Source: Hufsiella ginkgonis (GTDB lineage: Bacteria > Bacteroidota > Bacteroidia > Sphingobacteriales > Sphingobacteriaceae). From it: a DNA stretch of 64,000 nucleotides. The notes under the pieces are model-generated. The model did no database searches. It was not told the origin of the DNA and saw only the letters and a program-made list of their open reading frames with translations. Below are positions 1 to 64,000 of the stretch, piece by piece. The position numbers and the translations under genes were made by a program. Position 1 is the first letter of the stretch. Every line of letters begins with the position of its first letter. The stretch spans positions 992,001-1,056,000 of the forward strand of contig NZ_WVHS01000001.1 in assembly GCF_009834915.1 (NCBI RefSeq), given 5' to 3'.

Positions 1-257
1 TGCGAATGCACGTCTTCCACTCCTTCGGCAATGGAGAAATTCCCGGCAGCAATTTCGCGATAGATGGCTTTCAGCTCCTGCTGGACCAGCTGCAGGTCTG
101 CTGCCGTAAGCAAGCCTATCGACTCCAGCATCCGGGTATGCGCCAGCGAACCAAGTACATCAAAGGCGGCCATCTGCTCGTCGAGCTCGCGGTCTTTACC
201 TACGGTGAAGGTCTCTACCTGTTTGGAAACGTCTTTATCTTTCTGCCAGATCTTCAT
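1..257 (-). CDS. argH: Argininosuccinate lyase, N-terminal part (cut by window edge)
   Basis: This is the first 85 codons of argininosuccinate lyase, which splits argininosuccinate into arginine and fumarate in the last step of arginine synthesis in the cytoplasm. The minus-strand frame begins MKIWQKDKDVSKQVETFTVG and continues with FDVLGSLAHTRML, a Q/E-rich helix and GVEDVHS. The order FTVGKDRELD, FDVLGSLAHTRML, IEGVEDVHS is characteristic of the ArgH N-terminal domain, which supplies part of the substrate site. The start is the ATG read from 257 down to 255, in the usual ArgH position. The rest lies beyond base 1. The fumarase/aspartase superfamily contains other lyases, but the FDVLGSLAHTRML block fits ArgH well. 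Confidence 0.88.
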   Translation of the reverse strand, partial: MKIWQKDKDVSKQVETFTVGKDRELDEQMAAFDVLGSLAHTRMLESIGLLTAADLQLVQQELKAIYREIAAGNFSIAEGVEDVHS

Positions 258-450
258 AACGGTTGCTTGTGGTTAAGAAAAGGCAAAGATGAAAAATTAT
301 ATCTTAATCGCCCCTCCCGGTAACGATCGGTAAAGTAATTGATGCTTATAATACCGGTTCGCCGGATGCGCCGCCATGTCCTTCGAAGTGAAATGTCACA
401 TTCATTCGAACTGGCATTATCTTCCTGAAATAAAAATACCGGATAAAATA

Positions 451-491
451 TTCGTTATTACGAAATATTCGTATATTTACGATATATTCGT
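451..491. promoter_or_regulatory. Array of alternating TTCGT / ACGAA half-sites
   Basis: Five pentamer half-sites alternate in orientation just ahead of the gene at 513: TTCGT at 451-455, ACGAA at 460-464, TTCGT at 468-472, TACGA at 478-482 and TTCGT at 487-491. Successive centres are 8 to 10 bases apart. They form at least two overlapping dyads (TTCGT-N4-ACGAA and TCGTA-N4-TACGA). The array looks like a regulator binding site close to the transcription start, but the regulator is unknown. Confidence 0.45.
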
Positions 492-512
492 ATTAAACTT
501 AATCTTACAGTG

Positions 513-1292
513 ATGAACCTGCTAAAAAGCTCCCTGACAGTGGTACTCGTGCTGCTTATTCACCCGGACCTTCACGCCCAGAAACTCCCCGGCGAACAAA
601 AAGACGGGCTATATGCCCCCACCAACGTAAAAGCCGATGGTAAAGCGATAGAATGGGGCAACACTTTCCAGGCCTTTAACCGCGCCACCCAGATTTTTTA
701 TACGATGGCCAACGACGACGAAAACCTTTACCTGGTGATCCAGGCCGACCAGGAGCCGACCATCGCGAAGATCCTGAGCGGCGGCATCACCCTTTCTATA
801 AAAAGCCGGGTAAATGACAAAAAAACACCCCCGCTTACGCTGATGTACCCCATCATATCCTATCTCGACAAATACACCATTACCACGCCGTTGAGGGAGA
901 TCACGAATGTTGAAAAAATGATGACCAAAGTTAACGAGCGATTGCCGCTTGTAGCCAAGCAGATCCGGATCTCCGGGTTCAGTGAAATCACCGACCCCGA
1001 CATCTCCATTTATAATGAGCTGGGAATTAAGGCGGTATCGCAGGTGGATGCCAGGCGCGCCTATACGTACGAACTGCAGCTCCCGGTGAAGTATTTCCGG
1101 CACCTGGTTGACGGGAAGGGCGCGTTCGACTACAACGTGACGCTGAACGGAGTGGTAGACCCACCCGGAACCGTAGTGGTTGGCGGCAGACCGGCTGGCA
1201 GCCCTCCCATCACCGGCAGCGACGGCGTACCGGTATTCGACATGTTTAGCCCGACGGATTTTACCGCTACGTATATCCTGGTGAAAAAGTAG
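513..1292 (+). CDS. Secreted CBM9-like protein of unknown function
   Basis: This 259-residue protein has a clear Sec signal peptide: basic MNLLK, a hydrophobic stretch, then HAQ|K near residue 23. The region ADGKAIEWGN followed by NDDENLYLVIQA resembles the carbohydrate-binding module 9 / DOMON-like beta-sandwich common in exported Bacteroidota proteins. No catalytic motif is visible. A glycine- and proline-rich segment (PPGTVVVGGRPAGSPP) precedes the C-terminus. A GTG lies directly before the ATG, and the ATG at 513 is preferred. The gene stands alone behind an unusual array of inverted half-sites and about 110 bases before a LytS-type kinase, so it could be regulated by or work with that kinase, but this is only position. 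Binding of sugars or haem is possible and unproven. Confidence 0.6.
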   Translation: MNLLKSSLTVVLVLLIHPDLHAQKLPGEQKDGLYAPTNVKADGKAIEWGNTFQAFNRATQIFYTMANDDENLYLVIQADQEPTIAKILSGGITLSIKSRVNDKKTPPLTLMYPIISYLDKYTITTPLREITNVEKMMTKVNERLPLVAKQIRISGFSEITDPDISIYNELGIKAVSQVDARRAYTYELQLPVKYFRHLVDGKGAFDYNVTLNGVVDPPGTVVVGGRPAGSPPITGSDGVPVFDMFSPTDFTATYILVKK

Positions 1293-1403
1293 TATTGACG
1301 GGCCCTCGCTCCTTTCCGGATCCTAAGTATTTCCTGCCAAATTCTCGGTCGCTATTGGCGACAGCGCCGATTTGCCGCATGTTTGTGTCGTAATCGTCAC
1401 CAC

Positions 1404-3197
1404 ATGCGCGTAAAGCTTAAATCGATCCAGGATCTTATCGTCCCACCGTTGCGGGACAGGGCCGGTCAACCGGCCGCATGGTGGCTGATGTGCATCGTGT
1501 TTTTAGCAGCCGTTTCGCCGGCATGGGCGCAAACCGGCAACGGCAACAAATTCGGGAACTCCTTTTTTTTCGATATCGTGGTTACCAACAAACGTACCAT
1601 GGTGAAAGAGCCCGTGTACCTGCCGGTAAGCGATACCGCTGTTTACCGGGTCTTCGACCGGTTTAAGAGCCATGGTAACGACGGGTTCCTGCATACCGAG
1701 CCGAAAAGCCCGGTGTTGCTGGGGGTGAAGCTCAACCCCTCGCTGGTTAAGTACTTCTCCGCCTCGGTCCAGTCTATTTCCAAAGAGTACCAGGTATTTG
1801 TGATCTCCGACAGTTCAGACGCCGTGCTTGTGGCCCTCGGCATTAACCGGGAAAATGCCGGCGACTTCAGGTACCATGTAGTAGAAAATGACAGCATTGA
1901 ACGGATACGCTGGTCGCCGATACCACGCCTGGAGAAAAACTATGGGGCTAAACAGCCTTATGGTTTCCTCGGAAAATACAATGCGCCAGGAAAACGCCTT
2001 ATGGTGGAAGTGATCAACACAAAAAACTACGGCATCCGCGAAGGCGTGATCTTCGATTGGCGTATAAACTTTAAACCTATTGTAAACCAGCTAACGCTGG
2101 CGGTACCGGGCGGCTATTTCAATGTTGCCTACCGCGATCTTAATCATGGCTATGCCACCCGGTTCGACAAGGCGACCGGGCTGCCCGCTAACCTTGCGTT
2201 CCCGGTAGATAGCGTGCTAAACATGACCTTCCAGTTTAAGAAACAGGAAACGCTGGTACACTCGGTTTACCTGGTGAAAAACATTGCCGGCAAAAAGGAT
2301 ACCGCGTGGCTTGATTTTGTGGACCACTACGGTTATTTCCAGGTAAACAAAGACCGGTTTAGCGAGGCCGGCCATTACGAGCTGGTGATACAGCGCCAGG
2401 AGAAATTCCCCGAATGGGATAATGCCCAGCTGCTGCGTATGCCGTTCGATGTGCTGGAGCCGGTCACACGTCTTACCTGGCATGAGCTGGCGCCCTACGC
2501 CGCGGCCTTGCTGATCGTACTGATCGCCGCCATTGCCATTTCAAGGTTATATGCAAAGCGAAAAATAGAGCATGCGGAACAGGAACGGAATACCGTTCAG
2601 CTAAAACTGCGGTCGATCCGGTCGCAGCTAAACCCGCATTTTATGTTCAATGCGCTCAGCTCCATTCAGAACCTGATGAATAAAAACGAGCTGCTGGAGG
2701 CTAACCGCTACCTTTCCAAATTCGCCGCGCTTACGCGTACGGTGCTAAACACCAGCGAACAGGAAATGATCAGCCTGGAAGATGAGCTCAGGATAGCGAA
2801 CGACTACCTGCAGATGGAACAGCTGCGCTTCGGGTTCCGTTATACGGTGAACGCGGCCGCGGACCTCGATACCGCCAATATCGACATCCCCGCTATGCTG
2901 CTGCAGCCTTTTATCGAAAACGCGGTAAAGCATGGCGTTGCCACACTTAAAAAGAGCGGCCTGGTACAGGTTAACGCTGCGCGTGAAGGGCGAACGCTGG
3001 TGCTTACCGTTACCGATAACGGGGCCGGCTTAAACCCTGGGCACCAGGAGCCTTCGGGCACAGGGTTCGGTCTGAAGCTAAGCGAACAACGTATCCGCCT
3101 GCTAAACCAGGTGCACAGCCACCGGCCTGCGGAGCTAAATATCCGGTCGCTGCCATCGGGCACACGGATCACCATCACCTTAACAAACTGGATCTGA
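1404..3197 (+). CDS. LytS-type sensor histidine kinase
   Basis: This membrane histidine kinase (597 residues) of the LytS/YehU type should phosphorylate the response regulator encoded 2 bases downstream. It starts with a signal or first membrane segment (WWLMCIVFLAAVSPAWAQ). About 320 residues of predicted periplasmic sensor region follow, with no recognised domain, then a second membrane segment (APYAAALLIVLIAAIAI). The His_kinase domain has the phospho-acceptor in NPHFMFNALSSIQN (His412). The HATPase domain shows the N box (FIENAVKHG) and G boxes (DNGAGL, GTGFGLKL). The ATG at 1404 is used because the upstream TTG at 1383 would only add a polar tail ahead of the signal segment. The large periplasmic part suggests an extracellular ligand or envelope signal, which is unidentified. 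Confidence 0.87.
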   Translation: MRVKLKSIQDLIVPPLRDRAGQPAAWWLMCIVFLAAVSPAWAQTGNGNKFGNSFFFDIVVTNKRTMVKEPVYLPVSDTAVYRVFDRFKSHGNDGFLHTEPKSPVLLGVKLNPSLVKYFSASVQSISKEYQVFVISDSSDAVLVALGINRENAGDFRYHVVENDSIERIRWSPIPRLEKNYGAKQPYGFLGKYNAPGKRLMVEVINTKNYGIREGVIFDWRINFKPIVNQLTLAVPGGYFNVAYRDLNHGYATRFDKATGLPANLAFPVDSVLNMTFQFKKQETLVHSVYLVKNIAGKKDTAWLDFVDHYGYFQVNKDRFSEAGHYELVIQRQEKFPEWDNAQLLRMPFDVLEPVTRLTWHELAPYAAALLIVLIAAIAISRLYAKRKIEHAEQERNTVQLKLRSIRSQLNPHFMFNALSSIQNLMNKNELLEANRYLSKFAALTRTVLNTSEQEMISLEDELRIANDYLQMEQLRFGFRYTVNAAADLDTANIDIPAMLLQPFIENAVKHGVATLKKSGLVQVNAAREGRTLVLTVTDNGAGLNPGHQEPSGTGFGLKLSEQRIRLLNQVHSHRPAELNIRSLPSGTRITITLTNWI

Positions 3198-3198
3198 T

Positions 3199-3954
3199 AT
3201 GGATATCCGCTGCGTTCTTATCGACGATGAGCCTAATAACCTCGAAAACCTGGAAGGAATGATCACCCGGTGGTGTCCCGGTATTGCGATAGTTGGCGCG
3301 GCCACAAATGCAGGAGAAGGCCTCCGTGTCATAGAAAAGGAAAACCCCGACCTGGTTTTCCTGGACATCCAGATGCCCGGGCAATCGGGTTTCGATCTGC
3401 TTAAAGCATTGAACGAAGTTACGTTCGAAGTGATTTTCGTCACTGCCTTCGATCATTACGGCATCCAGGCGATCAAGTTCTCGGCGCTTGACTACCTGCT
3501 TAAACCCATCGACGTTACCGAGCTTCGCCAGGCGATCGAGAAAGCAAGGCTGAAGCTCGCTGCCAAACAGCAAAACCTGAGTATCCAGAACCTGCTGAGC
3601 TTTATCAGGAGATCGCAAAAGGACCTCCCTAAGATCGCGTTACCCACCATGCAGGAGACCCGGTATGTTAAGGTAAACGAAATCGTTCGCTGCGAGGCGC
3701 TGGACAACTACACCCGCTTTTTTATGCATAACGGCGACAAGGTACTGGTGTGCAAAACCCTGAAAGAATTCGCAGAGCTGCTGCGTCCCTACGATTTCTA
3801 TCGCACACACCAGTCGCACCTGGTAAACTTTCACTATGTAAAGAGCCTGCTGAAAGAAGACGGCGGGATGCTGCTGCTGGACGATGGCAGCAAAATACCT
3901 ATTTCGAGACAAAACCTGGAGGCAATAAAAAAAGCGCTAAACAACATGACCTAG
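3199..3954 (+). CDS. LytTR-family response regulator
   Basis: This 251-residue cytoplasmic regulator pairs with the kinase just upstream. The receiver domain (about 1-120) shows the acidic pocket in LIDDEPNN, the phospho-acceptor Asp56 in LVFLDIQMPG, Thr in VTAFD and Lys in LLKPID. The LytTR DNA-binding domain (about 145-250) contains RYVKVNEIVRCEALDNYTRF and FYRTHQSHLVNFHYV, which are typical of the family. LytTR domains bind direct repeats upstream of target genes. The two-base gap to the kinase indicates one transcript. The next gene, a TlpA-like exported protein 45 bases downstream, is a plausible co-transcribed partner or target. Confidence 0.9.
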   Translation: MDIRCVLIDDEPNNLENLEGMITRWCPGIAIVGAATNAGEGLRVIEKENPDLVFLDIQMPGQSGFDLLKALNEVTFEVIFVTAFDHYGIQAIKFSALDYLLKPIDVTELRQAIEKARLKLAAKQQNLSIQNLLSFIRRSQKDLPKIALPTMQETRYVKVNEIVRCEALDNYTRFFMHNGDKVLVCKTLKEFAELLRPYDFYRTHQSHLVNFHYVKSLLKEDGGMLLLDDGSKIPISRQNLEAIKKALNNMT

Positions 3955-3999
3955 GGCCCCGGGACGACAAAGATCCAATCACGTTTAATTATTAATCAC

Positions 4000-5451
4000 A
4001 TGAAAATTCTATCACTTTTTGTGGTGGCGGCACTTGCTGTGTCCGCTGCCTTCGGTCGCCAGGCCGCAGTAAAACAAGTAACTATTACCGGCAACATGAT
4101 CCATAAAACCCCATCGACGCCAGAGGTACTCCGCATCCATTTTTTAAACCCTTTCCAGAAACACTCCCCCAGTGTGAAAACGGATGCCGCGGGGGCTTTC
4201 ATCGCCAGCGGCGAAATGCTGTTCACCCAGAACATGACTGTGCAGTATAACAACACGTTTATTAACCTGTACGTGGCACCCGGGGACTCAGTACACCTTA
4301 CCATTGATGCGGCGCTGCTAAACAGTCCCGATTTTGCATGGCTAACCATCACCGGGGATCACGCACGCATCAGCACGGAGCTGAATAAGTGCCATTATTT
4401 TCTCAGCCAGCTGCCCTATAAAAAATATGATTATTCGGTATCGGTACCCAACATGCGCGCCGCAATACAGGCCGATTACGACCGTTACCTGGCCGCCCTT
4501 ACCACCTACGCGGAGAGGCACCAAACAGACCCGGTAGTGGTCGCGTTTTCGAAACGCGACATTATCTACGGCATCTCCAACTGGATGAACGATTACGTAA
4601 AACTTGGCAGCCCCGAAACCTCCACGATGGCAGAACGCATCGCCCTATTTAATGATCCGCTGTTTGAAGTACACGATGCCGCCAACTTTCAATCGATGAT
4701 GTTCCCCTATCATCTCAGCGCCTATTCGTTGTGGGTTACGCACGGGGACAGCACCGTGTTAAATGCCGTGAAACAGGAAAGATGGAAAGACGCTGTACAC
4801 GGCGGCGTCGCGCTGCTGCTTAAAGAGCCCGCAGGAATCAGCCGCGATTACCTGGTGTTCTCATTCCTGCAGGGCCTCGCGGCCATCAATCCGGCCCTCC
4901 TGGACGAAATGCCCGAAATAAGCCGCTATTTCACTCAACCGCTTACCTATGAATACTTAAAGAAAGAAATATCGCTGGCGGGCGAAGTATCTTTTCCATC
5001 GGCGGTGCTCAAAGGAGTAAGCTACCTGGCGCCCGGCGGCGTGACGAAAGCACTGCCCGGTACCGACGTTTTTAAACACCTCGCGAAACGACATCCAGGT
5101 AAGGTAATTTTCGTGGACGTTTACGCCACCTGGTGCGGTCCCTGCCTGGCGGAGATGAAATTCGCACCGGCCCTGCACAAAGAATTCAGTAATAAGGGCG
5201 TGGTATTTGTAAACCTTTGTCTTCAATCCGGCCTGGAGGATTGGAAAAAGCTGGTAAAGACAGAGCGCCTTGACGGCGAAAACTACTTCCTGGATACGGA
5301 TGCGTCGAAGCTTTTTATGGGCAACTACCGGTTGAGCGGCTATCCATCTTACCTGCTGCTGAACAAACAGGGCAAAATTGTGACTGCGCAGGCACCGAGA
5401 CCGTCGGAGGTAAGGGTACTTAACCGCACGATCGCACAGTTGCTCAAATAA
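4000..5451 (+). CDS. TlpA-like exported thioredoxin-fold protein
   Basis: This exported disulfide-active protein has 483 residues. It carries a short Sec signal peptide (MKILSLFVVAALAVSAAFG), a long N-terminal region of about 340 residues with beta-rich then helical character, and a C-terminal thioredoxin domain. The redox motif is WCGPC (Cys379 and Cys382) in VDVYATWCGPCLAEM, and the cis-Pro region is GYPSYLLL. This layout is the usual form of the many TlpA/ResA-like proteins of Sphingobacteria. They are thought to keep cysteines of envelope or cytochrome partners reduced, but individual substrates are mostly unknown. The gene lies in line with the LytTR system upstream. Confidence 0.82.
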   Translation: MKILSLFVVAALAVSAAFGRQAAVKQVTITGNMIHKTPSTPEVLRIHFLNPFQKHSPSVKTDAAGAFIASGEMLFTQNMTVQYNNTFINLYVAPGDSVHLTIDAALLNSPDFAWLTITGDHARISTELNKCHYFLSQLPYKKYDYSVSVPNMRAAIQADYDRYLAALTTYAERHQTDPVVVAFSKRDIIYGISNWMNDYVKLGSPETSTMAERIALFNDPLFEVHDAANFQSMMFPYHLSAYSLWVTHGDSTVLNAVKQERWKDAVHGGVALLLKEPAGISRDYLVFSFLQGLAAINPALLDEMPEISRYFTQPLTYEYLKKEISLAGEVSFPSAVLKGVSYLAPGGVTKALPGTDVFKHLAKRHPGKVIFVDVYATWCGPCLAEMKFAPALHKEFSNKGVVFVNLCLQSGLEDWKKLVKTERLDGENYFLDTDASKLFMGNYRLSGYPSYLLLNKQGKIVTAQAPRPSEVRVLNRTIAQLLK

Positions 5452-5590
5452 GCCGGTTAAATTTTCGCACGAAGAAACATCCCGGAATCTTTTATGTTAT
5501 CAAGCAACGACCTCGCTTTCGCTGGTTACCGGAAGTCCGACCAAACTTGCCGGTAACTACGTTTCATTTCTTACTTAAAAGTCCCGATTG

Positions 5591-7357
5591 ATGAAAAAAC
5601 CTAACAAACGGCTACTTTATGCGATCGAATTATCGGCCGTAGCCCTGGGTATTTTTCTTTTTGGGACTTACGAAAGCATCAGACGTGCCGAAACCATGGA
5701 ACAATGGGTAGCTCATACCCATAATGTGCTGCTGCATACCGGGAGGATCACCCTTCTTTCCGTGGAGAACGAGATCAATGCGAGAAACTTTATGTTAACC
5801 GGCTATGAGAAATATACGGAGCAATTTGACCGTACCCGCGCTGCCGCTCAATGGGAACTGCGGGTGATCGGGGCATTGACCTCCGACAACTACCACAACC
5901 GGCTGCTATTTGATTCCGTGTCGTTGTATGTGACTAAGCGGGCTGATTTCTCCGCGCGCATTATCAGCATGCGCCGCGCATACGGGCTGGATGGCTCCGT
6001 TAAGCTGGTCCAATCGGGGGAAGGAGAAGGCTATGCCGAAAAGGCCCTCACGTTCATCAGGCGGCTGGAAAAGAACGAAAACCTGCTGCTTGCCGAACGC
6101 AGGGCCGGTTCAGACCGCGCTTCGGCCACGATGAATACCAGCATCACGATCTCCATGCTTTTTGTGATCCTCCTGGTAGGCATGCTGCTTTATCGGGCAC
6201 GAAAAAACTCGGTGCGCCGGGGGGCGCTTATCGAAGAGCTCGAACGATCGGAAGCGAACCTCCATACCATATTCGACCATACCGACATGAGCTATGTGCT
6301 GATAGATGCCGAAGTGAAGGTGGTGTCGTTTAATAAACCGGCAATGGCCTATTCCAAGGAGCAGAATCACAAGACGTTGGAGGTGGGCCAATCGGTAATT
6401 GACTATTTCCCGCCTTCCAAGCGGCAGGGGATCCGCGAAACGCTTAAAAAAGTGAGCGAAGGTGCAACCATCCGTTACGAATACAGCCTGCTCCAGGCCG
6501 ACGGATCGTTAAAATGGTTTGAAGTAAAATGGGTGAATGTAACGGGCATCAACAAACAACACCGCGGATTTATCCTGGCCAACAAAGACATTACGGAAAA
6601 AAAAGTGGCTTCGCTGGAGCGCGAGAAGATCATCACCGACCTGATTGCCCGGAACAAGACCATGGAAGAGTTTACGTATATCGTGTCCCATAACCTGCGC
6701 GCGCCGGTGGCTAACATTATCGGCCTGGGCGAGATCCTGGAGATCCTCGATGCCGATTCCCCGGACAGGGAAGCGGTGACCGGCTACATTTTATCGTCGG
6801 TAAACGACCTCGACCAGGTCGTAAAGGACCTTAACCAGGTGCTGCAGGTAAGGGAAGAAGTGAACGAAAAGAAAGAGGCGGTGTTTTTTTCCGACATCGT
6901 TAACGAGATCCGGAGCAGCATTCCCCTCATAAGCAGTAAAAACACCATCATCGAATGCGACTTTAGTGAAGCCGACCATATGCACACGCTGCGCAATTAC
7001 TTGTACAGCATTTTTTACAACCTCATTATCAACAGCGTGAAGTATAGCCGCAAAGATGTTACGCCCATGATCCGCCTCAAAACCGCCCGTAAAGACCACC
7101 TCTTAGAGATCTCTTTCGAAGACAACGGAAAAGGCATCGACCTTGAAAAAAACCAAAGCACGCTTTTCGGCCTCTACCGCCGTTTTGACTACAGCGTTGA
7201 AGGCAAAGGAATAGGCCTGTTTATGGTAAAAACCCAGGTTGAACTGCTCGGCGGGAACATACAGGTAAAAAGCGAGGTGGATAAGGGCACGGAATTTCGC
7301 ATCGTGCTGCCTGTTGGTGAGCTTGAGAAGCAATTGGTTACAACAGGCGCCCGGTAG
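5591..7357 (+). CDS. CHASE3-PAS hybrid sensor histidine kinase (no receiver)
   Basis: This membrane-bound sensor kinase has 588 residues. Membrane segment 1 (LLYAIELSAVALGIFLFGTY) is followed by an extracytoplasmic helical CHASE3-like domain of about 140 residues (NEINARNFMLTGYEKYTEQF is its typical first helix) and membrane segment 2 (SITISMLFVILLVGMLLY). A PAS domain follows (NLHTIFDHTDMSYVLIDAE to DITEKK), then HisKA with the acceptor in YIVSHNLRAPVANIIGLGE (His367), then HATPase with NLIINSVKYSRK, DNGKGI and GKGIGLFMVKTQVE. The SHNLRAPVANI box is typical of Bacteroidota kinases. A TTG codon directly precedes the ATG used here. No response regulator is adjacent, so it is an orphan kinase whose partner lies elsewhere. 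Confidence 0.88.
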   Translation: MKKPNKRLLYAIELSAVALGIFLFGTYESIRRAETMEQWVAHTHNVLLHTGRITLLSVENEINARNFMLTGYEKYTEQFDRTRAAAQWELRVIGALTSDNYHNRLLFDSVSLYVTKRADFSARIISMRRAYGLDGSVKLVQSGEGEGYAEKALTFIRRLEKNENLLLAERRAGSDRASATMNTSITISMLFVILLVGMLLYRARKNSVRRGALIEELERSEANLHTIFDHTDMSYVLIDAEVKVVSFNKPAMAYSKEQNHKTLEVGQSVIDYFPPSKRQGIRETLKKVSEGATIRYEYSLLQADGSLKWFEVKWVNVTGINKQHRGFILANKDITEKKVASLEREKIITDLIARNKTMEEFTYIVSHNLRAPVANIIGLGEILEILDADSPDREAVTGYILSSVNDLDQVVKDLNQVLQVREEVNEKKEAVFFSDIVNEIRSSIPLISSKNTIIECDFSEADHMHTLRNYLYSIFYNLIINSVKYSRKDVTPMIRLKTARKDHLLEISFEDNGKGIDLEKNQSTLFGLYRRFDYSVEGKGIGLFMVKTQVELLGGNIQVKSEVDKGTEFRIVLPVGELEKQLVTTGAR

Positions 7358-7511
7358 CTTATTCGCGTGCCCGAACATTTTGACGCCCGCCTCTTAACCG
7401 GTTTTGATGCAGGCTGCTGCGTTAATCATCTGTTAATCTTTTTTTAAGCGGCCGATTATTCCTTTAAGGTTTTTATCACCTGGTGACGCGCCGGGTAATT
7501 CAAACGACCGC

Positions 7512-9755
7512 ATGAACTTAAACTTCTTCAAAACCATTCTTCTCCGTATCGCTTCCGTACTGTTTGTAAGCCTTTTTACCACAGCCATCCAGGCCCAGCA
7601 GCTCACCTCTTTCGTGGATCCTTTTATCGGTTCGGGCGGACACGGGCACGTATTCGTCGGCGCCAGCGTACCGTTCGGCGCCGTTCAGCTCGGGCCGGAT
7701 AACTTCTACAAAGGCTGGGACTGGTGCTCTGGCTATAATTACCAGGACAGTGTGATCCGTGGTTTCGCACATACCCACCTGAGCGGCACCGGCATCGGGG
7801 ACCTTTCGGATATTATCGTAATGCCGTACACCGGTGAGATCAAAACCGACAAAGGCCAGGAGAAAATTCCGGGCAGCGGATATGCATCGCTCTTCTCCCA
7901 TAAGAACGAACAGGTAAAACCGGGTTTTTACTCCGTTAAGCTCAACAACGGCGTGAAGGTGGAATTAACCGCTTCCGAGCGGGTAGGCTTTCACCGCTAC
8001 ACCTTCCCGGCAGGAAAAACGGCAAGGGTGATCATCGATTTGAAAGAAGGCATTAACGACCAGGCGTCCGACACTTACATCGAACAGGTGGACGACTATA
8101 CATTTAAGGGTTACCGCATCTCTTCCGGCTGGGCAAAAAACCAGCTGATCTATTTCGCCATCAAATCGTCAGTACCCGTCAAAAACTTCGGCGTTTACAA
8201 TAACAACACCCTCCTCCCCGGCAAAAGCGGCAAAGACAAAGCCATTAAGGGGCTGATCAGTTTCGGGCAAGCCCCCGCAACGCTCCAGCTAAAAGTGGGC
8301 ATTTCGCCGGTAAGCTCAGAAAACGCGCTTGCCAATATCCGGGCAGAAATCCCCGGTTGGGATTTTGCTCGCGTGGTAAGCCAGGCGAATACCAAATGGA
8401 ATACCGAGCTCTCCAAACTCACCGTTGAAACACAAAACCCGGTAGACAAACGGATCTTTTATACGGCCATGTACCATACCATGATCAACCCTTCGCTGTT
8501 TAACGATCACAATGGCGATTACCGGGGTACAGACAGTAAGGTATACGAAAAAGCGCCGTTCGCTAACTTCAGCGTGTTCTCTACCTGGGACACCTATCGC
8601 GCGGCACACCCGCTTTTCGTGCTCACGCAGCCGCAGCGGGTGAGCGACATGGTGAATACTATGCTCGCCATCAACGACCAGCAGGGATCGATGCCGGTCT
8701 GGCACCTGGCGGGTTACGAAACCGGTACGATGGTGGGCATCAGCAGTCAGCAGATCGTTGCCGAAGCGTACCTGAAGGGGATTAAAGGTTTTGATGCGGA
8801 ACGTGCGTTTACAGCGCTAAAAACAACCGCCATGTCCGATGCACGCGGGCAGCGCTTCCTGCGCGAACTTAAGCCGCTCCCGTCCGACGCCGGAATTGGC
8901 CGCCCCCTTGCACAGGCGCTGGAGCTCGGCGTTTCCGATGGCAGCATCGCGCTGATGGCGAAGGCCATGGGCAAAAAACAGGACTATGAATACTTTAAAA
9001 AACGCGGGGAGAACTATAAACTCTATTACGATAAAAGCGTGGGCTTTTTAAGGGGCAGGATGAGCGACGGAAGCTGGAACCCTAACTTCGATCCGCTGAA
9101 ATCTACCAGGCCTTACGGAAGTGATTTCGCCGAAGGTAACTCCTGGCAATACCTCTGGCTGGCGCCGCAGGATGCCCGGGGCCTCATCGACCTCCTGGGC
9201 GGCGATAAACCCTTCGCCGAAAAGCTGGATAAATTTTTCTCTATCCCCCTGGCGGGCGACCTGGTGGACCTTACCGGCGGCATCGGCCAGTACGCACATG
9301 GTAACGAGCCGAGCCACCACATCGCCTACCTGTATTCGTATGCCGGCGAGCAATGGAAAACGGCTGAAAAAGTGCGTTACATTATGAAAGAATTTTATCA
9401 TGATAAGCCCGACGGCATTATCGGTAACGAGGATTGCGGGGCGATGTCGGCCTGGTACGTGTTCTCTGCTATGGGCTTTTACCCAGTCTTCCCCGCTTCG
9501 GGCGCGTACGTGATCGGCAGCCCGGTGGTACGCAAAGCGACCATCAACCTGCCTGGTAACAAGAAATTCGTAGTGCAGGCGGTGAACAACAATAAGGATA
9601 ACATTTATATTCAAAGCCTCATGCTAAACGGGAAACCGTATCAAAAAGGGTATATTCTGCATAGCGATATCGTGAAGGGCGGTACCTTAACGATGGTGAT
9701 GGGCAATAAACCAGGCGCCGGTTTCGGAAAAAACCCGGAGAACAGACCGCAGTAA
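7512..9755 (+). CDS. GH92 family alpha-mannosidase
   Basis: This secreted exo-acting glycosidase of family GH92 should remove alpha-linked mannose from glycans, usually calcium-dependently. It has a Sec signal peptide ending near IQAQ, then the family opening VDPFIGSGGHGHVFVGASVPFGAVQLGP. The two signature blocks near the active site are present: HGNEPSHHIAYLY, whose glutamate is the expected general acid, and GNEDCGAMSAWYVFSAMGFYPVFP. The length of 747 residues is normal for the family. It stands 333 bases ahead of susC and is the first enzyme of PUL1. The linkage preference (alpha-1,2, -1,3 or other) cannot be read from the sequence. Confidence 0.93.
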   Translation: MNLNFFKTILLRIASVLFVSLFTTAIQAQQLTSFVDPFIGSGGHGHVFVGASVPFGAVQLGPDNFYKGWDWCSGYNYQDSVIRGFAHTHLSGTGIGDLSDIIVMPYTGEIKTDKGQEKIPGSGYASLFSHKNEQVKPGFYSVKLNNGVKVELTASERVGFHRYTFPAGKTARVIIDLKEGINDQASDTYIEQVDDYTFKGYRISSGWAKNQLIYFAIKSSVPVKNFGVYNNNTLLPGKSGKDKAIKGLISFGQAPATLQLKVGISPVSSENALANIRAEIPGWDFARVVSQANTKWNTELSKLTVETQNPVDKRIFYTAMYHTMINPSLFNDHNGDYRGTDSKVYEKAPFANFSVFSTWDTYRAAHPLFVLTQPQRVSDMVNTMLAINDQQGSMPVWHLAGYETGTMVGISSQQIVAEAYLKGIKGFDAERAFTALKTTAMSDARGQRFLRELKPLPSDAGIGRPLAQALELGVSDGSIALMAKAMGKKQDYEYFKKRGENYKLYYDKSVGFLRGRMSDGSWNPNFDPLKSTRPYGSDFAEGNSWQYLWLAPQDARGLIDLLGGDKPFAEKLDKFFSIPLAGDLVDLTGGIGQYAHGNEPSHHIAYLYSYAGEQWKTAEKVRYIMKEFYHDKPDGIIGNEDCGAMSAWYVFSAMGFYPVFPASGAYVIGSPVVRKATINLPGNKKFVVQAVNNNKDNIYIQSLMLNGKPYQKGYILHSDIVKGGTLTMVMGNKPGAGFGKNPENRPQ

Positions 9756-9973
9756 CAATCATGGGCCGGCGTGTGTTGAACGCAAACCAAGGCAAATTAC
9801 ACTGGGATCTCACTCCGGCCTCCTGGCCCGATGAAATACTGATCGTCCCCGCCGGCGCGTTTCACAATATCCGGGCATATCTGCCGTAAGCTCCACGTAA
9901 AGAGCAAGGTGCCGGCCATATCAAGTTCAAAGAACCGTATCCAAGCCACCCAAACAACCAATGGGAACCTATT

Positions 9974-9987
9974 TGGGACCGTTCCCG
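9974..9987. promoter_or_regulatory. LacI-type operator, copy 1
   Basis: The site TGGGACCGTTCCCG fits the dyad TGGGA-N-CG-N-TCCCA with one mismatch in the last base. A symmetric 14-base site with a central CG is typical of LacI-family operators. It lies about 100 bases before the susC start at 10089. Confidence 0.5.
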
Positions 9988-9992
9988 GATAG

Positions 9993-10006
9993 TGGGACCG
10001 CTCCCA
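9993..10006. promoter_or_regulatory. LacI-type operator, copy 2
   Basis: The site TGGGACCGCTCCCA fits TGGGA-N-CG-N-TCCCA exactly. Its centre is 19 bases from that of copy 1, close to two helical turns, so two dimers could bind side by side. No LacI-family gene is encoded in the window, so the regulator would act from elsewhere. Confidence 0.55.
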
Positions 10007-10088
10007 CTCACGTTTATTCGCATTAAGCACTAAGTTGGGCCGGCTGGGATAATAACTTTACTGCCATAACCAATATAAGCTTGATCTT

Positions 10089-13000
10089 ATGATAAAAAAG
10101 TTTACCTCTTGGGTAAGTACCGCCTGCATGGTACTCATCCTCTTTATCTCGGCGACCGCCGGCGCCCGGCAGGGCATATCCATCACCGGGCACGTAACAG
10201 ACGAGAATAATCAACCCATGGTTGGCGTTACGGTAAAAGTGAAAGCCTCTTCTGAAGGTGTATCGACCAATGCGAGCGGCGTTTACGCTATACAGGTGAC
10301 AGACAGCAAAGCCGTGCTGGTATTTTCCTACCTCGGGTACACCACCAGGGAGGTGGCGGCTGATGGCCGTACTACTCTTGATGTACAGCTTACCCCGGAT
10401 AAGGCGGCCCTCACAGAGGTGGTGATTGTGGGCTATGGCTCCCAGCGGAAGGCGGCAACTACCGGCGCCATCAGTACCATAAAAGCGGCCGAGCTTACCC
10501 AGACTCCGGTAGCCAACCTGGCACAAGGTCTGCAGGGACGCGTGGCAGGGCTCGAAGTAATACAAAACTCGGCAGCGCCGGGCGGCAACTCGAGCGTACG
10601 CATCCGCGGCATCAACTCCATTAACGGGACCTCCGAACCACTGTACATCATAGACGGTGTACAGGCGGCTAGCGGCGAAGGCACGGTGCTTACCATGAGC
10701 CCGCTTTCGGAGATCAACCCGAACGACATCGAATCCGTCGAAGTACTGAAGGACGCCTCCTCTACGGCCATCTATGGCGCACGCGGTTCCAATGGAGTGA
10801 TCCTTATCACCACCCGCCATGGCAAAGCCGGTAAAAGCGTGATCAGCTATGACGGATATGCCGGCACGCAACGCAACTCGAAAACACTCGATGTAATGAA
10901 CGCCGCCGAATTTGCCGTACTCGAAAACGAAGTATATAAAACCACCCTGTATCCCGACCCGGCTTCGCTCGGCGAGGGCACCGACTGGCAGAAGCTGATC
11001 TTCCGCAATGCAGGCATCCAGAGCCACCAGTTATCCGTAGCCGGCGGGAACGAAAAAACACAGCTGGCGCTTTCGGCCAACTATTTTGACCAGGACGGGG
11101 TGATCCTCAATACGGGCTTTAAACGCTACTCGTTCAGGGTGAACGTAGACCACAACGCCACTAAAATACTGAAAGTTGGGGCGAGCATCTATTCGTCGGT
11201 CTCCGGCTATGATGGCGTGGATACGGCGCCTACCAATACCGATGCCGGTAACCAGGGCGTACTTAACGCAGCGCTTACCGCGGCGCCGATGCTGGTACCT
11301 TACCGCGATAACGGCAGCCTCTTCCCTTATACCGAACAGTTCAGCGGCCGCTACAAAGAAGCCAGGAGCCCGCTTGCGCTCCTGGCGCAGATGCGTAAAA
11401 CCACGTCCAACAACACCACCGGTAACGCTTATGCGCAGTTTAACCTGGCAAAGGGCCTTACCTACAAGGCTTCGTTTAACGCAGTGATCGGCAACGGCCT
11501 TTATGATTATTACTCGCCGGCAAACTTAGGTCAAACCGACCTTACCGTGGCCGGCGGTGCCGCAGAAAAGAACAATTCACGCAGCCAGACGCTGCTTCAC
11601 GAGAGTATAGTGGCCTATAACCGCACATTTGGCGAAGACCACAACATAGATGCTACCGCCGTTTACGGCACACAAAGCAATACCACCAGCGGCAGCTTTA
11701 TTACCGCCAGCAACTTCCCGAACGACGCCACCAAAAATGACGCACTGCAGCTCGCGGCTATTCACAGTGTATCGAGCGTTAAAGCGCGTTCGCGGCTGGA
11801 TTCTTACGCCGGCAGGCTGAATTACGGCTACAAGAACAAACTGTTCCTAAACCTGACCGGCCGCTTCGACGGATCGAGCAAATTCGGCGCAAACCACAAA
11901 TGGGGCTTCTTCCCGGCGGTGGGTTTGGCTTACCGCCCGATCGAAGAGAAGTTCATGGAAAATGTTTCCTTTATCTCAGACCTCAAGATCCGCGGCAGCT
12001 GGGGCATCACCGGTAACGCCGGAGCCATCAACCCGTACGGTTCGCTGGCCCTGGTATCCTCGGCAGGCAACTATTATTTCGATCATACCAACAAAACCGG
12101 TATCAGCCCTGCAGGAATTCCCAACGCCGACCTTCGCTGGGAGCAGGCTAAACAGGTGGACGTGGGTCTCGATATGGGCTTCTTCCGCGATCGCCTGAGC
12201 GTGGTGGTCGACGTGTACCGGAAAAACACCGACGGCCTGCTGTTCACCAAGTCGCTTCCGGTATCCTCCGGGAACGCTTCGATCACAGGCAACTACGCCG
12301 GCCTGCTTAACCGCGGGGTCGAAGCGTTTGTAAGGGGCAACATCGCCAACGGACCGCTTAAGTTCGATATGTCGGTAAACCTGAGCGTAAACCGCAATAA
12401 GGTGACCGGGCTTGACGGGTTTACCCAGGAGCTTTCGGCCTCCAACTACAGCGTGATCCGCGTAGGCGAACCGCTCGGCATGTTCAAAACCTATGTGTAT
12501 AACGGCATCTACCAAACCGGCGAAACCATCCTTCCGGGATCGGGCAGCCGAATCGGCGGAGTGAAGGTAAAAGACCTGAATAATGATGGCAAGATCGACG
12601 CCAGCGACCAAACGCTTACCGGCAACCCGAATGCGAAATATACGCTTGGCTTCTCGCCCCGCCTGCAATACAAGAATATCGACCTGAACCTGTTTGTACA
12701 GAGCTCGCAGGGCCGCGACGTATTTAACGTAACCCGTTTTAGCCTGGAGAACCCGCTTGGCGGACGCAACGTTATGCAGGGACTGGTGAACCGCTGGTCG
12801 GCTACCAACCCGGGCAACGAGTTTGTAAGCGGTAACCAGGGCGGCCGTAACCCCATTACAGACCGATACGTAGAAAACGGGTCGTTCACCCGGTTCAAAA
12901 ACCTGTCTGTGGGATACACGGTTCAGAAGCTGAAATACCTCTCGCGGGTAAGGGCCTACCTCAGCGCCAACAACCTGTTCACCAGCACCAAATACAGCGG

Positions 13001-13112
13001 TTACGATCCTGAGGTGAACGTAAACGGCAGTTCTAACACCCTGCTGGGCGTAGATAACGGTGTTTACCCCGTAGCAAAATCTTATTTGCTCGGCCTGCAG
13101 ATCACCCTATAA
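10089..13112 (+). CDS. SusC/RagA-type TonB-dependent transporter (PUL1)
   Basis: This outer-membrane active importer has 1007 residues and takes up glycan fragments captured by its SusD partner. The signal peptide ends near residue 27. A carboxypeptidase-regulatory-like beta domain follows (about 30-110: ITGHVTDENNQPMVGVTVKV to YLGYTTREV). Next come a TonB-box-like segment (TEVVIVGYGSQRK), a plug domain (VRIRGINSINGTSEPLYIIDG, SIEVLKDASSTAIYGARGSNGVI) and a 22-strand type barrel ending in the aromatic-rich YLLGLQITL. It is followed 23 bases later by susD. The direct neighbours (GH92, GH29, esterases) suggest a mannose- and fucose-containing substrate. Regulation probably acts through the two dyads upstream. 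Confidence 0.95.
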   Translation: MIKKFTSWVSTACMVLILFISATAGARQGISITGHVTDENNQPMVGVTVKVKASSEGVSTNASGVYAIQVTDSKAVLVFSYLGYTTREVAADGRTTLDVQLTPDKAALTEVVIVGYGSQRKAATTGAISTIKAAELTQTPVANLAQGLQGRVAGLEVIQNSAAPGGNSSVRIRGINSINGTSEPLYIIDGVQAASGEGTVLTMSPLSEINPNDIESVEVLKDASSTAIYGARGSNGVILITTRHGKAGKSVISYDGYAGTQRNSKTLDVMNAAEFAVLENEVYKTTLYPDPASLGEGTDWQKLIFRNAGIQSHQLSVAGGNEKTQLALSANYFDQDGVILNTGFKRYSFRVNVDHNATKILKVGASIYSSVSGYDGVDTAPTNTDAGNQGVLNAALTAAPMLVPYRDNGSLFPYTEQFSGRYKEARSPLALLAQMRKTTSNNTTGNAYAQFNLAKGLTYKASFNAVIGNGLYDYYSPANLGQTDLTVAGGAAEKNNSRSQTLLHESIVAYNRTFGEDHNIDATAVYGTQSNTTSGSFITASNFPNDATKNDALQLAAIHSVSSVKARSRLDSYAGRLNYGYKNKLFLNLTGRFDGSSKFGANHKWGFFPAVGLAYRPIEEKFMENVSFISDLKIRGSWGITGNAGAINPYGSLALVSSAGNYYFDHTNKTGISPAGIPNADLRWEQAKQVDVGLDMGFFRDRLSVVVDVYRKNTDGLLFTKSLPVSSGNASITGNYAGLLNRGVEAFVRGNIANGPLKFDMSVNLSVNRNKVTGLDGFTQELSASNYSVIRVGEPLGMFKTYVYNGIYQTGETILPGSGSRIGGVKVKDLNNDGKIDASDQTLTGNPNAKYTLGFSPRLQYKNIDLNLFVQSSQGRDVFNVTRFSLENPLGGRNVMQGLVNRWSATNPGNEFVSGNQGGRNPITDRYVENGSFTRFKNLSVGYTVQKLKYLSRVRAYLSANNLFTSTKYSGYDPEVNVNGSSNTLLGVDNGVYPVAKSYLLGLQITL

Positions 13113-13135
13113 CCAACCAACTAAAGAATACGAAC

Positions 13136-14623
13136 ATGAAACGACATATAAGGATCCTGATCGCTGCTGCCTGCGTTGCTGTTGGCGCCGGCTCATGTAC
13201 CAAACTGGAGGAAACCCCGTACTCCACCATCTATACCACTAATTTTTACCAGACGCCGGCAGATGCCGAGGCGGCATTAACCGCATCGTACGCTTTTATC
13301 TCGAGCGTGTACAACATCACGGGCACCACGCTTTCTGACTGGAGCGCCGACCAGCTATACCCACGCGCCGTGGTGGGTCGCGACGTGCTTACGCTGATGA
13401 CCTACGACCCCAACTTTACCGCACAGCGGAGCCTGGGGCGCGTAAACGAATCGCCCGCACAATTCTGGATCAACTGCTACAAAGGGATCGACAAAGCCAA
13501 CTGGGTGATCGAAAAAGTGCCCGGCATTAACATGGATGCCACGCGCCGCACACAGATCGTGGCCGAAGCTTATTTCCTGCGCGCCTATTTCCACTGGCTG
13601 CTCACCAAAAACTTCGGCGATATCGTAGTACGTACCAAAGCAAGCCAGACAGAAGAGGACGCCCTGGCAGGCAAAAGCGTAAAAGCCGACGTATACAAAC
13701 AGATCTATGCCGACTACCAGGCAGCCGTAGCCGGTCTGCCTTCGCCGGGATTTGCGGCTACCTCCAAAGGCCGCCCTTCCAAAGAAGCCGCGCAGGCGCT
13801 GTTTGCCAAAGCCGCCCTCTATAACGAAGACTGGACCAAAGCCCTAAGTCTTGCCAAAGAGGTAATTGCCTCAGGAAAATACGCCATGCTTACCAACTAT
13901 AAAGATGTATTTGATGTGGCCAAAGAAGACGCCGCCCGCCAGGAGAACATCTGGGCTTATGAAGGCGAAAGCGGTACGCCCTCTAACTACACACAGGTTG
14001 GGTATTTATCGGCGCCAACGGGAGCGGTCCAATATTCGAAGGCCGGATCGGGCTCGATGTATGTATACCAGTCGTTTTTCGACTCGTTTAACCCCATCGA
14101 TACCCGGCGCCAGATGCTCGATACCACGTATATAACCGCTACCGGTGCCGTGGTTAAACAAGCCAGCATCACCCCTATTACCACCAAAGGCGTATTGCTT
14201 AAAAAATACCAGGACCCTAACTCCGTGGGCGCTAACCATGCCAATAACATCCCGCTTATCCGCATGGCGGATGTGTACCTCATCGCCGCAGAAGCAGAAG
14301 CGCGTTTAAACGGCGGTTCCACGGATGCGTATACTTACGTTAACCTCGTTCGCAAACGTGCCAACCTGGGCAACCTTACCGCCGGTCTCGGCAAAGACGC
14401 CTTTATTGATGCCGTACTCCAGGAACGCTCATGGGAGCTCTTCGGCGAAGGCGACCGCTGGTACGACTTAACACGCACCGGCAAATTTATGACCGTGATC
14501 CCGCTTGCCACCAACAACGTATACCCGGTGCGTACGGTACAGCAAAAGAACAGGTACTTCCCGATTCCCCAGGAAGAAATCAACGCAAACCCGAAACTCA
14601 CACAGAATGATCCCTGGAAGTAA
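13136..14623 (+). CDS. SusD/RagB-type glycan-binding lipoprotein (PUL1)
   Basis: This surface lipoprotein of 495 residues acts as a lid on its SusC partner and binds the glycan. The lipoprotein signal ends in VGAGSC, with the acylated cysteine at about residue 21. The SusD N-terminal region follows (TNFYQTPADAEAALTASYAF), then tetratricopeptide-like helices (AEAYFLRAYFHWLL, EAAQALFAKAALYNEDW). The C-terminal signature is RMADVYLIAAEAEARLN, LQERSWELFGEGDRWYDL and FPIPQEEINANPKLTQN. The last codons overlap the start of the next gene, which indicates coupled translation of all three. Confidence 0.95.
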   Translation: MKRHIRILIAAACVAVGAGSCTKLEETPYSTIYTTNFYQTPADAEAALTASYAFISSVYNITGTTLSDWSADQLYPRAVVGRDVLTLMTYDPNFTAQRSLGRVNESPAQFWINCYKGIDKANWVIEKVPGINMDATRRTQIVAEAYFLRAYFHWLLTKNFGDIVVRTKASQTEEDALAGKSVKADVYKQIYADYQAAVAGLPSPGFAATSKGRPSKEAAQALFAKAALYNEDWTKALSLAKEVIASGKYAMLTNYKDVFDVAKEDAARQENIWAYEGESGTPSNYTQVGYLSAPTGAVQYSKAGSGSMYVYQSFFDSFNPIDTRRQMLDTTYITATGAVVKQASITPITTKGVLLKKYQDPNSVGANHANNIPLIRMADVYLIAAEAEARLNGGSTDAYTYVNLVRKRANLGNLTAGLGKDAFIDAVLQERSWELFGEGDRWYDLTRTGKFMTVIPLATNNVYPVRTVQQKNRYFPIPQEEINANPKLTQNDPWK

Positions 14624-17366
14624 GTCGACCGCTTTTTTCCTGGCCCTGTTGCTCATCGCAGCAGGATTTCCTGTTAACGCCGCGTTCACCTGGAAACTAA
14701 ATAAAGACCGCTCCGTTACCTACAGCACCGATGGCGGCAGAGCTTTCACGCTGTTTCCGAAGTTTACGGTGCTCTACCGTACCGACGATCCTAAACTGCA
14801 TTACGAAAACTCTACCGGCCCGCTTAAGCAATTCGCCGATGGCGTAAACCTCCCCTGCTGGAATGGCGTCGCCGGCTCGCCTATGACGGCGAACTACTTC
14901 GAAGCAGGACTCAACCTGCAGGCCCTGGCCGTGTCGGCAGCGGCAGCCGGCGACAGCGTGACCTGGAAATTCGCACCGCAGCCGCTGTTCGAGCTATCGG
15001 CCAGTCTCAGCTTCGCGGGAACAGGCAGCGAGCCGGTGATCAGGTTTGTACTAACCGCTAAAAAAGAAGGCTATTTCTCCGTCGGCTATGCCGGCATGCC
15101 GGAACTGAAACCGGCCCTGGCCGATGCCATCTGGCAACCCTGGATCTGGCAGGAAAAAAGGTTCCCGCTCAATTCGTACCTGTCCATCGACGAAATGTGT
15201 CCCCTCCCCTCCACCATGGTGGAAAAAGATGGGTGGACCTACGGGCTGGTAACCGATCCGAAGGAGATTCCGTTCCGGCTTCCTTCGCTGGCTGCGGGCA
15301 CCATCCGCTTTGGCGTGCTGCTGCGCAACAAGGCGGGTAATGCACAACCCATGGTGTTTTCGCCGGTGCTGGGCAACGCCGAATCGAAGCTGCAGCCTGG
15401 TGCTGTGTACGCGTTCCGTGTGCGGGTATTGAACCACCATGCCAGCCAGCTTGAAACACATCGCTATGTGGCCGAAAAGATCTTCGCCTTCGGTGATTAT
15501 CGCTCGAACGTATTCAATAACCTGAATCAAACGGTAGAGAACATGGTGCGCTATGGAATGGACGATGTAACCAGCGGCTGGAACCCCGAACTGAAGGGCT
15601 TTGACTACACCGCCGATGTGGCACAAACCGTAAAGGTGGTGTCGGGCATGCATCCGCTGGCGGTTTCGTTCATTACCGACGACGAAAATATTTATCGCCG
15701 CCGGGCGGTGCCCATGACCGAATTCAACCTTTCGCGCGAGCGTTTTCTATTTACTATCAACAAAGGGGTAAACGGGCAGAATGCTTCCGGCAAACTGATC
15801 GGCCCGGGGGTGGAAGTTGCCGAGCTTGCGGCGCTCAATACTTTTTTTGGCGGACAATCACCCATCTTCCGGTATTTTGCCGATAGCCTGAAGAACACTG
15901 AACGCATCCTTAACCTGAAGGTAAAAAGCCCGGGCAACTCCTGGAACAACCTGCTCGGCCTTTACAAAATGAATGGCGACAAAGCGCTGCTGCAGGAAGT
16001 CATGCGCAAAGCCGACGAATATATTGCACAACGGGTTAACACGCGGCAAACGGATTTTAAGCTTACCGGCGCCAATGCCGACGGCAGCCTCTCGTCAGAG
16101 CTCTCCTCGCAATTCTGGACCGATTATTCGCCCATGTGGATGGAGCTGCTCGACCTTTACGAGGTTACCGGGCAGCAGAAGTACCTGGATGCGGCGGTAA
16201 CCGGTGCTAAGTTGTATACGGAATACGTGTGGTTCAATCCTGTTATTCCCGCAGGCTCGGTGAACGTGAACGGGCAGCCCGCAGAAGCCTGGCGGGTATC
16301 GCAGATCGGTATGACGCCCGAAGCGTCGAACACCTTTAACTGGAACCCGGCCATTTTCCTCACGCATTTTGCGGCACATATGCTGCGGATCGCGCATTAC
16401 ACCAACGATCCTTATTTCAGGAACATCGCCCGCTCGGCCGTCATCGGGCGTTACTCTAACTTCCCGGGCTACCAGGTCTACCGGCAATACAGCGTAAACC
16501 CGGCCCGGCCCGATTACCCGTACAACCTCAACTACCACGGCCTGTTCTACTTTAACCACATCTGGCCGCAGATCGCCCTGCTGTATGACTACCTCGTAAG
16601 CGATGCATTTGCGCAGTCGAAAGGCGCCATCAGCTTTCCCAACCAGTTCGTGCCATCATATGCCTATCTCAGGAGCAAAGCGTACGGCTATGAGCCGGGC
16701 AGTTTTTATACCGACAAAGGGGTTTACCTCTGGATGCCGGCACAGCTGCTTAAATTGTCTAACGAGCAGGTAAACTACATCAGCGGCTACGGCAACAATG
16801 CCTTTTACATGGCGCTTACCAACCAAAGTAAAGCCGAAGTACGTACCGAGGTGGCCATTAATCCCACGCTGGTGATGCTGGATCGTAACAAAAACTATTC
16901 GGTGCGGGTATGGCGGGATAACAAACCTGCCGAACGGCTTACGCTTACAAACGGAAAAGTGAACGTGGTACTGTCGCCCGGCGGGATTACGGCGCTCGCC
17001 GTAGATTCGCTGCCGGTAAATACGCAATTCCACAAAAAGATCTTCGGCACTGCCACGCAGGCAGCGTCTGCCGCATCGTATAAGTTCGGCGACACGCCCT
17101 TCGGGAAGCTTTCTGGCGCCATTATCGGCCTGGGAGGCGAGATCAATACCGCGTATATCTGGCTCAACGCGCAGAGCGACAGTTTCCAGGCGGTGAACCT
17201 TTCGTACCGGGTGGCGGGCGACGAAAAATGGACCGTCACCAGTGATTCCAGCTACCCGTTCGAGTTCAGCATCCCCTTCGGTAAAAATGCCATCGAATAC
17301 AAAGCCGATTTTCTGAAAGACAAGGAAATAGTACATACAACAGGTACTTTTACATTGAGGCGTTAA
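14607..17366 (+). CDS. Large secreted PUL1 protein, probable all-helical-barrel enzyme, unassigned
   Basis: I do not recognise the family. The ATG at 14607 overlaps the susD stop by 17 bases and gives a 919-residue product with a clear signal peptide (AFFLALLLIAAGFPVNA). Three parts can be seen. A beta-rich N-terminal third runs to about residue 290. A long helical middle (about 310-720) has repeated helix pairs such as FWTDYSPMWMELLDLYEVTG and ILTHFAAHMLRIAHY, resembling an (alpha/alpha)6 barrel. The beta-rich tail has an Ig- or sandwich-like end (FEFSIPFGKNAIEYKADF). The architecture is like polysaccharide lyases and several glycoside hydrolases, but no known catalytic signature could be placed. 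The upstream start at 14505 would run inside susD and put residues before the signal peptide, so it is rejected. Its position directly behind susD argues for a central role in PUL1. Confidence 0.6.
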   Translation: MIPGSKSTAFFLALLLIAAGFPVNAAFTWKLNKDRSVTYSTDGGRAFTLFPKFTVLYRTDDPKLHYENSTGPLKQFADGVNLPCWNGVAGSPMTANYFEAGLNLQALAVSAAAAGDSVTWKFAPQPLFELSASLSFAGTGSEPVIRFVLTAKKEGYFSVGYAGMPELKPALADAIWQPWIWQEKRFPLNSYLSIDEMCPLPSTMVEKDGWTYGLVTDPKEIPFRLPSLAAGTIRFGVLLRNKAGNAQPMVFSPVLGNAESKLQPGAVYAFRVRVLNHHASQLETHRYVAEKIFAFGDYRSNVFNNLNQTVENMVRYGMDDVTSGWNPELKGFDYTADVAQTVKVVSGMHPLAVSFITDDENIYRRRAVPMTEFNLSRERFLFTINKGVNGQNASGKLIGPGVEVAELAALNTFFGGQSPIFRYFADSLKNTERILNLKVKSPGNSWNNLLGLYKMNGDKALLQEVMRKADEYIAQRVNTRQTDFKLTGANADGSLSSELSSQFWTDYSPMWMELLDLYEVTGQQKYLDAAVTGAKLYTEYVWFNPVIPAGSVNVNGQPAEAWRVSQIGMTPEASNTFNWNPAIFLTHFAAHMLRIAHYTNDPYFRNIARSAVIGRYSNFPGYQVYRQYSVNPARPDYPYNLNYHGLFYFNHIWPQIALLYDYLVSDAFAQSKGAISFPNQFVPSYAYLRSKAYGYEPGSFYTDKGVYLWMPAQLLKLSNEQVNYISGYGNNAFYMALTNQSKAEVRTEVAINPTLVMLDRNKNYSVRVWRDNKPAERLTLTNGKVNVVLSPGGITALAVDSLPVNTQFHKKIFGTATQAASAASYKFGDTPFGKLSGAIIGLGGEINTAYIWLNAQSDSFQAVNLSYRVAGDEKWTVTSDSSYPFEFSIPFGKNAIEYKADFLKDKEIVHTTGTFTLRR

Positions 17367-17411
17367 CCAATAGCGATCCCGGGGTAAAGCAGCCGCGGAA
17401 CAGAGCAGCAA

Positions 17412-18701
17412 ATGAATAAGCGCATACGTACAAACAGCCAATTTTATGTCGCCGGAACAAGTATAGCAGCGGCGGCCCTCTTATTTTTCTGCCTGGCGCT
17501 TAGGCCGGTACAGCAAGTAACGCCCCAGGCGTGCATCCCGCGCAGCGGATTACCTGGTTTTTTCAGGAAGCTGGAAAAAGGAAAGCCGGTAACCATCGCT
17601 TATCTTGGCGGGAGCATTACAGAGGCGCCGGGATATCGCATTCAAACCGAAGAATTTATCAGGAAAACCTACCCCTCAACGAAGCTGAAAACCATTAACG
17701 CAGGTGTTGGCGGTACGGGCTCGTATCTCGGCGTGTTCCGGCTGGGGCCTGACGTGCTGAGCCAGCGTCCCGACCTGGTATTTATTGAGTTTGCGGTGAA
17801 CGATGCCAAAGGCGATTCGCTGAAAATTTGCAACGCGGTTGAAGGCATTATCCGCCAGGTACGCCGGGCGAACAAGCATACCGATATTTGCTTCCTCTAT
17901 ACCATTTACGAACCGATGATTGCCGATTACCGGCGCGGGGTCCTTCCCGCTTCCGTGCGGTACATGGAGCAGATAGCGAAACATTACCAGCTTCCCTCCA
18001 TCAACCTGGCCTATGATGTGCTGGGGAAAATGAACAACGGAACGCTTGTTTTCCATGGTGAAAAAGATAAGAACTATGGCACGCAGGTAGTTTTCACCCT
18101 GGATGGCACACACCCGACTACAGATGGGCACCGGGTATACACGGCGACGATCGCCACGGCGTTCGGACAGCTGAAAAACAGGAAGGAAAAGTCCCGGAAA
18201 AATATCCCTCCCTTGTACGCCGGCAACCTGGACCGTACCAGCGTAGTTGCGGCTGCGTCGTTTACCCGCTATGGCAACTGGCGGCCCGGGACGGAATTGC
18301 CCGAGCTGAAACCGTTTGTAAAAAGTTTCCCTGACCTGGTGTACACCACCAGCCCGAACGACAGCCTGGTGCTCGAATTTACCGGCGACCGGCTGGGTAT
18401 CAGTGATGTGATGGGCCCATCGTCGGGAACGGCGCTCTTAAACATAGATGGCAAACCCTTCGCGCGGCAGCGCTTTGATGAGTTTACCACCTATTACCGC
18501 CGCAGCTTCTTCTTTATCGACTCGCTGGGCGGGGGAAAGCACCGCCTCACATTGAAACTGGGTAACGCACCGATCGATAAACTAAAAATGCTGCGTCCGG
18601 GCGATCCCGGCGAACGCACCCGCTACCAGCGTTACGAGCTGTACGTGGGCAACGTAATGCTCACCGGCAAAGCACTTATTAACCCTGGCACTAAAAAATG
18701 A
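17412..18701 (+). CDS. SGNH/GDSL-type esterase, first PUL1 copy
   Basis: This exported SGNH-fold hydrolase has 429 residues and probably removes acyl groups from glycans. An N-terminal membrane or signal segment (SIAAAALLFFCLAL) is followed by the catalytic blocks: Ser68 in YLGGSITEA, the oxyanion Gly in GVGGTGS, Asn in IEFAVNDA, and the Asp231/His234 pair in DGTHPTTDGH. The C-terminal 150 residues form an extra beta-rich domain (LVLEFTGDRLGISDVMGPSSG) that may bind substrate. Its stop codon overlaps the ATG of the fucosidase gene (ATGA), so the two are translationally coupled. Acetylesterase is the most likely activity, but the substrate is not known. Confidence 0.82.
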   Translation: MNKRIRTNSQFYVAGTSIAAAALLFFCLALRPVQQVTPQACIPRSGLPGFFRKLEKGKPVTIAYLGGSITEAPGYRIQTEEFIRKTYPSTKLKTINAGVGGTGSYLGVFRLGPDVLSQRPDLVFIEFAVNDAKGDSLKICNAVEGIIRQVRRANKHTDICFLYTIYEPMIADYRRGVLPASVRYMEQIAKHYQLPSINLAYDVLGKMNNGTLVFHGEKDKNYGTQVVFTLDGTHPTTDGHRVYTATIATAFGQLKNRKEKSRKNIPPLYAGNLDRTSVVAAASFTRYGNWRPGTELPELKPFVKSFPDLVYTTSPNDSLVLEFTGDRLGISDVMGPSSGTALLNIDGKPFARQRFDEFTTYYRRSFFFIDSLGGGKHRLTLKLGNAPIDKLKMLRPGDPGERTRYQRYELYVGNVMLTGKALINPGTKK

Positions 18702-20074
18702 TGATGCACCGAACGCTCAGAGCCGCCCTCGTTTGCGGCACCCTGGTCCTCCTTTGCGGCACGGCAAAGGCCCAGCTCCCGGCGGAAACACCCGGGCAAA
18801 AAGAAAGCCGCATGAAGTGGTGGACACATGACCGGTTTGGCATGTTTATCCATTGGGGGCTTTACTCCCTCCCGGCCCGGCACGAGTGGGTAAAGAACTT
18901 CGAGCGGCTCACAGACAGTGCCTACCAGAAATACTTCGATAATTTTAACCCGGACCTGTACGATCCCGACGAATGGGCCCTCCAGGCTAAAAAAGCAGGC
19001 ATGAAATACGTGGTGCTTACCGCGAAACACCACGAAGGCTTTTGCCTGTTCGACTCGAAATACACGGACTATAAATCTACCAACACGCCCGTGAAAAAGG
19101 ACCTGGTGAAACTATATGCCGACGCCTTCAGGAAACAGGGTATCCGCGTAGGATTTTACTATTCGCTGATCGACTGGCATCACCCTGATTTTACCGTAGA
19201 CCGCAACCACCCCATGCGCGACAATGCCGAAGCCCGGAAACTGAACGCCGGCAAAGACATGAGAAAATACCAGCAATACCTCAAAAACCAGCTTACGGAG
19301 CTGCTTACCCAGTACGGGCAGATCGATGAGCTTTTCCTCGATTTTTCGTACCCGGGCAAAGACGGGAAAGGACGCGATGACTGGGATTCGGAAAACCTGC
19401 TGAAACTGGTCCGCAAACTGCAGCCCCGGATCATTGTGAACGACCGCCTCGACCTGGCTGCCGTGCCCGGCGGATGGGACTACCAGACACCCGAACAATT
19501 TATGCCGCGGGAGTGGCCCGCCATCAACGGTCAGCGCGTACCCTGGGAGACCTGCCAAACGTTCTCCGGCTCGTGGGGGTATTACCGCGACGAATATTCG
19601 TGGAAAAGCACTAACCAGCTAATAGCGATGCTGGTAGAAACAGTAAGCAAAGGCGGCAACCTGCTGCTGAACGTGGGCCCAACCGCGCGCGGCGTGCTCG
19701 ACGAACGTGCACAGGAACGCCTCCAGGGAATAGGCGATTGGATGCGGTTTAACAGCCGCGCTGTTTATGGCTGTACCCAGGCTCCTGATGAGCTTGAAAA
19801 ACCTGACAATTGCCTGCTCACCTATAACCCGGAAACGCGCCGCCTCTACATCCACGTGCTCGAATGGCCGTTTAAATCGCTTTACCTGAAAGGGTATGCA
19901 GGTAAGATCAAATACGCCCAACTGCTCAAAGATGCCTCGGAGATAAAGTTCCGCACTAACACCACCCCCGGGAGCCACACCACGGAAAATACGGCCGCCA
20001 CCGACGTGATCCTCGACCTGCCGGTAAATAAACCCGATACTGCTATCCCCGTGATCGAAATCGTGTTAAAATAA
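18698..20074 (+). CDS. GH29 family alpha-L-fucosidase
   Basis: This secreted exo-fucosidase has 458 residues and should cleave terminal alpha-L-fucose with retention of configuration. The signal peptide ends at AKAQ. The family core is clear: WWTHDRFGMFIHWGLYSLPA, KYVVLTAKHHEGFCLFDS, VGFYYSLIDWHH. The expected catalytic nucleophile is Asp215 in IDELFLDFSYPG. The block GGNLLLNVGPTARGVL is also typical. The acid/base residue is poorly conserved in GH29 and cannot be placed with certainty. The start overlaps the preceding esterase stop, and an SGNH esterase follows 8 bases downstream, so fucose release and deacylation appear to be coupled steps. Confidence 0.94.
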   Translation: MMMHRTLRAALVCGTLVLLCGTAKAQLPAETPGQKESRMKWWTHDRFGMFIHWGLYSLPARHEWVKNFERLTDSAYQKYFDNFNPDLYDPDEWALQAKKAGMKYVVLTAKHHEGFCLFDSKYTDYKSTNTPVKKDLVKLYADAFRKQGIRVGFYYSLIDWHHPDFTVDRNHPMRDNAEARKLNAGKDMRKYQQYLKNQLTELLTQYGQIDELFLDFSYPGKDGKGRDDWDSENLLKLVRKLQPRIIVNDRLDLAAVPGGWDYQTPEQFMPREWPAINGQRVPWETCQTFSGSWGYYRDEYSWKSTNQLIAMLVETVSKGGNLLLNVGPTARGVLDERAQERLQGIGDWMRFNSRAVYGCTQAPDELEKPDNCLLTYNPETRRLYIHVLEWPFKSLYLKGYAGKIKYAQLLKDASEIKFRTNTTPGSHTTENTAATDVILDLPVNKPDTAIPVIEIVLK

Positions 20075-20082
20075 CCAGGGTT

Positions 20083-21471
20083 ATGCGGTCCGGATCGTAT
20101 TCTATGCTTAAAATTCTCTTCGCAGCAGCGCTCTTTGCCCAAGCCCCGTTAACCCGTGTACTGGCTCAGAACGTTTTTAAAAAGGACGATGTGGTGGTTT
20201 TCGTGGGCAACAGCATCACCCAAAACGGGGAATTTCACCACCAGGTGGCGCTGTTTTACGCTACACGATTCCCACAGGAAAAGATCAGCGTTTACAATGG
20301 CGGCGTGGGCGGTAATACCTCGGCCGATGTGATGCGCCGGATGCCATATGATATACTGGTACACCGCCCATCATGGTCGGTAGTTAAGCTGGGCATGAAC
20401 GATGTAAACCGGGAGCTTTACCTTCCGGAAAAGCAAAAAGACCCGGGACTTAAAACAGCAAAACAGCGGATGTTCGGCATTTACAAATCGAACGTAAAGC
20501 GCGTGATCGATACGCTGCTCTCCGCCCATAGCCGCGTGATCCTGCAAACACCCGGCATTTACGACCAAACCTCTACGATGCCCGCGCCAAACCTGAAAGG
20601 CCGTAACGATGCACTTGGCGACTACAGCAAATTCATCCGCCGAGCCGGTAAGGCCTACGGCTTGCAGGTGATCGATTACCGTACCATTCTTACCCGCCTC
20701 AATAAAAAACTCCAGGCAAAAGATCCTGCAGCCACTATTATCGGGCCAGACCGCGTGCATCCCGGGCCTGTGGGGCATTTCGTAATGGCCTACCAGTTCT
20801 TAAAAAGTACGGGGGCACCAAAATTCGTATCCCGCCTTTCGGCGGATGCGCGGACGCTGACCGGACAAGCGGAAAACGCCGATCTCACCGATTTAAAAGG
20901 CGACCGGCGCAACCTCACGTTTACCAGCGCCGAAAAGTCGCTCCCCTTCCCGGTTACCGCCGCCGTAGGGCCTGCGCTGCGGCTGGTCCCTTTTGTAAGA
21001 GACTTTAACCAGGAGATCCTTTGTGTTAAGAACCTCGAAAAAGGGACATACCGTTTATCCATTGATGGCATCACGATCGGCTCGTTCACTTCGGATGCAT
21101 TGTCCAAAGGCATCAACCTTGCACAGCTGCCATCAACTCCCCAGAACCGGCAGGCGCGGGAAGTGCTTCGCGTAAGCCAGGATTACTGGAAAACAGAGGC
21201 CGACCTCCGTGGGATTGCCAGTATGGAGTATAACCAGCTGCGTTCGCGGGAAAAACTCACGCCAGCTGCGGCCGCCACCCTGTACGCGCGCCTGCTGAAA
21301 GAGCCTGCCCGCGATTCGGTATCATACCGCACGCTGGTAAACCTCCAGGCTTCCTACCTTAACCTGAAAGCCCGCGAGCCTCAGCTTGAACAGGGGTTAG
21401 ACAGTTTGCGGAACGAGATCTACCGCGCAAATCAGCCGGTAAGGCATACTTTCAGCATCAACGCCTTATAG
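20083..21471 (+). CDS. SGNH/GDSL-type esterase, second PUL1 copy
   Basis: This second exported SGNH hydrolase has 462 residues and differs clearly from the first. The signal peptide may begin at the ATG at 20083 or at 20104 (MLKILFAAALFAQ) and ends near VLAQ. The catalytic blocks are Ser44 in VFVGNSITQNGEF, Gly in GGVGGNTSADV, Asn in KLGMNDVNRE, and Asp223/His226 in GPDRVHPGPVGH. The last 200 residues (helical, ending RHTFSINAL) are also found in other Bacteroidota GDSL proteins and may be accessory. It closes the PUL1 operon. Acyl removal from the glycan is inferred from fold and context. Confidence 0.83.
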   Translation: MRSGSYSMLKILFAAALFAQAPLTRVLAQNVFKKDDVVVFVGNSITQNGEFHHQVALFYATRFPQEKISVYNGGVGGNTSADVMRRMPYDILVHRPSWSVVKLGMNDVNRELYLPEKQKDPGLKTAKQRMFGIYKSNVKRVIDTLLSAHSRVILQTPGIYDQTSTMPAPNLKGRNDALGDYSKFIRRAGKAYGLQVIDYRTILTRLNKKLQAKDPAATIIGPDRVHPGPVGHFVMAYQFLKSTGAPKFVSRLSADARTLTGQAENADLTDLKGDRRNLTFTSAEKSLPFPVTAAVGPALRLVPFVRDFNQEILCVKNLEKGTYRLSIDGITIGSFTSDALSKGINLAQLPSTPQNRQAREVLRVSQDYWKTEADLRGIASMEYNQLRSREKLTPAAAATLYARLLKEPARDSVSYRTLVNLQASYLNLKAREPQLEQGLDSLRNEIYRANQPVRHTFSINAL

Positions 21472-21507
21472 GCCCGGGCGGTTATACGGTTATGTATCCA
21501 AATTTTT

Positions 21508-21526
21508 ATTTAAAATAATTCTAAAT
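21508..21526. promoter_or_regulatory. 19-base palindrome, probable iron-responsive operator
   Basis: The sequence ATTTAAAATAATTCTAAAT is an inverted repeat around base 21517 with a single mismatched pair. The flanking T and A extend it to 21 bases. Its size and position, about 30 bases upstream of a -7 box and 66 bases before the receptor ATG at 21592, fit a Fur- or DtxR-like iron operator. A related site lies at 29682-29700. Confidence 0.55.
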
Positions 21527-21553
21527 AGTGTGTGAAAATATGGATCACATTCC

Positions 21554-21561
21554 TACTTTTG
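21554..21561 (+). promoter_or_regulatory. Bacteroidota -7 promoter box (TACTTTTG)
   Basis: The octamer TACTTTTG matches the TAnnTTTG -7 consensus of the primary sigma factor in this phylum. It would start transcription a few bases downstream and about 25 bases before the receptor start at 21592. No clear TTG -33 element is visible. Confidence 0.5.
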
Positions 21562-21591
21562 CCTCAATTTGTAATTAATCTAAATAAAGAC

Positions 21592-24012
21592 ATGAACCGT
21601 TTCTACAAAACCTTATCCTGGTGCTTTACCATCATCCTGGTATTGATTGGTATACACACTAATGCCCAGACCCCTGCCGGTTCCATTTCCGGAACCATAA
21701 CAACCAGCGATGGAAAACCTGCATCCAACGTAACCGTGGGTATAAAAAACGAGAACAAAACAACAGCCACTAAGGACGATGGCTCCTTTATCATTAAAAG
21801 CATAAAACCGGGCACTTACACACTAAAGATCTCTTCCGTAGGGCTTACCCCGCAGGAGAAAGAAGTGACCGTAACAGGTGGCGGTAAAACCGATGTCTCT
21901 TTCAAGCTCACCGAGTCGCTGGCCCGGTTAGACGAGGTAGCCATCACCGGCTATAGTGCACCCAAGCGGCAGCCGCTAGCGGTAGGTAAAACCGGGATCG
22001 CACCAAGAGATCTTCCTCAGAGTGTGCAGACCTTCGGCGCCGAAGTAATTGCCGACCAGCAGGTAAACCGCCTTGCGGATGTGCTGAAGAACGTAAACGG
22101 TGTGGCATTAGCCGAGAACCGCGGCTCCGTAAACGAGACATTCGTGGCGCGTGGTTATAGCCTGGGTACCAATAACGTACTCAAAAACGGCGTACGTGCC
22201 AACGGTGGCGGTATTCCCGAAGCCAGCACCTTAGAGTCGGTAGAAGTATTAAAAGGCAGTGCCGCCCTGCTTTACGGTGGTGTTACCGGCGGCGCAATAG
22301 TAAATATGGTGACTAAAAAGCCTAAATTCAACTTCGGTGGCGAAGTAGGGTTCCGTACCGGGAGCTATGATATGTTAAAACCTTCCGTAGATGTTTATGG
22401 CCCCATTTCTGACAAGGTGGCCTACCGCGCTATCGTGACCACGGAGAACGCCAACAGCTTCCGCGATGACGTAAAAACCCGCCGCGTGTATGTTAATCCC
22501 TCGATGTTATTCAAATTAGGCAAGAAAACCGAGCTGCTCGCCCAGGGCGATTTTCTGAAAAGCAACTATACCCCCGATTTCGGGATCGGCACGGTAGCAG
22601 GTAAGATCGCGAATATCGGTCGCGATGCTTACGTGAATACTGTTTGGGCGTATAATAACACTACTACCTCTACCATGCAGGCAAATATTACCCACCAGTT
22701 TAACGACACCTGGAAACTGAACACCATATTTGGCTACCAGGGATATCACCGTAACTATTTCTCCGCAGAGCGCCCTTTCGCCACACTCGCCGACGGGATC
22801 GCCGCCCGTAACCTTACCCGTTCAAAGTCACAGGAGTTTACTTACAATCAACAAGTTAACCTGACCGGTGCATTTAAAACCGGGTTTGTTAAACACCAAT
22901 TCCTGTTTGGCGGGGATGCGGACCAATCCAGGACCACCGCTTACAGCTTTAAGTACGATAACAATACCACAGCCTATTCTTATGGCAACATCAACCTGCT
23001 GAACCCTGCTACCTATAATACCCGCACCGATATTCCGAATACAAAGATCGTATCCGATACATTTACGCCGGTTTTCCGCATGGGCTCGTTCGTATCAGAC
23101 TTGCTTACGCTAACCGAAAAGTTCAAAGTGCTGGCCGGTATTCGTTATACCTTCCAGAAACAGCCGCGGTCCATTCTTCACAACTACGAAACGGGCGCCA
23201 CTACGCTGTCTAACAACAACATCAACAAGTCGAAAACGGAAGATGCCTGGTCGCCGAAAGTCGGCCTGATCTACCAGCCGATCAAAAGCAGCTCCGTGTA
23301 TGTAAGTTATGCCAACAACTTTACCAGCAATTCCGGCACCGATGTGAACCTTATCCCGATGACCCCGTCTGTTATCGACCAGTACGAAGCGGGTATCAAA
23401 AACGACTTCTTCGGTGGCAGGATGTCGTTTAACGTAACCTGGTATAAAATTGTGAACGATAAATTCGCGCAAACCGCATTGTTTAAGGCAGACGGCGTAA
23501 CCCCGAATGCCGATGCCAACATCAAAGAATTCAGCGGCGCTACCGCCAGCGATGGTCTTGAATTCGATGTTACCGGCAAACTGGCCAAAGGCTTAAACTT
23601 CCTCGCGGGATACAGCCACAACTATTTCCGATACACTAAAACGCTTCCGACCGGCATCACCGAAGGTGAGCGCATCATCGGCAGCACAGAGCATACCGCC
23701 AACGGCACGCTATTTTACACGTTCAGCTCCGGAAAAGCAAAAGGCTTGAAACTCGGAACTTCCGCATTTTACACCGGCAAACGCAACATGGGCTTTAACA
23801 CGCTTAAAACCGGTTTACAGCGTGGCCAGCCGGTTGAAGTGGGTGCGTTTACTACCGTAGACCTGTCTGCAGGATACACCTACAAGAGGCTTTCGGTATT
23901 AGGCAAGCTGGCTAACGTTACCGACGAGCTTAGCTACTTTGTACACGAAAACTACAGCGTGAACCCGATTCCGCCAAGAAGCTTTATGACCACATTCAGC
24001 TATAAGTTTTAA
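21592..24012 (+). CDS. TonB-dependent siderophore-type receptor
   Basis: This outer-membrane receptor has 806 residues and probably imports a ferric siderophore. The signal peptide (SWCFTIILVLIGIHTNAQ) is followed by a carboxypeptidase-regulatory-like domain (about 30-110), then a FhuA/FepA-like plug: GIAPRDLPQSVQTFGAEVI, VNGVALAENRGSVNETFVARGYS, LESVEVLKGSAALLYG. The barrel ends in the usual aromatic residue (RSFMTTFSYKF). The plug wording LPQSVQ and RGY is typical of siderophore receptors rather than of SusC. The longer reading from 21532 begins inside the promoter and is rejected. A strong terminator follows, and ApbE comes next on the same strand. Confidence 0.9.
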   Translation: MNRFYKTLSWCFTIILVLIGIHTNAQTPAGSISGTITTSDGKPASNVTVGIKNENKTTATKDDGSFIIKSIKPGTYTLKISSVGLTPQEKEVTVTGGGKTDVSFKLTESLARLDEVAITGYSAPKRQPLAVGKTGIAPRDLPQSVQTFGAEVIADQQVNRLADVLKNVNGVALAENRGSVNETFVARGYSLGTNNVLKNGVRANGGGIPEASTLESVEVLKGSAALLYGGVTGGAIVNMVTKKPKFNFGGEVGFRTGSYDMLKPSVDVYGPISDKVAYRAIVTTENANSFRDDVKTRRVYVNPSMLFKLGKKTELLAQGDFLKSNYTPDFGIGTVAGKIANIGRDAYVNTVWAYNNTTTSTMQANITHQFNDTWKLNTIFGYQGYHRNYFSAERPFATLADGIAARNLTRSKSQEFTYNQQVNLTGAFKTGFVKHQFLFGGDADQSRTTAYSFKYDNNTTAYSYGNINLLNPATYNTRTDIPNTKIVSDTFTPVFRMGSFVSDLLTLTEKFKVLAGIRYTFQKQPRSILHNYETGATTLSNNNINKSKTEDAWSPKVGLIYQPIKSSSVYVSYANNFTSNSGTDVNLIPMTPSVIDQYEAGIKNDFFGGRMSFNVTWYKIVNDKFAQTALFKADGVTPNADANIKEFSGATASDGLEFDVTGKLAKGLNFLAGYSHNYFRYTKTLPTGITEGERIIGSTEHTANGTLFYTFSSGKAKGLKLGTSAFYTGKRNMGFNTLKTGLQRGQPVEVGAFTTVDLSAGYTYKRLSVLGKLANVTDELSYFVHENYSVNPIPPRSFMTTFSYKF

Positions 24013-24031
24013 CCATACTTAACGTTTAAGT

Positions 24032-24062
24032 AAACAGCCGGACCAATAACGTCCGGCTGTTT
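24032..24062 (+). terminator. Intrinsic terminator after the siderophore receptor
   Basis: A perfect 12-base-pair stem, AAACAGCCGGAC and GTCCGGCTGTTT, encloses a 7-base loop (CAATAAC) 20 bases after the receptor stop. A T-rich stretch forms the end of the stem and continues briefly. The ApbE start codon lies only 22 bases further on, so the hairpin may attenuate rather than fully separate the two genes. Confidence 0.8.
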
Positions 24063-24083
24063 GTATGTTTGCAAAACCCGTTC

Positions 24084-25079
24084 ATGAAAAAAACAGTGCT
24101 GCTCCTATTTATGCTCACCGCGTTAACCGCCGGCGCGCAGGTGCTGAAAAAACGCACCACCAAACTGATGGGAAGTCGTTGGGACATCACGCTGGTAGCT
24201 CCCGATTCGCTCACGGCAGTACGGCATATCGATACCGTTATTGCCGAAGTGAGCCGGATCGAGCACCTGATATCCGACTGGATGCCCGGGACCCAGATCT
24301 CGCAGGTAAACAAGAACGCGGGGATTCGTCCTGTTAAAGTCGACAAAGAGGTATTTGAGCTTACCAAACGGGCACTGAACCTTTCGCGGCTAACCGGCGG
24401 CGCTTTTGATATCAGTTTTGCTGCGATGGACAGGATCTGGAAGTTCGACGGCTCGATGACCGTGATGCCTTCGGCAGAAATGATCCGCAAGTCGGTAGAA
24501 AAGGTCGGGTATAAGAACATCATTCTGGACAGCGCCCGGTCTACCATATTCCTCAGGCTGCCCGGCATGAAGATCGGCTTCGGCGCGCTTGGCGAAGGAT
24601 ATGCCGCGGATAAGAGCCGCGAGCTGATGCTGGCGAAAGGCATCAAAGCCGGGATCGTGAACGGATCAGGCGATATGAGCACCTGGGGAAAACAGCCTGA
24701 CGGCAGCGATTGGGCCATCGGGATTACCAACCCGATGCGCGAGGATACGCTCCTGGCGGTAGTTCCGCTTAAGCAGCATGCAGTAGTTACCTCCGGCAGT
24801 TACGAGAAGTTTGTGGTGTTTAACGGCAAGCGCTACGCGCACATCATCAATCCCGCTACCGGTTACCCCGCTACGGGGCTTTGCAGCGTGACCGTTTTCG
24901 GGCCGAGCGCCGAAACGGCTAACGGGTACAGTACATCGATGATGGTGCTGGGAGAAAAACGTGCAATCGCCTTTATCAGGCAATTTCCGGCTTACAGCTA
25001 CATTATCATTACCGATAAGGGGAAAATCGTTTCATCGCCGGAATTGGAATTTAAAAGAAGAAAAGTAATTACTAATTAG
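24084..25079 (+). CDS. apbE: ApbE-family FAD:protein FMN transferase
   Basis: This exported flavin transferase has 331 residues and attaches FMN from FAD to a Thr or Ser of partner proteins outside the cytoplasmic membrane. A signal peptide (VLLLFMLTALTAGAQ) is followed by the ApbE fold with MGSRWDITLVAPD, GGAFDISFAAMD, GFGALGEGYAADKSRELM, GIVNGSGDM and the FAD/metal motif HIINPATGYPATGL. The usual ADALST segment reads ANGYSTSMMVLG, so the acidic metal ligand common in the family is Asn here. The adjacent DUF2271 gene carries a matching TGAS acceptor motif. The TTG at 24069 is rejected because it would extend the signal peptide with polar residues. Confidence 0.88.
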   Translation: MKKTVLLLFMLTALTAGAQVLKKRTTKLMGSRWDITLVAPDSLTAVRHIDTVIAEVSRIEHLISDWMPGTQISQVNKNAGIRPVKVDKEVFELTKRALNLSRLTGGAFDISFAAMDRIWKFDGSMTVMPSAEMIRKSVEKVGYKNIILDSARSTIFLRLPGMKIGFGALGEGYAADKSRELMLAKGIKAGIVNGSGDMSTWGKQPDGSDWAIGITNPMREDTLLAVVPLKQHAVVTSGSYEKFVVFNGKRYAHIINPATGYPATGLCSVTVFGPSAETANGYSTSMMVLGEKRAIAFIRQFPAYSYIIITDKGKIVSSPELEFKRRKVITN

Positions 25080-25151
25080 TAATTTATTTCTAATACATAT
25101 TTAATACTTTGAAGAAATATGGATGGTAAATTTGTCATCTCATAATATATA

Positions 25152-25340
25152 TGGAAGAGCAACAATTCACATGTATTAAAAAGCGCTCATGCCATCGAAG
25201 TCAGCATTCGGATTATAGATGCATTCGTCAAACTTCGTGAGATGCTGATTAGCCAACGTGAGACGCAATCAGAACTCGCGGACATCAGGCGCAGGCTGGA
25301 TGAACATGATGCGGGCTTTGGACCAAGCCTAACCTCCTCA
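25152..25340 (+). pseudogene. C-terminal remnant of an ORF6N-domain protein
   Basis: This 258-base gap between two convergent genes carries a coding remnant without a start codon. The plus frame reads SHVLKSAHAIEVSIRII, then DAFVKLREMLISQRE and LADIRRRLDEHD. This matches the C-terminal region of ORF6N proteins, where a short SVL...AIEV block precedes an AFV.LREML helix and a coiled coil. The N-terminal DNA-binding ORF6N domain is gone, and the frame runs into the end of the convergent gene. ORF6N genes are common on prophages and mobile elements, so this is probably a scar of one. Confidence 0.5.
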
Positions 25341-27533
25341 ATAACAATCCGTCCTCACCTGGTTCCTCGACTGGTAAAAGCTCACGCCTCTGCCTGACTG
25401 CTCCATACAAATCGCGTCAAGCAGTTCCATCACATCTTTTTGCATTGCCAGCGAGCCGCAGATCATGAGGATCCCGCCGTTCTCGAAAAGCCTGGCTAAT
25501 TTATCGCCATCTCGTTGGATCAGGTGGCTTACATACTGTTTATTTCCCTCGCGGGAAAAGGCCGTATGAATGGCTGCCAGCTTACCCTCAGCGGCGCTTT
25601 GCTCAAGGAAATCCTGGTACAGGTTATAAGTGAGCCGCTGCCTGAAGCCACAATACAGCTGGACCGGTATCTTCTTCCTGTTCTGGCTGATCATCCCGAG
25701 GAAGGGAGCGATACCTGTTCCGTTCGAGATCATCACCACCTGCGGCACACCACCCGGAAAGTGAAAATGCTCATTTTTAACGATGCGGGCGCGGATCTTT
25801 TGTTCGACGGTTAGACCGTGCAGGAACCCTGAGCCCAGTCCCTCCGGGTGAAGCCGTACGCTTAAGCGGATCTCCTTGCCCACCACCCCGATAGAATAGA
25901 GCCGCTCCCGGTGGTCATTTGCCGGGTAAATAGCCAGTAGGTCGCCGGACCGTACACGCAGCCTGCTCCCGATCTTAAATGCCATGGTAAAGGTTCCGCC
26001 GGCCTGCGCTGCAGGGGTGATCTTTGTGACGGTCAGGCTTTCCATTCGCGCATTCGCGGCAAGGTCCAATCCTGTGAGCATCGTTACCGGGATGCCCGAC
26101 TGTTGCGACCAGGCTTCGGCCCAAAGGCCGAAATGCTCCGGTGATTTATCATCGACGGTATGAATATCGGTCAAGGCCGTCGCCCACGCCTGGTGCGATA
26201 GCAACCGGTTCACCTCGAACGCGTATTTGCAAAAATCCGGGTACGCATGCGAGCCAAATCCAAGTACCGAATAACTTATAGGTTGCGATTGCGGATACCT
26301 TTCGAGCAGTTTTGCCAGGCGCGTGGCGTTGGTAGGAGCATCTCCAAGTCCGTAAGTGGCGGTCATCACCACCAGGTGCTCCGCTTTCGGAAACCGGGCA
26401 TAGTTATTCAGTTCCGTTACGAACGATTTCTCGCCAGCCTTCAATAACTGCTGGTTCAACGCCTGCGCAAAACGGAAAGTGCTTCCATTTTCTGAACCAA
26501 CCAGGATAATGAACCGGCTTTCCGCTGCGGTGAATTTATTCCTGGTACGGTTTCCCAGGCGCTTAAAAGTGATGGCAAAGCCCGAATAAATAAAAAACAG
26601 GATGTTGCCCGATGCCAGTGCCAGTATGATGGCCCATACGCTGCTGCCGCGACCGGTATGGAGATCGAGGCTCAGGTTAGTGTAAAACACCGCGGCGGGA
26701 TATTTCACTTCGCCAAGGATGTCGCCGGTAACCTGGTTCACGGTAACTTCGCGATCCCTGAGCTTCAGGGTATAGTAATCCTCCACATCTTCTGAGAAAG
26801 GAAATTCGATCGATTCAACTTCAGAGAGCTTTGTTTTCTTAAAAATGGCGAACTCCGCAGGGCTCTTTACAGGTTTGGCTTGGATGACGTCAAAATCTAC
26901 CTTCGGCGACACGTGCGCCGTATCAAAAAACCCGAAACGTGCCAGCGATAGGTAAGTTCCCGTCAGCGCAATGATCATGATCGGGATGAGCGACCAGCGT
27001 CCGAGCACCACGTGGTAAAACTGCGCGAAGTTTTCCCGCACGATCGGCGTAAAAAAGCGTTTTAACCCGCGTTGCCGCTGAATGACAAGCATCGTTCCCG
27101 ACACGGTGATGAGCAACAGCAGGAATGCGGTAAGCCCGATAAAGAACCGGCCCGCTTCATGCAAAAAAAGTGAGCGGTGCAGCGCCGTTACCCATTGAAA
27201 AAATTCGTTCTCTTCGCCGGGATGGCCGAGAACTTTCCCGGTTAGCGGATCGACGTAAACGGAAGGGTTCTTTTCACCTGCACCGGTACCTTTTGCCTGT
27301 ACGAACTGGTTCACGTCCACCGAAAGTGCCGTAATGCCCGGATACCTGGTGCGAAGTGCCGGAAGTGCCTGCGCGAGCGTTACATCGCTGAAATTGTTTA
27401 CCCGGTAAGGCTGCATTTTCTCGGTCACGGGGCCGAAAGCGAGTATGATACCGGTAAGCGCTGCGAGAGACAGCAATAAAAAAGAAGATACAGCCAGTGC
27501 TAAGTGGCTGTATCTCCAAACTGAAATTGTCAT
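25338..27533 (-). CDS. PepSY transmembrane protein fused to flavodoxin and flavin reductase domains
   Basis: This 731-residue cytoplasmic-membrane redox protein probably passes electrons from NADPH across the membrane to a periplasmic acceptor such as ferric iron or a flavinylated partner. The N-terminal half is a PepSY-associated membrane region with about four helices (for example SFLLLSLAALTGIILAFG and FFIGLTAFLLLLITVSG) and periplasmic loops. A flavodoxin domain begins at IILVGSENGSTFRFAQAL with TATYGLGDAPTNA. A ferredoxin-NADP reductase-like part carries RLYSIGVV (flavin), ISNGTGIAPFLGMI (NADPH) and ICGSLAMQKDV. The same fusion occurs beside siderophore receptors in other Bacteroidota. 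It is the last gene of a three-gene operon. Confidence 0.88.
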   Translation of the reverse strand: MTISVWRYSHLALAVSSFLLLSLAALTGIILAFGPVTEKMQPYRVNNFSDVTLAQALPALRTRYPGITALSVDVNQFVQAKGTGAGEKNPSVYVDPLTGKVLGHPGEENEFFQWVTALHRSLFLHEAGRFFIGLTAFLLLLITVSGTMLVIQRQRGLKRFFTPIVRENFAQFYHVVLGRWSLIPIMIIALTGTYLSLARFGFFDTAHVSPKVDFDVIQAKPVKSPAEFAIFKKTKLSEVESIEFPFSEDVEDYYTLKLRDREVTVNQVTGDILGEVKYPAAVFYTNLSLDLHTGRGSSVWAIILALASGNILFFIYSGFAITFKRLGNRTRNKFTAAESRFIILVGSENGSTFRFAQALNQQLLKAGEKSFVTELNNYARFPKAEHLVVMTATYGLGDAPTNATRLAKLLERYPQSQPISYSVLGFGSHAYPDFCKYAFEVNRLLSHQAWATALTDIHTVDDKSPEHFGLWAEAWSQQSGIPVTMLTGLDLAANARMESLTVTKITPAAQAGGTFTMAFKIGSRLRVRSGDLLAIYPANDHRERLYSIGVVGKEIRLSVRLHPEGLGSGFLHGLTVEQKIRARIVKNEHFHFPGGVPQVVMISNGTGIAPFLGMISQNRKKIPVQLYCGFRQRLTYNLYQDFLEQSAAEGKLAAIHTAFSREGNKQYVSHLIQRDGDKLARLFENGGILMICGSLAMQKDVMELLDAICMEQSGRGVSFYQSRNQVRTDCY

Positions 27534-27547
27534 GCGCGCGGGGGGCG

Positions 27548-28042
27548 TTAATTAGGGCTAAAACGTACGTACCGGATATATCCCCCCGCGCCTTCGGTCT
27601 TTGCCGAGAGGCTCTCTGTCGTTAAAGGGATCTCGATATCCTTTACATTGTACTTTTTATCTTCTACCGCAGCTTCGAACCGGATCTTATACCCGGCGTT
27701 AATCTTCGAGTTTTCGAGCTCGATCACATTTACGCTGCGGTCGCCGCCGGCTACAGAAGCACCGGTAATGGCGCTGATATCGGTACGTTTTTGCTTGTAA
27801 AAGGCGAACCAATCTTTCAGGGTGTTGTACCATTTTTTGTCGGAACCCAGCACATACAGCGTTTTCTCATATCCTCCTTTGGGGTTGATGAGTGAGATCA
27901 CCACATAAGCTTCTTCGCCCATGTAGCTGGTCATCTGCACCATACACTTATATTTTGCGGTTTGCGCCCGGGAAACGGCAGGAGCGGCAAATAACAGGGC
28001 CAGCGCTAAAAGGCCTGCTGAATAAAATTTAGATAGCATCAT
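27548..28042 (-). CDS. DUF2271 exported protein with flavinylation motif
   Basis: This small periplasmic protein of 164 residues has a signal peptide ending near VSRAQ. It matches DUF2271 by length, by the YKCMVQMTSYMGEEAYVVIS strand region and by the segment ITGASVAGGDRSVNVIEL. The TGAS at residues 93-96 resembles the site where ApbE esterifies FMN to Thr or Ser, although the residue three positions before Thr is Ser, not Asp. It is probably a flavin-carrying electron shuttle between the PepSY reductase and an outer acceptor. Its ATG shares a base with the upstream stop (TAATG), so it is coupled to the ankyrin gene. Confidence 0.75.
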   Translation of the reverse strand: MMLSKFYSAGLLALALLFAAPAVSRAQTAKYKCMVQMTSYMGEEAYVVISLINPKGGYEKTLYVLGSDKKWYNTLKDWFAFYKQKRTDISAITGASVAGGDRSVNVIELENSKINAGYKIRFEAAVEDKKYNVKDIEIPLTTESLSAKTEGAGGYIRYVRFSPN

Positions 28043-29634
28043 TATTTGAGGAAATTAACAGATACATTATTTTTTGTGAGCACTTCGTTTTCGCTGGCGA
28101 GGTCGAACGCGGTCTCTTTAAAATTGGTGACGGCATCTTTCTTCGCACCGATAGACAGCAGGTACTTTAAGATCACATCGTCTTTAGAAACCAGTGCCGC
28201 TTTGTGCAGCGCGGTAAGACCTTCCCTGTTTTTCGCATTTACGTCGATACCGAGACTCTCCAGGCGTTTCAGCAGCGGGAGGCTGTTTTTGGCTGCGGCT
28301 AAATGTATCAGCGTATTTCCGTCGGCCTGCGGGGCGGTAACGTTAAGGCCTTGCTGTTTGAGGATGTTTAGCTTATTATCAAATTCGATTCCGCTTGCCG
28401 CAACTGCGGAACCACCGCCCTGACCGGCACCCGGGCCGCCACCTTGTCCTTCACGTCCGCCAGCGCCCGGTCCGCCCTGAGCCCCGGCGCCTCCGCCACG
28501 CGGACCACCGCCACCCATCACAGACATAGGCGCTTCCAGCACATAGTAAGCCAGGTTGTTCCCTTTTTTATCGAGCACATTCACTTTCGCCCCCTTGTTA
28601 ACCAGGAAATTCACTACTTCAGAAGAGTTGCCGCGCACCGCCATGGTAAGCGCGGTAAGGCCCAGCTGGTTCGCCTGGTTGATATTCTTAACCGCAGGCA
28701 GCAGCAGGGCAAGTGTAGCAGTGTCGCGGTTTGACGCCGCCGCATTCATAAATACGGTGTTGCCGTCTTCGTCTGCTTTGTTAACATCCGCACCCTTTGA
28801 CAGGAAATACTTGATCAGCTCTGCCTGTCCCGGACGACGAACAAGTCCATGCAGCGCATTTTCGCCGGTTTTGCTAACCACGTTCGCTTTGATCCCCAGG
28901 CTCTCCAGATACTGGAACAGCTCTATGGCGTTGGCAGTTAAACGTCCGCCCTGTGCAGCCATTAAAATGGCATTGGGATTAGGTTTCACCCCTTTCTCCA
29001 GTAATTTCTTTAACAGCTCTATGTTACCTGAACGGGCAGCGTAACCGAAGGCGTTGTTTCCTTCTGCGTCTACACTATTCAGGCTCATTCCCTTAGAAAT
29101 GAAGTAGTTGGTGAGGGCAAAGTCCTTGTCTGCAGCGATAGACGCCAGCAGCAGGTTGGCGCCCGTGCTGTTAAGCTGCTTTTTCAAGTCGACACCATGT
29201 GCAATATAAGCTTCATAAACCTTCGTGTTTTGCTGAGATCCGGCGCCAAAAAACAACGGAGTGGTACCGCGGCTGTCCTGTGCGTCGATCTTTGCGCCTT
29301 TGTTAAGCAGGTATTCTACAATTTCCACATTGCCCCGGCTGGTAGCCCAATGCAGGTAATTACGACCGTCGTGCGTTAATTTATCAACGGGGTTACCGGG
29401 CTGGCCGAGCAAATAAATGATCGAGGCGTTAGGCGCAGAAGCATTTATAGCCAGTGTTACCGGGTCGAAACTGCTTCCGTTCGGCTGGGAAGGGCTGCTC
29501 CCTTTATCGATTTCAGCTTTTACGGCTGCAACATCAGGCGAACTTTGCCAGAACGCGCTTTCTAACAACCTGTTCTGCTGCGCCCCGGCTTGCAATGAAA
29601 TTAAGGCTAAAACAGCGAATATTAATTTTTTCAT
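28042..29634 (-). CDS. Exported ankyrin-repeat protein
   Basis: This 530-residue protein has a Sec signal peptide (MKKLIFAVLALISLQAGAQ) and many ankyrin repeats. Examples are GRNYLHWATSRGNVEIVEYL, GTTPLFFGAGSQ, GNTVFMNAAASNRDTATLAL and GLTALHKAALVSKDDVILKY. The solenoid is interrupted near residues 376-415 by a Gly-rich stretch with few other residue types. Ankyrin repeats bind proteins, and exported examples in this phylum are often found beside TonB receptors and PepSY reductases, perhaps as scaffolds. It is the first gene of the operon with the DUF2271 and PepSY genes. A probable iron operator lies 48 bases upstream of its start. Confidence 0.82.
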   Translation of the reverse strand: MKKLIFAVLALISLQAGAQQNRLLESAFWQSSPDVAAVKAEIDKGSSPSQPNGSSFDPVTLAINASAPNASIIYLLGQPGNPVDKLTHDGRNYLHWATSRGNVEIVEYLLNKGAKIDAQDSRGTTPLFFGAGSQQNTKVYEAYIAHGVDLKKQLNSTGANLLLASIAADKDFALTNYFISKGMSLNSVDAEGNNAFGYAARSGNIELLKKLLEKGVKPNPNAILMAAQGGRLTANAIELFQYLESLGIKANVVSKTGENALHGLVRRPGQAELIKYFLSKGADVNKADEDGNTVFMNAAASNRDTATLALLLPAVKNINQANQLGLTALTMAVRGNSSEVVNFLVNKGAKVNVLDKKGNNLAYYVLEAPMSVMGGGGPRGGGAGAQGGPGAGGREGQGGGPGAGQGGGSAVAASGIEFDNKLNILKQQGLNVTAPQADGNTLIHLAAAKNSLPLLKRLESLGIDVNAKNREGLTALHKAALVSKDDVILKYLLSIGAKKDAVTNFKETAFDLASENEVLTKNNVSVNFLK

Positions 29635-29681
29635 GCGATTAATTTTTTATAAAAGCTTCACAAAACGAAGCGCACGAAGTT

Positions 29682-29700
29682 AATAAGAATTAGTCTAAAT
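29682..29700. promoter_or_regulatory. Second iron-box-like dyad, ahead of the ankyrin operon
   Basis: AATAAGAATTAGTCTAAAT is an imperfect dyad around base 29691, with matched AGA/TCT core arms. Its right half, TCTAAATA with the next base, is identical to that of the site at 21508-21526. The shared half-site and the iron-related genes on both sides suggest one common regulator. Confidence 0.4.
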
Positions 29701-29865
29701 AAGAACACCTCGGTTTAACTTGCATAAAAAAAATGTAGGTATGCTATTTTGGAAAGTATTAACCGCAAGAAAATATTCGAATTTAAGGCCGTTAGCGAGA
29801 TATACCCTGTTAAATGGTGCAACAGAATATTTTAACCCGCGTCTTGTAATTACCTAATCCTTCGT

Positions 29866-32658
29866 ATGAGACGTACCATTATCTTCCTGCTTTGCATTGC
29901 TATTTTCGCCTTCTTAACCCCTACACGCGGTTTTTCGCAAGATGCCAAAGGTGTAATTTCAGCCACTATTATTGATTCCGCAACCCGCAAGCCTGTTACG
30001 TATGCCAGTGTAAGTGTTTTCCGCGCTGCGGACACGGTGCTGCTTACCTACCGGCTGAGCGACGATAAAGGCGGTTTCCGCATTCCATCGCTCCCGGTGG
30101 CAACCCGGCTCAGGCTTGTGGTTACGTTCATCGGCTATGCCGTTCACCGCAAAGAGTTCCAGCTCACTGCTGAACAACCGCAGCTGAATTTGGGAAATAT
30201 CGCCTTAAACCCTTCATTGCTGAGTCTCGACGAGGTGATGATCCGTGCGGAGCGCCCCCCGGTAATGGTACGGAAAGATACCATCGAGTTTAATGCCGCC
30301 TCGTTTAAAACGCTGCCCGATGCACTGGTGGAAGACCTGTTGCGGAAGCTCCCGGGTGTGAACGTGGATAAAGACGGCAATATCGTTGTGAATGGGCGCC
30401 GGGTTTCCACCATCTATGTAGACGGGAAGGATTTCTTCGGTGGTGATCCGAAGATCGCTACCCGCAACCTCCCGGCAAACACCATCGAGAAGGTGCAGGT
30501 AAGCAATGACCAGGAAGCCCTGAAGGTGAATCCTTTCCTGCCGGAAGCAGAGATCCCGCAAGTGATCAACCTGAAGCTGAAGCCCGGAATTAAAAAAGGA
30601 GCGTTCGGGAAACTTTATGCCGGCGGTGGCGTGAGAGGCAAAGCGGAAGCCGGCGGTTTGCTCAATATATTCAGGGATACTACGCAAGTATCGCTGCTTG
30701 GGTACGGCAATAACCTCAACAAGGCCGGATTCGCCTTTGCCGACCTGCGTACAGCCGGGGGCTTCGGACGCAGCGGCTGGGGGACCGCGAACGGCAACGG
30801 CGCCGGCGGGCTGAACATCGATGGCGTTCCGTTTGGCGGGTACGGGTCCGGCGTAATCAGGTCGGGCGGCGGCGGCGCCAACTTTAATACCATGCTCAGC
30901 AAAAAATTGAGTTTTAGCCTTAACTATTTCTATGGGGTTACCAATTCCGATTACGATGAACTGCGCAACACCTTGCAAACCTACAGCGATACCTCGCTGA
31001 ACACGCGCCGAACCATGACGCAAGGCTCGAAAGTATATGGCCATATGATCGGGACAAAAGTAAAATACCAGTTTTCGCCGCGGGTAACGCTCGAGTTCCG
31101 GCCGTCGCTGTTGCTGAACGGCGAGAATACCGGCCAGGTAAGCTTTACCAATTCTATTTCGAGCATAAAAGGACTCGCAAGCGAAAGCACCAATAACCAG
31201 CGCAGCGATAACGACGGGTATGTATACCGCCACGTGGCTATTCTGAACGTCGACTTTAAAGAAAAAGGTCGCCGTTTATTCGCTTTCAATTTCATGAATG
31301 CTGACGATTCCGGGACCGACCAGTATAACCTGGCCGATAACCGCTTTTATGAGCCGGTTACCTCTTATACGCTCAACCAGTTACGCCGGACGGACGCACA
31401 CAACCTGAACAACCAGGTATTGGCCACGTACACCGATCCGCTATCGAAAACCATTACGTTCAATGCGAGTTTCAGCGGCGCGTATTTCAGCAACCGCAAT
31501 AATGTCGGCACCTACACGCCGGGTCCGGGCGAAGAATATACCGTGCTGCTCCCCGCGTTTTCACAGGATTTCATGCGCAAAGGCGTTCGCGTCAACCCGG
31601 GGGCTTCCGTGCGCTGGAGCATTAACAAGCTCACGATCACTCCCGGCATCGGCTTCCAGCTGCTGACCGCCGACAATCATTTCAGCAGTTCGCCGGTGCT
31701 CACACAGCGTTTCTTTTACTGGCTCCCGCAGTTGGATATAGCCCGCGGGATCCTGTCGGCAAGCTACCAGCGCCGCTTTTCTGAACCCGCCGCCGCGAAC
31801 CTGCAGCCGGTGGCCAATAATACCAACCCGTTACTGGTCCGGCAAGGCAACCCAGCGTTAAAACCGATGCTTTCTGATTACCTGACGCTTGGCCTCCGGA
31901 AGTACGATACGCAGCGATTGGCCACTTATTACGCGAACGTAAACGCCACGTTCAATAACAATGCAACCATTCTTTCGCGCACGGTAAGCCAATCGGGAGT
32001 GCAGACTACCTACCCAATTAATGCCGGCGGCACCTGGGCGCTGGGATCTAACCTTTCGTTCCAGAAGGATAAAAAGTTTAGCGAAAACCGGCAGTTCTCG
32101 CTCATCGTGTCGAACAGCTTAAGCTTCAACCGCTCGCTCGTGCTCCTCAACAGCGTACGCAGCGACTACTCCGTGCTCAATTTGCGTCCTTCCGGCGAAT
32201 TCCGCCTCAACCTGAACGATAAATTCGAACTGAATGAAGCCTATAGTTTCACCCGCTATAACAGCCGGTACGAGAGCGCTGAGTTCTCCAGCCAGTCGTT
32301 AACCTACCACGATTCGCGCAGCGAGCTTATCCTTCGTCCCGGCGCCGGCAATTTTGTATGGGAAACCACGATGGATTACCGCTACAACTCCAACGCCATA
32401 CCAGGCCTGCTGAAAAGCTATTACCGCTGGAATGCCGCCGTTACCTATATCTTCCTGAAGGGCAGGCGCGGGCAATTGAAGCTGGCGGTAAACGATATCC
32501 TTGACCAAAACATCGTGGCCTCGCGCGTCGTCCGCGAAAACTTAACGGAAGACATGCAGGGAAGCACGATCAGGCGGTACGGGCTGCTTACGTTCACCTA
32601 TAACATCCGGAGTTTCGGGGAGAAGGTTGGAGGCAGGAACCAGTTATTTAAGTTCTGA
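29866..32658 (+). CDS. TonB-dependent-receptor-like outer membrane beta-barrel protein
   Basis: This outer-membrane protein has 930 residues. The signal peptide ends at GFSQ. A carboxypeptidase-regulatory-like domain follows (VISATIIDSATRKPVTYASV to FIGYAVHRKEF), then a short plug with LLRKLPGVNVDKDGNIVVNG and IYVDGKDFFGGDPK. The long barrel has a Gly-rich loop near residues 285-345. This plug-plus-barrel form is common in Bacteroidota beside, but distinct from, SusC. No SusD partner is adjacent, and the substrate is unknown. The gene is transcribed divergently from the iron/flavin operon, about 230 bases away. Confidence 0.85.
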   Translation: MRRTIIFLLCIAIFAFLTPTRGFSQDAKGVISATIIDSATRKPVTYASVSVFRAADTVLLTYRLSDDKGGFRIPSLPVATRLRLVVTFIGYAVHRKEFQLTAEQPQLNLGNIALNPSLLSLDEVMIRAERPPVMVRKDTIEFNAASFKTLPDALVEDLLRKLPGVNVDKDGNIVVNGRRVSTIYVDGKDFFGGDPKIATRNLPANTIEKVQVSNDQEALKVNPFLPEAEIPQVINLKLKPGIKKGAFGKLYAGGGVRGKAEAGGLLNIFRDTTQVSLLGYGNNLNKAGFAFADLRTAGGFGRSGWGTANGNGAGGLNIDGVPFGGYGSGVIRSGGGGANFNTMLSKKLSFSLNYFYGVTNSDYDELRNTLQTYSDTSLNTRRTMTQGSKVYGHMIGTKVKYQFSPRVTLEFRPSLLLNGENTGQVSFTNSISSIKGLASESTNNQRSDNDGYVYRHVAILNVDFKEKGRRLFAFNFMNADDSGTDQYNLADNRFYEPVTSYTLNQLRRTDAHNLNNQVLATYTDPLSKTITFNASFSGAYFSNRNNVGTYTPGPGEEYTVLLPAFSQDFMRKGVRVNPGASVRWSINKLTITPGIGFQLLTADNHFSSSPVLTQRFFYWLPQLDIARGILSASYQRRFSEPAAANLQPVANNTNPLLVRQGNPALKPMLSDYLTLGLRKYDTQRLATYYANVNATFNNNATILSRTVSQSGVQTTYPINAGGTWALGSNLSFQKDKKFSENRQFSLIVSNSLSFNRSLVLLNSVRSDYSVLNLRPSGEFRLNLNDKFELNEAYSFTRYNSRYESAEFSSQSLTYHDSRSELILRPGAGNFVWETTMDYRYNSNAIPGLLKSYYRWNAAVTYIFLKGRRGQLKLAVNDILDQNIVASRVVRENLTEDMQGSTIRRYGLLTFTYNIRSFGEKVGGRNQLFKF

Positions 32659-32849
32659 GGCCGGTTTGACAAGTGATGCCGTAGTTTGGCGGGATACCGT
32701 ACCGCCATAAGTTACAATCACGAAGTTGACGTAATAAAACGCTGATTCTGTAATGCAGGAAAGCCTGACACGCACTCATACATGTTGCCTGATGCCTTAT
32801 AAAAGCAAACAATCACAGCTTTTCCGCCTTTATTTCTTTAAACGTTACC

Positions 32850-33245
32850 GTGAAAAAAACATTCGCCTGCCTGCTGCTATCGCTGAGCCTTACCGCCTTC
32901 ACCTGCTCGAAGCAAACCTACCGGTCTATGCTGAAGGGCCGCTGGAACCTGTACGATCAAAAGGGCGGATTCAGGATCCAGCCCCACCCCATGCCGGTGC
33001 TGGCCCTGGAGTTCTCCGGCGAACGCTACAAGAAATACCTGGATGACCGGCTGCTGGATTCCGGTACGTGGACTATCCCGGAGGAGCAATTATCCGGCGA
33101 TACCCTCCGCGGAAAGATCCTGTTAAAAAATCCAACCGGGGAGGAAAACCACCGCATCCGCGCCATAGGCAAAGACGCATTTGTACTGGACGAAGATGCG
33201 CCCGCTTATGACGGCATCGCCTACTACTACCGCAAAGCGAAATAG
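32850..33245 (+). CDS. Small lipocalin-like putative lipoprotein
   Basis: This 131-residue exported protein appears to start at a GTG (VKKTFACLLLSLSLTAFTC). The signal peptide ends in a cysteine, but the lipobox (AFTC) is imperfect. The mature part has the pattern of a small lipocalin-like beta barrel: LKGRWNLYDQKGGF, ALEFSGERYKKYLDD and SGTWTIPEEQLSGD. Such proteins are frequent and mostly uncharacterised in this phylum. It is convergent with the following SDR gene and about 190 bases behind the barrel protein, so it may have its own promoter. Confidence 0.6.
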   Translation: MKKTFACLLLSLSLTAFTCSKQTYRSMLKGRWNLYDQKGGFRIQPHPMPVLALEFSGERYKKYLDDRLLDSGTWTIPEEQLSGDTLRGKILLKNPTGEENHRIRAIGKDAFVLDEDAPAYDGIAYYYRKAK

Positions 33246-33311
33246 CAGACTGCTTTTGAACTTGCCCGGATCTCCGGGGGATCACTGAAAAGATCCGTGC
33301 TATCAATACAA

Positions 33312-34154
33312 TTAAAAAGCGGTAGCCGTAGCCAATGCTTCGTTCGCGTTCAGCTCGCGCTCGATCGTTGCGATCTTCAGCCTCGCCATAGCGTACGCGT
33401 CCTGGCCCAGGAACAGGTGTAACGGAGGCGTATCACTTTCGGCCACCGCCATCAGCACGCCGGCTGCCTTCTCCGGGTCGCCAGGCTGGTTACCCCGGAC
33501 CTGCTGCTCATGGATCAGTTCTGTCTCGCGGGCAGCGGTGTAGGCTTTTATGGTATGCTCCGGCAGGCTAAGCGATCCCTGCGACAGGAAATTAGTGCGA
33601 AAGTAACCCGGGTATACCGCCGTGGCTGTAATGCCGAACTCCTTTGCCTCGGCGGCCAGCGCTTCGGTGAAGCCGATCACGGCAAACTTAGTGGCGCAAT
33701 AAATGCCCCAACCGGGAAAGTTACCCGCAAAACCCCCGATAGACGAGATGTTAAAAACCGCACCCGATTTCTTTTCCCTCAAATACGGCATCACCTGCCT
33801 GATCACGTTGAGCGACCCGAACACGTTGACATCGAAATTTTTGCGTGCCTCCCCGTCACTAAGCTCCTCCAGCGTACCCAACTGTCCATACCCGGCATTG
33901 TTCACCACCACATCGATGGTACCGAACGCGGCGATCGTGGCGGCGATCGCACCCGCTACACTTTGCTCATTCAGCAGGTCTGCCTGCAGCGGAAGAAAGT
34001 TGCTGCTGGCCTCGCCGGCACCCTGCACCAGGCCTGCGGCGTTCCTGGAAGTTGCCGCTACCCGGTAACCCCTTTCTAATAGTTTTTTAACGAGGACAAG
34101 TCCCAGCCCCTTAGAGGCGCCGGTTACGAACCATACTTTTTTTGTGTTTATCAT
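33312..34154 (-). CDS. Short-chain dehydrogenase/reductase (SDR)
   Basis: This cytoplasmic NAD(P)-dependent oxidoreductase has 280 residues. The Rossmann motif is TGASKGLG in VWFVTGASKGLGLVLV. The structural NNAGYG, the serine in NISSIGGFAGN and the catalytic YCATK are all present. It belongs to the classical SDRs that are usually found with their own AraC regulator in this phylum. The substrate cannot be told. The start at 34154 (MINTKKVW) is preferred over the extension to 34184. The AraC gene lies 87 bases upstream on the same strand and may control it. Confidence 0.88.
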   Translation of the reverse strand: MINTKKVWFVTGASKGLGLVLVKKLLERGYRVAATSRNAAGLVQGAGEASSNFLPLQADLLNEQSVAGAIAATIAAFGTIDVVVNNAGYGQLGTLEELSDGEARKNFDVNVFGSLNVIRQVMPYLREKKSGAVFNISSIGGFAGNFPGWGIYCATKFAVIGFTEALAAEAKEFGITATAVYPGYFRTNFLSQGSLSLPEHTIKAYTAARETELIHEQQVRGNQPGDPEKAAGVLMAVAESDTPPLHLFLGQDAYAMARLKIATIERELNANEALATATAF

Positions 34155-34241
34155 CTTCTTTGTGTTTGTGATTGAATGGCACAAAGGTAACCCCGGCGGG
34201 CTGGCATGATATTACGAGAAGCAAACCGATAATTGCAAAAA

Positions 34242-35147
34242 TCAAACCATCGCCTCGCGGCGGAAGGATTTCGGCGTAAGCTGGGTATACTTCCTGAAAA
34301 AGTTAACGAAATGCGGTGGCTCCTCAAAGCCCAGGCAGTAACCCACCTGTGCCACCGTCCAGTCGGTATGAACCAGCAACGCCTTCGCCTCTTGCACGAG
34401 GCGTTCGCCGATGAGCCGGGAAGTAGTTTTCCCCGTAGTTTCTTTCAGCGACCGGTTAAGGTGATTTACGTGCACCGACAGCTGGCCGGCAAAATCGACG
34501 GGCGACCGCAGCTTGATGCGCTGGATGGGCGATTCGATGGGAAACTGCCTCTCCAGCAGTTCGGTGAATAACGACGAGATCCGGGTGGCGGCATTCTGGT
34601 CGGAATACAAAACCGTTGCCGGCTGCATCTTTTGTGCCAGGTGGATCATTTCGAGCACCAATGCACGGATAGCATCATACTTATATAGGTAATCAGAATC
34701 GATCTCCGCGAAGATCTTTTCGAAGATCTGCTTTACGCGCAGGAGTTCTTCATCGGGTAAAAACAGCACCGGGTTACCGCCAGGCTTAAACACCGGGTAT
34801 TCTTTAACGTTACCGAAGTGACTGAAGAACGTATCGGTAAAGATGCAGAAGAAACCTGATTGTTCCGGCCCGCAATACTCCCAGTTATAGGGGATCTGCG
34901 GGTTGCCGAAAAACAATGTCTGCTGATCGATCTCCACGGTTTTATCGGCATAATGCACCCGGTTCTTACCAATAATAAGGCTGATCTTAAAAAAATCCTT
35001 GCGGTTATACGGAGTAGACTGCGCATACGTAGCCACAAAATCCTCCAGCCTGAACACGTTGAAATGTCCCATTTCCTTTCCAAGGTTCCCGGGCAGCCAG
35101 TTAAGCTTAAGGTGGTAAAAGTCTTCGAGGGTTTCCGTTCTGTTCAT
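34242..35147 (-). CDS. AraC-family transcriptional regulator
   Basis: This 301-residue regulator has an N-terminal cupin-like sensing domain and a C-terminal AraC double helix-turn-helix (about 190-300). Helix signatures are LVQEAKALLVHTDWTVAQVG and GFEEPPHFVNFFRKYTQLTP, followed by KSFRRE. It is transcribed in the same direction as the SDR gene and just ahead of it, which is a frequent arrangement for regulator and target. The inducer is unknown. Confidence 0.87.
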   Translation of the reverse strand: MNRTETLEDFYHLKLNWLPGNLGKEMGHFNVFRLEDFVATYAQSTPYNRKDFFKISLIIGKNRVHYADKTVEIDQQTLFFGNPQIPYNWEYCGPEQSGFFCIFTDTFFSHFGNVKEYPVFKPGGNPVLFLPDEELLRVKQIFEKIFAEIDSDYLYKYDAIRALVLEMIHLAQKMQPATVLYSDQNAATRISSLFTELLERQFPIESPIQRIKLRSPVDFAGQLSVHVNHLNRSLKETTGKTTSRLIGERLVQEAKALLVHTDWTVAQVGYCLGFEEPPHFVNFFRKYTQLTPKSFRREAMV

Positions 35148-35863
35148 CGTTCGGATCACGATTAAAAGTTAGGCAGAAGTGTCCGCCGCCTTCGGCGCCC
35201 CTTGCCTGGGGGAGACAGAATTCGTGGCGCCATGACGGTAAAATCTAAATAAGATTCCCAACCTGGTAGTAATAAGCATGCCTGTCCTCCTTCGGAGGAG
35301 GTAGCTGAAGGTCGGAGGAGGAGGAACAACTGTGATTGTTCCCCGGGAGTATTGCCTGATCCCATCCTTCGAAGTTACGAAAATCAAACGGTAGGCGCAA
35401 AGCAAAACGGGAGCCCATTCATGCGAATAGCTCCCGTTTCCGTTCTTCACCGCCATAGCGGGATAAAGAATCAACCTACAACATCTTAACCGACCGGTAT
35501 CCTTTCCTCGCGGATGCGGACCTGCGTCTCCCTCCTGCCGCTGCTTTACCCATAGGTAGTGCTGTGCTCTGGTGGTGCCTGGGAGTTCATTCGTTGTGCC
35601 TGTCGCCATCAAAAGCAACCGGAAGCAATTTATCACTCACTTTAACCGATCCACGGTAACCAATTGTCGGCACTAATGCTCACTTGGATACTGGTGTGGA
35701 GGTTTCAGGCTGTCAATGAACGTTGTTGTTAATGGAATAACATGGCGCCGGATAAAAAGTTTTAAAAGCTACAAAAAAAGTAAATGGAGCACAAAAATGC
35801 CGGTTTAAATAAGCCTGGAGGTTAAAGCTTGATGTACGATTACCGTATTTTTAACGCAGCTAA
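35148..35863. other. Long non-coding region with several hairpins
   Basis: No convincing gene lies in these 716 bases. The left half (35180-35400) is rich in short inverted repeats, such as GCCGCCTTCGGCG near 35184 and CCTCCTTCGGAGGAGG near 35286. They are arranged in a way that looks like a degenerate palindromic intergenic element. The right half carries a long hairpin at 35405-35439 and an A+T-rich stretch before the NUDIX gene. A small RNA cannot be excluded. Confidence 0.4.
35405..35439. terminator. Long hairpin, possible terminator
   Basis: AAACGGGAGC pairs perfectly with GCTCCCGTTT. Inside, ATTC pairs with GAAT around an ATGC loop, separated by a small internal bulge. The T-rich right arm fits an intrinsic terminator read on the plus strand, and the A-rich left arm gives the same on the minus strand. 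No gene ends close by, so its role is open. Confidence 0.5.
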
Positions 35864-36436
35864 ATGAATATGAATACTAAAGAATGGAAATTGCTGTCGA
35901 AAGAAGACATTTCCCCAAGTAAATGGTTTCCGCTGGAACGGCATCATGTACAACTGCCTAACGGATTGGTTTTAGACGACTATTATCTTTCGCCCCTGGG
36001 CGACGTGGTGATGGTACTTGCGCTCACGGCAGATCAGGAGGTGGTATTGGTTAAACAATATAAGCATGGTTTAGGGCAACTATTGCTCGAGCTTCCCGGG
36101 GGAATGCGCCAGGGGCAGCAAACGCTCGTCCGTTCGGCTTTAAATGAATTGGAAGAAGAAACGGGCATCCGGGCGGCAGAAACCGACCTCGTGCCGCTTG
36201 GAAAATTAGCCAACAACCCCACGAAAACCAACCAGGTGACCTATGGCTACCTGTTATTCGACGCAAAATTTAACAGCGTACAGCGATTAGACACGACGGA
36301 AGATATCGAGGTAGTAACCTATCCGGCACCGCGGGCATTGGAAATGGTACTCAACGGGGAGATATGGGTAACGGATTCCGTGAATTTCATCTTAAAGGCG
36401 GCGCTCAGGTACCCGGAAATCTTTCAGCGTAATTGA
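35864..36436 (+). CDS. NUDIX hydrolase, ADP-sugar-pyrophosphatase-like, with altered Nudix box
   Basis: This 190-residue cytoplasmic protein has an ADP-ribose-pyrophosphatase-like layout: VVMVLALTADQEVVLVKQYK, then ELPGGMRQGQQ and LNELEEETGI, then a strand and helix to the end. The consensus Nudix box is GX5EX7REUXEEXGU. Here the first Glu is Gln and the Arg is Asn, while the three metal-binding Glu of NELEEETG are kept. Activity is therefore plausible but may be weakened or altered. It stands alone, and the substrate cannot be inferred. Confidence 0.82.
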   Translation: MNMNTKEWKLLSKEDISPSKWFPLERHHVQLPNGLVLDDYYLSPLGDVVMVLALTADQEVVLVKQYKHGLGQLLLELPGGMRQGQQTLVRSALNELEEETGIRAAETDLVPLGKLANNPTKTNQVTYGYLLFDAKFNSVQRLDTTEDIEVVTYPAPRALEMVLNGEIWVTDSVNFILKAALRYPEIFQRN

Positions 36437-36535
36437 TTTTAATTTGTCTACTTTTTGATCTATATTTATAATTGACGCAGCGTCACCTTTTGCTGACGTC
36501 TAAACCAGATCATTCGCGTTATCAAATCAATTACT

Positions 36536-37255
36536 ATGCGAAAAATCCTTTTGCTGCTATTAGCGATTGCCGTGGCAGTTTCCGGTTGTGAAGAGTCAGC
36601 CACAACGGATCAGCCCTCCACAGACGGGTTAGTGGGTTGGTGGCCGTTCGATAATAACAGCAACGACCTGTCGGGAAAAACGAATCATGCCGTTTTAAGA
36701 AACGGAACAGCTTATGCGCCGGACCGCAACGGGTTATCTACCGGTGCGGTTATACTGGATGGGGTCGACGATTACGTGAGCTTCCCGTCAGGCAGCAGCT
36801 CTTCGTTAAATATTACCGGCGATTTTACCGTGTGCTTTTGGGTAAAGACCATTGATAATTCGGCCGGCCTTGTATCTTTTGGCGATAATGTTAGCAATGC
36901 GCCCCTTGCGGCCGGGTACCTGTCTGCCTTAAATGGAGGGAACGTGGGCAACGGCAAACTGGGGATCGGCTTACGCGGATCATGGAACACGCACCCCCCG
37001 GTTATTGCTGATGACAAGTGGCACTTTATAGCTTACGTTTTAAGAGATAACCGGATGGGCATCTATATGGATAACTTTTACGGTTGGGAGTTTCCGGCTA
37101 TCCAGCCCCCTTTATCATGGAATGGCAACCGCGTTGTTGGCTGCAGGAACGACCTGATCATGGGCGACACCTGGAACTATAAGGGAGCATTCGACGATCT
37201 GAGGGTTTATAACCGGGCGCTTACCAGCGGCGAAGTGCTCGCGCTGGCGAAGTGA
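36536..37255 (+). CDS. LamG/concanavalin-like lipoprotein
   Basis: This 239-residue surface lipoprotein has a lipobox, AVSGC, at residues 14-18. The single domain is a LamG-like jelly roll, with GLVGWWPFDNNSNDLSGKTN, VILDGVDDYVSFPSG, DFTVCFWVKT and FDDLRVYNRALTSGEVLAL. All are typical of the Laminin_G_3 family, which binds glycans or proteins. It is the first gene on this strand before the deacetylase and probably belongs to the xylan locus as a binding protein. Confidence 0.82.
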   Translation: MRKILLLLLAIAVAVSGCEESATTDQPSTDGLVGWWPFDNNSNDLSGKTNHAVLRNGTAYAPDRNGLSTGAVILDGVDDYVSFPSGSSSSLNITGDFTVCFWVKTIDNSAGLVSFGDNVSNAPLAAGYLSALNGGNVGNGKLGIGLRGSWNTHPPVIADDKWHFIAYVLRDNRMGIYMDNFYGWEFPAIQPPLSWNGNRVVGCRNDLIMGDTWNYKGAFDDLRVYNRALTSGEVLALAK

Positions 37256-37356
37256 CGGACGATTTTTTAAGATCCGCCCTCATTAAGCTAAAATTAATCG
37301 TTTGTTATTGCCGCACACTTATTTTCACAAAAATAATCCGCGGGAAGACAAACAGA

Positions 37357-38355
37357 ATGAACGCACGCTTTTTTTTCCTGCCCGGTTTCTTCTTCATGGC
37401 GGCATGCTTCCCTGCCTGGGGGCAGGAAAGTTCTGACAGCACGGCTGCTTATATCGCCCGGTTTAAAGACGATCGTAAGGCGGCGATCAGTTATACTTTC
37501 GACGACGGCATAAAAGACCAGTACGAACTGGCCCGCCCGATGCTGAAGAAGAACGGGTTTAAAGCTACCTTCTTCATTATCCCCTCCCAGGTGGTACCGC
37601 GGGAACCGGTAAATGCGGCGCAAAACAAGTACGCCGGCAGCCGCATTACCGAACCGCAGCTAAAAGAAATGGCTGATGAAGGGATGGAGATCGGAAACCA
37701 TAGCTGGTCCCACGCTAAAAGCCTGGTCCAGGCAACCGATGCGGAGCTCCTTGCGGAGATCGTCAAAGCAGACAGTGCCATTTTAAAGATGACCGGGGTG
37801 AAGCCCATTTCGTTTGCTTACCCCTGGAACGCCTTTGATGCCCGCACACAAGCTGCCGTGCTAAAAGACCATGTTGCCGCACGGGAGACACAATTCGGAG
37901 TGGGTACCCGGTTTACCGCGGCAGCCGGAAACGCATGGATAGACGGGCTGATCCGGAAAAGGACCTGGGGAACGGCCATGATCCACGCCATTTCGTTTGG
38001 ATTCGATGCCCTGGAAAATCCCGGTGTGCTATCAGACCACCTGCAGTACGTAAAACAGCATGAGCGCGATATCTGGGTGACCACTTTCGGCGCCCTGGCA
38101 CAATACCGGCTGGCGCGCGAAGCAACGGTACTAAATGCAGTCATTAAAGGCAACACGGCAATGATCAGGCTCACTCAAAAGGCCCCGGGCACTTTTTTAC
38201 ACGTACCTCTTACCGTTGTTCTCCCGGTAAAGGGAACGGTTCGGCGCGTAAGCGCAAAGCAAGGCCGAAAGTCAATCCCCGCAAGTTACAATAATGGCTG
38301 TTTACTGATAGACGCACTACCCGACGGGCGTGAAGTGCGGGTACAATGGAATTAA
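37357..38355 (+). CDS. Polysaccharide deacetylase (CE4)
   Basis: This exported CE4 deacetylase has 332 residues and should remove O- or N-acetyl groups with a divalent metal. The signal peptide ends at AWGQ. The NodB domain shows motif 1 as YTFDDG (Asp49 and Asp50), motif 2 as HSWSH (His115 and His119) and motif 3 as SFAYPWNAFD. A C-terminal domain of about 90 residues (PGTFLHVPLTVVLPVKG) follows. The ORF could be read from 37252, but this adds an untypical N-terminus before the signal peptide. Beside a GH10 xylanase, acetylxylan is the likely target. Chitin or peptidoglycan remains possible. Confidence 0.86.
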   Translation: MNARFFFLPGFFFMAACFPAWGQESSDSTAAYIARFKDDRKAAISYTFDDGIKDQYELARPMLKKNGFKATFFIIPSQVVPREPVNAAQNKYAGSRITEPQLKEMADEGMEIGNHSWSHAKSLVQATDAELLAEIVKADSAILKMTGVKPISFAYPWNAFDARTQAAVLKDHVAARETQFGVGTRFTAAAGNAWIDGLIRKRTWGTAMIHAISFGFDALENPGVLSDHLQYVKQHERDIWVTTFGALAQYRLAREATVLNAVIKGNTAMIRLTQKAPGTFLHVPLTVVLPVKGTVRRVSAKQGRKSIPASYNNGCLLIDALPDGREVRVQWN

Positions 38356-38361
38356 CTAACG

Positions 38362-40338
38362 ATGATCATGCACTCTCTTTCTTTTCGTTCGCTGTGCTTA
38401 CGCACGATATTGTTTGCCGTAGCTACCGGTTTCATCCCCGTAAGCGTCGCCGCAAAAATTCGCTTACCGGCGTTGGTAGGCAACAATATGGTACTGCAAC
38501 GGGAACTTCCAGCACCGGTGTGGGGTTGGGCCGAACCCGGCGATACCGTTTCTATTTCGTTTAGAGGCCGCGCGTATAAAACCATTGCGGCGGCCAATGG
38601 CAAGTGGGTCACCCGTTTGCAAACCTCGAAAGCGGGCGGTCCTTTCGAAATGGTGATCAGGACCCGGCAGGAAGAGGTGGTGATCAACAATGTGCTTGTC
38701 GGCGATGTATGGTTGTGTTCCGGGCAGTCGAACATGGTGCTCGATTTCAATAACAGCAGGGTGAAAGCCTTGTATGCCGACGATATCGCCGCCTCGGCAA
38801 ATAGCCAGGTCCGGCAAATCCTGGTCAATCGTACCTACAGCTCGTTTCCGCAGCAAAACTTTAAAAGCGCCGGCTGGAAAGAAGCAGGCCCCGCAAACCT
38901 GGCCGCTTTTTCTGCCGCAGCCTACTTTTTCGCTACTAAATTGTATCAAAAATACCATGTGCCTATCGGACTGATCAATTCGAGCGTTGGCGGCACCGTG
39001 GCAGAGGCGTGGACCAGCGAACAGGGGCTCCGGAAATTGCCGCAGTTTGCCAATGACCTGGCCTTTCTCAAAGATACGATCGCTTTGCGCCGAAAGATCG
39101 AAGCCTCCAAAACGGCTATCGATGAGTGGGACAAGCTCGTCCGCGAAAAGGATAAGGGCAGTGATAGCTCGCCCGGAAAGTCCATGCCGCATCCGGGTTT
39201 CTGGAAACCGTCGGATTTTGAAGGAAATTATGGTGTGGTCTATTTCCAAAATGAAATCAATATTCCAGCAGGTTTTACCGGCGACGCCAAACTCTTCCTC
39301 GGCCAGATCGACGATGCGGACATTACCTGGTTTAACGGAACAAAGGTGGGCGAGAGCACCAATCGCGATGCGGTGAGAAATTATGTAGTACCGGCCGCGC
39401 TGATCAAACCCGGAATAAATAGCCTGACCGTCCGCGTGCTCAACTATAACGGCACGGGCGGCTTTTTCCCGGGCAAATCCTTATCGATCGAAATCGGCGG
39501 CAATCTCCTGTTACTAAACGATGAATGGAAATACAAGGACGGCTTTGTAACGAAAAACGTTCGCCCGGGAAATTACGGCCCTAACAACCTCCCTTCAGCG
39601 TTATACAACGCCATGATCGCACCCCTGGTACCCTACGGCATTAAAGGAATGCTATGGTACCAGGGCGAGTACAATGCATCCCGCGCAGCGGAATACCGGC
39701 AACTGCTGCCTGCGTTGGTTACAGACTGGCGTACAGCCTGGGGGCAGGGCGATTTCCCGGTAGTCATCCAGCAATTGCCGAACTTTAAATCCCCCAGGGA
39801 TAACCCGGCAGACAGCGAGTGGGCAGAACTTCGGGAGGCACAGGCGAAAACGGTCGCATCGCTGCCTGATATGGCGCTGTCTGTAGCGATCGACATCGGC
39901 GAGGCCGACGATATCCACCCGGTGAACAAAAAAGACGTTGGCTATCGAATGGCGCTGGCGGCGCAAAAGATCGCCTACCACCAACCTGGAACTGTTACTG
40001 CCGGGCCGGAATTTCAAAAGATGAATATCCGGGGAGAACGTATCGAGCTTGCCTTCGGCCAGGGCGGGGGGTTGACAACGACCGACGGCAAAGCGCCCAC
40101 GAACTTCGCCATTGCCGGGGCCGACCGGAAATTTGTATGGGCCAGCGCCAAAATCAAAGGTAAAAAAGTGATCGTATGGTCGCCCGATGTGAAACAACCC
40201 GTATCTGTACGATATGCCTGGGCCGATAACCCCGGCGGATGCAACCTGGTTAACCGCGAGGGGCTTCCGGCATCACCATTCCGTACCGATGATTGGCCGG
40301 GGATGACGGAAGGAAAGCTCTATCAACCGGGTAAATAG
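38362..40338 (+). CDS. Sialate O-acetylesterase-type (SASA) esterase
   Basis: This 658-residue exported SGNH esterase of the SASA family is often an acetylxylan esterase in plant-glycan loci. The signal peptide ends near SVAAK. Ser123 lies in CSGQSNMVLDF, and Asp517 with His519 in ADDIHPVNKKD complete the catalytic residues. Between residues about 280 and 390 a galactose-binding-like beta domain is inserted (LFLGQIDDADITWFNGTKVG), which is usual for the longer members. The start lies 6 bases after the deacetylase stop, so the two deacylating enzymes are made together. Confidence 0.88.
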   Translation: MIMHSLSFRSLCLRTILFAVATGFIPVSVAAKIRLPALVGNNMVLQRELPAPVWGWAEPGDTVSISFRGRAYKTIAAANGKWVTRLQTSKAGGPFEMVIRTRQEEVVINNVLVGDVWLCSGQSNMVLDFNNSRVKALYADDIAASANSQVRQILVNRTYSSFPQQNFKSAGWKEAGPANLAAFSAAAYFFATKLYQKYHVPIGLINSSVGGTVAEAWTSEQGLRKLPQFANDLAFLKDTIALRRKIEASKTAIDEWDKLVREKDKGSDSSPGKSMPHPGFWKPSDFEGNYGVVYFQNEINIPAGFTGDAKLFLGQIDDADITWFNGTKVGESTNRDAVRNYVVPAALIKPGINSLTVRVLNYNGTGGFFPGKSLSIEIGGNLLLLNDEWKYKDGFVTKNVRPGNYGPNNLPSALYNAMIAPLVPYGIKGMLWYQGEYNASRAAEYRQLLPALVTDWRTAWGQGDFPVVIQQLPNFKSPRDNPADSEWAELREAQAKTVASLPDMALSVAIDIGEADDIHPVNKKDVGYRMALAAQKIAYHQPGTVTAGPEFQKMNIRGERIELAFGQGGGLTTTDGKAPTNFAIAGADRKFVWASAKIKGKKVIVWSPDVKQPVSVRYAWADNPGGCNLVNREGLPASPFRTDDWPGMTEGKLYQPGK

Positions 40339-40637
40339 GTCCCGGACTTCCGTCGCGTCAAACTTTGGTCTAAAAAATCTCCGCGAGCGTAATTTCATGA
40401 AAAATCGTATTTACCCGTAAACCGGGTGGTGAACGCGCGCGCCCGTCCCTGAACATTTCATGCAATTCTTATAAACATGACCGATAGAGATTTGCACAAT
40501 TTTGATACCGGCGCTCGCTAATCATTACCACTTTTACAATCGCTAACCAATTAACTGTAGCACCCGGCGGCGGTCTTCCTATGACCTTTACCGGACTGCG
40601 TAACCATGATGACCAATTACCAACTAAACCAAGCAGT
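40339..40637. promoter_or_regulatory. Leader region ahead of PUL2 susC
   Basis: These 299 bases contain no gene. A stretch near 40489-40504 (TTTGCACAATTTTG) resembles a -33/-7-type promoter only partly. No copies of the TGGGANCGNTCCCA dyad of PUL1 are seen. The likely regulator, the HTCS at 47467, has no recognisable site here. Confidence 0.25.
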
Positions 40638-43600
40638 ATGAAACAAACCCGACCCATTTTTTTCAGGACGGCTATCGTCACCCTGTTGCTCACACTTTCT
40701 TTTGCCGCGTCGCTGTATGCGCAATCGATTGCAAGAGGCAAAGTGGTGGATAGCCAGGGAAAACCTGTTCCCGGCGCCTCCGTTAAAGGAGTGCCTAGCG
40801 GAAGCGCCACCCTTAGCGATCCTAATGGAAATTTCAGCCTCAATACACCTGCCGGCGACTCTACGATTACCGTCTCCTTCATCGGCTATCAAACCCAGCA
40901 GGTACGTATCGGCCAAAACCTGACGGTGACGCTTGCCGAGCAGGCGTCCACGCTCCAGGAAGTAGTGGTTGTGGGCTACGGCACGCAGCGCCGGTCTGAC
41001 GTAACCGGTTCGGTCGCTTCGATCAAAGGCGATGACCTGCGATCGGTCCCCGCGCCAAATGCGGTGGCCGCACTCCAGGGGCGCCTGCCGGGCGTAGACA
41101 TCGCCCGTAACAGCAGCCGCCCGGGAGCGGGCGGACAGATCCGCATACGCGGAACCCGTTCGCTGAGTAACACGAATGACCCGTTCATCGTGCTGGACGG
41201 GATCCCGTTCAGCGGAAGTATTAACGATATCAATCCAAACGATATCGCCAGCATCGATGTATTGAAAGACGCCTCTTCTACAGCCATTTACGGCTTCAGG
41301 GGCGCCAACGGGGTGATCTTGATCACCACCAACCGCGGGCGAAAAGGCAAACCGCAGCTTAACTATAATGCATATACCGGCCCATCAAACGTGATTGCCC
41401 AGTACCGGCTTTTCAACGGACCGGAATTTGTCGCTTTCCGCAGCGCGGCGTCCCCTGCTTATACAGCCGGGTATTCACCAACCGAGCTGGCCGGCATAGC
41501 CAACGGCACCTCTACCAACTGGCAGGATTACCTGTATCGCACCGGTACCGTGATGGAACACAATATCGGCGTGAGCGGCGGCTCGGAAGGCGTTAACTAC
41601 GCACTCTCAGGCGGCTATTACAATGACAAGGGCGTGATTAAGGGACTCGGCTTCGAGCGGTATTCCCTGAACAGCAGCATCGACGCTACCATCAACAAAC
41701 ACGTGAAAGTTGGATTAACGACCCGCAATATCCTGAGCTACAATAACGGGCAGGGCGTAAACCCGCTTTATGCCACGCTGAGGATCACGCCGCTCGCTCC
41801 CGCGTTTAACGCAGACGGAAGTATGTTCCTGAAGCCGCAGCTTGGAACGGTCGACGAAACCGAAACCCTGCACCCGCTTACGCTTAACGATACAGATAAT
41901 ATCGTAGACCGCAACCGGAGGATCCGCACGTTTAACCAGGTTTACGGCGAGGTAGCTATCGTGCAAGGACTTAAATACCGGGTTAATGTAGGCCTGGATT
42001 TTCGCCAGGAAAACCGCGGCACCTGGTTCGGCCCTAACACCATTATCCGTCCAAACGTAGCGCAGGCTTCGGGTGGAACGTCATCGTTATCAAACGGTGA
42101 GGCATGGACGGCCACGGTAGAAAACATCCTGACCTACGACCGCACGCTATGGGAGGACCACCGCATCTCGGTCACCGGCTTATACAGTTTCCAGCGCGAC
42201 CGTGGTTTTACCAATGCGTTCAACAATGCCTCGGGGTTCCCAAGCTCGGAGATCCAATATTACAACTTCGGGTTGGCGGCCACACCTGCCATCGCGCAGG
42301 ACGGGGGCAGTACGGGGTTTTACCGCACCGGGCTGCAGTCGTTTATGGGACGCCTCAATTACATCTATAAGGACCGCTACATGGCCACCGTCACTTTCCG
42401 CCGCGACGGGTCCAGCGTTTTCCCGGTTAACCCCTACCTTAACTATCCCGCCTTCGCCCTGGGCTGGAATATTTCTAACGAGTCGTTCATGGACAACGTT
42501 ACCGCCGTCAGTAACCTGAAGCTGAGAGCCACTTATGGTGTTACCGGTAATCCCGGCATTCCGAACGATGCCACCCGCGGTTCGCTGTCTACCAACCGGT
42601 ATACTTATGGCTCGCAGAACGTTTCGGGCTACTACATCACCAGTCTCCCTAACCTCAATCTTCGCTGGGAAAGCACCAAACAATACAACCTGGCGCTCGA
42701 TTACGGGTTCCTCGCCAACCGCATTTCCGGAAGCATCGAGGTGTATAAAATGGACACCGAGGACCTGATCATCTCCAAACAGCTTCCGCGAAGCAATGGC
42801 GTGAACAGCTACTATACCAACGCTGCCGCTACCAGCGGGAAAGGTGTCGAGTTCAGCATCAGCTCGGTAAACATCGACAACAAAAAATCGACGTTTAAGT
42901 GGACCACCGATTTTAACTTCGGAATTAACCGGAGCAAGATCGAGCGGCTCGCAGACGAGACCACCGTGCGCGATATCGGTAACGGTTGGTTCGTAGGGCA
43001 GCCGATCGACGTGATCTATGACTACACCAAGCTGGGCATCTGGCAAACCTCCGAAGCGGTAGAAGCCGCCAGGTTCGGCGCTATCCCCGGGCAGATCAAG
43101 CTGGCGGATATCAGCGGACCGGCCGGGATACCGGATGGGGCGATCACCGATGCCGATCGCAGCATTATCGGTACCTTCCAGCCGGATATTGTGATGGGGA
43201 TGGCGCAAGGTATCTCCTTCAAAGGATTTGATCTTAGCGCAGTAGCGGCCGCACGCCTCGGTAACAAGATCGCGGTGCCGTATTTGTCGACCAACGGAAG
43301 CGGCACCGGTTATTTCGCCATCCTGAACGGGCGTGTAAATATGCCGAAGGTAGATTACTGGACTCCGACCAACCCTACCAATGATTTCCCGCGCCCGGCC
43401 GGCGGTGCGACCAACATTCCGTACTCGAGCACCCTTACCTATTTCGACGGTTCGTTCATCAAAATGCGCAGTATCAACCTGGGTTACAGCGTGCCTGCCA
43501 AATGGATCAGCAAGATCGGTGCAAGCGCCATCCGCGTATACGCCAGTGCCGTGAACCCATTTATTATTTATTCCCCGTTCGTACGCTCCGGTTACGGCAT

Positions 43601-43727
43601 CGACCCCGAGGGAACAGGTACCGGCGGAACGGTAGACACACAGGCGGTAAATGCCAGGGCGATCACCGTTGGCCTGGATGTGCCCAGCACCCGCCAGTTC
43701 TTATTTGGAGTGAACGTGAGGTTTTAA
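40638..43727 (+). CDS. SusC/RagA-type TonB-dependent transporter (PUL2)
   Basis: This outer-membrane importer has 1029 residues. The signal peptide ends at SLYAQ. A regulatory-like beta domain follows (GKVVDSQGKPVPGASVKGVP to IGYQTQQV), then the TonB-box-like LQEVVVVGYGTQRR. The plug shows VRIRGTRS-like IRIRGTRSLSNTNDPFIVLDG and IDVLKDASSTAIYGFRGANG. The barrel ends QFLFGVNVRF. The start at 40638 (MKQTRPIFF) is preferred to 40581, which would precede the signal peptide. It is paired with the SusD gene 18 bases downstream and a xylanase next, so it should import xylo-oligosaccharides. Confidence 0.95.
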   Translation: MKQTRPIFFRTAIVTLLLTLSFAASLYAQSIARGKVVDSQGKPVPGASVKGVPSGSATLSDPNGNFSLNTPAGDSTITVSFIGYQTQQVRIGQNLTVTLAEQASTLQEVVVVGYGTQRRSDVTGSVASIKGDDLRSVPAPNAVAALQGRLPGVDIARNSSRPGAGGQIRIRGTRSLSNTNDPFIVLDGIPFSGSINDINPNDIASIDVLKDASSTAIYGFRGANGVILITTNRGRKGKPQLNYNAYTGPSNVIAQYRLFNGPEFVAFRSAASPAYTAGYSPTELAGIANGTSTNWQDYLYRTGTVMEHNIGVSGGSEGVNYALSGGYYNDKGVIKGLGFERYSLNSSIDATINKHVKVGLTTRNILSYNNGQGVNPLYATLRITPLAPAFNADGSMFLKPQLGTVDETETLHPLTLNDTDNIVDRNRRIRTFNQVYGEVAIVQGLKYRVNVGLDFRQENRGTWFGPNTIIRPNVAQASGGTSSLSNGEAWTATVENILTYDRTLWEDHRISVTGLYSFQRDRGFTNAFNNASGFPSSEIQYYNFGLAATPAIAQDGGSTGFYRTGLQSFMGRLNYIYKDRYMATVTFRRDGSSVFPVNPYLNYPAFALGWNISNESFMDNVTAVSNLKLRATYGVTGNPGIPNDATRGSLSTNRYTYGSQNVSGYYITSLPNLNLRWESTKQYNLALDYGFLANRISGSIEVYKMDTEDLIISKQLPRSNGVNSYYTNAAATSGKGVEFSISSVNIDNKKSTFKWTTDFNFGINRSKIERLADETTVRDIGNGWFVGQPIDVIYDYTKLGIWQTSEAVEAARFGAIPGQIKLADISGPAGIPDGAITDADRSIIGTFQPDIVMGMAQGISFKGFDLSAVAAARLGNKIAVPYLSTNGSGTGYFAILNGRVNMPKVDYWTPTNPTNDFPRPAGGATNIPYSSTLTYFDGSFIKMRSINLGYSVPAKWISKIGASAIRVYASAVNPFIIYSPFVRSGYGIDPEGTGTGGTVDTQAVNARAITVGLDVPSTRQFLFGVNVRF

Positions 43728-43745
43728 CATTACATAGAAAACACA

Positions 43746-45569
43746 ATGAAGAAATTTAGAAATATACTGATCTGCGGGGCAAGCCTCCTCATGCTGATCG
43801 TGCCCGTGTCGTGCAAAAAAATGCTCGAATCCGAATACCGGTCCAATCTTGGTCCCGAGTTTTTTCAAACCCCCGACGGTTTACGGAGCGGTATCGCCGC
43901 CAGCTACTCGATCATGCGCTACTTCTGGGGAAGCGAAGGCTTTACCACCTCGGCCGTGGCGGGTACCGACGAAGTCATCCGCGGAGGCGATGGCGACCAG
44001 GTCTTTCATACCTACCAGGGATTAAATTCACAGAACGGTACCATCGGCGGGATCTGGAACAACGGGTACAACGCGATCAACAACCTGAACGGGATCCTCG
44101 AATTCGGCCCCAATACGTCACTTTCCGCCACCGAAAAAGTGGCCTTGCTGGCGGAAGCGAAGTTCCTGCGCGGATTCTTTTACTTCCTGCTGGTACAGAA
44201 CTTCGGCGACGTTCCCCTGCAAACCAGCTTCAATTCCACGCCGAACACTACGGCGACACGGGCTCCGCAAAAAGATGTGTATGCAGCTATTATCAAAGAC
44301 CTAACCGAAGCGTCGAACGAGTTGCCGAAGTTAACGGCTGTCAATGCCACCAAGGGTCATGCGTACCAGGCGGCGGCGCTCGCTCTTCTTGCCAAGGTAT
44401 ACCTCACAAAAGGGTGGAATGCCGCAGCGCGGGAAGGTGATGGCACGGCCGATTTTACGAACGCCTATAATACCGCCAATAACCTGATCACGAATAAAGC
44501 ATCCTACGGCGTGGACCTGGAGGCCAACTACGGCGATATCTTTAAAGAAGGCAATGAATATGGGAAAGAAGTGCTGTTCGTTTCCGACCGCAATACCGAC
44601 CCGTTATTCTCCGAAAGCGGCTACAATGCAACTACCGCAGCGGTCGAAAATAAGGATAATGGACTAAACCGCTTCTGGGTATGTTTTTACACCCTCAACC
44701 GCAACGTAAATGAGGGAATTACCGGGGCGCCGGCCGACTCTAAACAGATCATGGTGCGCGATGTAGTGAACGGACGTCCTTACCGCCGCTTCCGTCCCAC
44801 CCCCTATACGTACGATGCCTTTAACAATACCGGCACCGCCGCCGCCGCGAATACGGCGTTCGATTCGCGCTATGACAATACCTTCCAGAAGGAATGGATT
44901 TGCAACACCCCCTCTACGCAAAGCAATACGGTGCAAACAACCTTAAGCTCCCCGTTAACCACCAGGCGCGGCGGCAATACCGTTACGCTCACCCCCGGTG
45001 TAGATGCAGCGATATTGATGCCTGGCAGAGAGGTTACGGTTGCCGAGCGTGAGGCTTTTAAAGGGGTGATCATCGCGCCGTCGCAGTACGATGCGGAGTG
45101 GTTCCCGACCATGAAAAAATGGGCCGATGCTACGCGCCCGCATTTTAACGACCCTTCAGACCGCCCGGTGATCCTGATGCGCCTTGGAGAAGTTTACCTT
45201 ACTGCCGCCGAAGCCGCCTTCAAGCTGAACAACCTCGCCAACGCAGCCAATATGGTGAACGTATTGCGTACCAGGGCCGCGTTCCGCACGTCGGGCCAGG
45301 CGGCAGGAGCCGTTGCCGGGATGCAGGTAACCAGCGCAAACATCACCCTCGATTTTATCCTGCGTGAACGCACCCGGGAAATGTACGGCGAAATGACCCG
45401 CTGGTACGACCTGGCGCGTACCGGGACGCTGGTGGATCGCGTAAAGCTGTATAACTCCCAGGGCGGGCCAAACATCCAGGCTTTCCATGTATTGCGGCCC
45501 ATTCCTACCGGCTCGCAGCTGGACCTTTTAACCAACAGGAACGAATTCCCGCAGAACCCGGGCTATTAA
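43746..45569 (+). CDS. SusD/RagB-type glycan-binding lipoprotein (PUL2)
   Basis: This 607-residue surface lipoprotein is longer than the PUL1 copy. The lipobox is VPVSC, with the cysteine at about residue 23. SusD features are FFQTPDGLRSGIAASYSIMR, AEAKFLRGFFYFLLVQNFGD, RLGEVYLTAAEAAFKLNN, LRERTREMYGEMTRWYDLAR and PIPTGSQLDLLTNRNEFPQNPGY. It is translated shortly after its SusC and 22 bases before the xylanase, which supports one transcript and binding of xylan fragments. Confidence 0.95.
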   Translation: MKKFRNILICGASLLMLIVPVSCKKMLESEYRSNLGPEFFQTPDGLRSGIAASYSIMRYFWGSEGFTTSAVAGTDEVIRGGDGDQVFHTYQGLNSQNGTIGGIWNNGYNAINNLNGILEFGPNTSLSATEKVALLAEAKFLRGFFYFLLVQNFGDVPLQTSFNSTPNTTATRAPQKDVYAAIIKDLTEASNELPKLTAVNATKGHAYQAAALALLAKVYLTKGWNAAAREGDGTADFTNAYNTANNLITNKASYGVDLEANYGDIFKEGNEYGKEVLFVSDRNTDPLFSESGYNATTAAVENKDNGLNRFWVCFYTLNRNVNEGITGAPADSKQIMVRDVVNGRPYRRFRPTPYTYDAFNNTGTAAAANTAFDSRYDNTFQKEWICNTPSTQSNTVQTTLSSPLTTRRGGNTVTLTPGVDAAILMPGREVTVAEREAFKGVIIAPSQYDAEWFPTMKKWADATRPHFNDPSDRPVILMRLGEVYLTAAEAAFKLNNLANAANMVNVLRTRAAFRTSGQAAGAVAGMQVTSANITLDFILRERTREMYGEMTRWYDLARTGTLVDRVKLYNSQGGPNIQAFHVLRPIPTGSQLDLLTNRNEFPQNPGY

Positions 45570-45591
45570 CTACTAAAAGACAAAATTGATT

Positions 45592-47268
45592 ATGAAATCG
45601 AACGCGATATTTACAGGCATATTCATTGCCGCACTCATGGCCGCATCGTCGTGTAAGGTCGATGACCTGGACGGCGGCATGAAAAATAACGGGAACTTCG
45701 CCAATACCGACGGGTCCCTGAAGGGAATTAAATCCTTCCCGGTAGGCTTCGCCGTAGTGGCTTCGGATATGGCAAACGCCAAATCCTGGGACATAGTGAA
45801 ACAGCACGGGAATGCCATTACTTTTGGTAACGAGTTAAAGAACGGTTCCGTGGTGCAAGCCGATGGAACGCTCAACTTCACCGCTGCAGATGCCATGTAC
45901 AACACGGCGAATGCGGCGGGGATCGAGGTATTCGGGCACACGCTTGTATGGCATTCGCAACAGCGGGCCACCTGGTACAATGCCCTTATCGGCGGCGGCG
46001 GGCCAGTGGGCGGCGCATCGAACGTGCTCACCAATGGCGATTTCGAGACTTCGTCTACCGCAGCCGTTCCTTTTAATGGCTGGGCCCAGTTCAACGCAAC
46101 AGCGGGCAGCTCGTTTACCGCCGCGGCGGGAGGAGACGTGCGTACGGGCACGGGTGCACTTAAGATCGTAACTGCGCAGGACAACTCCGGTGGCGAGTGG
46201 CGCGTGCAGCTTGCCAGCCCGCTCTTCAATACCACGGTTGATAAGGTGTACAAGGTTTCTTATTGGATAAAAGCGACCGCCCCGATGAGTGCAACCGTGC
46301 GGTTTTCGACCGCGAACACCTCCGGCGGTAACGCCCAATATCCACAGGCCAACCAGAACGTAACAACAGCCTATGAGTTGAAAGAGTTTACATTTACCGC
46401 TAAGGATGCGCAAACACGTATCCTGATCGATGCCGGCGCCAAGGCGAATACCTATTTTATAGACGACATTACCATTGTGGATAACAGCGTTGTTCCGCCT
46501 CCTTCGGGCGCACAGCAAATGCAGCTGGTAGACGACGCGATGAAGAATTACATCCAAGCGGTGGTGACCCGTTATTCCGGGAAAATCAAAGCCTGGGACG
46601 TGATCAACGAGCCGTTCAGCGATGGAGGGGCGCTTCGCGATAACACCAATACCCCGGCGGGCACACGCAGCGACATCTTTGTGTGGCAGCACTACCTGGG
46701 TCGCGGTTACGCAGCCAAAGCATTTCAATACGCACGTGCCGCTAATGCCACTGCCGACCTGTATATGAACGATTATAACCTCGAAAGCAACACCACCAAA
46801 TGCGACAATTTTGTGACACTTGCCAAGGAGCTTAAGGCAGCTAACACGGGCATTACCGGTGTGGGGACGCAAATGCACATGATGCTTACCGATTCCTACG
46901 CCGGCATTATCAGCATGATGCAGAAACTGGCATCGACCGGGCTGAAAGTGCGCATCTCGGAACTGGATATCCGTATTAACCCGGGCGGCACCAATCCCAC
47001 CGCCGGCTACGTACCCACCGCCTACGACCTGCAGCTGCAGGCAGCCATGTACAAATTCGTAGTGGCCACGTACATCAAATATGTACCGGAAGCGCAACGC
47101 GGAGGCATCACCCTATGGGGCGTAGATGATACCACCAGCTGGATAAATACCACCACCAACGTAACAGCCAACAAACTGGATTACCCGCTGCTTTTTGATA
47201 AGAACTTCCAGAAAAAACCAGCCTTCTCCGGCTTCCTGCAGGCACTGCAGGGCAACGGAGAAAATTAG
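45592..47268 (+). CDS. GH10 endo-beta-1,4-xylanase with inserted carbohydrate-binding module
   Basis: This 558-residue surface xylanase has a lipobox-like AASSC near residue 21, so it is probably anchored outside the cell. The GH10 barrel begins at VGFAVVASDMANAKSWDIVK and GHTLVWHSQ. It is interrupted at about residues 145-300 by a beta-sandwich resembling a CBM4/9 or CBM22 module (NVLTNGDFETSS to FIDDITIVDN), then resumes with WDVINEPFSDGG, where Glu340 is the acid/base. The nucleophile is Glu457 in RISELDIRINPGG. CBM insertion in the GH10 barrel is known from other Bacteroidota xylan loci. It closes the SusCD operon. Confidence 0.93.
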   Translation: MKSNAIFTGIFIAALMAASSCKVDDLDGGMKNNGNFANTDGSLKGIKSFPVGFAVVASDMANAKSWDIVKQHGNAITFGNELKNGSVVQADGTLNFTAADAMYNTANAAGIEVFGHTLVWHSQQRATWYNALIGGGGPVGGASNVLTNGDFETSSTAAVPFNGWAQFNATAGSSFTAAAGGDVRTGTGALKIVTAQDNSGGEWRVQLASPLFNTTVDKVYKVSYWIKATAPMSATVRFSTANTSGGNAQYPQANQNVTTAYELKEFTFTAKDAQTRILIDAGAKANTYFIDDITIVDNSVVPPPSGAQQMQLVDDAMKNYIQAVVTRYSGKIKAWDVINEPFSDGGALRDNTNTPAGTRSDIFVWQHYLGRGYAAKAFQYARAANATADLYMNDYNLESNTTKCDNFVTLAKELKAANTGITGVGTQMHMMLTDSYAGIISMMQKLASTGLKVRISELDIRINPGGTNPTAGYVPTAYDLQLQAAMYKFVVATYIKYVPEAQRGGITLWGVDDTTSWINTTTNVTANKLDYPLLFDKNFQKKPAFSGFLQALQGNGEN

Positions 47269-47284
47269 GTTTAAAATCTTTGCG

Positions 47285-47322
47285 GCCCTACGTGTTAATA
47301 GCGCGCTATTAACACGTAGGGC
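47285..47322. repeat. Perfect 38-base palindrome
   Basis: The arms GCCCTACGTGTTAATAGC and GCTATTAACACGTAGGGC are exact reverse complements around a central GC, without a single mismatch. It lies 16 bases after the xylanase stop. No U-tract follows, so it is not a standard intrinsic terminator, although a hairpin would be very stable. Confidence 0.9.
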
Positions 47323-47466
47323 TACAGAGGTTCCGGCGATCGGCAAGCTAACAATCCCGTTTTCCTTCCTCCGTAAACATTCTCGTTACTCTTCTGCACA
47401 AATCACGTAGAAATAAAAGCGTAGCTTCGGTTATATTAGCTCCTGCTAACCACTTACCTGCTGCCC

Positions 47467-50400
47467 ATGGAACGCTTCCCGCGTGTGCGAAATTTTGCCG
47501 GTCCCCTATTTAAAACGCTTTCCGTTATCCTGTTCGTGTTTTTTTGCGCGTATGCACATGCACAAAACGACCTGAACTTTACCACGCTCAGCGACCGCGA
47601 CGGCCTCTCGTCCAATACCGTAAATGCGATCCTCAAAGACCGTTACGGATACATGTGGTTTGGTACAGACGATGGGTTAAATAAGTTCGACGGCACAAAC
47701 CTGGCTGTGTACCGCCATGACCCCGAAAACCGGTCGAGCATTGCCGCCAGCGGGGTAGTGGCGCTTCACGAAGACCGGGAAGGAAATTTATGGATAGGCA
47801 CCAGCGAAGGGTTCGTTTCCCTTTACGATCGAAAAAAGGATTCGTTCATCAACTATAAAAGCAGCAGCAACACCACCGCGCGGTCTATTTGTACAGACAA
47901 GTACGGGAAAGTCTGGCTTGCAGGCTATAATGGGTTAAGCGTACTGGATCCTAAAACCGGCCGCATAAAAAACTACTCGCCGCAGCCGGGCAAGACGGGA
48001 AGCCTCCTTTCTAAAACCATTACCTGCGTATTTTACGACAGCAAGGACCGCCTGTGGGTAGGAAGCAATGCCGGCCTGCATCAATTCGACGAACGCACCA
48101 GTACCTTTCGCCCCTTCCTGCATAAAGAAGGAGATCCCGCAACCATATCCGACAACGTGATCAAAGCCATTGCCGAAGATAAAAAAGGTAATACCTGGTT
48201 CGGTACCCAACGCGGGCTGAGCATGCTGCGTACCGATGGCGGCGGATTCTTGAACTACCGGCACGACCCCGCCGATCCGCGTTCGCTTAGCAGCGACAGG
48301 ATATTCGCCATTGCGGCCGAGGAAGGAAAATTATGGGTAGGTACCGAAGAGGGCCTTAACATTCTCGACCTGGCTAACGGGCAGGCGCTGCGGATCACTA
48401 AAGACAGCCGGAACCGCTATAGCCTGGGCGCCAAATCGGTACGAAGCGTGTTTATCGACGGCCTGGGTCTGTATTGGGTAGGCACATACCTCGGGGGCGT
48501 GAGTAAATACGATAAAAACCTGACGTTCTTCAACCTTCGGCAAAGCAATCCCTTCGATCCCATCGGCCTCAATGCGCCGGTGGTTACCTCCTTTTCTGAA
48601 AAGAACGACGAGGAGATCTATGTAGGCACTGATGGCGGCGGCTTAAACCTGTTTCACCGAAAAACAGGCTTGTTTGATCATATCGGGCTGCGCGACCGCG
48701 GGGGAAACACCGGTTTGTCCATACTGACGATGGAACGCACCCGCGACGAGCTCTGGATTGGCACTTATCTCGAGGGGCTATACCGGCTGCAGATCTCTTC
48801 CGGCACCGTCCGGCACTATGTGAAAGGCAAAGGGCCGCACGACCTGGCAGGAAACGATATTTTCGCCGTTCGAAAGGATAGCCGGGGAAACGTATGGCTC
48901 GGCACCAACGGCGATGGGGTGATGGTATACGATCCCGGCAGCGATGCCTTCCGCAAGTTCAGGTCGACCACGCAAAAGTATGGACGGGACAGCATTCCTT
49001 TTAACGGCTTTATTCGCACCATCGAGGAGGACGAAGCCGGTAATATCTGGATCGGCTCGTACGGAACGGGAGTAGCCGTGTACAATCCCTGGCGAAATAC
49101 GGTGAAAGTTTATAACCGGTTTAATAACGGGCTGCCTATAGACCAGGTGCTCACCATCCACTCGGCACGGAACGGACAACTCTGGGTAGGTACGGCAGGG
49201 GGCGGCCTCTGTCTTTTCGACCCGGTGCGCCAACGGTTCACCACTTACTCCGAGCGTAGCGGTCTCGCCAACGGTGTGATCCACAAAATCCTGGAAGATA
49301 ATAACGGCAAGCTGTGGGTCAGCACCAATAAAGGGATCAGCAGTTTCGACCTCCGCAGCCGCAAGTTTACCAACTATTCCCATTACAACGGCCTGCAGCG
49401 CAGCACTTTTATCCAGGGAGCCGGGCTGAAAACGAGCAACGGCGAATTGTTCTTCGGAGGCCTGGACGGGTTTAACTTCTTTAGCCCCGAAAAACTGAAT
49501 TTTAACCGGAATGTTCCATCGGTTGTATTTACCGATCTCCGCATAGCTAACAAAAAGGTAACGGCAGACGAAAATTCCCCGGTTACGGAAGATATTTCGG
49601 TTGCCTCCGAGATCCACGTCGACTATAAACAGAATTTTTCACTCAGCTATGCCGCACTCAACTTCACCGCTCCGCAGGAAAACAGCTATTCCTACAAGCT
49701 GGAAGGTTTTGACAAAGACTGGAACAACGTGGGTAAATCCAAAACAGCGGTGTATACCAACCTGTACCCGGGCGAGTACACCTTTCTTGTACGAGCCAGC
49801 AGCGCCGCCGGGAACTGGACGACCCCGGTGGCATCCATCAGGATCCACGTTGATCCGCCGTTCTGGCTGACCATTTATGCCTTTATCGCCTACGGATCGG
49901 CGATATTGCTTCTTTTATGGGGGATACGCTATCGCGGCATCAAAAAGTTAAAGGCAAAATTCGCATTGGAGCAAGAGCGCCTCCAGGTGAAACAACTGAT
50001 GGACCAGGAACGCCGCGAGGCGGAACAGCTCCACGAGTTTGATACGCTTCGCATTAAATTCCTTACCAACCTGAGCCATGAGTTCCGCACGCCGGTTTCG
50101 CTGATCGTCGGTCCCGTAGAGCGTTTGCTGAGCCAGGAATCAAATATCGAAAAGGCCGGGCAGCTGAACCTCGTTAAACGTAATGCCCGGCGCCTGCTCA
50201 ACCTGGTGAATCAATTGCTCGACTTCAGGAAGCTGGAAGAACACGAGCTCAAACTGAACTTATCCGAAGGGGATATCGTATCGTTTGCGCGCGATGTGGC
50301 CGAGTCGTTTAAGGACCTTTCGGAACGGCGGCAGATCCATTTCACGTTTCGCACGTCGCTCTCAAGCTACCCGGCGCATTTCGACAGGGATAAGCTGGAA

Positions 50401-51624
50401 AGGATCCTGTTTAACCTGCTATCGAATGCCTTTAAATTCACCTTGCCTAATGGCGAAGTGCGCCTGGAAATCGACAGCGACCGGTCGATGTCAGGCGTCA
50501 GGCTGAGCGTTTCGGACACCGGGGTAGGTATCTCGCCCGAGGAGCAGGACAAGATATTCGAACGTTTTTTCCAGGCCAATACCCCCAATGCGATCCTTAA
50601 CCAGGGCAGCGGTATCGGTCTTTCCATCACCAGGGAGTTTGTTGAAATGCATGGGGGGTCGCTGCACCTGGAGAGTGTGCCCGGCAGGGGCTCCGTGTTT
50701 TCGGCCATCCTGCCGCTCAGGCCCATTGAACCGGCTGCAGAGATCGCAGCAGTACCAGCCCAGGATGAAATCGGCCCCGAAGTGTCGGATTATGAACAGG
50801 ATCTCGCCCACTTGGCCATCGGCACCGAAAAATTGACGGTGCTGCTGGTTGAAGACCACGAGGATTTCCGGTTTTACCTGAAAGAGAACCTAAAAAGCAG
50901 CTATACCATCGTGGAAGCGGCTAACGGCAAAGAGGGATGGCAGAAAGTGCTCGCCTGCCATCCCCAGGTGGTGGTAAGCGACGTAAGCATGCCCTATATG
51001 GATGGTATTGCCTTGTGCCGCAAGATCAAAACCGACAAACGGACCTGCCAGATCCCGGTGATCCTGTTAACGGCGCTGGCAGCCGAGGCCGATCAGCTAA
51101 GAGGCCTTAAAACGGGCGCCGCCGATTACCTCACCAAGCCGTTCAACTTCGAGATCCTCGCCCTCAAGATCAGGAACCTGTTCGTGCTTAATCAAAGCCT
51201 GAAGAAAACTTATTCTCGCCGGGTGAAGGTGTTAGCGCCGGAAGTGGAAGTGAGATCTGAAAATGAAAAGCTGATCAACAAAGTGATCCAGTACATCGAT
51301 GCGAACCTGAGCGACCCAAAACTGTCTGTTGAAGACCTCAGTAAACATGTGGGCGTTAGCCGCGGAACGCTTTATCACCGCATCGTGGAGATCACCGGGG
51401 AGACGCCGATCGAATTTATCCGGTCGGCAAAATTAGAGACAGCAGCCAAATTGCTTGAAAAAACGGATATGCGTATTTCTGAAGTTGGCTACGCCGTAGG
51501 GTTTGGTACGCCAAGCTACTTTGCCCAATCATTTAAAGCGAGGTTTAACGTACTGCCCTCCGAATATGCCGAAAGCAGGCGGAGTAAGCTGACCCGGCGT
51601 GAGAACGCATCTCCGCAATATTAA
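47467..51624 (+). CDS. Hybrid two-component system (HTCS) sensor/regulator
   Basis: This one-protein glycan sensor and transcription activator has 1385 residues. After a signal or anchor segment come many two-bladed-propeller repeats with forms such as DRYGYMWFGTDDGLNKFDG and GNLWIGTSEGFVSLYD. A Y_Y_Y domain (FTAPQENSYSYKLEGFDKDW) and a membrane segment follow. The cytoplasmic part holds HisKA with His871 in LSHEFRTPVSLI, HATPase (NLLSNAFKFT, GSGIGLSI), a receiver with Asp1172 in VVVSDVSMPYMDG, and an AraC helix-turn-helix (VSRGTLYHRIVEI, GFGTPSYFAQSFKARF). HTCS genes usually bind the oligosaccharide made by the neighbouring PUL, here probably xylo-oligosaccharides, and activate its genes. 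Confidence 0.95.
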   Translation: MERFPRVRNFAGPLFKTLSVILFVFFCAYAHAQNDLNFTTLSDRDGLSSNTVNAILKDRYGYMWFGTDDGLNKFDGTNLAVYRHDPENRSSIAASGVVALHEDREGNLWIGTSEGFVSLYDRKKDSFINYKSSSNTTARSICTDKYGKVWLAGYNGLSVLDPKTGRIKNYSPQPGKTGSLLSKTITCVFYDSKDRLWVGSNAGLHQFDERTSTFRPFLHKEGDPATISDNVIKAIAEDKKGNTWFGTQRGLSMLRTDGGGFLNYRHDPADPRSLSSDRIFAIAAEEGKLWVGTEEGLNILDLANGQALRITKDSRNRYSLGAKSVRSVFIDGLGLYWVGTYLGGVSKYDKNLTFFNLRQSNPFDPIGLNAPVVTSFSEKNDEEIYVGTDGGGLNLFHRKTGLFDHIGLRDRGGNTGLSILTMERTRDELWIGTYLEGLYRLQISSGTVRHYVKGKGPHDLAGNDIFAVRKDSRGNVWLGTNGDGVMVYDPGSDAFRKFRSTTQKYGRDSIPFNGFIRTIEEDEAGNIWIGSYGTGVAVYNPWRNTVKVYNRFNNGLPIDQVLTIHSARNGQLWVGTAGGGLCLFDPVRQRFTTYSERSGLANGVIHKILEDNNGKLWVSTNKGISSFDLRSRKFTNYSHYNGLQRSTFIQGAGLKTSNGELFFGGLDGFNFFSPEKLNFNRNVPSVVFTDLRIANKKVTADENSPVTEDISVASEIHVDYKQNFSLSYAALNFTAPQENSYSYKLEGFDKDWNNVGKSKTAVYTNLYPGEYTFLVRASSAAGNWTTPVASIRIHVDPPFWLTIYAFIAYGSAILLLLWGIRYRGIKKLKAKFALEQERLQVKQLMDQERREAEQLHEFDTLRIKFLTNLSHEFRTPVSLIVGPVERLLSQESNIEKAGQLNLVKRNARRLLNLVNQLLDFRKLEEHELKLNLSEGDIVSFARDVAESFKDLSERRQIHFTFRTSLSSYPAHFDRDKLERILFNLLSNAFKFTLPNGEVRLEIDSDRSMSGVRLSVSDTGVGISPEEQDKIFERFFQANTPNAILNQGSGIGLSITREFVEMHGGSLHLESVPGRGSVFSAILPLRPIEPAAEIAAVPAQDEIGPEVSDYEQDLAHLAIGTEKLTVLLVEDHEDFRFYLKENLKSSYTIVEAANGKEGWQKVLACHPQVVVSDVSMPYMDGIALCRKIKTDKRTCQIPVILLTALAAEADQLRGLKTGAADYLTKPFNFEILALKIRNLFVLNQSLKKTYSRRVKVLAPEVEVRSENEKLINKVIQYIDANLSDPKLSVEDLSKHVGVSRGTLYHRIVEITGETPIEFIRSAKLETAAKLLEKTDMRISEVGYAVGFGTPSYFAQSFKARFNVLPSEYAESRRSKLTRRENASPQY

Positions 51625-51639
51625 ACCATTAAGGGGCTG

Positions 51640-52080
51640 AAAGCCGTCAACAGCTCGCTGACGTTAACTAAATGACATTCCGCAGGTTCGTGGATAATTC
51701 GTGTGCGGAAGATCGTCATCTTAATTATTTTGAGCGATCCAGCGGAGGTTCGGTGATCTGCTCACCATCGCCTTTTCCTCGCTGGCCCACCCTGGAAAAT
51801 TCCGGACGCCGGAGACAAAGACCTTCAGCTTTTACGGCCTCCATCAACTTTGGCGGAAAATGATCCGCATGGGCGTTTTGAAAGGAACGGCCCGGGCTTT
51901 GTGATCGCCGCACCTGCGGCCTGTTTATCGTTGTTTCGCGCAATGTAAGCGGGGATGCCGCACTGCGCCTCGCCGCGCCCCTATTCTCCTTGATCCAGAT
52001 TGGTGCGAAACGACGAGAACACCGGAAGAGGCCAGCCTCATGAAAGGACCGACTGTGCTCTTTTAAAGAAAACCTTAAAC
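51640..52080. other. Unassigned 440-base region
   Basis: Both strands contain open frames of 60 to 127 codons, but none has a signal peptide, domain or neighbour relation. The amino-acid pattern (many Arg and Ser) looks like antisense reading of non-coding DNA. Local G+C is high, and short inverted repeats such as GCCGCACCTGCGGC near 51908 occur. It could be a decayed mobile or intergenic repeat. Confidence 0.3.
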
Positions 52081-52113
52081 CGATTACCCGGTTAAATAAA
52101 ATCATCACTCGCT

Positions 52114-52884
52114 ATGGAAACATCAACAAAAACAAAACACCCTTTTGCGGCCGAAAGCCTGGAGGGAAAAAGAATCCTGATCACCGGGGGAACAACCGGC
52201 ATAGGCAGGGCTGCTGCCCTCATGCTGGCCGCGCAGGGCGCCAATGTACTTATTTGCGGCCGGCATGCACCCGAACTGAACGACACGCTTGCCGACGCGG
52301 AAAAATTAGGATTGAGTGAGCGTATTACCGGCGTGATTGCTGACCTGGGAACGGAAACCGGTATAAAAAAAATATTCAGCAGCGTAGAAGATCGATTCAC
52401 GGGACTGGATGTACTGGTAAATAACGCAGCCCTCGCCTTTGACGGTATAGAGGAAGGAAGTTATAGTGACTGGCAATATGTGCTAAATACAAATCTTTTA
52501 GCACCGCTTGCCTGCACCAACGAAGCAGCCAAGCTAATGAAAGCAAATGGCGGCGGACATATCGTAAACATCGGATCGATGAGCGCAGTGTCGCGGGGCA
52601 AGGACAGTTCCGTTTACGTGGCCACCAAGTCGGGCCTCCAGGGATTCTCCGCATCCGTCAGGAAAGAGCTAAACCCCGACGGGATAAAGGTCTCGCTCAT
52701 TGAGCCGGGACTTGTAGATACTGATATGATCCCCGGAACGCCGGAAGAACACGAGGAAAAAAAGAAAAAGGGCGAAATGCTGGTTGCTGACGACATTGCC
52801 CGCTCGATCGTCTATGTCCTTACGCAAACAAAGAATACGGCGGTGATAGATCTGCGGATCAGGCCGCTTATGCAGGAGTCATAG
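52114..52884 (+). CDS. Short-chain dehydrogenase/reductase (SDR)
   Basis: This 256-residue cytoplasmic oxidoreductase has the glycine motif GTTGIGRA, the arginine in ICGRHAP (suggesting NADP), NNAALAFDG, serine in NIGSMSAVSRG and catalytic YVATK. The C-terminal part ends in a segment (TAVIDLRIRPLMQES) often seen in clavaldehyde-dehydrogenase-like SDRs. It is a single gene with its own start. The substrate is unknown. Confidence 0.88.
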   Translation: METSTKTKHPFAAESLEGKRILITGGTTGIGRAAALMLAAQGANVLICGRHAPELNDTLADAEKLGLSERITGVIADLGTETGIKKIFSSVEDRFTGLDVLVNNAALAFDGIEEGSYSDWQYVLNTNLLAPLACTNEAAKLMKANGGGHIVNIGSMSAVSRGKDSSVYVATKSGLQGFSASVRKELNPDGIKVSLIEPGLVDTDMIPGTPEEHEEKKKKGEMLVADDIARSIVYVLTQTKNTAVIDLRIRPLMQES

Positions 52885-52968
52885 TTAGATATCGCTTTTG
52901 AGACAGCCCTCATGAAATAGCCCGGCTCGGACAGTTTTCGAGCCAGTGAAGCGGAATTGCAAGAACCG

Positions 52969-54156
<1,188 letters not shown>

Positions 54157-54157
54157 C

Positions 54158-54165
54158 TATATTTG
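54158..54165 (+). promoter_or_regulatory. -7 promoter box (TATATTTG)
   Basis: TATATTTG matches TAnnTTTG exactly and lies 36 bases before the AraC-type start at 54202. No good -33 box is visible. Confidence 0.4.
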
Positions 54166-54201
54166 ACTTAAAAATAGTCGCAAAAGACTTTTTAGTGAAT
54201 A

Positions 54202-55155
54202 ATGAAACGGCAAACTATACCCAATATCCTGTTAAATTTTGCCGATTTACTGGGGACAACAGTAAAAGATAACCGGTTGGAAATTCCCGGGAAGTTTGGC
54301 AGAGGCTACTGCGCCGGATTCATGTTAAATGAGCATATCCGGATGCTTATCAGTAATTACGAGCTAAATGAGCCTTTAACCATTAATAACCCGGACATCG
54401 ATACCACACGGAAAATCATATTTTTTAAATTTCAAAATATCTTCCCTAAAGCGAAATCCGTATTATCCGAAAAGCCGGTAATGCAAACGCCTTCCGTTCT
54501 GGTTGCGACCAGCCGTATAAATACAGATGAGCTTATTTCGGTACACACGAACATCGCTACTGTTACTATAGAAGTGGATGCAACGTATTTAAACGGGCTT
54601 TTTACCCTGCCGGAAGAATCGCACCTCCTGCAAAGCCTCCTGGAAAATACGCAGCCCTTACTGTTCGAACAGCTCATTCATCCTTCGCTACAAAAAATTG
54701 TGCATGAAATGGTTAATGAGCCGATTAATGGAACCTTCGAGTCGTTTTTCCTGAGAGTAAAAGCAGAGGAGCTGATCTGCAGGCTGTTAACGGAATTGGA
54801 AAAGCGGGATAAAAAGTACTTATATCCTTTAAACGGCGGCGATATTCAGGCCGTCTACCAGGTAAGGGACCAATTACTGGAACACCTTGAAACTCCACCG
54901 GTCATAACAGCACTGGCAGTTGGTGCCGGTATGAGCCCCACTAAGTTGAAACGTTTATTCAGCCAGATCTTCGGAAACAGCATTTTTAATTATTACCAGG
55001 GATTCAGGATAAAGGAGGCCGCCCGGCTGCTGAGAGAAGAGAAGTTATCTGTTTCAGCCGCAGGATACAAGCTCGGTTATACCAATCTGAGCCATTTTTC
55101 AAGAGTGTTTGAGGAACATATCGGCGTAAAGCCGAAAAAATATTCGGCCATGTGA
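54202..55155 (+). CDS. AraC-family transcriptional regulator
   Basis: This 317-residue regulator has an N-terminal region of about 210 residues without a recognised domain and a C-terminal AraC helix-turn-helix. The latter reads VITALAVGAGMSPTKLKRLF, then NYYQGFRIKEAARLL and GYTNLSHFSRVFEEHIGVKP. It is divergent from the TetX-like gene with a shared 102-base control region, so it probably regulates that gene and itself. The inducer is unknown. Confidence 0.88.
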   Translation: MKRQTIPNILLNFADLLGTTVKDNRLEIPGKFGRGYCAGFMLNEHIRMLISNYELNEPLTINNPDIDTTRKIIFFKFQNIFPKAKSVLSEKPVMQTPSVLVATSRINTDELISVHTNIATVTIEVDATYLNGLFTLPEESHLLQSLLENTQPLLFEQLIHPSLQKIVHEMVNEPINGTFESFFLRVKAEELICRLLTELEKRDKKYLYPLNGGDIQAVYQVRDQLLEHLETPPVITALAVGAGMSPTKLKRLFSQIFGNSIFNYYQGFRIKEAARLLREEKLSVSAAGYKLGYTNLSHFSRVFEEHIGVKPKKYSAM

Positions 55156-55195
55156 ACCTCACCGCTGTCTCACATAAATAATAACGTTATCCCAC

Positions 55196-55606
55196 TCACT
55201 TAAACAATCCTCCTAAGCCGCCTAACGAGCTTTGAATGCTTTCTGGAGTGACGCTATTATCATTGGGATCATTGGCTTTATGCGCGAATTTTTGAAGAAT
55301 TCCCGGAAGGGCGCCGGCAATAGCACCTGTTACGGCGGGCGGTAAACCGAATTTGCTCGCCAGGCTTGCTGCTAGTCCGCCGGTAATCGCATTAGTGACG
55401 TTGCTGCCGGAACCGAGGCTACCCGCAAGCGAAGAGAGCAAGCCGCCTACGCCTCCCTGTGCCGCCGCCTCCTGTTTGATCCCGTTATCGATGTGTGCGG
55501 CCACTTCCGTGTGAATGGCGTCCTCCTCCTGGGGAGGGATAGCTGATTTAACCTCCGGGGTATTGTCCAGTTGGTCCTTAACCATTTTTACAATTTGATC
55601 GAACAT
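55196..55606 (-). CDS. DUF937-like small protein
   Basis: This 136-residue protein has no signal peptide. A charged N-terminal half (MFDQIVKMVKDQL, EEDAIHTEVAAHIDNGI) precedes a Gly/Ala/Ser-rich half with LASKFGLPPAVTGAIAGALP and SSLGGLGGLF. This resembles DUF937/YidB proteins of unknown function. It is convergent with the AraC gene and has about 40 bases between the two stops. Confidence 0.6.
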   Translation of the reverse strand: MFDQIVKMVKDQLDNTPEVKSAIPPQEEDAIHTEVAAHIDNGIKQEAAAQGGVGGLLSSLAGSLGSGSNVTNAITGGLAASLASKFGLPPAVTGAIAGALPGILQKFAHKANDPNDNSVTPESIQSSLGGLGGLFK

Positions 55607-55780
55607 AGTTTAAGATAGATGTATTTGTTCAACACAGAAAGGCAGCTGATGTTTCGTTCAATGACAAAAGGGCCTGCGATAATCTGCGGGGCGACATACG
55701 GGTGACAGGCTTTAGGTTGCTAAGGCCGCTTGTACGTCAATGTCAGCCTGGTCATCGCACGATACCAGGTTCCCGGGTGA

Positions 55781-57913
55781 TCATGACTGAGCAGGCAGTA
55801 TTATCCTGAACGTCGTGCCTTCTTCGCCCGCCAGCTCCAGTTTCCCGCCATGTCCTTTTACCACGATGTCGTAACTAAGTGACAAGCCGAGGCCGGTTCC
55901 TTCACCGGTCGGCTTCGTAGTGAAAAAGGGCTGGAAGATCTTGTCGCGGATGTCTCCGGGAATGCCGTGGCCGTTATCTTTCACCCGGATCTCTACGCCC
56001 GATGCCGTTTGAGCGGTCGTTACTTCCACCCTCGGCTTATACAGATCGCCGCTGCGTTTAGCCTGTTCCTGCGTGGCCTGGAAGGCATTGTTGAATAAGT
56101 TGAGGAGCACGCGGCCCACGTCCTGCGGGATTACGCTGACCTTCGGCAACGCCGGATCGAAATCCGTGACCAGCTCCGCATTGAAATTCTTATCCTTCGC
56201 CCGCAGACCGTGATAGCTGAGGCGCAGGTACTCGTCCGCGAGCGCGTTCAGGTCTGTCGGCTCTTTTGTTCCCGAGCTCGCCCGCGAATGCTGCAGCATG
56301 CCTTTCACGATGCTATCCGCCCTTTTGCCGTGGTGGCTGATCTTGCTAAGATTCAGCTTCAGATCGCCGAGAACATCCTTCACTTCTTCCCATTCCTCAT
56401 TCTCTATTCCCTCTTCCGCTTCCTGTACTAATTCTACGCTCACCTCCGAAAAATTATTCACGAAGTTCAGCGGGTTCTGTATCTCGTGGGCAATACCCGC
56501 CGTGAGCTCGCCGAGCGAAGCCATTTTTTCCGACTGGACCAGCTGTGCCTGGGTTTGTTTCAATTCTTCCAGCGATCGGTTCAGGCTCGCGGTACGTTCG
56601 GTCACCTGCTCTTCCAGCACAATATTCTGTCGGGCCAGCAGGTGCTGTTTTTCCTGCTCTTGCTGCAGGGTTTTTGCCGAAAGCGTTTCAACTTCCGCCA
56701 GCTTCTTTTCCAGCGTCCGGCTGGTAGCGGCAAACTTTATGGCCAGCACGACCGACATGAACACCGGCACCACGACGGCCGAAAGTGAGAAACTAATGTT
56801 GTAGAGCAGGTTCGGCCCGGCGATAACGAGGTAAACCAGGGAGAAGAGCGAGAAAAGAAATACAGGGACGAGTCCCGCGAGCAGCACGTTCGCTCCCGGC
56901 ATTTTCCGGCGATAGGCCCAGAGCGATACGCGGAAGGACTCGATCACCATGAGCAGCGGGATGCTGTCGGCCACGCTGGACTGGATCCGCCTGGTGGCGT
57001 AGTCGGTTATACTGATCACGATCATCAGCAGCGCCACCACCGTAAGCGAAACCCGGTTGCGGTAATTGAACAGTTGGTAAACCGTGAGCACGAAGAAAAT
57101 ACAGCCGAGATACGATGCGTTCATCAGGTCGATGAACAGGATACGTGCAGCGAGGTCGTGTGCCCTTTCGAGCGAGATCGATATAACGAGCCCGATACCG
57201 GTTATCGCCATAAAAATGGCGTACCAGATGTTCGTGCGGTCGTTAGGGTAATACAGGAAGAAGGCGAGGTGCAGGAAGAAAAGAATGGCGAATACACCGC
57301 TCAGGATAGTTTGAGGCAACCTGCTGCGGATGTTCGCGGCGTATGCTTTTATCGCATCGGGCAAGGCCCTTAATCTTGCTGAAAACTGGCCCGGTTGGTA
57401 GCGCAGGTCCGGCTGCTGCACGCATCGGATGGCAAGTGTATGAACCTTTCCCGGCGTGCAGGGAAGGGCCAGCGGCTCGCCCAGCGTGTTCCAGGCGTTA
57501 ATGTGCGCGGGATCGGCCCCGATCGCTCCATAACGGGCTATCCGCTGGCCGTCAAGGTAGATCTCCGATGCGAAATACTGGTTACAGACCAGGGCGAGCG
57601 TGCGTGCATCCGCCGCATCGTTCACCCTGAACCGAAGCCTCAGCCAGGCCCGTGCTGATGGGTTGCCATTCAGAAGCTGGTACAAGTTTACGATCGAATC
57701 CTGTATAGCCCAACGGCTATCGTCAAAATCGGTTCCGGCCCAGGAGATATCGTCGCCCGCGTGAAATTTCCAGCCATGCAGGAGGATACCCGGCGGAGGC
57801 AGGACGCCGATATCGGTAACGCCGGAAGCTTCCATATACCGGGGGGCCGGCATCGCAGCCTTGGCCGCGATGAGCATGACAGTGAGCAGGAACAGTCGTA
57901 ACGAAACGGACAT
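55781..57913 (-). CDS. 7TM sensor histidine kinase
   Basis: This 710-residue membrane kinase has a signal peptide and an extracytoplasmic beta-rich domain of about 170 residues ([20 protein letters not shown], with [12 protein letters not shown]) of the DISMED2/galactose-binding type. Seven hydrophobic helices run to about residue 400 ([19 protein letters not shown] to [19 protein letters not shown]). A coiled coil leads to HisKA, with His476 in [16 protein letters not shown], and HATPase with [15 protein letters not shown] and [10 protein letters not shown]. This is the 7TMR-DISM kinase architecture. No regulator gene is adjacent. The ligand is probably a small extracellular molecule or carbohydrate. 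Confidence 0.88.
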
Positions 57914-58142
57914 AGTAATGTCCTGGAAAGATAGAAAATATTAAGGAAAGGCGTACTGCGGATGGGCAAGTTCATACATCCCGCAACTTTGCGGCTTTGC
58001 GCGAAATAAGCAGTTGCTGCCAGTAGGACATTCGACGAATTGCTGTTCGACATAACCGCTTAAATTGAGTACAAAGGATTATTTATTGTCAAAAAAACCG
58101 ATGGAATATTAATATTACTTATTTTAGATTAAAAAAATATAT

Positions 58143-58469
58143 ATGACAATTATTGCCCCTCCATTAGCTGATCCGCAGGAAATGGAAAAATCGGATCGTC
58201 TTTCATTTGACGGTATGATCGAATCACTTGAGTACAGAGACCTTAAATTGAGTGCTAACGAAATATTTGAGCTGAGAAACTTCTATACAAGCGGTACCGC
58301 TAGGTTAGCTGACGATTCCGCAGATTTTGAAAACTATAAGGACCTGTTGAGTTTTCACACAGGAGAGCTGGTCGACAGCATTTTTATAAGAAAAGCAGAT
58401 ATACCTAAATTCGGAAGTTTTCGCGACTTTCTACGGTCGCTTTGTCCAATATATCCATTTTGCATATAG
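58143..58469 (+). CDS. Small hypothetical protein, first of a membrane-protein pair
   Basis: I do not recognise this 108-residue protein. It is acidic, has no signal peptide or membrane segment, and appears mostly helical (SANEIFELRNFYTSGTARLA, DLLSFHTGELVDSIFIRK). The ATG follows an A+T-rich stretch that could hold a promoter. Its stop lies 2 bases before the start of the membrane protein, so the two belong to one transcript and probably act together. Its base composition is more A+T-rich than that of the flanking kinase and glycan genes. Confidence 0.6.
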   Translation: MTIIAPPLADPQEMEKSDRLSFDGMIESLEYRDLKLSANEIFELRNFYTSGTARLADDSADFENYKDLLSFHTGELVDSIFIRKADIPKFGSFRDFLRSLCPIYPFCI

Positions 58470-58471
58470 TT

Positions 58472-59119
58472 ATGGAAGAGCGGCAGAAAATGGCATTTGA
58501 GTTTGCTGCTGATTATACAAAGCAGCTTATTACCCTCGCAACCGGAATATTAGCATTTACGATCACTTTTCTAAAGGATATTCACGATCCGATCACTGGC
58601 CAGTGGTGGTTGGTATTTGCATGGATTGCGTTCGGTTGTTCGATTGGATGTGGCATTTGGGCTCAAATGGGAATGACTGGAACGTTAGGTTCGGTAAAAC
58701 CGAATGGTTCAAAGGCTGACATCAAATTAACAACAGGATCCGACACCCAAGTGACTTTGAAGGAAAACGCAACGATAGAACTTGCAGGTGGTGTTGCTAT
58801 TAGTACTCATACCCTTCAAGCAGGGGATGTCATGGTTTTAGAGTCGTCTGTAACTGTTACCATTCCTACAGGTTCTAAAGTACTGATTCCTGCAGCTCTG
58901 TCGCCGAGTATCGCCGGGAATAATATGCGGTTTCCTGCATTGTTACAAATTACTCTGTTTTTAATAGGAATAATCTTATCGATCGTTTACGGATATAAGA
59001 ATTTCTCAAGACCTGTGAAAAAATCCGGCAATCATGCTGGAATTACTGTGCGAATCAGGGAAACGAATACACAGACAGGTAAAATCATATTAATCGATAC
59101 CTTAAAGGCGGCAAAGTAA
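58472..59119 (+). CDS. Membrane protein with large internal beta-rich loop
   Basis: This 215-residue protein has no recognised family. After MEERQKMAFEFAADYTKQL come two hydrophobic helices (LITLATGILAFTITFL and WWLVFAWIAFGCSIGCGIW), a beta-rich segment of about 90 residues (ADIKLTTGSDTQVTLKENA, VMVLESSVTVTIPTGSKV), then a third helix (LLQITLFLIGIILSIVYGY) and a charged tail. The C-terminal tail is likely cytoplasmic if the N-terminus is outside, but the topology is not certain. It is translated with the 108-residue protein just upstream. The helix-pair plus soluble domain arrangement occurs in membrane effectors of defence systems, but this is speculation. Confidence 0.6.
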   Translation: MEERQKMAFEFAADYTKQLITLATGILAFTITFLKDIHDPITGQWWLVFAWIAFGCSIGCGIWAQMGMTGTLGSVKPNGSKADIKLTTGSDTQVTLKENATIELAGGVAISTHTLQAGDVMVLESSVTVTIPTGSKVLIPAALSPSIAGNNMRFPALLQITLFLIGIILSIVYGYKNFSRPVKKSGNHAGITVRIRETNTQTGKIILIDTLKAAK

Positions 59120-59191
59120 TGTTCACTTCGATGCCTGGAAGCCACATCCCTTGCAATGGAATGATTAAAGACAGGTTTATAGCTGCTGCCA

Positions 59192-59443
59192 TCACCCAGG
59201 AAGCGATTCCAGCTTCTCCGCTATCGCCTTTAACAACCCATAACTCAATTTCGCCGCCTTTCCTTCCAAGTGTTCCGTGCTCACCAGCGCCCGGTAGCTG
59301 CGTTCTTCGTCGGGTTCAAAAAGCACAGGAATTTTATTAATAATGATCTCGATCTTATGCACGTAGCCCTGTGGCAGCAGGCGGCCTTCGAATTCGAGGA
59401 TTTCGCCGTTATATTTAACCGGCAGTATGAAGTAATCTTCCAT
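59192..59443 (-). CDS. Conserved small protein of unknown function
   Basis: This 83-residue protein reads MEDYFILPVKYNGEILEFEG, then RLLPQGYVHKIEIIINKIP and VLFEPDEERSYRALVS. It ends in a helix (LLKAIAEKLESLPG). I recall closely similar short proteins annotated as hypothetical in many Bacteroidota. It has no signal peptide and is probably cytoplasmic. It stands alone between convergent and parallel genes. Confidence 0.65.
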   Translation of the reverse strand: MEDYFILPVKYNGEILEFEGRLLPQGYVHKIEIIINKIPVLFEPDEERSYRALVSTEHLEGKAAKLSYGLLKAIAEKLESLPG

Positions 59444-59540
59444 TGGGGCGAAGATAGGGGTAATACGATCAGGTGTCGATCATGCCAACGTAATAAGCTA
59501 AGTTTCTCATGAGTAAGTTCTGCAGGAAGGTCCGCATTAG

Positions 59541-59690
59541 GGCCTACCTGGAAAGATCCATATCGGCCGGATCCCGTTTGATAATCAAGGACATTGGATT
59601 TTTAACGGGGACGTGTTCACGGTAACAGAGCAAGAGCAGCTATACCGATTCATTACGGGTTATGTGGGACGAAAAGAAGACGAAGCGTAA
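59541..59690 (+). pseudogene. Short coding remnant
   Basis: This plus-strand stretch between two minus-strand genes is open for 49 codons after a stop but has no usable start codon. It reads GKIHIGRIPFDNQGHWIFN, then GDVFTVTEQEQLYRFITGYV, then GRKEDEA and a stop. The composition is protein-like, with a natural-looking end. It may be the 3' end of a lost gene. I cannot name the family. Confidence 0.35.
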
Positions 59691-59713
59691 TAAACTCTGA
59701 ACAGAAAAACCGG

Positions 59714-60853
59714 TTATGAACCCGCCCCTGTGTTTTGGAAAACTTTCGATCTAAGATACAAAAATTCCATGCCCTGCGGATGTGTGTGAAATGCTTCGGC
59801 GAGCAGCAAAGCCATGCCGCGTTCCTGTGGATCATTCGGATCCTGGATATAGTTAACATAGTTGAGTAATTTTAAGAGGATATCTTCTGGCAATGGAAAT
59901 CGTCCGTTCATCCCGTAAAGGTCAACTTGCCATTCGTTGGCTTGCCGCTCGCAGAGTCGAAGCATCAACTGGGCGCGTAGGATCATCTCGCGATCTGCAT
60001 CCACTTCAAAACCGGCATCACTGCTTGTTTTTTCCGTACTTTGAAAATCCACCAGGTCGACTAACCCCTGATTGCCTTTAAAAGTTTTCTCGGCAGAACG
60101 GGCGAGCGTGAACATGGTGGCATAACATGAATATCCGAATGCGGTGAATCGTAAAAACGATTGCCTGTCTGGATCAGCAACGTTTGCAGCTATAAGGGAC
60201 AAGTAAAAGGCGGCAATATCACAATGGCATTCCTCAAGTAATGTTGGAGAAAGTAATGGCTTAAACTCTTCAAGAACTGGAATAAATGTTTTACCAAATT
60301 GATCGGTCAACTCCTGCCAGAACCGGGGATTGTGATCTATATAATAATGACCCATCTCGTGGAACATCACCAGTTGCCCCATTATATTGGAAGCTTCTGT
60401 TGCAGTCCGGGAAAAAGCCGAATCCTCTTTAATCCGTTCGAATACAGGAATCATGCGAAACTGCTCGTAAACCAGCGTTTCAAGCAGGATAGCTCTCGAA
60501 AAGATCGTATTACTTTTGTGAAAGAGTTGTTCGGCAAAATACTTCTTGAAGTTGTATTTCAGCAGGGCCGATACCTTTTGATCGGTGGGTTGGATATCGT
60601 TTTCGAATTCATACAGCACAGCCAGCGCTAGATTGTACGCGAATGAAGACAGGTAGGAATTACTGATCATTACAGGCCCGGCGCTCGAGGTGAAGACGTT
60701 GGAGCCTATATTTTCGTCGTAAAGGCTGACATAATAAAAGCCACGCCCGATTTCAGCTTCCGGTGTAAGAAACTGGTCTGTGTGACTAACTACTACGAAT
60801 TTGGCATGCGGGCGTTTGGCGAAAATCAGTCGGCGGATGTATGCCTCATTCAT
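59714..60853 (-). CDS. HExxH zinc metallopeptidase, uncharacterised
   Basis: This 379-residue protein carries a gluzincin-type zinc site, HEMGHYYIDH at residues 165-174, and a likely third ligand in LLEECHCDIAAFYLSL about 40 residues later. The helical surroundings agree with this fold. No signal peptide is seen, so it probably acts in the cytoplasm. The N-terminal 150 residues (FVVVSHTDQFLTPEAEIG, YYVSLYDENIG) are not recognised. Its start overlaps the stop of the upstream single-span membrane protein by 8 bases, which strongly suggests joint expression. The substrate is unknown. Confidence 0.72.
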   Translation of the reverse strand: MNEAYIRRLIFAKRPHAKFVVVSHTDQFLTPEAEIGRGFYYVSLYDENIGSNVFTSSAGPVMISNSYLSSFAYNLALAVLYEFENDIQPTDQKVSALLKYNFKKYFAEQLFHKSNTIFSRAILLETLVYEQFRMIPVFERIKEDSAFSRTATEASNIMGQLVMFHEMGHYYIDHNPRFWQELTDQFGKTFIPVLEEFKPLLSPTLLEECHCDIAAFYLSLIAANVADPDRQSFLRFTAFGYSCYATMFTLARSAEKTFKGNQGLVDLVDFQSTEKTSSDAGFEVDADREMILRAQLMLRLCERQANEWQVDLYGMNGRFPLPEDILLKLLNYVNYIQDPNDPQERGMALLLAEAFHTHPQGMEFLYLRSKVFQNTGAGS

Positions 60854-61190
60854 CCTTTTTGAGTTTATCCAGCACCTTATCTATGTTTCCGCTTTCAATC
60901 ATGTCTTTAACCTCCGATGCCGAAAATCCCTCGAAACTTACTTCCTCTTTGCCAATTCTCACTTTTGCGCTTTGTAAATCTTTCCGATGGTTCTGCCAAA
61001 CCGTGAATGCTGTACGAATAGCTAATTGAACACTGGATAATATTAATACCCCGATAGTAAGTTTCCCCAAAAATGACTTGGATCGCATCACTTCATCGCT
61101 TTTAAATGATGTAGCGATGATCTCTTCTAATTCTGGCGAAGGTTCAATGAATTCAAAATAAAGGTCGGGGATTTCCTGTAATGGGTCCAT
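60846..61190 (-). CDS. Single-span membrane protein, partner of the metallopeptidase
   Basis: This 114-residue protein has an acidic N-terminal part (LYFEFIEPSPELEEIIATSF), one membrane segment (SFLGKLTIGVLILSSVQLAI) and a basic stop-transfer stretch. A short beta-beta-alpha tail follows (AKVRIGKEEVSFEGFSASEV, KDMIESGNIDKVLDKL). Small tails of this shape occur in effector-associated components of bacterial conflict systems, but I cannot assign a family. It overlaps the metallopeptidase gene by 8 bases, so the pair is coupled. The membrane part may recruit the peptidase. Confidence 0.6.
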   Translation of the reverse strand: MDPLQEIPDLYFEFIEPSPELEEIIATSFKSDEVMRSKSFLGKLTIGVLILSSVQLAIRTAFTVWQNHRKDLQSAKVRIGKEEVSFEGFSASEVKDMIESGNIDKVLDKLKKDE

Positions 61191-61237
61191 GGGATTTTTA
61201 AAACTAAATTAATAAAACTTGATGTACCGGCTATGCT

Positions 61238-61740
61238 TTATTCAAGACATTTGAAATCCCTTACACTTTCATTTAACGGCGTGATCAGGGGAGAGGCCTC
61301 GGGCAGCGTTTCGGCAAAAGGAGCGGTGGTGATGGCATAACCCTGCCCGCCGGCCCTGGAAAAAAGCATATTGCTCGCTTCCGGTATAACCGCCCGTTCC
61401 TGTTAAGGCTCCCGGCCGGTAAGACCCTGCCGTGCCCGGGGAAGTGGTATAAGGCAGGTATTTTTTTAAATTCGCTGCCATATGCATCGTACTCTATGGG
61501 TGCTTTTCGCCGACTACGTTATGATCATGTTGCGGCGGTACATCGGGCCGTAAACTGCAGTGTCCTGGAGGGTCTCGATCCTGTCTTAAGTGCGCTCACG
61601 TTGGGCGAGGGCGGGATCACGTTATCAAGCACAGGAGTAAGGGTGGCCTGGGCAACTGCGTGCGGCGGCGCAAACGCGGTGACATTAGGCCAAGGAGAGT
61701 CACTACCCGTAAAAATGGTTTAAGCAGCATAGAAATCATC
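61238..61740 (-). pseudogene. Decayed RHS/YD-repeat-type gene fragment
   Basis: Minus-strand frames switch several times but give the typical order of the N-terminal region of Bacteroidota RHS proteins: NVTAFAPPHAVAQ, then IEYDAYGSEFKK, KYLPYTTSPGTAG, SYRPGALTGTGGYTGSEQY, and FAETLPEASPL. The last part ends in a stop at 61240-61238. Frameshifts and an internal stop rule out a working protein. RHS genes encode large secreted or surface toxins, so this is a scar of one, with no core or toxin part left here. Confidence 0.55.
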
Positions 61741-61754
61741 TAGTTGAGACGCGG

Positions 61755-62771
61755 TTAGTTTATCTTACTTTCCAGTTTCCGGAGGCGTTCTTCCAGGGCC
61801 TTATTTATAGCCTGCTGATCCCCGAGCTTTTTGTTTTGTGCGGCTATCTCTTTATCCTTCTCGATCATATACAACGTCAGCTCCTCCACCTTCTGCAGCA
61901 GCCTGATGTTCATCTCCCCCAGCTGCAGCCCACTGTTCCGCATCTCCGCCGCAGGGGCGATCTCCGGCAGGTGCTTGTTCTCTTTTACGAACTTTTCTAC
62001 CTCGGCCAGCGGCTTTAAGGCGTAATCGTCGGCGAACACGAAGTCGGCGCCCACCACCGCCGTAACGATCACCTCCGTGGAGTGCACTTTACCGTTAACG
62101 GTGAGCTTTTCGTCGGGGTTAGCAGTGCCGATGCCAACTTTTCCGCTGTTCAGGATAGTCATTATTCTCGCCGAGTTTAGGTCAAATCCCATTATACCCG
62201 ATGCCCGTGGCTGAGAAAAAATAAAATTACCGGTGCTCGCTTCAGAGTAAATTGCAGCAAGATTAGTTGTCCCGCCTGCGTTAAATCTTAATGCGGCATA
62301 ATCTCCAGGGTTTGTACCGGAGGTTCGTACCTGCAACCCGACATTTCCGATGCCAGAAATGGTGATGTAATCGGTGCTGGATGTACTGCCTGTGTAAGGG
62401 TTAGTACCTGACACCTGGAAATTTGCTGACGGGGTTCCTGTACCGATCCCGACATGTCCGTTTGGTAAAATGGCCATCTTCTCGTTACCATCCGTGAAAA
62501 ACCGCAGCGGTAGTTCGCTCCCGGCATACAGATTCATACCGTTTATATCGCCCCATACCTGGCCCTTTAGCACGCCATTTTGCCTGAAATCTATAAAACC
62601 GCCATAGGTGGCATGGTTGAGCGTAAGGCCTGAATAGGTAGACCCGGTCGTTGTAGTGGGCGACAAGGTTCCGATGCCGGCGTTGCCGGTAGCCGGAAAC
62701 GTATTTGTTACTTGAGAAAAAAGTGGCAGGGCCATACCCTGGCATATAAGTGTAAATAATATTTTTTTCAT
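61755..62771 (-). CDS. Exported protein with VGIGT repeats and tail-fibre-like C-terminus
   Basis: This 338-residue protein has a signal peptide ending at LFSQ. Repeats of the type GNAGIGTLSPT, GHVGIGTGTPSANFQVSG and GKVGIGTANPDEKLTVNG are present. The C-terminal block (DFVFADDYALKPLAEVEKFV, ENKHLPEIAP, LGEMNIRLLQKVEELTLYMI) and a coiled coil resemble the surface proteins that are very common in this phylum. They look like phage tail fibres but lack the S74 peptidase part. The function is not established. It probably forms a transcript with the small secreted protein upstream. Confidence 0.8.
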   Translation of the reverse strand: MKKILFTLICQGMALPLFSQVTNTFPATGNAGIGTLSPTTTTGSTYSGLTLNHATYGGFIDFRQNGVLKGQVWGDINGMNLYAGSELPLRFFTDGNEKMAILPNGHVGIGTGTPSANFQVSGTNPYTGSTSSTDYITISGIGNVGLQVRTSGTNPGDYAALRFNAGGTTNLAAIYSEASTGNFIFSQPRASGIMGFDLNSARIMTILNSGKVGIGTANPDEKLTVNGKVHSTEVIVTAVVGADFVFADDYALKPLAEVEKFVKENKHLPEIAPAAEMRNSGLQLGEMNIRLLQKVEELTLYMIEKDKEIAAQNKKLGDQQAINKALEERLRKLESKIN

Positions 62772-62830
62772 TTGTTGTAGGACTTTTGATAGTGCAGGAT
62801 GTGAAACGCCAGCGGTGATATTTGGTAAAC

Positions 62831-63199
62831 TTACCGGATACCGTTGTTATGTGCGGCAGTGTCAATAATGGCGTAAGGCGAACCCCGCTTCTTAAGACTA
62901 TAAGAGGTAAGCTCCTGTGTAGATAAAAGCTCTCTGAATTCGGACCGCAACTGCCTTTTTAAGGCCTCCATTTGTTGTGTGGTAGTAGTTGGATTTGCCA
63001 TTGCGGAGGAGATCGCTGCTTCTTCTTTTTGAAAATAAGCCGTTAGTGCGGCTTTCCTGGTTTCAGAAAGGTTGACTACCGAGGAAATGTCCTGAACTTT
63101 GATAATTACAGCCATAGATGGCGTTGACGGCGTTTCCTGTGACCGCGCGGAAACGATGAACAGCGGTAACGCTGCCAGTGTTGCAAAGAGTGATTTCAT
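62831..63199 (-). CDS. Small exported helical protein
   Basis: This 122-residue protein starts at MKSLFATLAALPLFIVSARS, a good signal peptide. The mature part is helical and charged (SVVNLSETRKAALTAYFQKE, QQMEALKRQLRSEFRELLS). The pattern is similar to small periplasmic sensor or chaperone proteins with a repeated LTxxQ-like helix, but no family is certain. The longer reading from 63286 adds a polar leader and is rejected. It lies 59 bases before the VGIGT-repeat gene on the same strand. Confidence 0.6.
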   Translation of the reverse strand: MKSLFATLAALPLFIVSARSQETPSTPSMAVIIKVQDISSVVNLSETRKAALTAYFQKEEAAISSAMANPTTTTQQMEALKRQLRSEFRELLSTQELTSYSLKKRGSPYAIIDTAAHNNGIR

Positions 63200-63690
63200 G
63201 AGTTTAGGGTATGAATTGTAAACTTTGTTAAGATACATAGGTCCTGATGATGAAACGTTATATTTTCCACAAGATTTTTCCCACAAATTCAGGAGATTTT
63301 TCCACGCTTTCCTGTGTTTTTTCTTCTAAAATAATGAGAAAAAGCCCACGAAATCAGGAAAAAAAACCCAAGATTTAACCTTAATTCATTCGCTTCACTA
63401 TTCTTCCTATTAGTTAAATTCCCCCGCCTGTCGTGACCGTTTCCAGTGCCATCAATTACGACGCCCTCCCAATCGGGTTGCTCGGCGTCTGCCACATAGG
63501 TACAGGAGATATGATCAAGTGTCCTCACAGAGCAAACGGGTGATCGTCTCCGCTGCTATTCTTGCGACTGCCACTTCAATTGTTTCGGTGCTATGGCTGA
63601 TTTGATTTCTAAGCTCATTGGCCCGGCGTGTACTTTGCATGATCTAAGTTAGCAGGTGAATTAGGTATCTTTAAACATAAACTTCAAGTC
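63200..63690. other. A+T-rich intergenic stretch with a possible small ORF
   Basis: Within these 491 bases one candidate small gene is seen on the minus strand at 63515-63640. A 79-codon minus frame at 63289-63528 has no support. The rest is A+T-rich and probably holds the promoters of the two outward-reading genes. Confidence 0.35.
63515..63640 (-). CDS. Possible 41-residue small protein
   Basis: An ATG at 63640 opens MQSTRRANELRNQISHSTET, which continues as one amphipathic helix (IEVAVARIAAETITRLLCED) to a stop at 63515. The helical, charged pattern is protein-like, but no family or ribosome site supports it. It could equally be a chance frame or a decayed gene. Confidence 0.25.
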   Translation of the reverse strand: MQSTRRANELRNQISHSTETIEVAVARIAAETITRLLCEDT

Positions 63691-64000
63691 ATGAAAAAAT
63701 CACTGGTATGCGTCCTTTTGGTCGCAGCATTTATGCTTGGTTATGGGTTCAGCCGATTGACATCTCCTATGGATGATGTTCCGCGGGTAACAGGCATCGG
63801 CGGCATTTTCTTTAAAGCGAAAGATCCGGCGGCACTCAAAACCTGGTATAGTACCAACCTGGGTATGCGTATGGTGCAGAGCGGTTCTAATTTCCAGTGG
63901 TACCAGGGTGCCGACAGTACCAAAAAGGGTTTTACGCTCTGGGCTCCCTTCCGGGAAACGACCAAGTACTTCCTCCCGTCAGAGAAGCAGTTCATGATCA
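63691..64000 (+). CDS. Exported VOC-superfamily (glyoxalase-like) protein, N-terminal part
   Basis: The first 103 codons of a gene cut by the window end. MKKSLVCVLLVAAFMLGYGF is a signal or anchor segment. Then VTGIGGIFFKAKDPAALKTW and YSTNLGMRMVQSG show the first beta-alpha-beta unit of the glyoxalase/bleomycin-resistance fold. The metal-binding or substrate residues in the missing half cannot be judged, so the function is open. An export signal on a VOC domain is unusual but occurs in this phylum. Confidence 0.78.
   Translation, partial: MKKSLVCVLLVAAFMLGYGFSRLTSPMDDVPRVTGIGGIFFKAKDPAALKTWYSTNLGMRMVQSGSNFQWYQGADSTKKGFTLWAPFRETTKYFLPSEKQFMI

Follow-up and report, generated by a model that had tools for sequence, protein, structure and literature searches.

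In this study, a gene cluster of the Bacteroidota species Hufsiella ginkgonis was found that likely encodes an extracytosolic reductase under iron-starvation (Fur) control, which would serve ferric siderophores through a flavinylated DUF2271 protein; we put the probability of this reading at roughly 0.7. The cluster lies in a window of 64,000 nucleotides, the whole stretch of DNA that was analyzed. According to the ORF list and family profiles, it consists of two converging transcription units (21532-29634), with the receptor and ApbE genes on the plus strand and the ankyrin, DUF2271, and PepSY genes on the minus strand (Table 1). A sequence-only reading of this DNA had listed these five genes, and all of them proved to be intact ORFs in place with matching families. 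The siderophore receptor scores 265.5 against a TIGR01783 cut-off of 223.5; its start codon is uncertain and is likely the ATG at about 21592. On the plus strand, 71 bases separate the receptor from ApbE. On the minus strand, the three genes stand tightly head to tail, and the ankyrin stop overlaps the DUF2271 start (TAATG). Signal-peptide-like N-termini can be read from the sequences of ApbE, DUF2271, and the ankyrin protein, and, as in the published class, whose PepSY-like proteins are recognized by PF03929 or PF16357, a PepSY-like protein is clustered with a flavinylation gene. The genome (5.2 Mb, 99.99% complete) encodes one ApbE and one DUF2271, and no FMN_bind protein was found in its 5.2 Mb; with a single copy of each, this ApbE can be matched to this DUF2271 as enzyme and substrate. 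The order ankyrin-DUF2271-PepSY recurs across Bacteroidota, indicating that the arrangement at this locus is not due to chance.

Table 1. Features of the iron locus, numbered from the first base of the window
Feature	Position	Strand	Evidence
Fur box before siderophore receptor, ATTTAGAATTATTTTAAAT	21508..21526	-	18/19 bases of published Riemerella Fur box
TonB-dependent siderophore receptor, first gene of plus-strand operon	21532..24012	+	TIGR01783
ApbE (FAD:protein FMN transferase), Asn-type, predicted secreted	24084..25079	+	PF02424, 266.6 bits
PepSY_TM haem protein with fused cytosolic flavodoxin and CysJ-like FAD/NAD(P)H reductase	25338..27533	-	PF03929, 121.6; PF00258, 53.1; PF00175, 30.4
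Secreted DUF2271 protein, predicted FMN carrier	27548..28042	-	PF10029, 127.7 bits
Secreted ankyrin-repeat protein	28042..29634	-	Ank_2, 149 bits
Fur box before ankyrin-DUF2271-PepSY operon, ATTTAGACTAATTCTTATT	29682..29700	-	learned motif

In the proposed mechanism, NAD(P)H would pass electrons to FAD and from there to FMN in the cytosolic reductase-flavodoxin part of the PepSY protein, and electrons would traverse the inner membrane via haems on four invariant PepSY histidines. They would then reach an FMN held covalently on Ser96 of the periplasmic DUF2271, where the genome’s only ApbE is predicted to attach it. The DUF2271 flavin may in turn reduce the ferric siderophore (or released Fe3+) that the neighbouring TonB receptor delivers, with release of Fe2+, and the ankyrin protein may scaffold or dock periplasmic DUF2271. 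A route from NADPH to a flavin on a periplasmic protein and on to the ferric siderophore had already been suggested by the sequence-only reading; with a membrane haem protein ahead of flavinylated DUF2271, it fits the genes, the published class (PMC8238504), and the Fur boxes. The acceptor residue had been misplaced.

The motif of DUF2271 is SAITGAS (S90 to S96), with TGAS at positions 93-96, so the [S/T]GA[S/T] element is present. The canonical ApbE acceptor motif is D-x-x-[S/T]-G-A-[S/T], in which Asp stands six residues ahead of the acceptor. This Asp is absent from DUF2271, where Ser90 takes its place, as had been noticed earlier. FMN is attached to the last, C-terminal residue of the [S/T]GA[S/T] element (PMC12052999); the predicted acceptor is therefore Ser96, and Thr93, the residue named before, is ruled out. 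In the fumarate reductase of K. pneumoniae, replacement of the motif Asp by Ala had only a minor effect (PMC12052999). Among 63 related loci, the motif is conserved as T in 60, G in 62, and A and a final S or T in all 63. A fold search with the DUF2271 model gave no match below E 0.001. Cys33, just past the signal peptide region, is invariant in 51 aligned sequences of the family. One solitary DUF2271 (L089 6985-7476), located without ApbE, PepSY, or ankyrin genes, has a degraded motif (IVGET) and is possibly a non-flavinylated paralogue.

The ApbE of the locus belongs to the common family of the Listeria, Vibrio, and E. coli FmnB/ApbE enzymes. It matches PF02424 and has the active-site Ser237 and His253, but not the Asp found at FmnB Asp301: in the phmmer alignment, Asn280 corresponds to Asp301, Ser237 to Ser257, and His253 to His273. 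The earlier observation of Asn at the usual acidic metal ligand was thus confirmed. The same Asn occupies this site in 52/52 Bacteroidota ApbEs that are linked to a stand-alone DUF2271 and have a readable site; one further linked ApbE (L038) is split between two frames and falls outside this count. Asp was found in all 29 clearly unlinked Bacteroidota ApbEs, and it is likewise kept by two ApbEs that are linked to DUF2271 on Proteobacterial plasmids. The two oddities of enzyme and motif are therefore real; they had been presented as features of the window, yet they are family-wide, and a peculiarity of the window or a sequencing error is ruled out for Asn280 by its presence in all readable linked Bacteroidota ApbEs. 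Judged from these sequences, the Asp-to-Asn ApbE is a Bacteroidota variant. Asn-type enzymes occupy one side of one tree branch, whose support is weak (0.46). When 63 Asn-type and 49 Asp-type sequences were compared (the type being defined by the residue at the Asp301 site), positions 94 and 283 also split the two types almost fully, and Ser237 and His253 were constant in all. Two ApbE-DUF2271 fusions of Bacteroidota (L084 5881-7392 and L086 6974-8491) have Gly at the Asp301 position (AGALAT).

The type of ApbE and the motif of DUF2271 vary together. In clusters with an Asn-type ApbE, the motif Asp is replaced by S, N, or T in 57/61, and the acceptor is Ser in 61/61. When the whole genomes of 20 further loci were searched for the ApbE type, all 12 with an S or T motif encoded an unlinked Asn-type enzyme and all eight with a D motif encoded Asp-type enzymes only; among the genomes searched, none combined an S motif with an Asp-type ApbE alone. 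This otherwise full partition speaks against the view that the motif Asp-to-Ser and the ApbE Asp-to-Asn changes were separate neutral events fixed by descent, a view that bears solely on the matching of enzyme and motif and leaves the reductase model alone. Neutral descent nevertheless has a probability only a little short of even. The remaining four clusters pair a D motif with an Asn-type ApbE, indicating that the Asn-type may tolerate both motif kinds, and on the tree of the ankyrin and PepSY proteins the ApbE type switches only twice; of two independent pairs on the tree, one matches the direction and the other shows no difference. With just two changes, the match between the ApbE and DUF2271 changes is suggestive, not statistically proven. 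A stronger proposal is that a re-specified Bacteroidota ApbE, with Asp197 replacing the lost Asp, and an Asp-free, Ser-accepting DUF2271 form an orthogonal pair, and that flavinylated DUF2271 and the secreted ankyrin protein, as its scaffold, form an obligate complex; this is put forward tentatively, with the odds against it.

An Asn at the Asp301 site might cripple ApbE, since Asp301 of FmnB coordinates the two Mg ions and alanine there greatly reduces or abolishes activity (PMC8906456). The Asn-type enzyme could then be dead or a mere FAD hydrolase or binder, with DUF2271 using a non-covalent flavin or none, and the fixation of Asn in the 63 Asn-type sequences (so defined) and in every readable linked Bacteroidota ApbE agrees with this. 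However, Thr284 and Asp197, like Ser237 and His253, are invariant in 63/63 Asn-type ApbEs, the partners keep [S/T]GA[S/T], and the Asn-type is the sole ApbE in the genome of the locus and in several others. A dead enzyme is not expected to keep these sites and an acceptor, and this explanation is considered improbable. The equivalents of FmnB Ser257, His273, and Thr305 are all kept, and the differences from FmnB are Asn for Asp301 and the invariant Asp197 for FmnB Asn216, a residue that contacts Asp301. Position 197 is mostly Glu in Asp-type enzymes. In the Asn-type, Asp197 probably supplies the acid at the metal in place of the Asp301 equivalent.

The iron control of the locus was read from its operators. 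Unsupervised de novo motif learning on 62 regions that precede the ankyrin gene gave a 21-base palindrome, the core of which is the same sequence as the Fur box of Riemerella, ATTTAGAATTATTCTAAAT. In Riemerella, also a member of Bacteroidota, Fur bound promoters with this box in EMSA (PMC5609570). The Fur-like motif scored above 8 in 34/62 ankyrin upstream regions, compared with a mean of 0.28 in shuffles that preserved base composition only, the 62 regions coming from related genomes. The window contains five Fur-box matches at three or fewer mismatches, counted over both strands, against 0.42 expected, and a strict-pattern scan of the whole genome returned four distinct sites only. Both receptors of the genome above the TIGR01783 cut-off carry the motif (15.4 at the locus receptor; 12.5 and 11.6 at the two sites of the other), and the remaining 18 TonB-type receptors score at most 6.3. 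A Fur homologue is encoded in the genome. These data suggest that both operons are probably under Fur/iron control, and the boxes link the reductase with siderophore uptake by evidence other than gene order. The two Fur-box-like sites of the second siderophore receptor lie upstream of it at L193 1008-1028 and 1064-1084 (G000:C19:874707 and 874763). Another Fur-box-like site, with one mismatch, lies just upstream of a gene (L161 4358-4378; G000:C12:692857) that by eye resembles ccmE and looks like part of a cytochrome c maturation operon.

The boxes also bear on the possibility that the reductase works on a different extracytosolic target (copper, quinone, or envelope repair) and adjoins the receptor by chance. 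The receptor is not always adjoining, being beside the cluster in a minority of relatives (9/63 clear cases), and similar DUF2271-PepSY units on Proteobacterial plasmids adjoin metal-resistance genes and two-component systems; but both operons here, and the ankyrin operon of roughly every second relative, are preceded by Fur boxes, leaving another acceptor only a small chance.

Exactly four histidines of the PepSY domain (10, 119, 174, and 292) are fully invariant in 21/21 PepSY domains, as many as a FoxB-like pair of bis-His haems would need. A search of PDB sequences with the PepSY profile gave no match, FoxB (PDB 7ABW) included, so the haem sites are predicted from the Pfam family and the invariant His.

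The sequence-only reading had listed the ankyrin protein and overlooked that DUF2271 has no partner more constant in the phylum. An ankyrin gene is present at 61/63 DUF2271 loci; at every locus where the two genes are complete, it immediately precedes DUF2271 on the 5' side. Among 296 evenly sampled Bacteroidota genomes, 22 have a DUF2271 above the Pfam cut-off; an ankyrin orthologue (E <= 1e-40) was found in 20 of these 22 and in none of the remaining 274, a co-occurrence with a hypergeometric p of 4e-29 in a calculation that ignores relatedness. The two exceptions are the genomes of the ApbE-DUF2271 fusions (L084, L086), which have no adjoining ankyrin gene; for stand-alone DUF2271 the count is thus 20/20. 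Four Proteobacterial plasmid clusters are without the ankyrin gene, and a Spirosoma plasmid carries the complete Bacteroidota set. At two loci (L007, L026), ankyrin-DUF2271 pairs occur with no adjoining PepSY reductase. The ankyrin protein is modelled with confidence (pLDDT 89.7) as a solenoid in which residues 371-410 form a Gly-rich, disordered loop, and a fold search with the model matched only generic ankyrins and DARPins. Most likely, the protein acts as a periplasmic scaffold or docking partner of DUF2271. No co-mention of “DUF2271” and “ankyrin” was found in the literature searched, which omits most subscription journals.

The core of ApbE, DUF2271, and PepSY near TonB receptors has been published, and a system of this kind is therefore already known (PMC8238504). 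Meheust et al. (2021) reported 2833 PepSY clusters with DUF2271 and 231 with a TonB receptor, and proposed iron or siderophore reduction for PepSY/DUF2271 clusters; the DUF2271 of Amantichitinum was flavinylated by its cognate ApbE, and a T to A change in the motif abolished flavinylation (PMC8238504). Those clusters resemble the locus in their core genes, DUF2271 as ApbE substrate, NAD-binding PepSY proteins, and TonB receptors in some; they are Fur-repressed in Shewanella and Caulobacter, as the Fur boxes suggest for this locus (PMC8238504). Unlike them, the locus has an ankyrin protein, which is not mentioned there, an ApbE without the metal-binding Asp, a motif without Asp, and Ser as acceptor (PMC8238504). 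FoxB/HiuB (PDB 7ABW; PMC12424826) likewise combine a PepSY_TM-type protein with an adjoining TonB receptor and Fur control, and periplasmic siderophore reduction through two haems has been proposed for them (PMC12424826). To this the locus adds a fused cytosolic flavodoxin-reductase, a periplasmic carrier that is predicted to be flavinylated, and an ankyrin protein.

The new observations are the Fur boxes, the constant ankyrin partner, the Asp-to-Asn ApbE common to linked Bacteroidota, and the co-varying motif. They add a Fur link and an undescribed, constant secreted ankyrin partner to the PepSY/DUF2271 flavin reductases. The joint loss of the ApbE metal Asp and the motif Asp in one clade is a natural test of both, and a second orthogonal pair of ApbE and motif, if true, would be useful for flavin tagging. 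Flanking the iron locus in the window (18698-21471 and 36536-47268) are, to judge from the sequence, genes for secreted hydrolases (alpha-L-fucosidase-like, SGNH-like, and xylanase-like) and a SusC/SusD-like pair, which probably form a polysaccharide utilization region.
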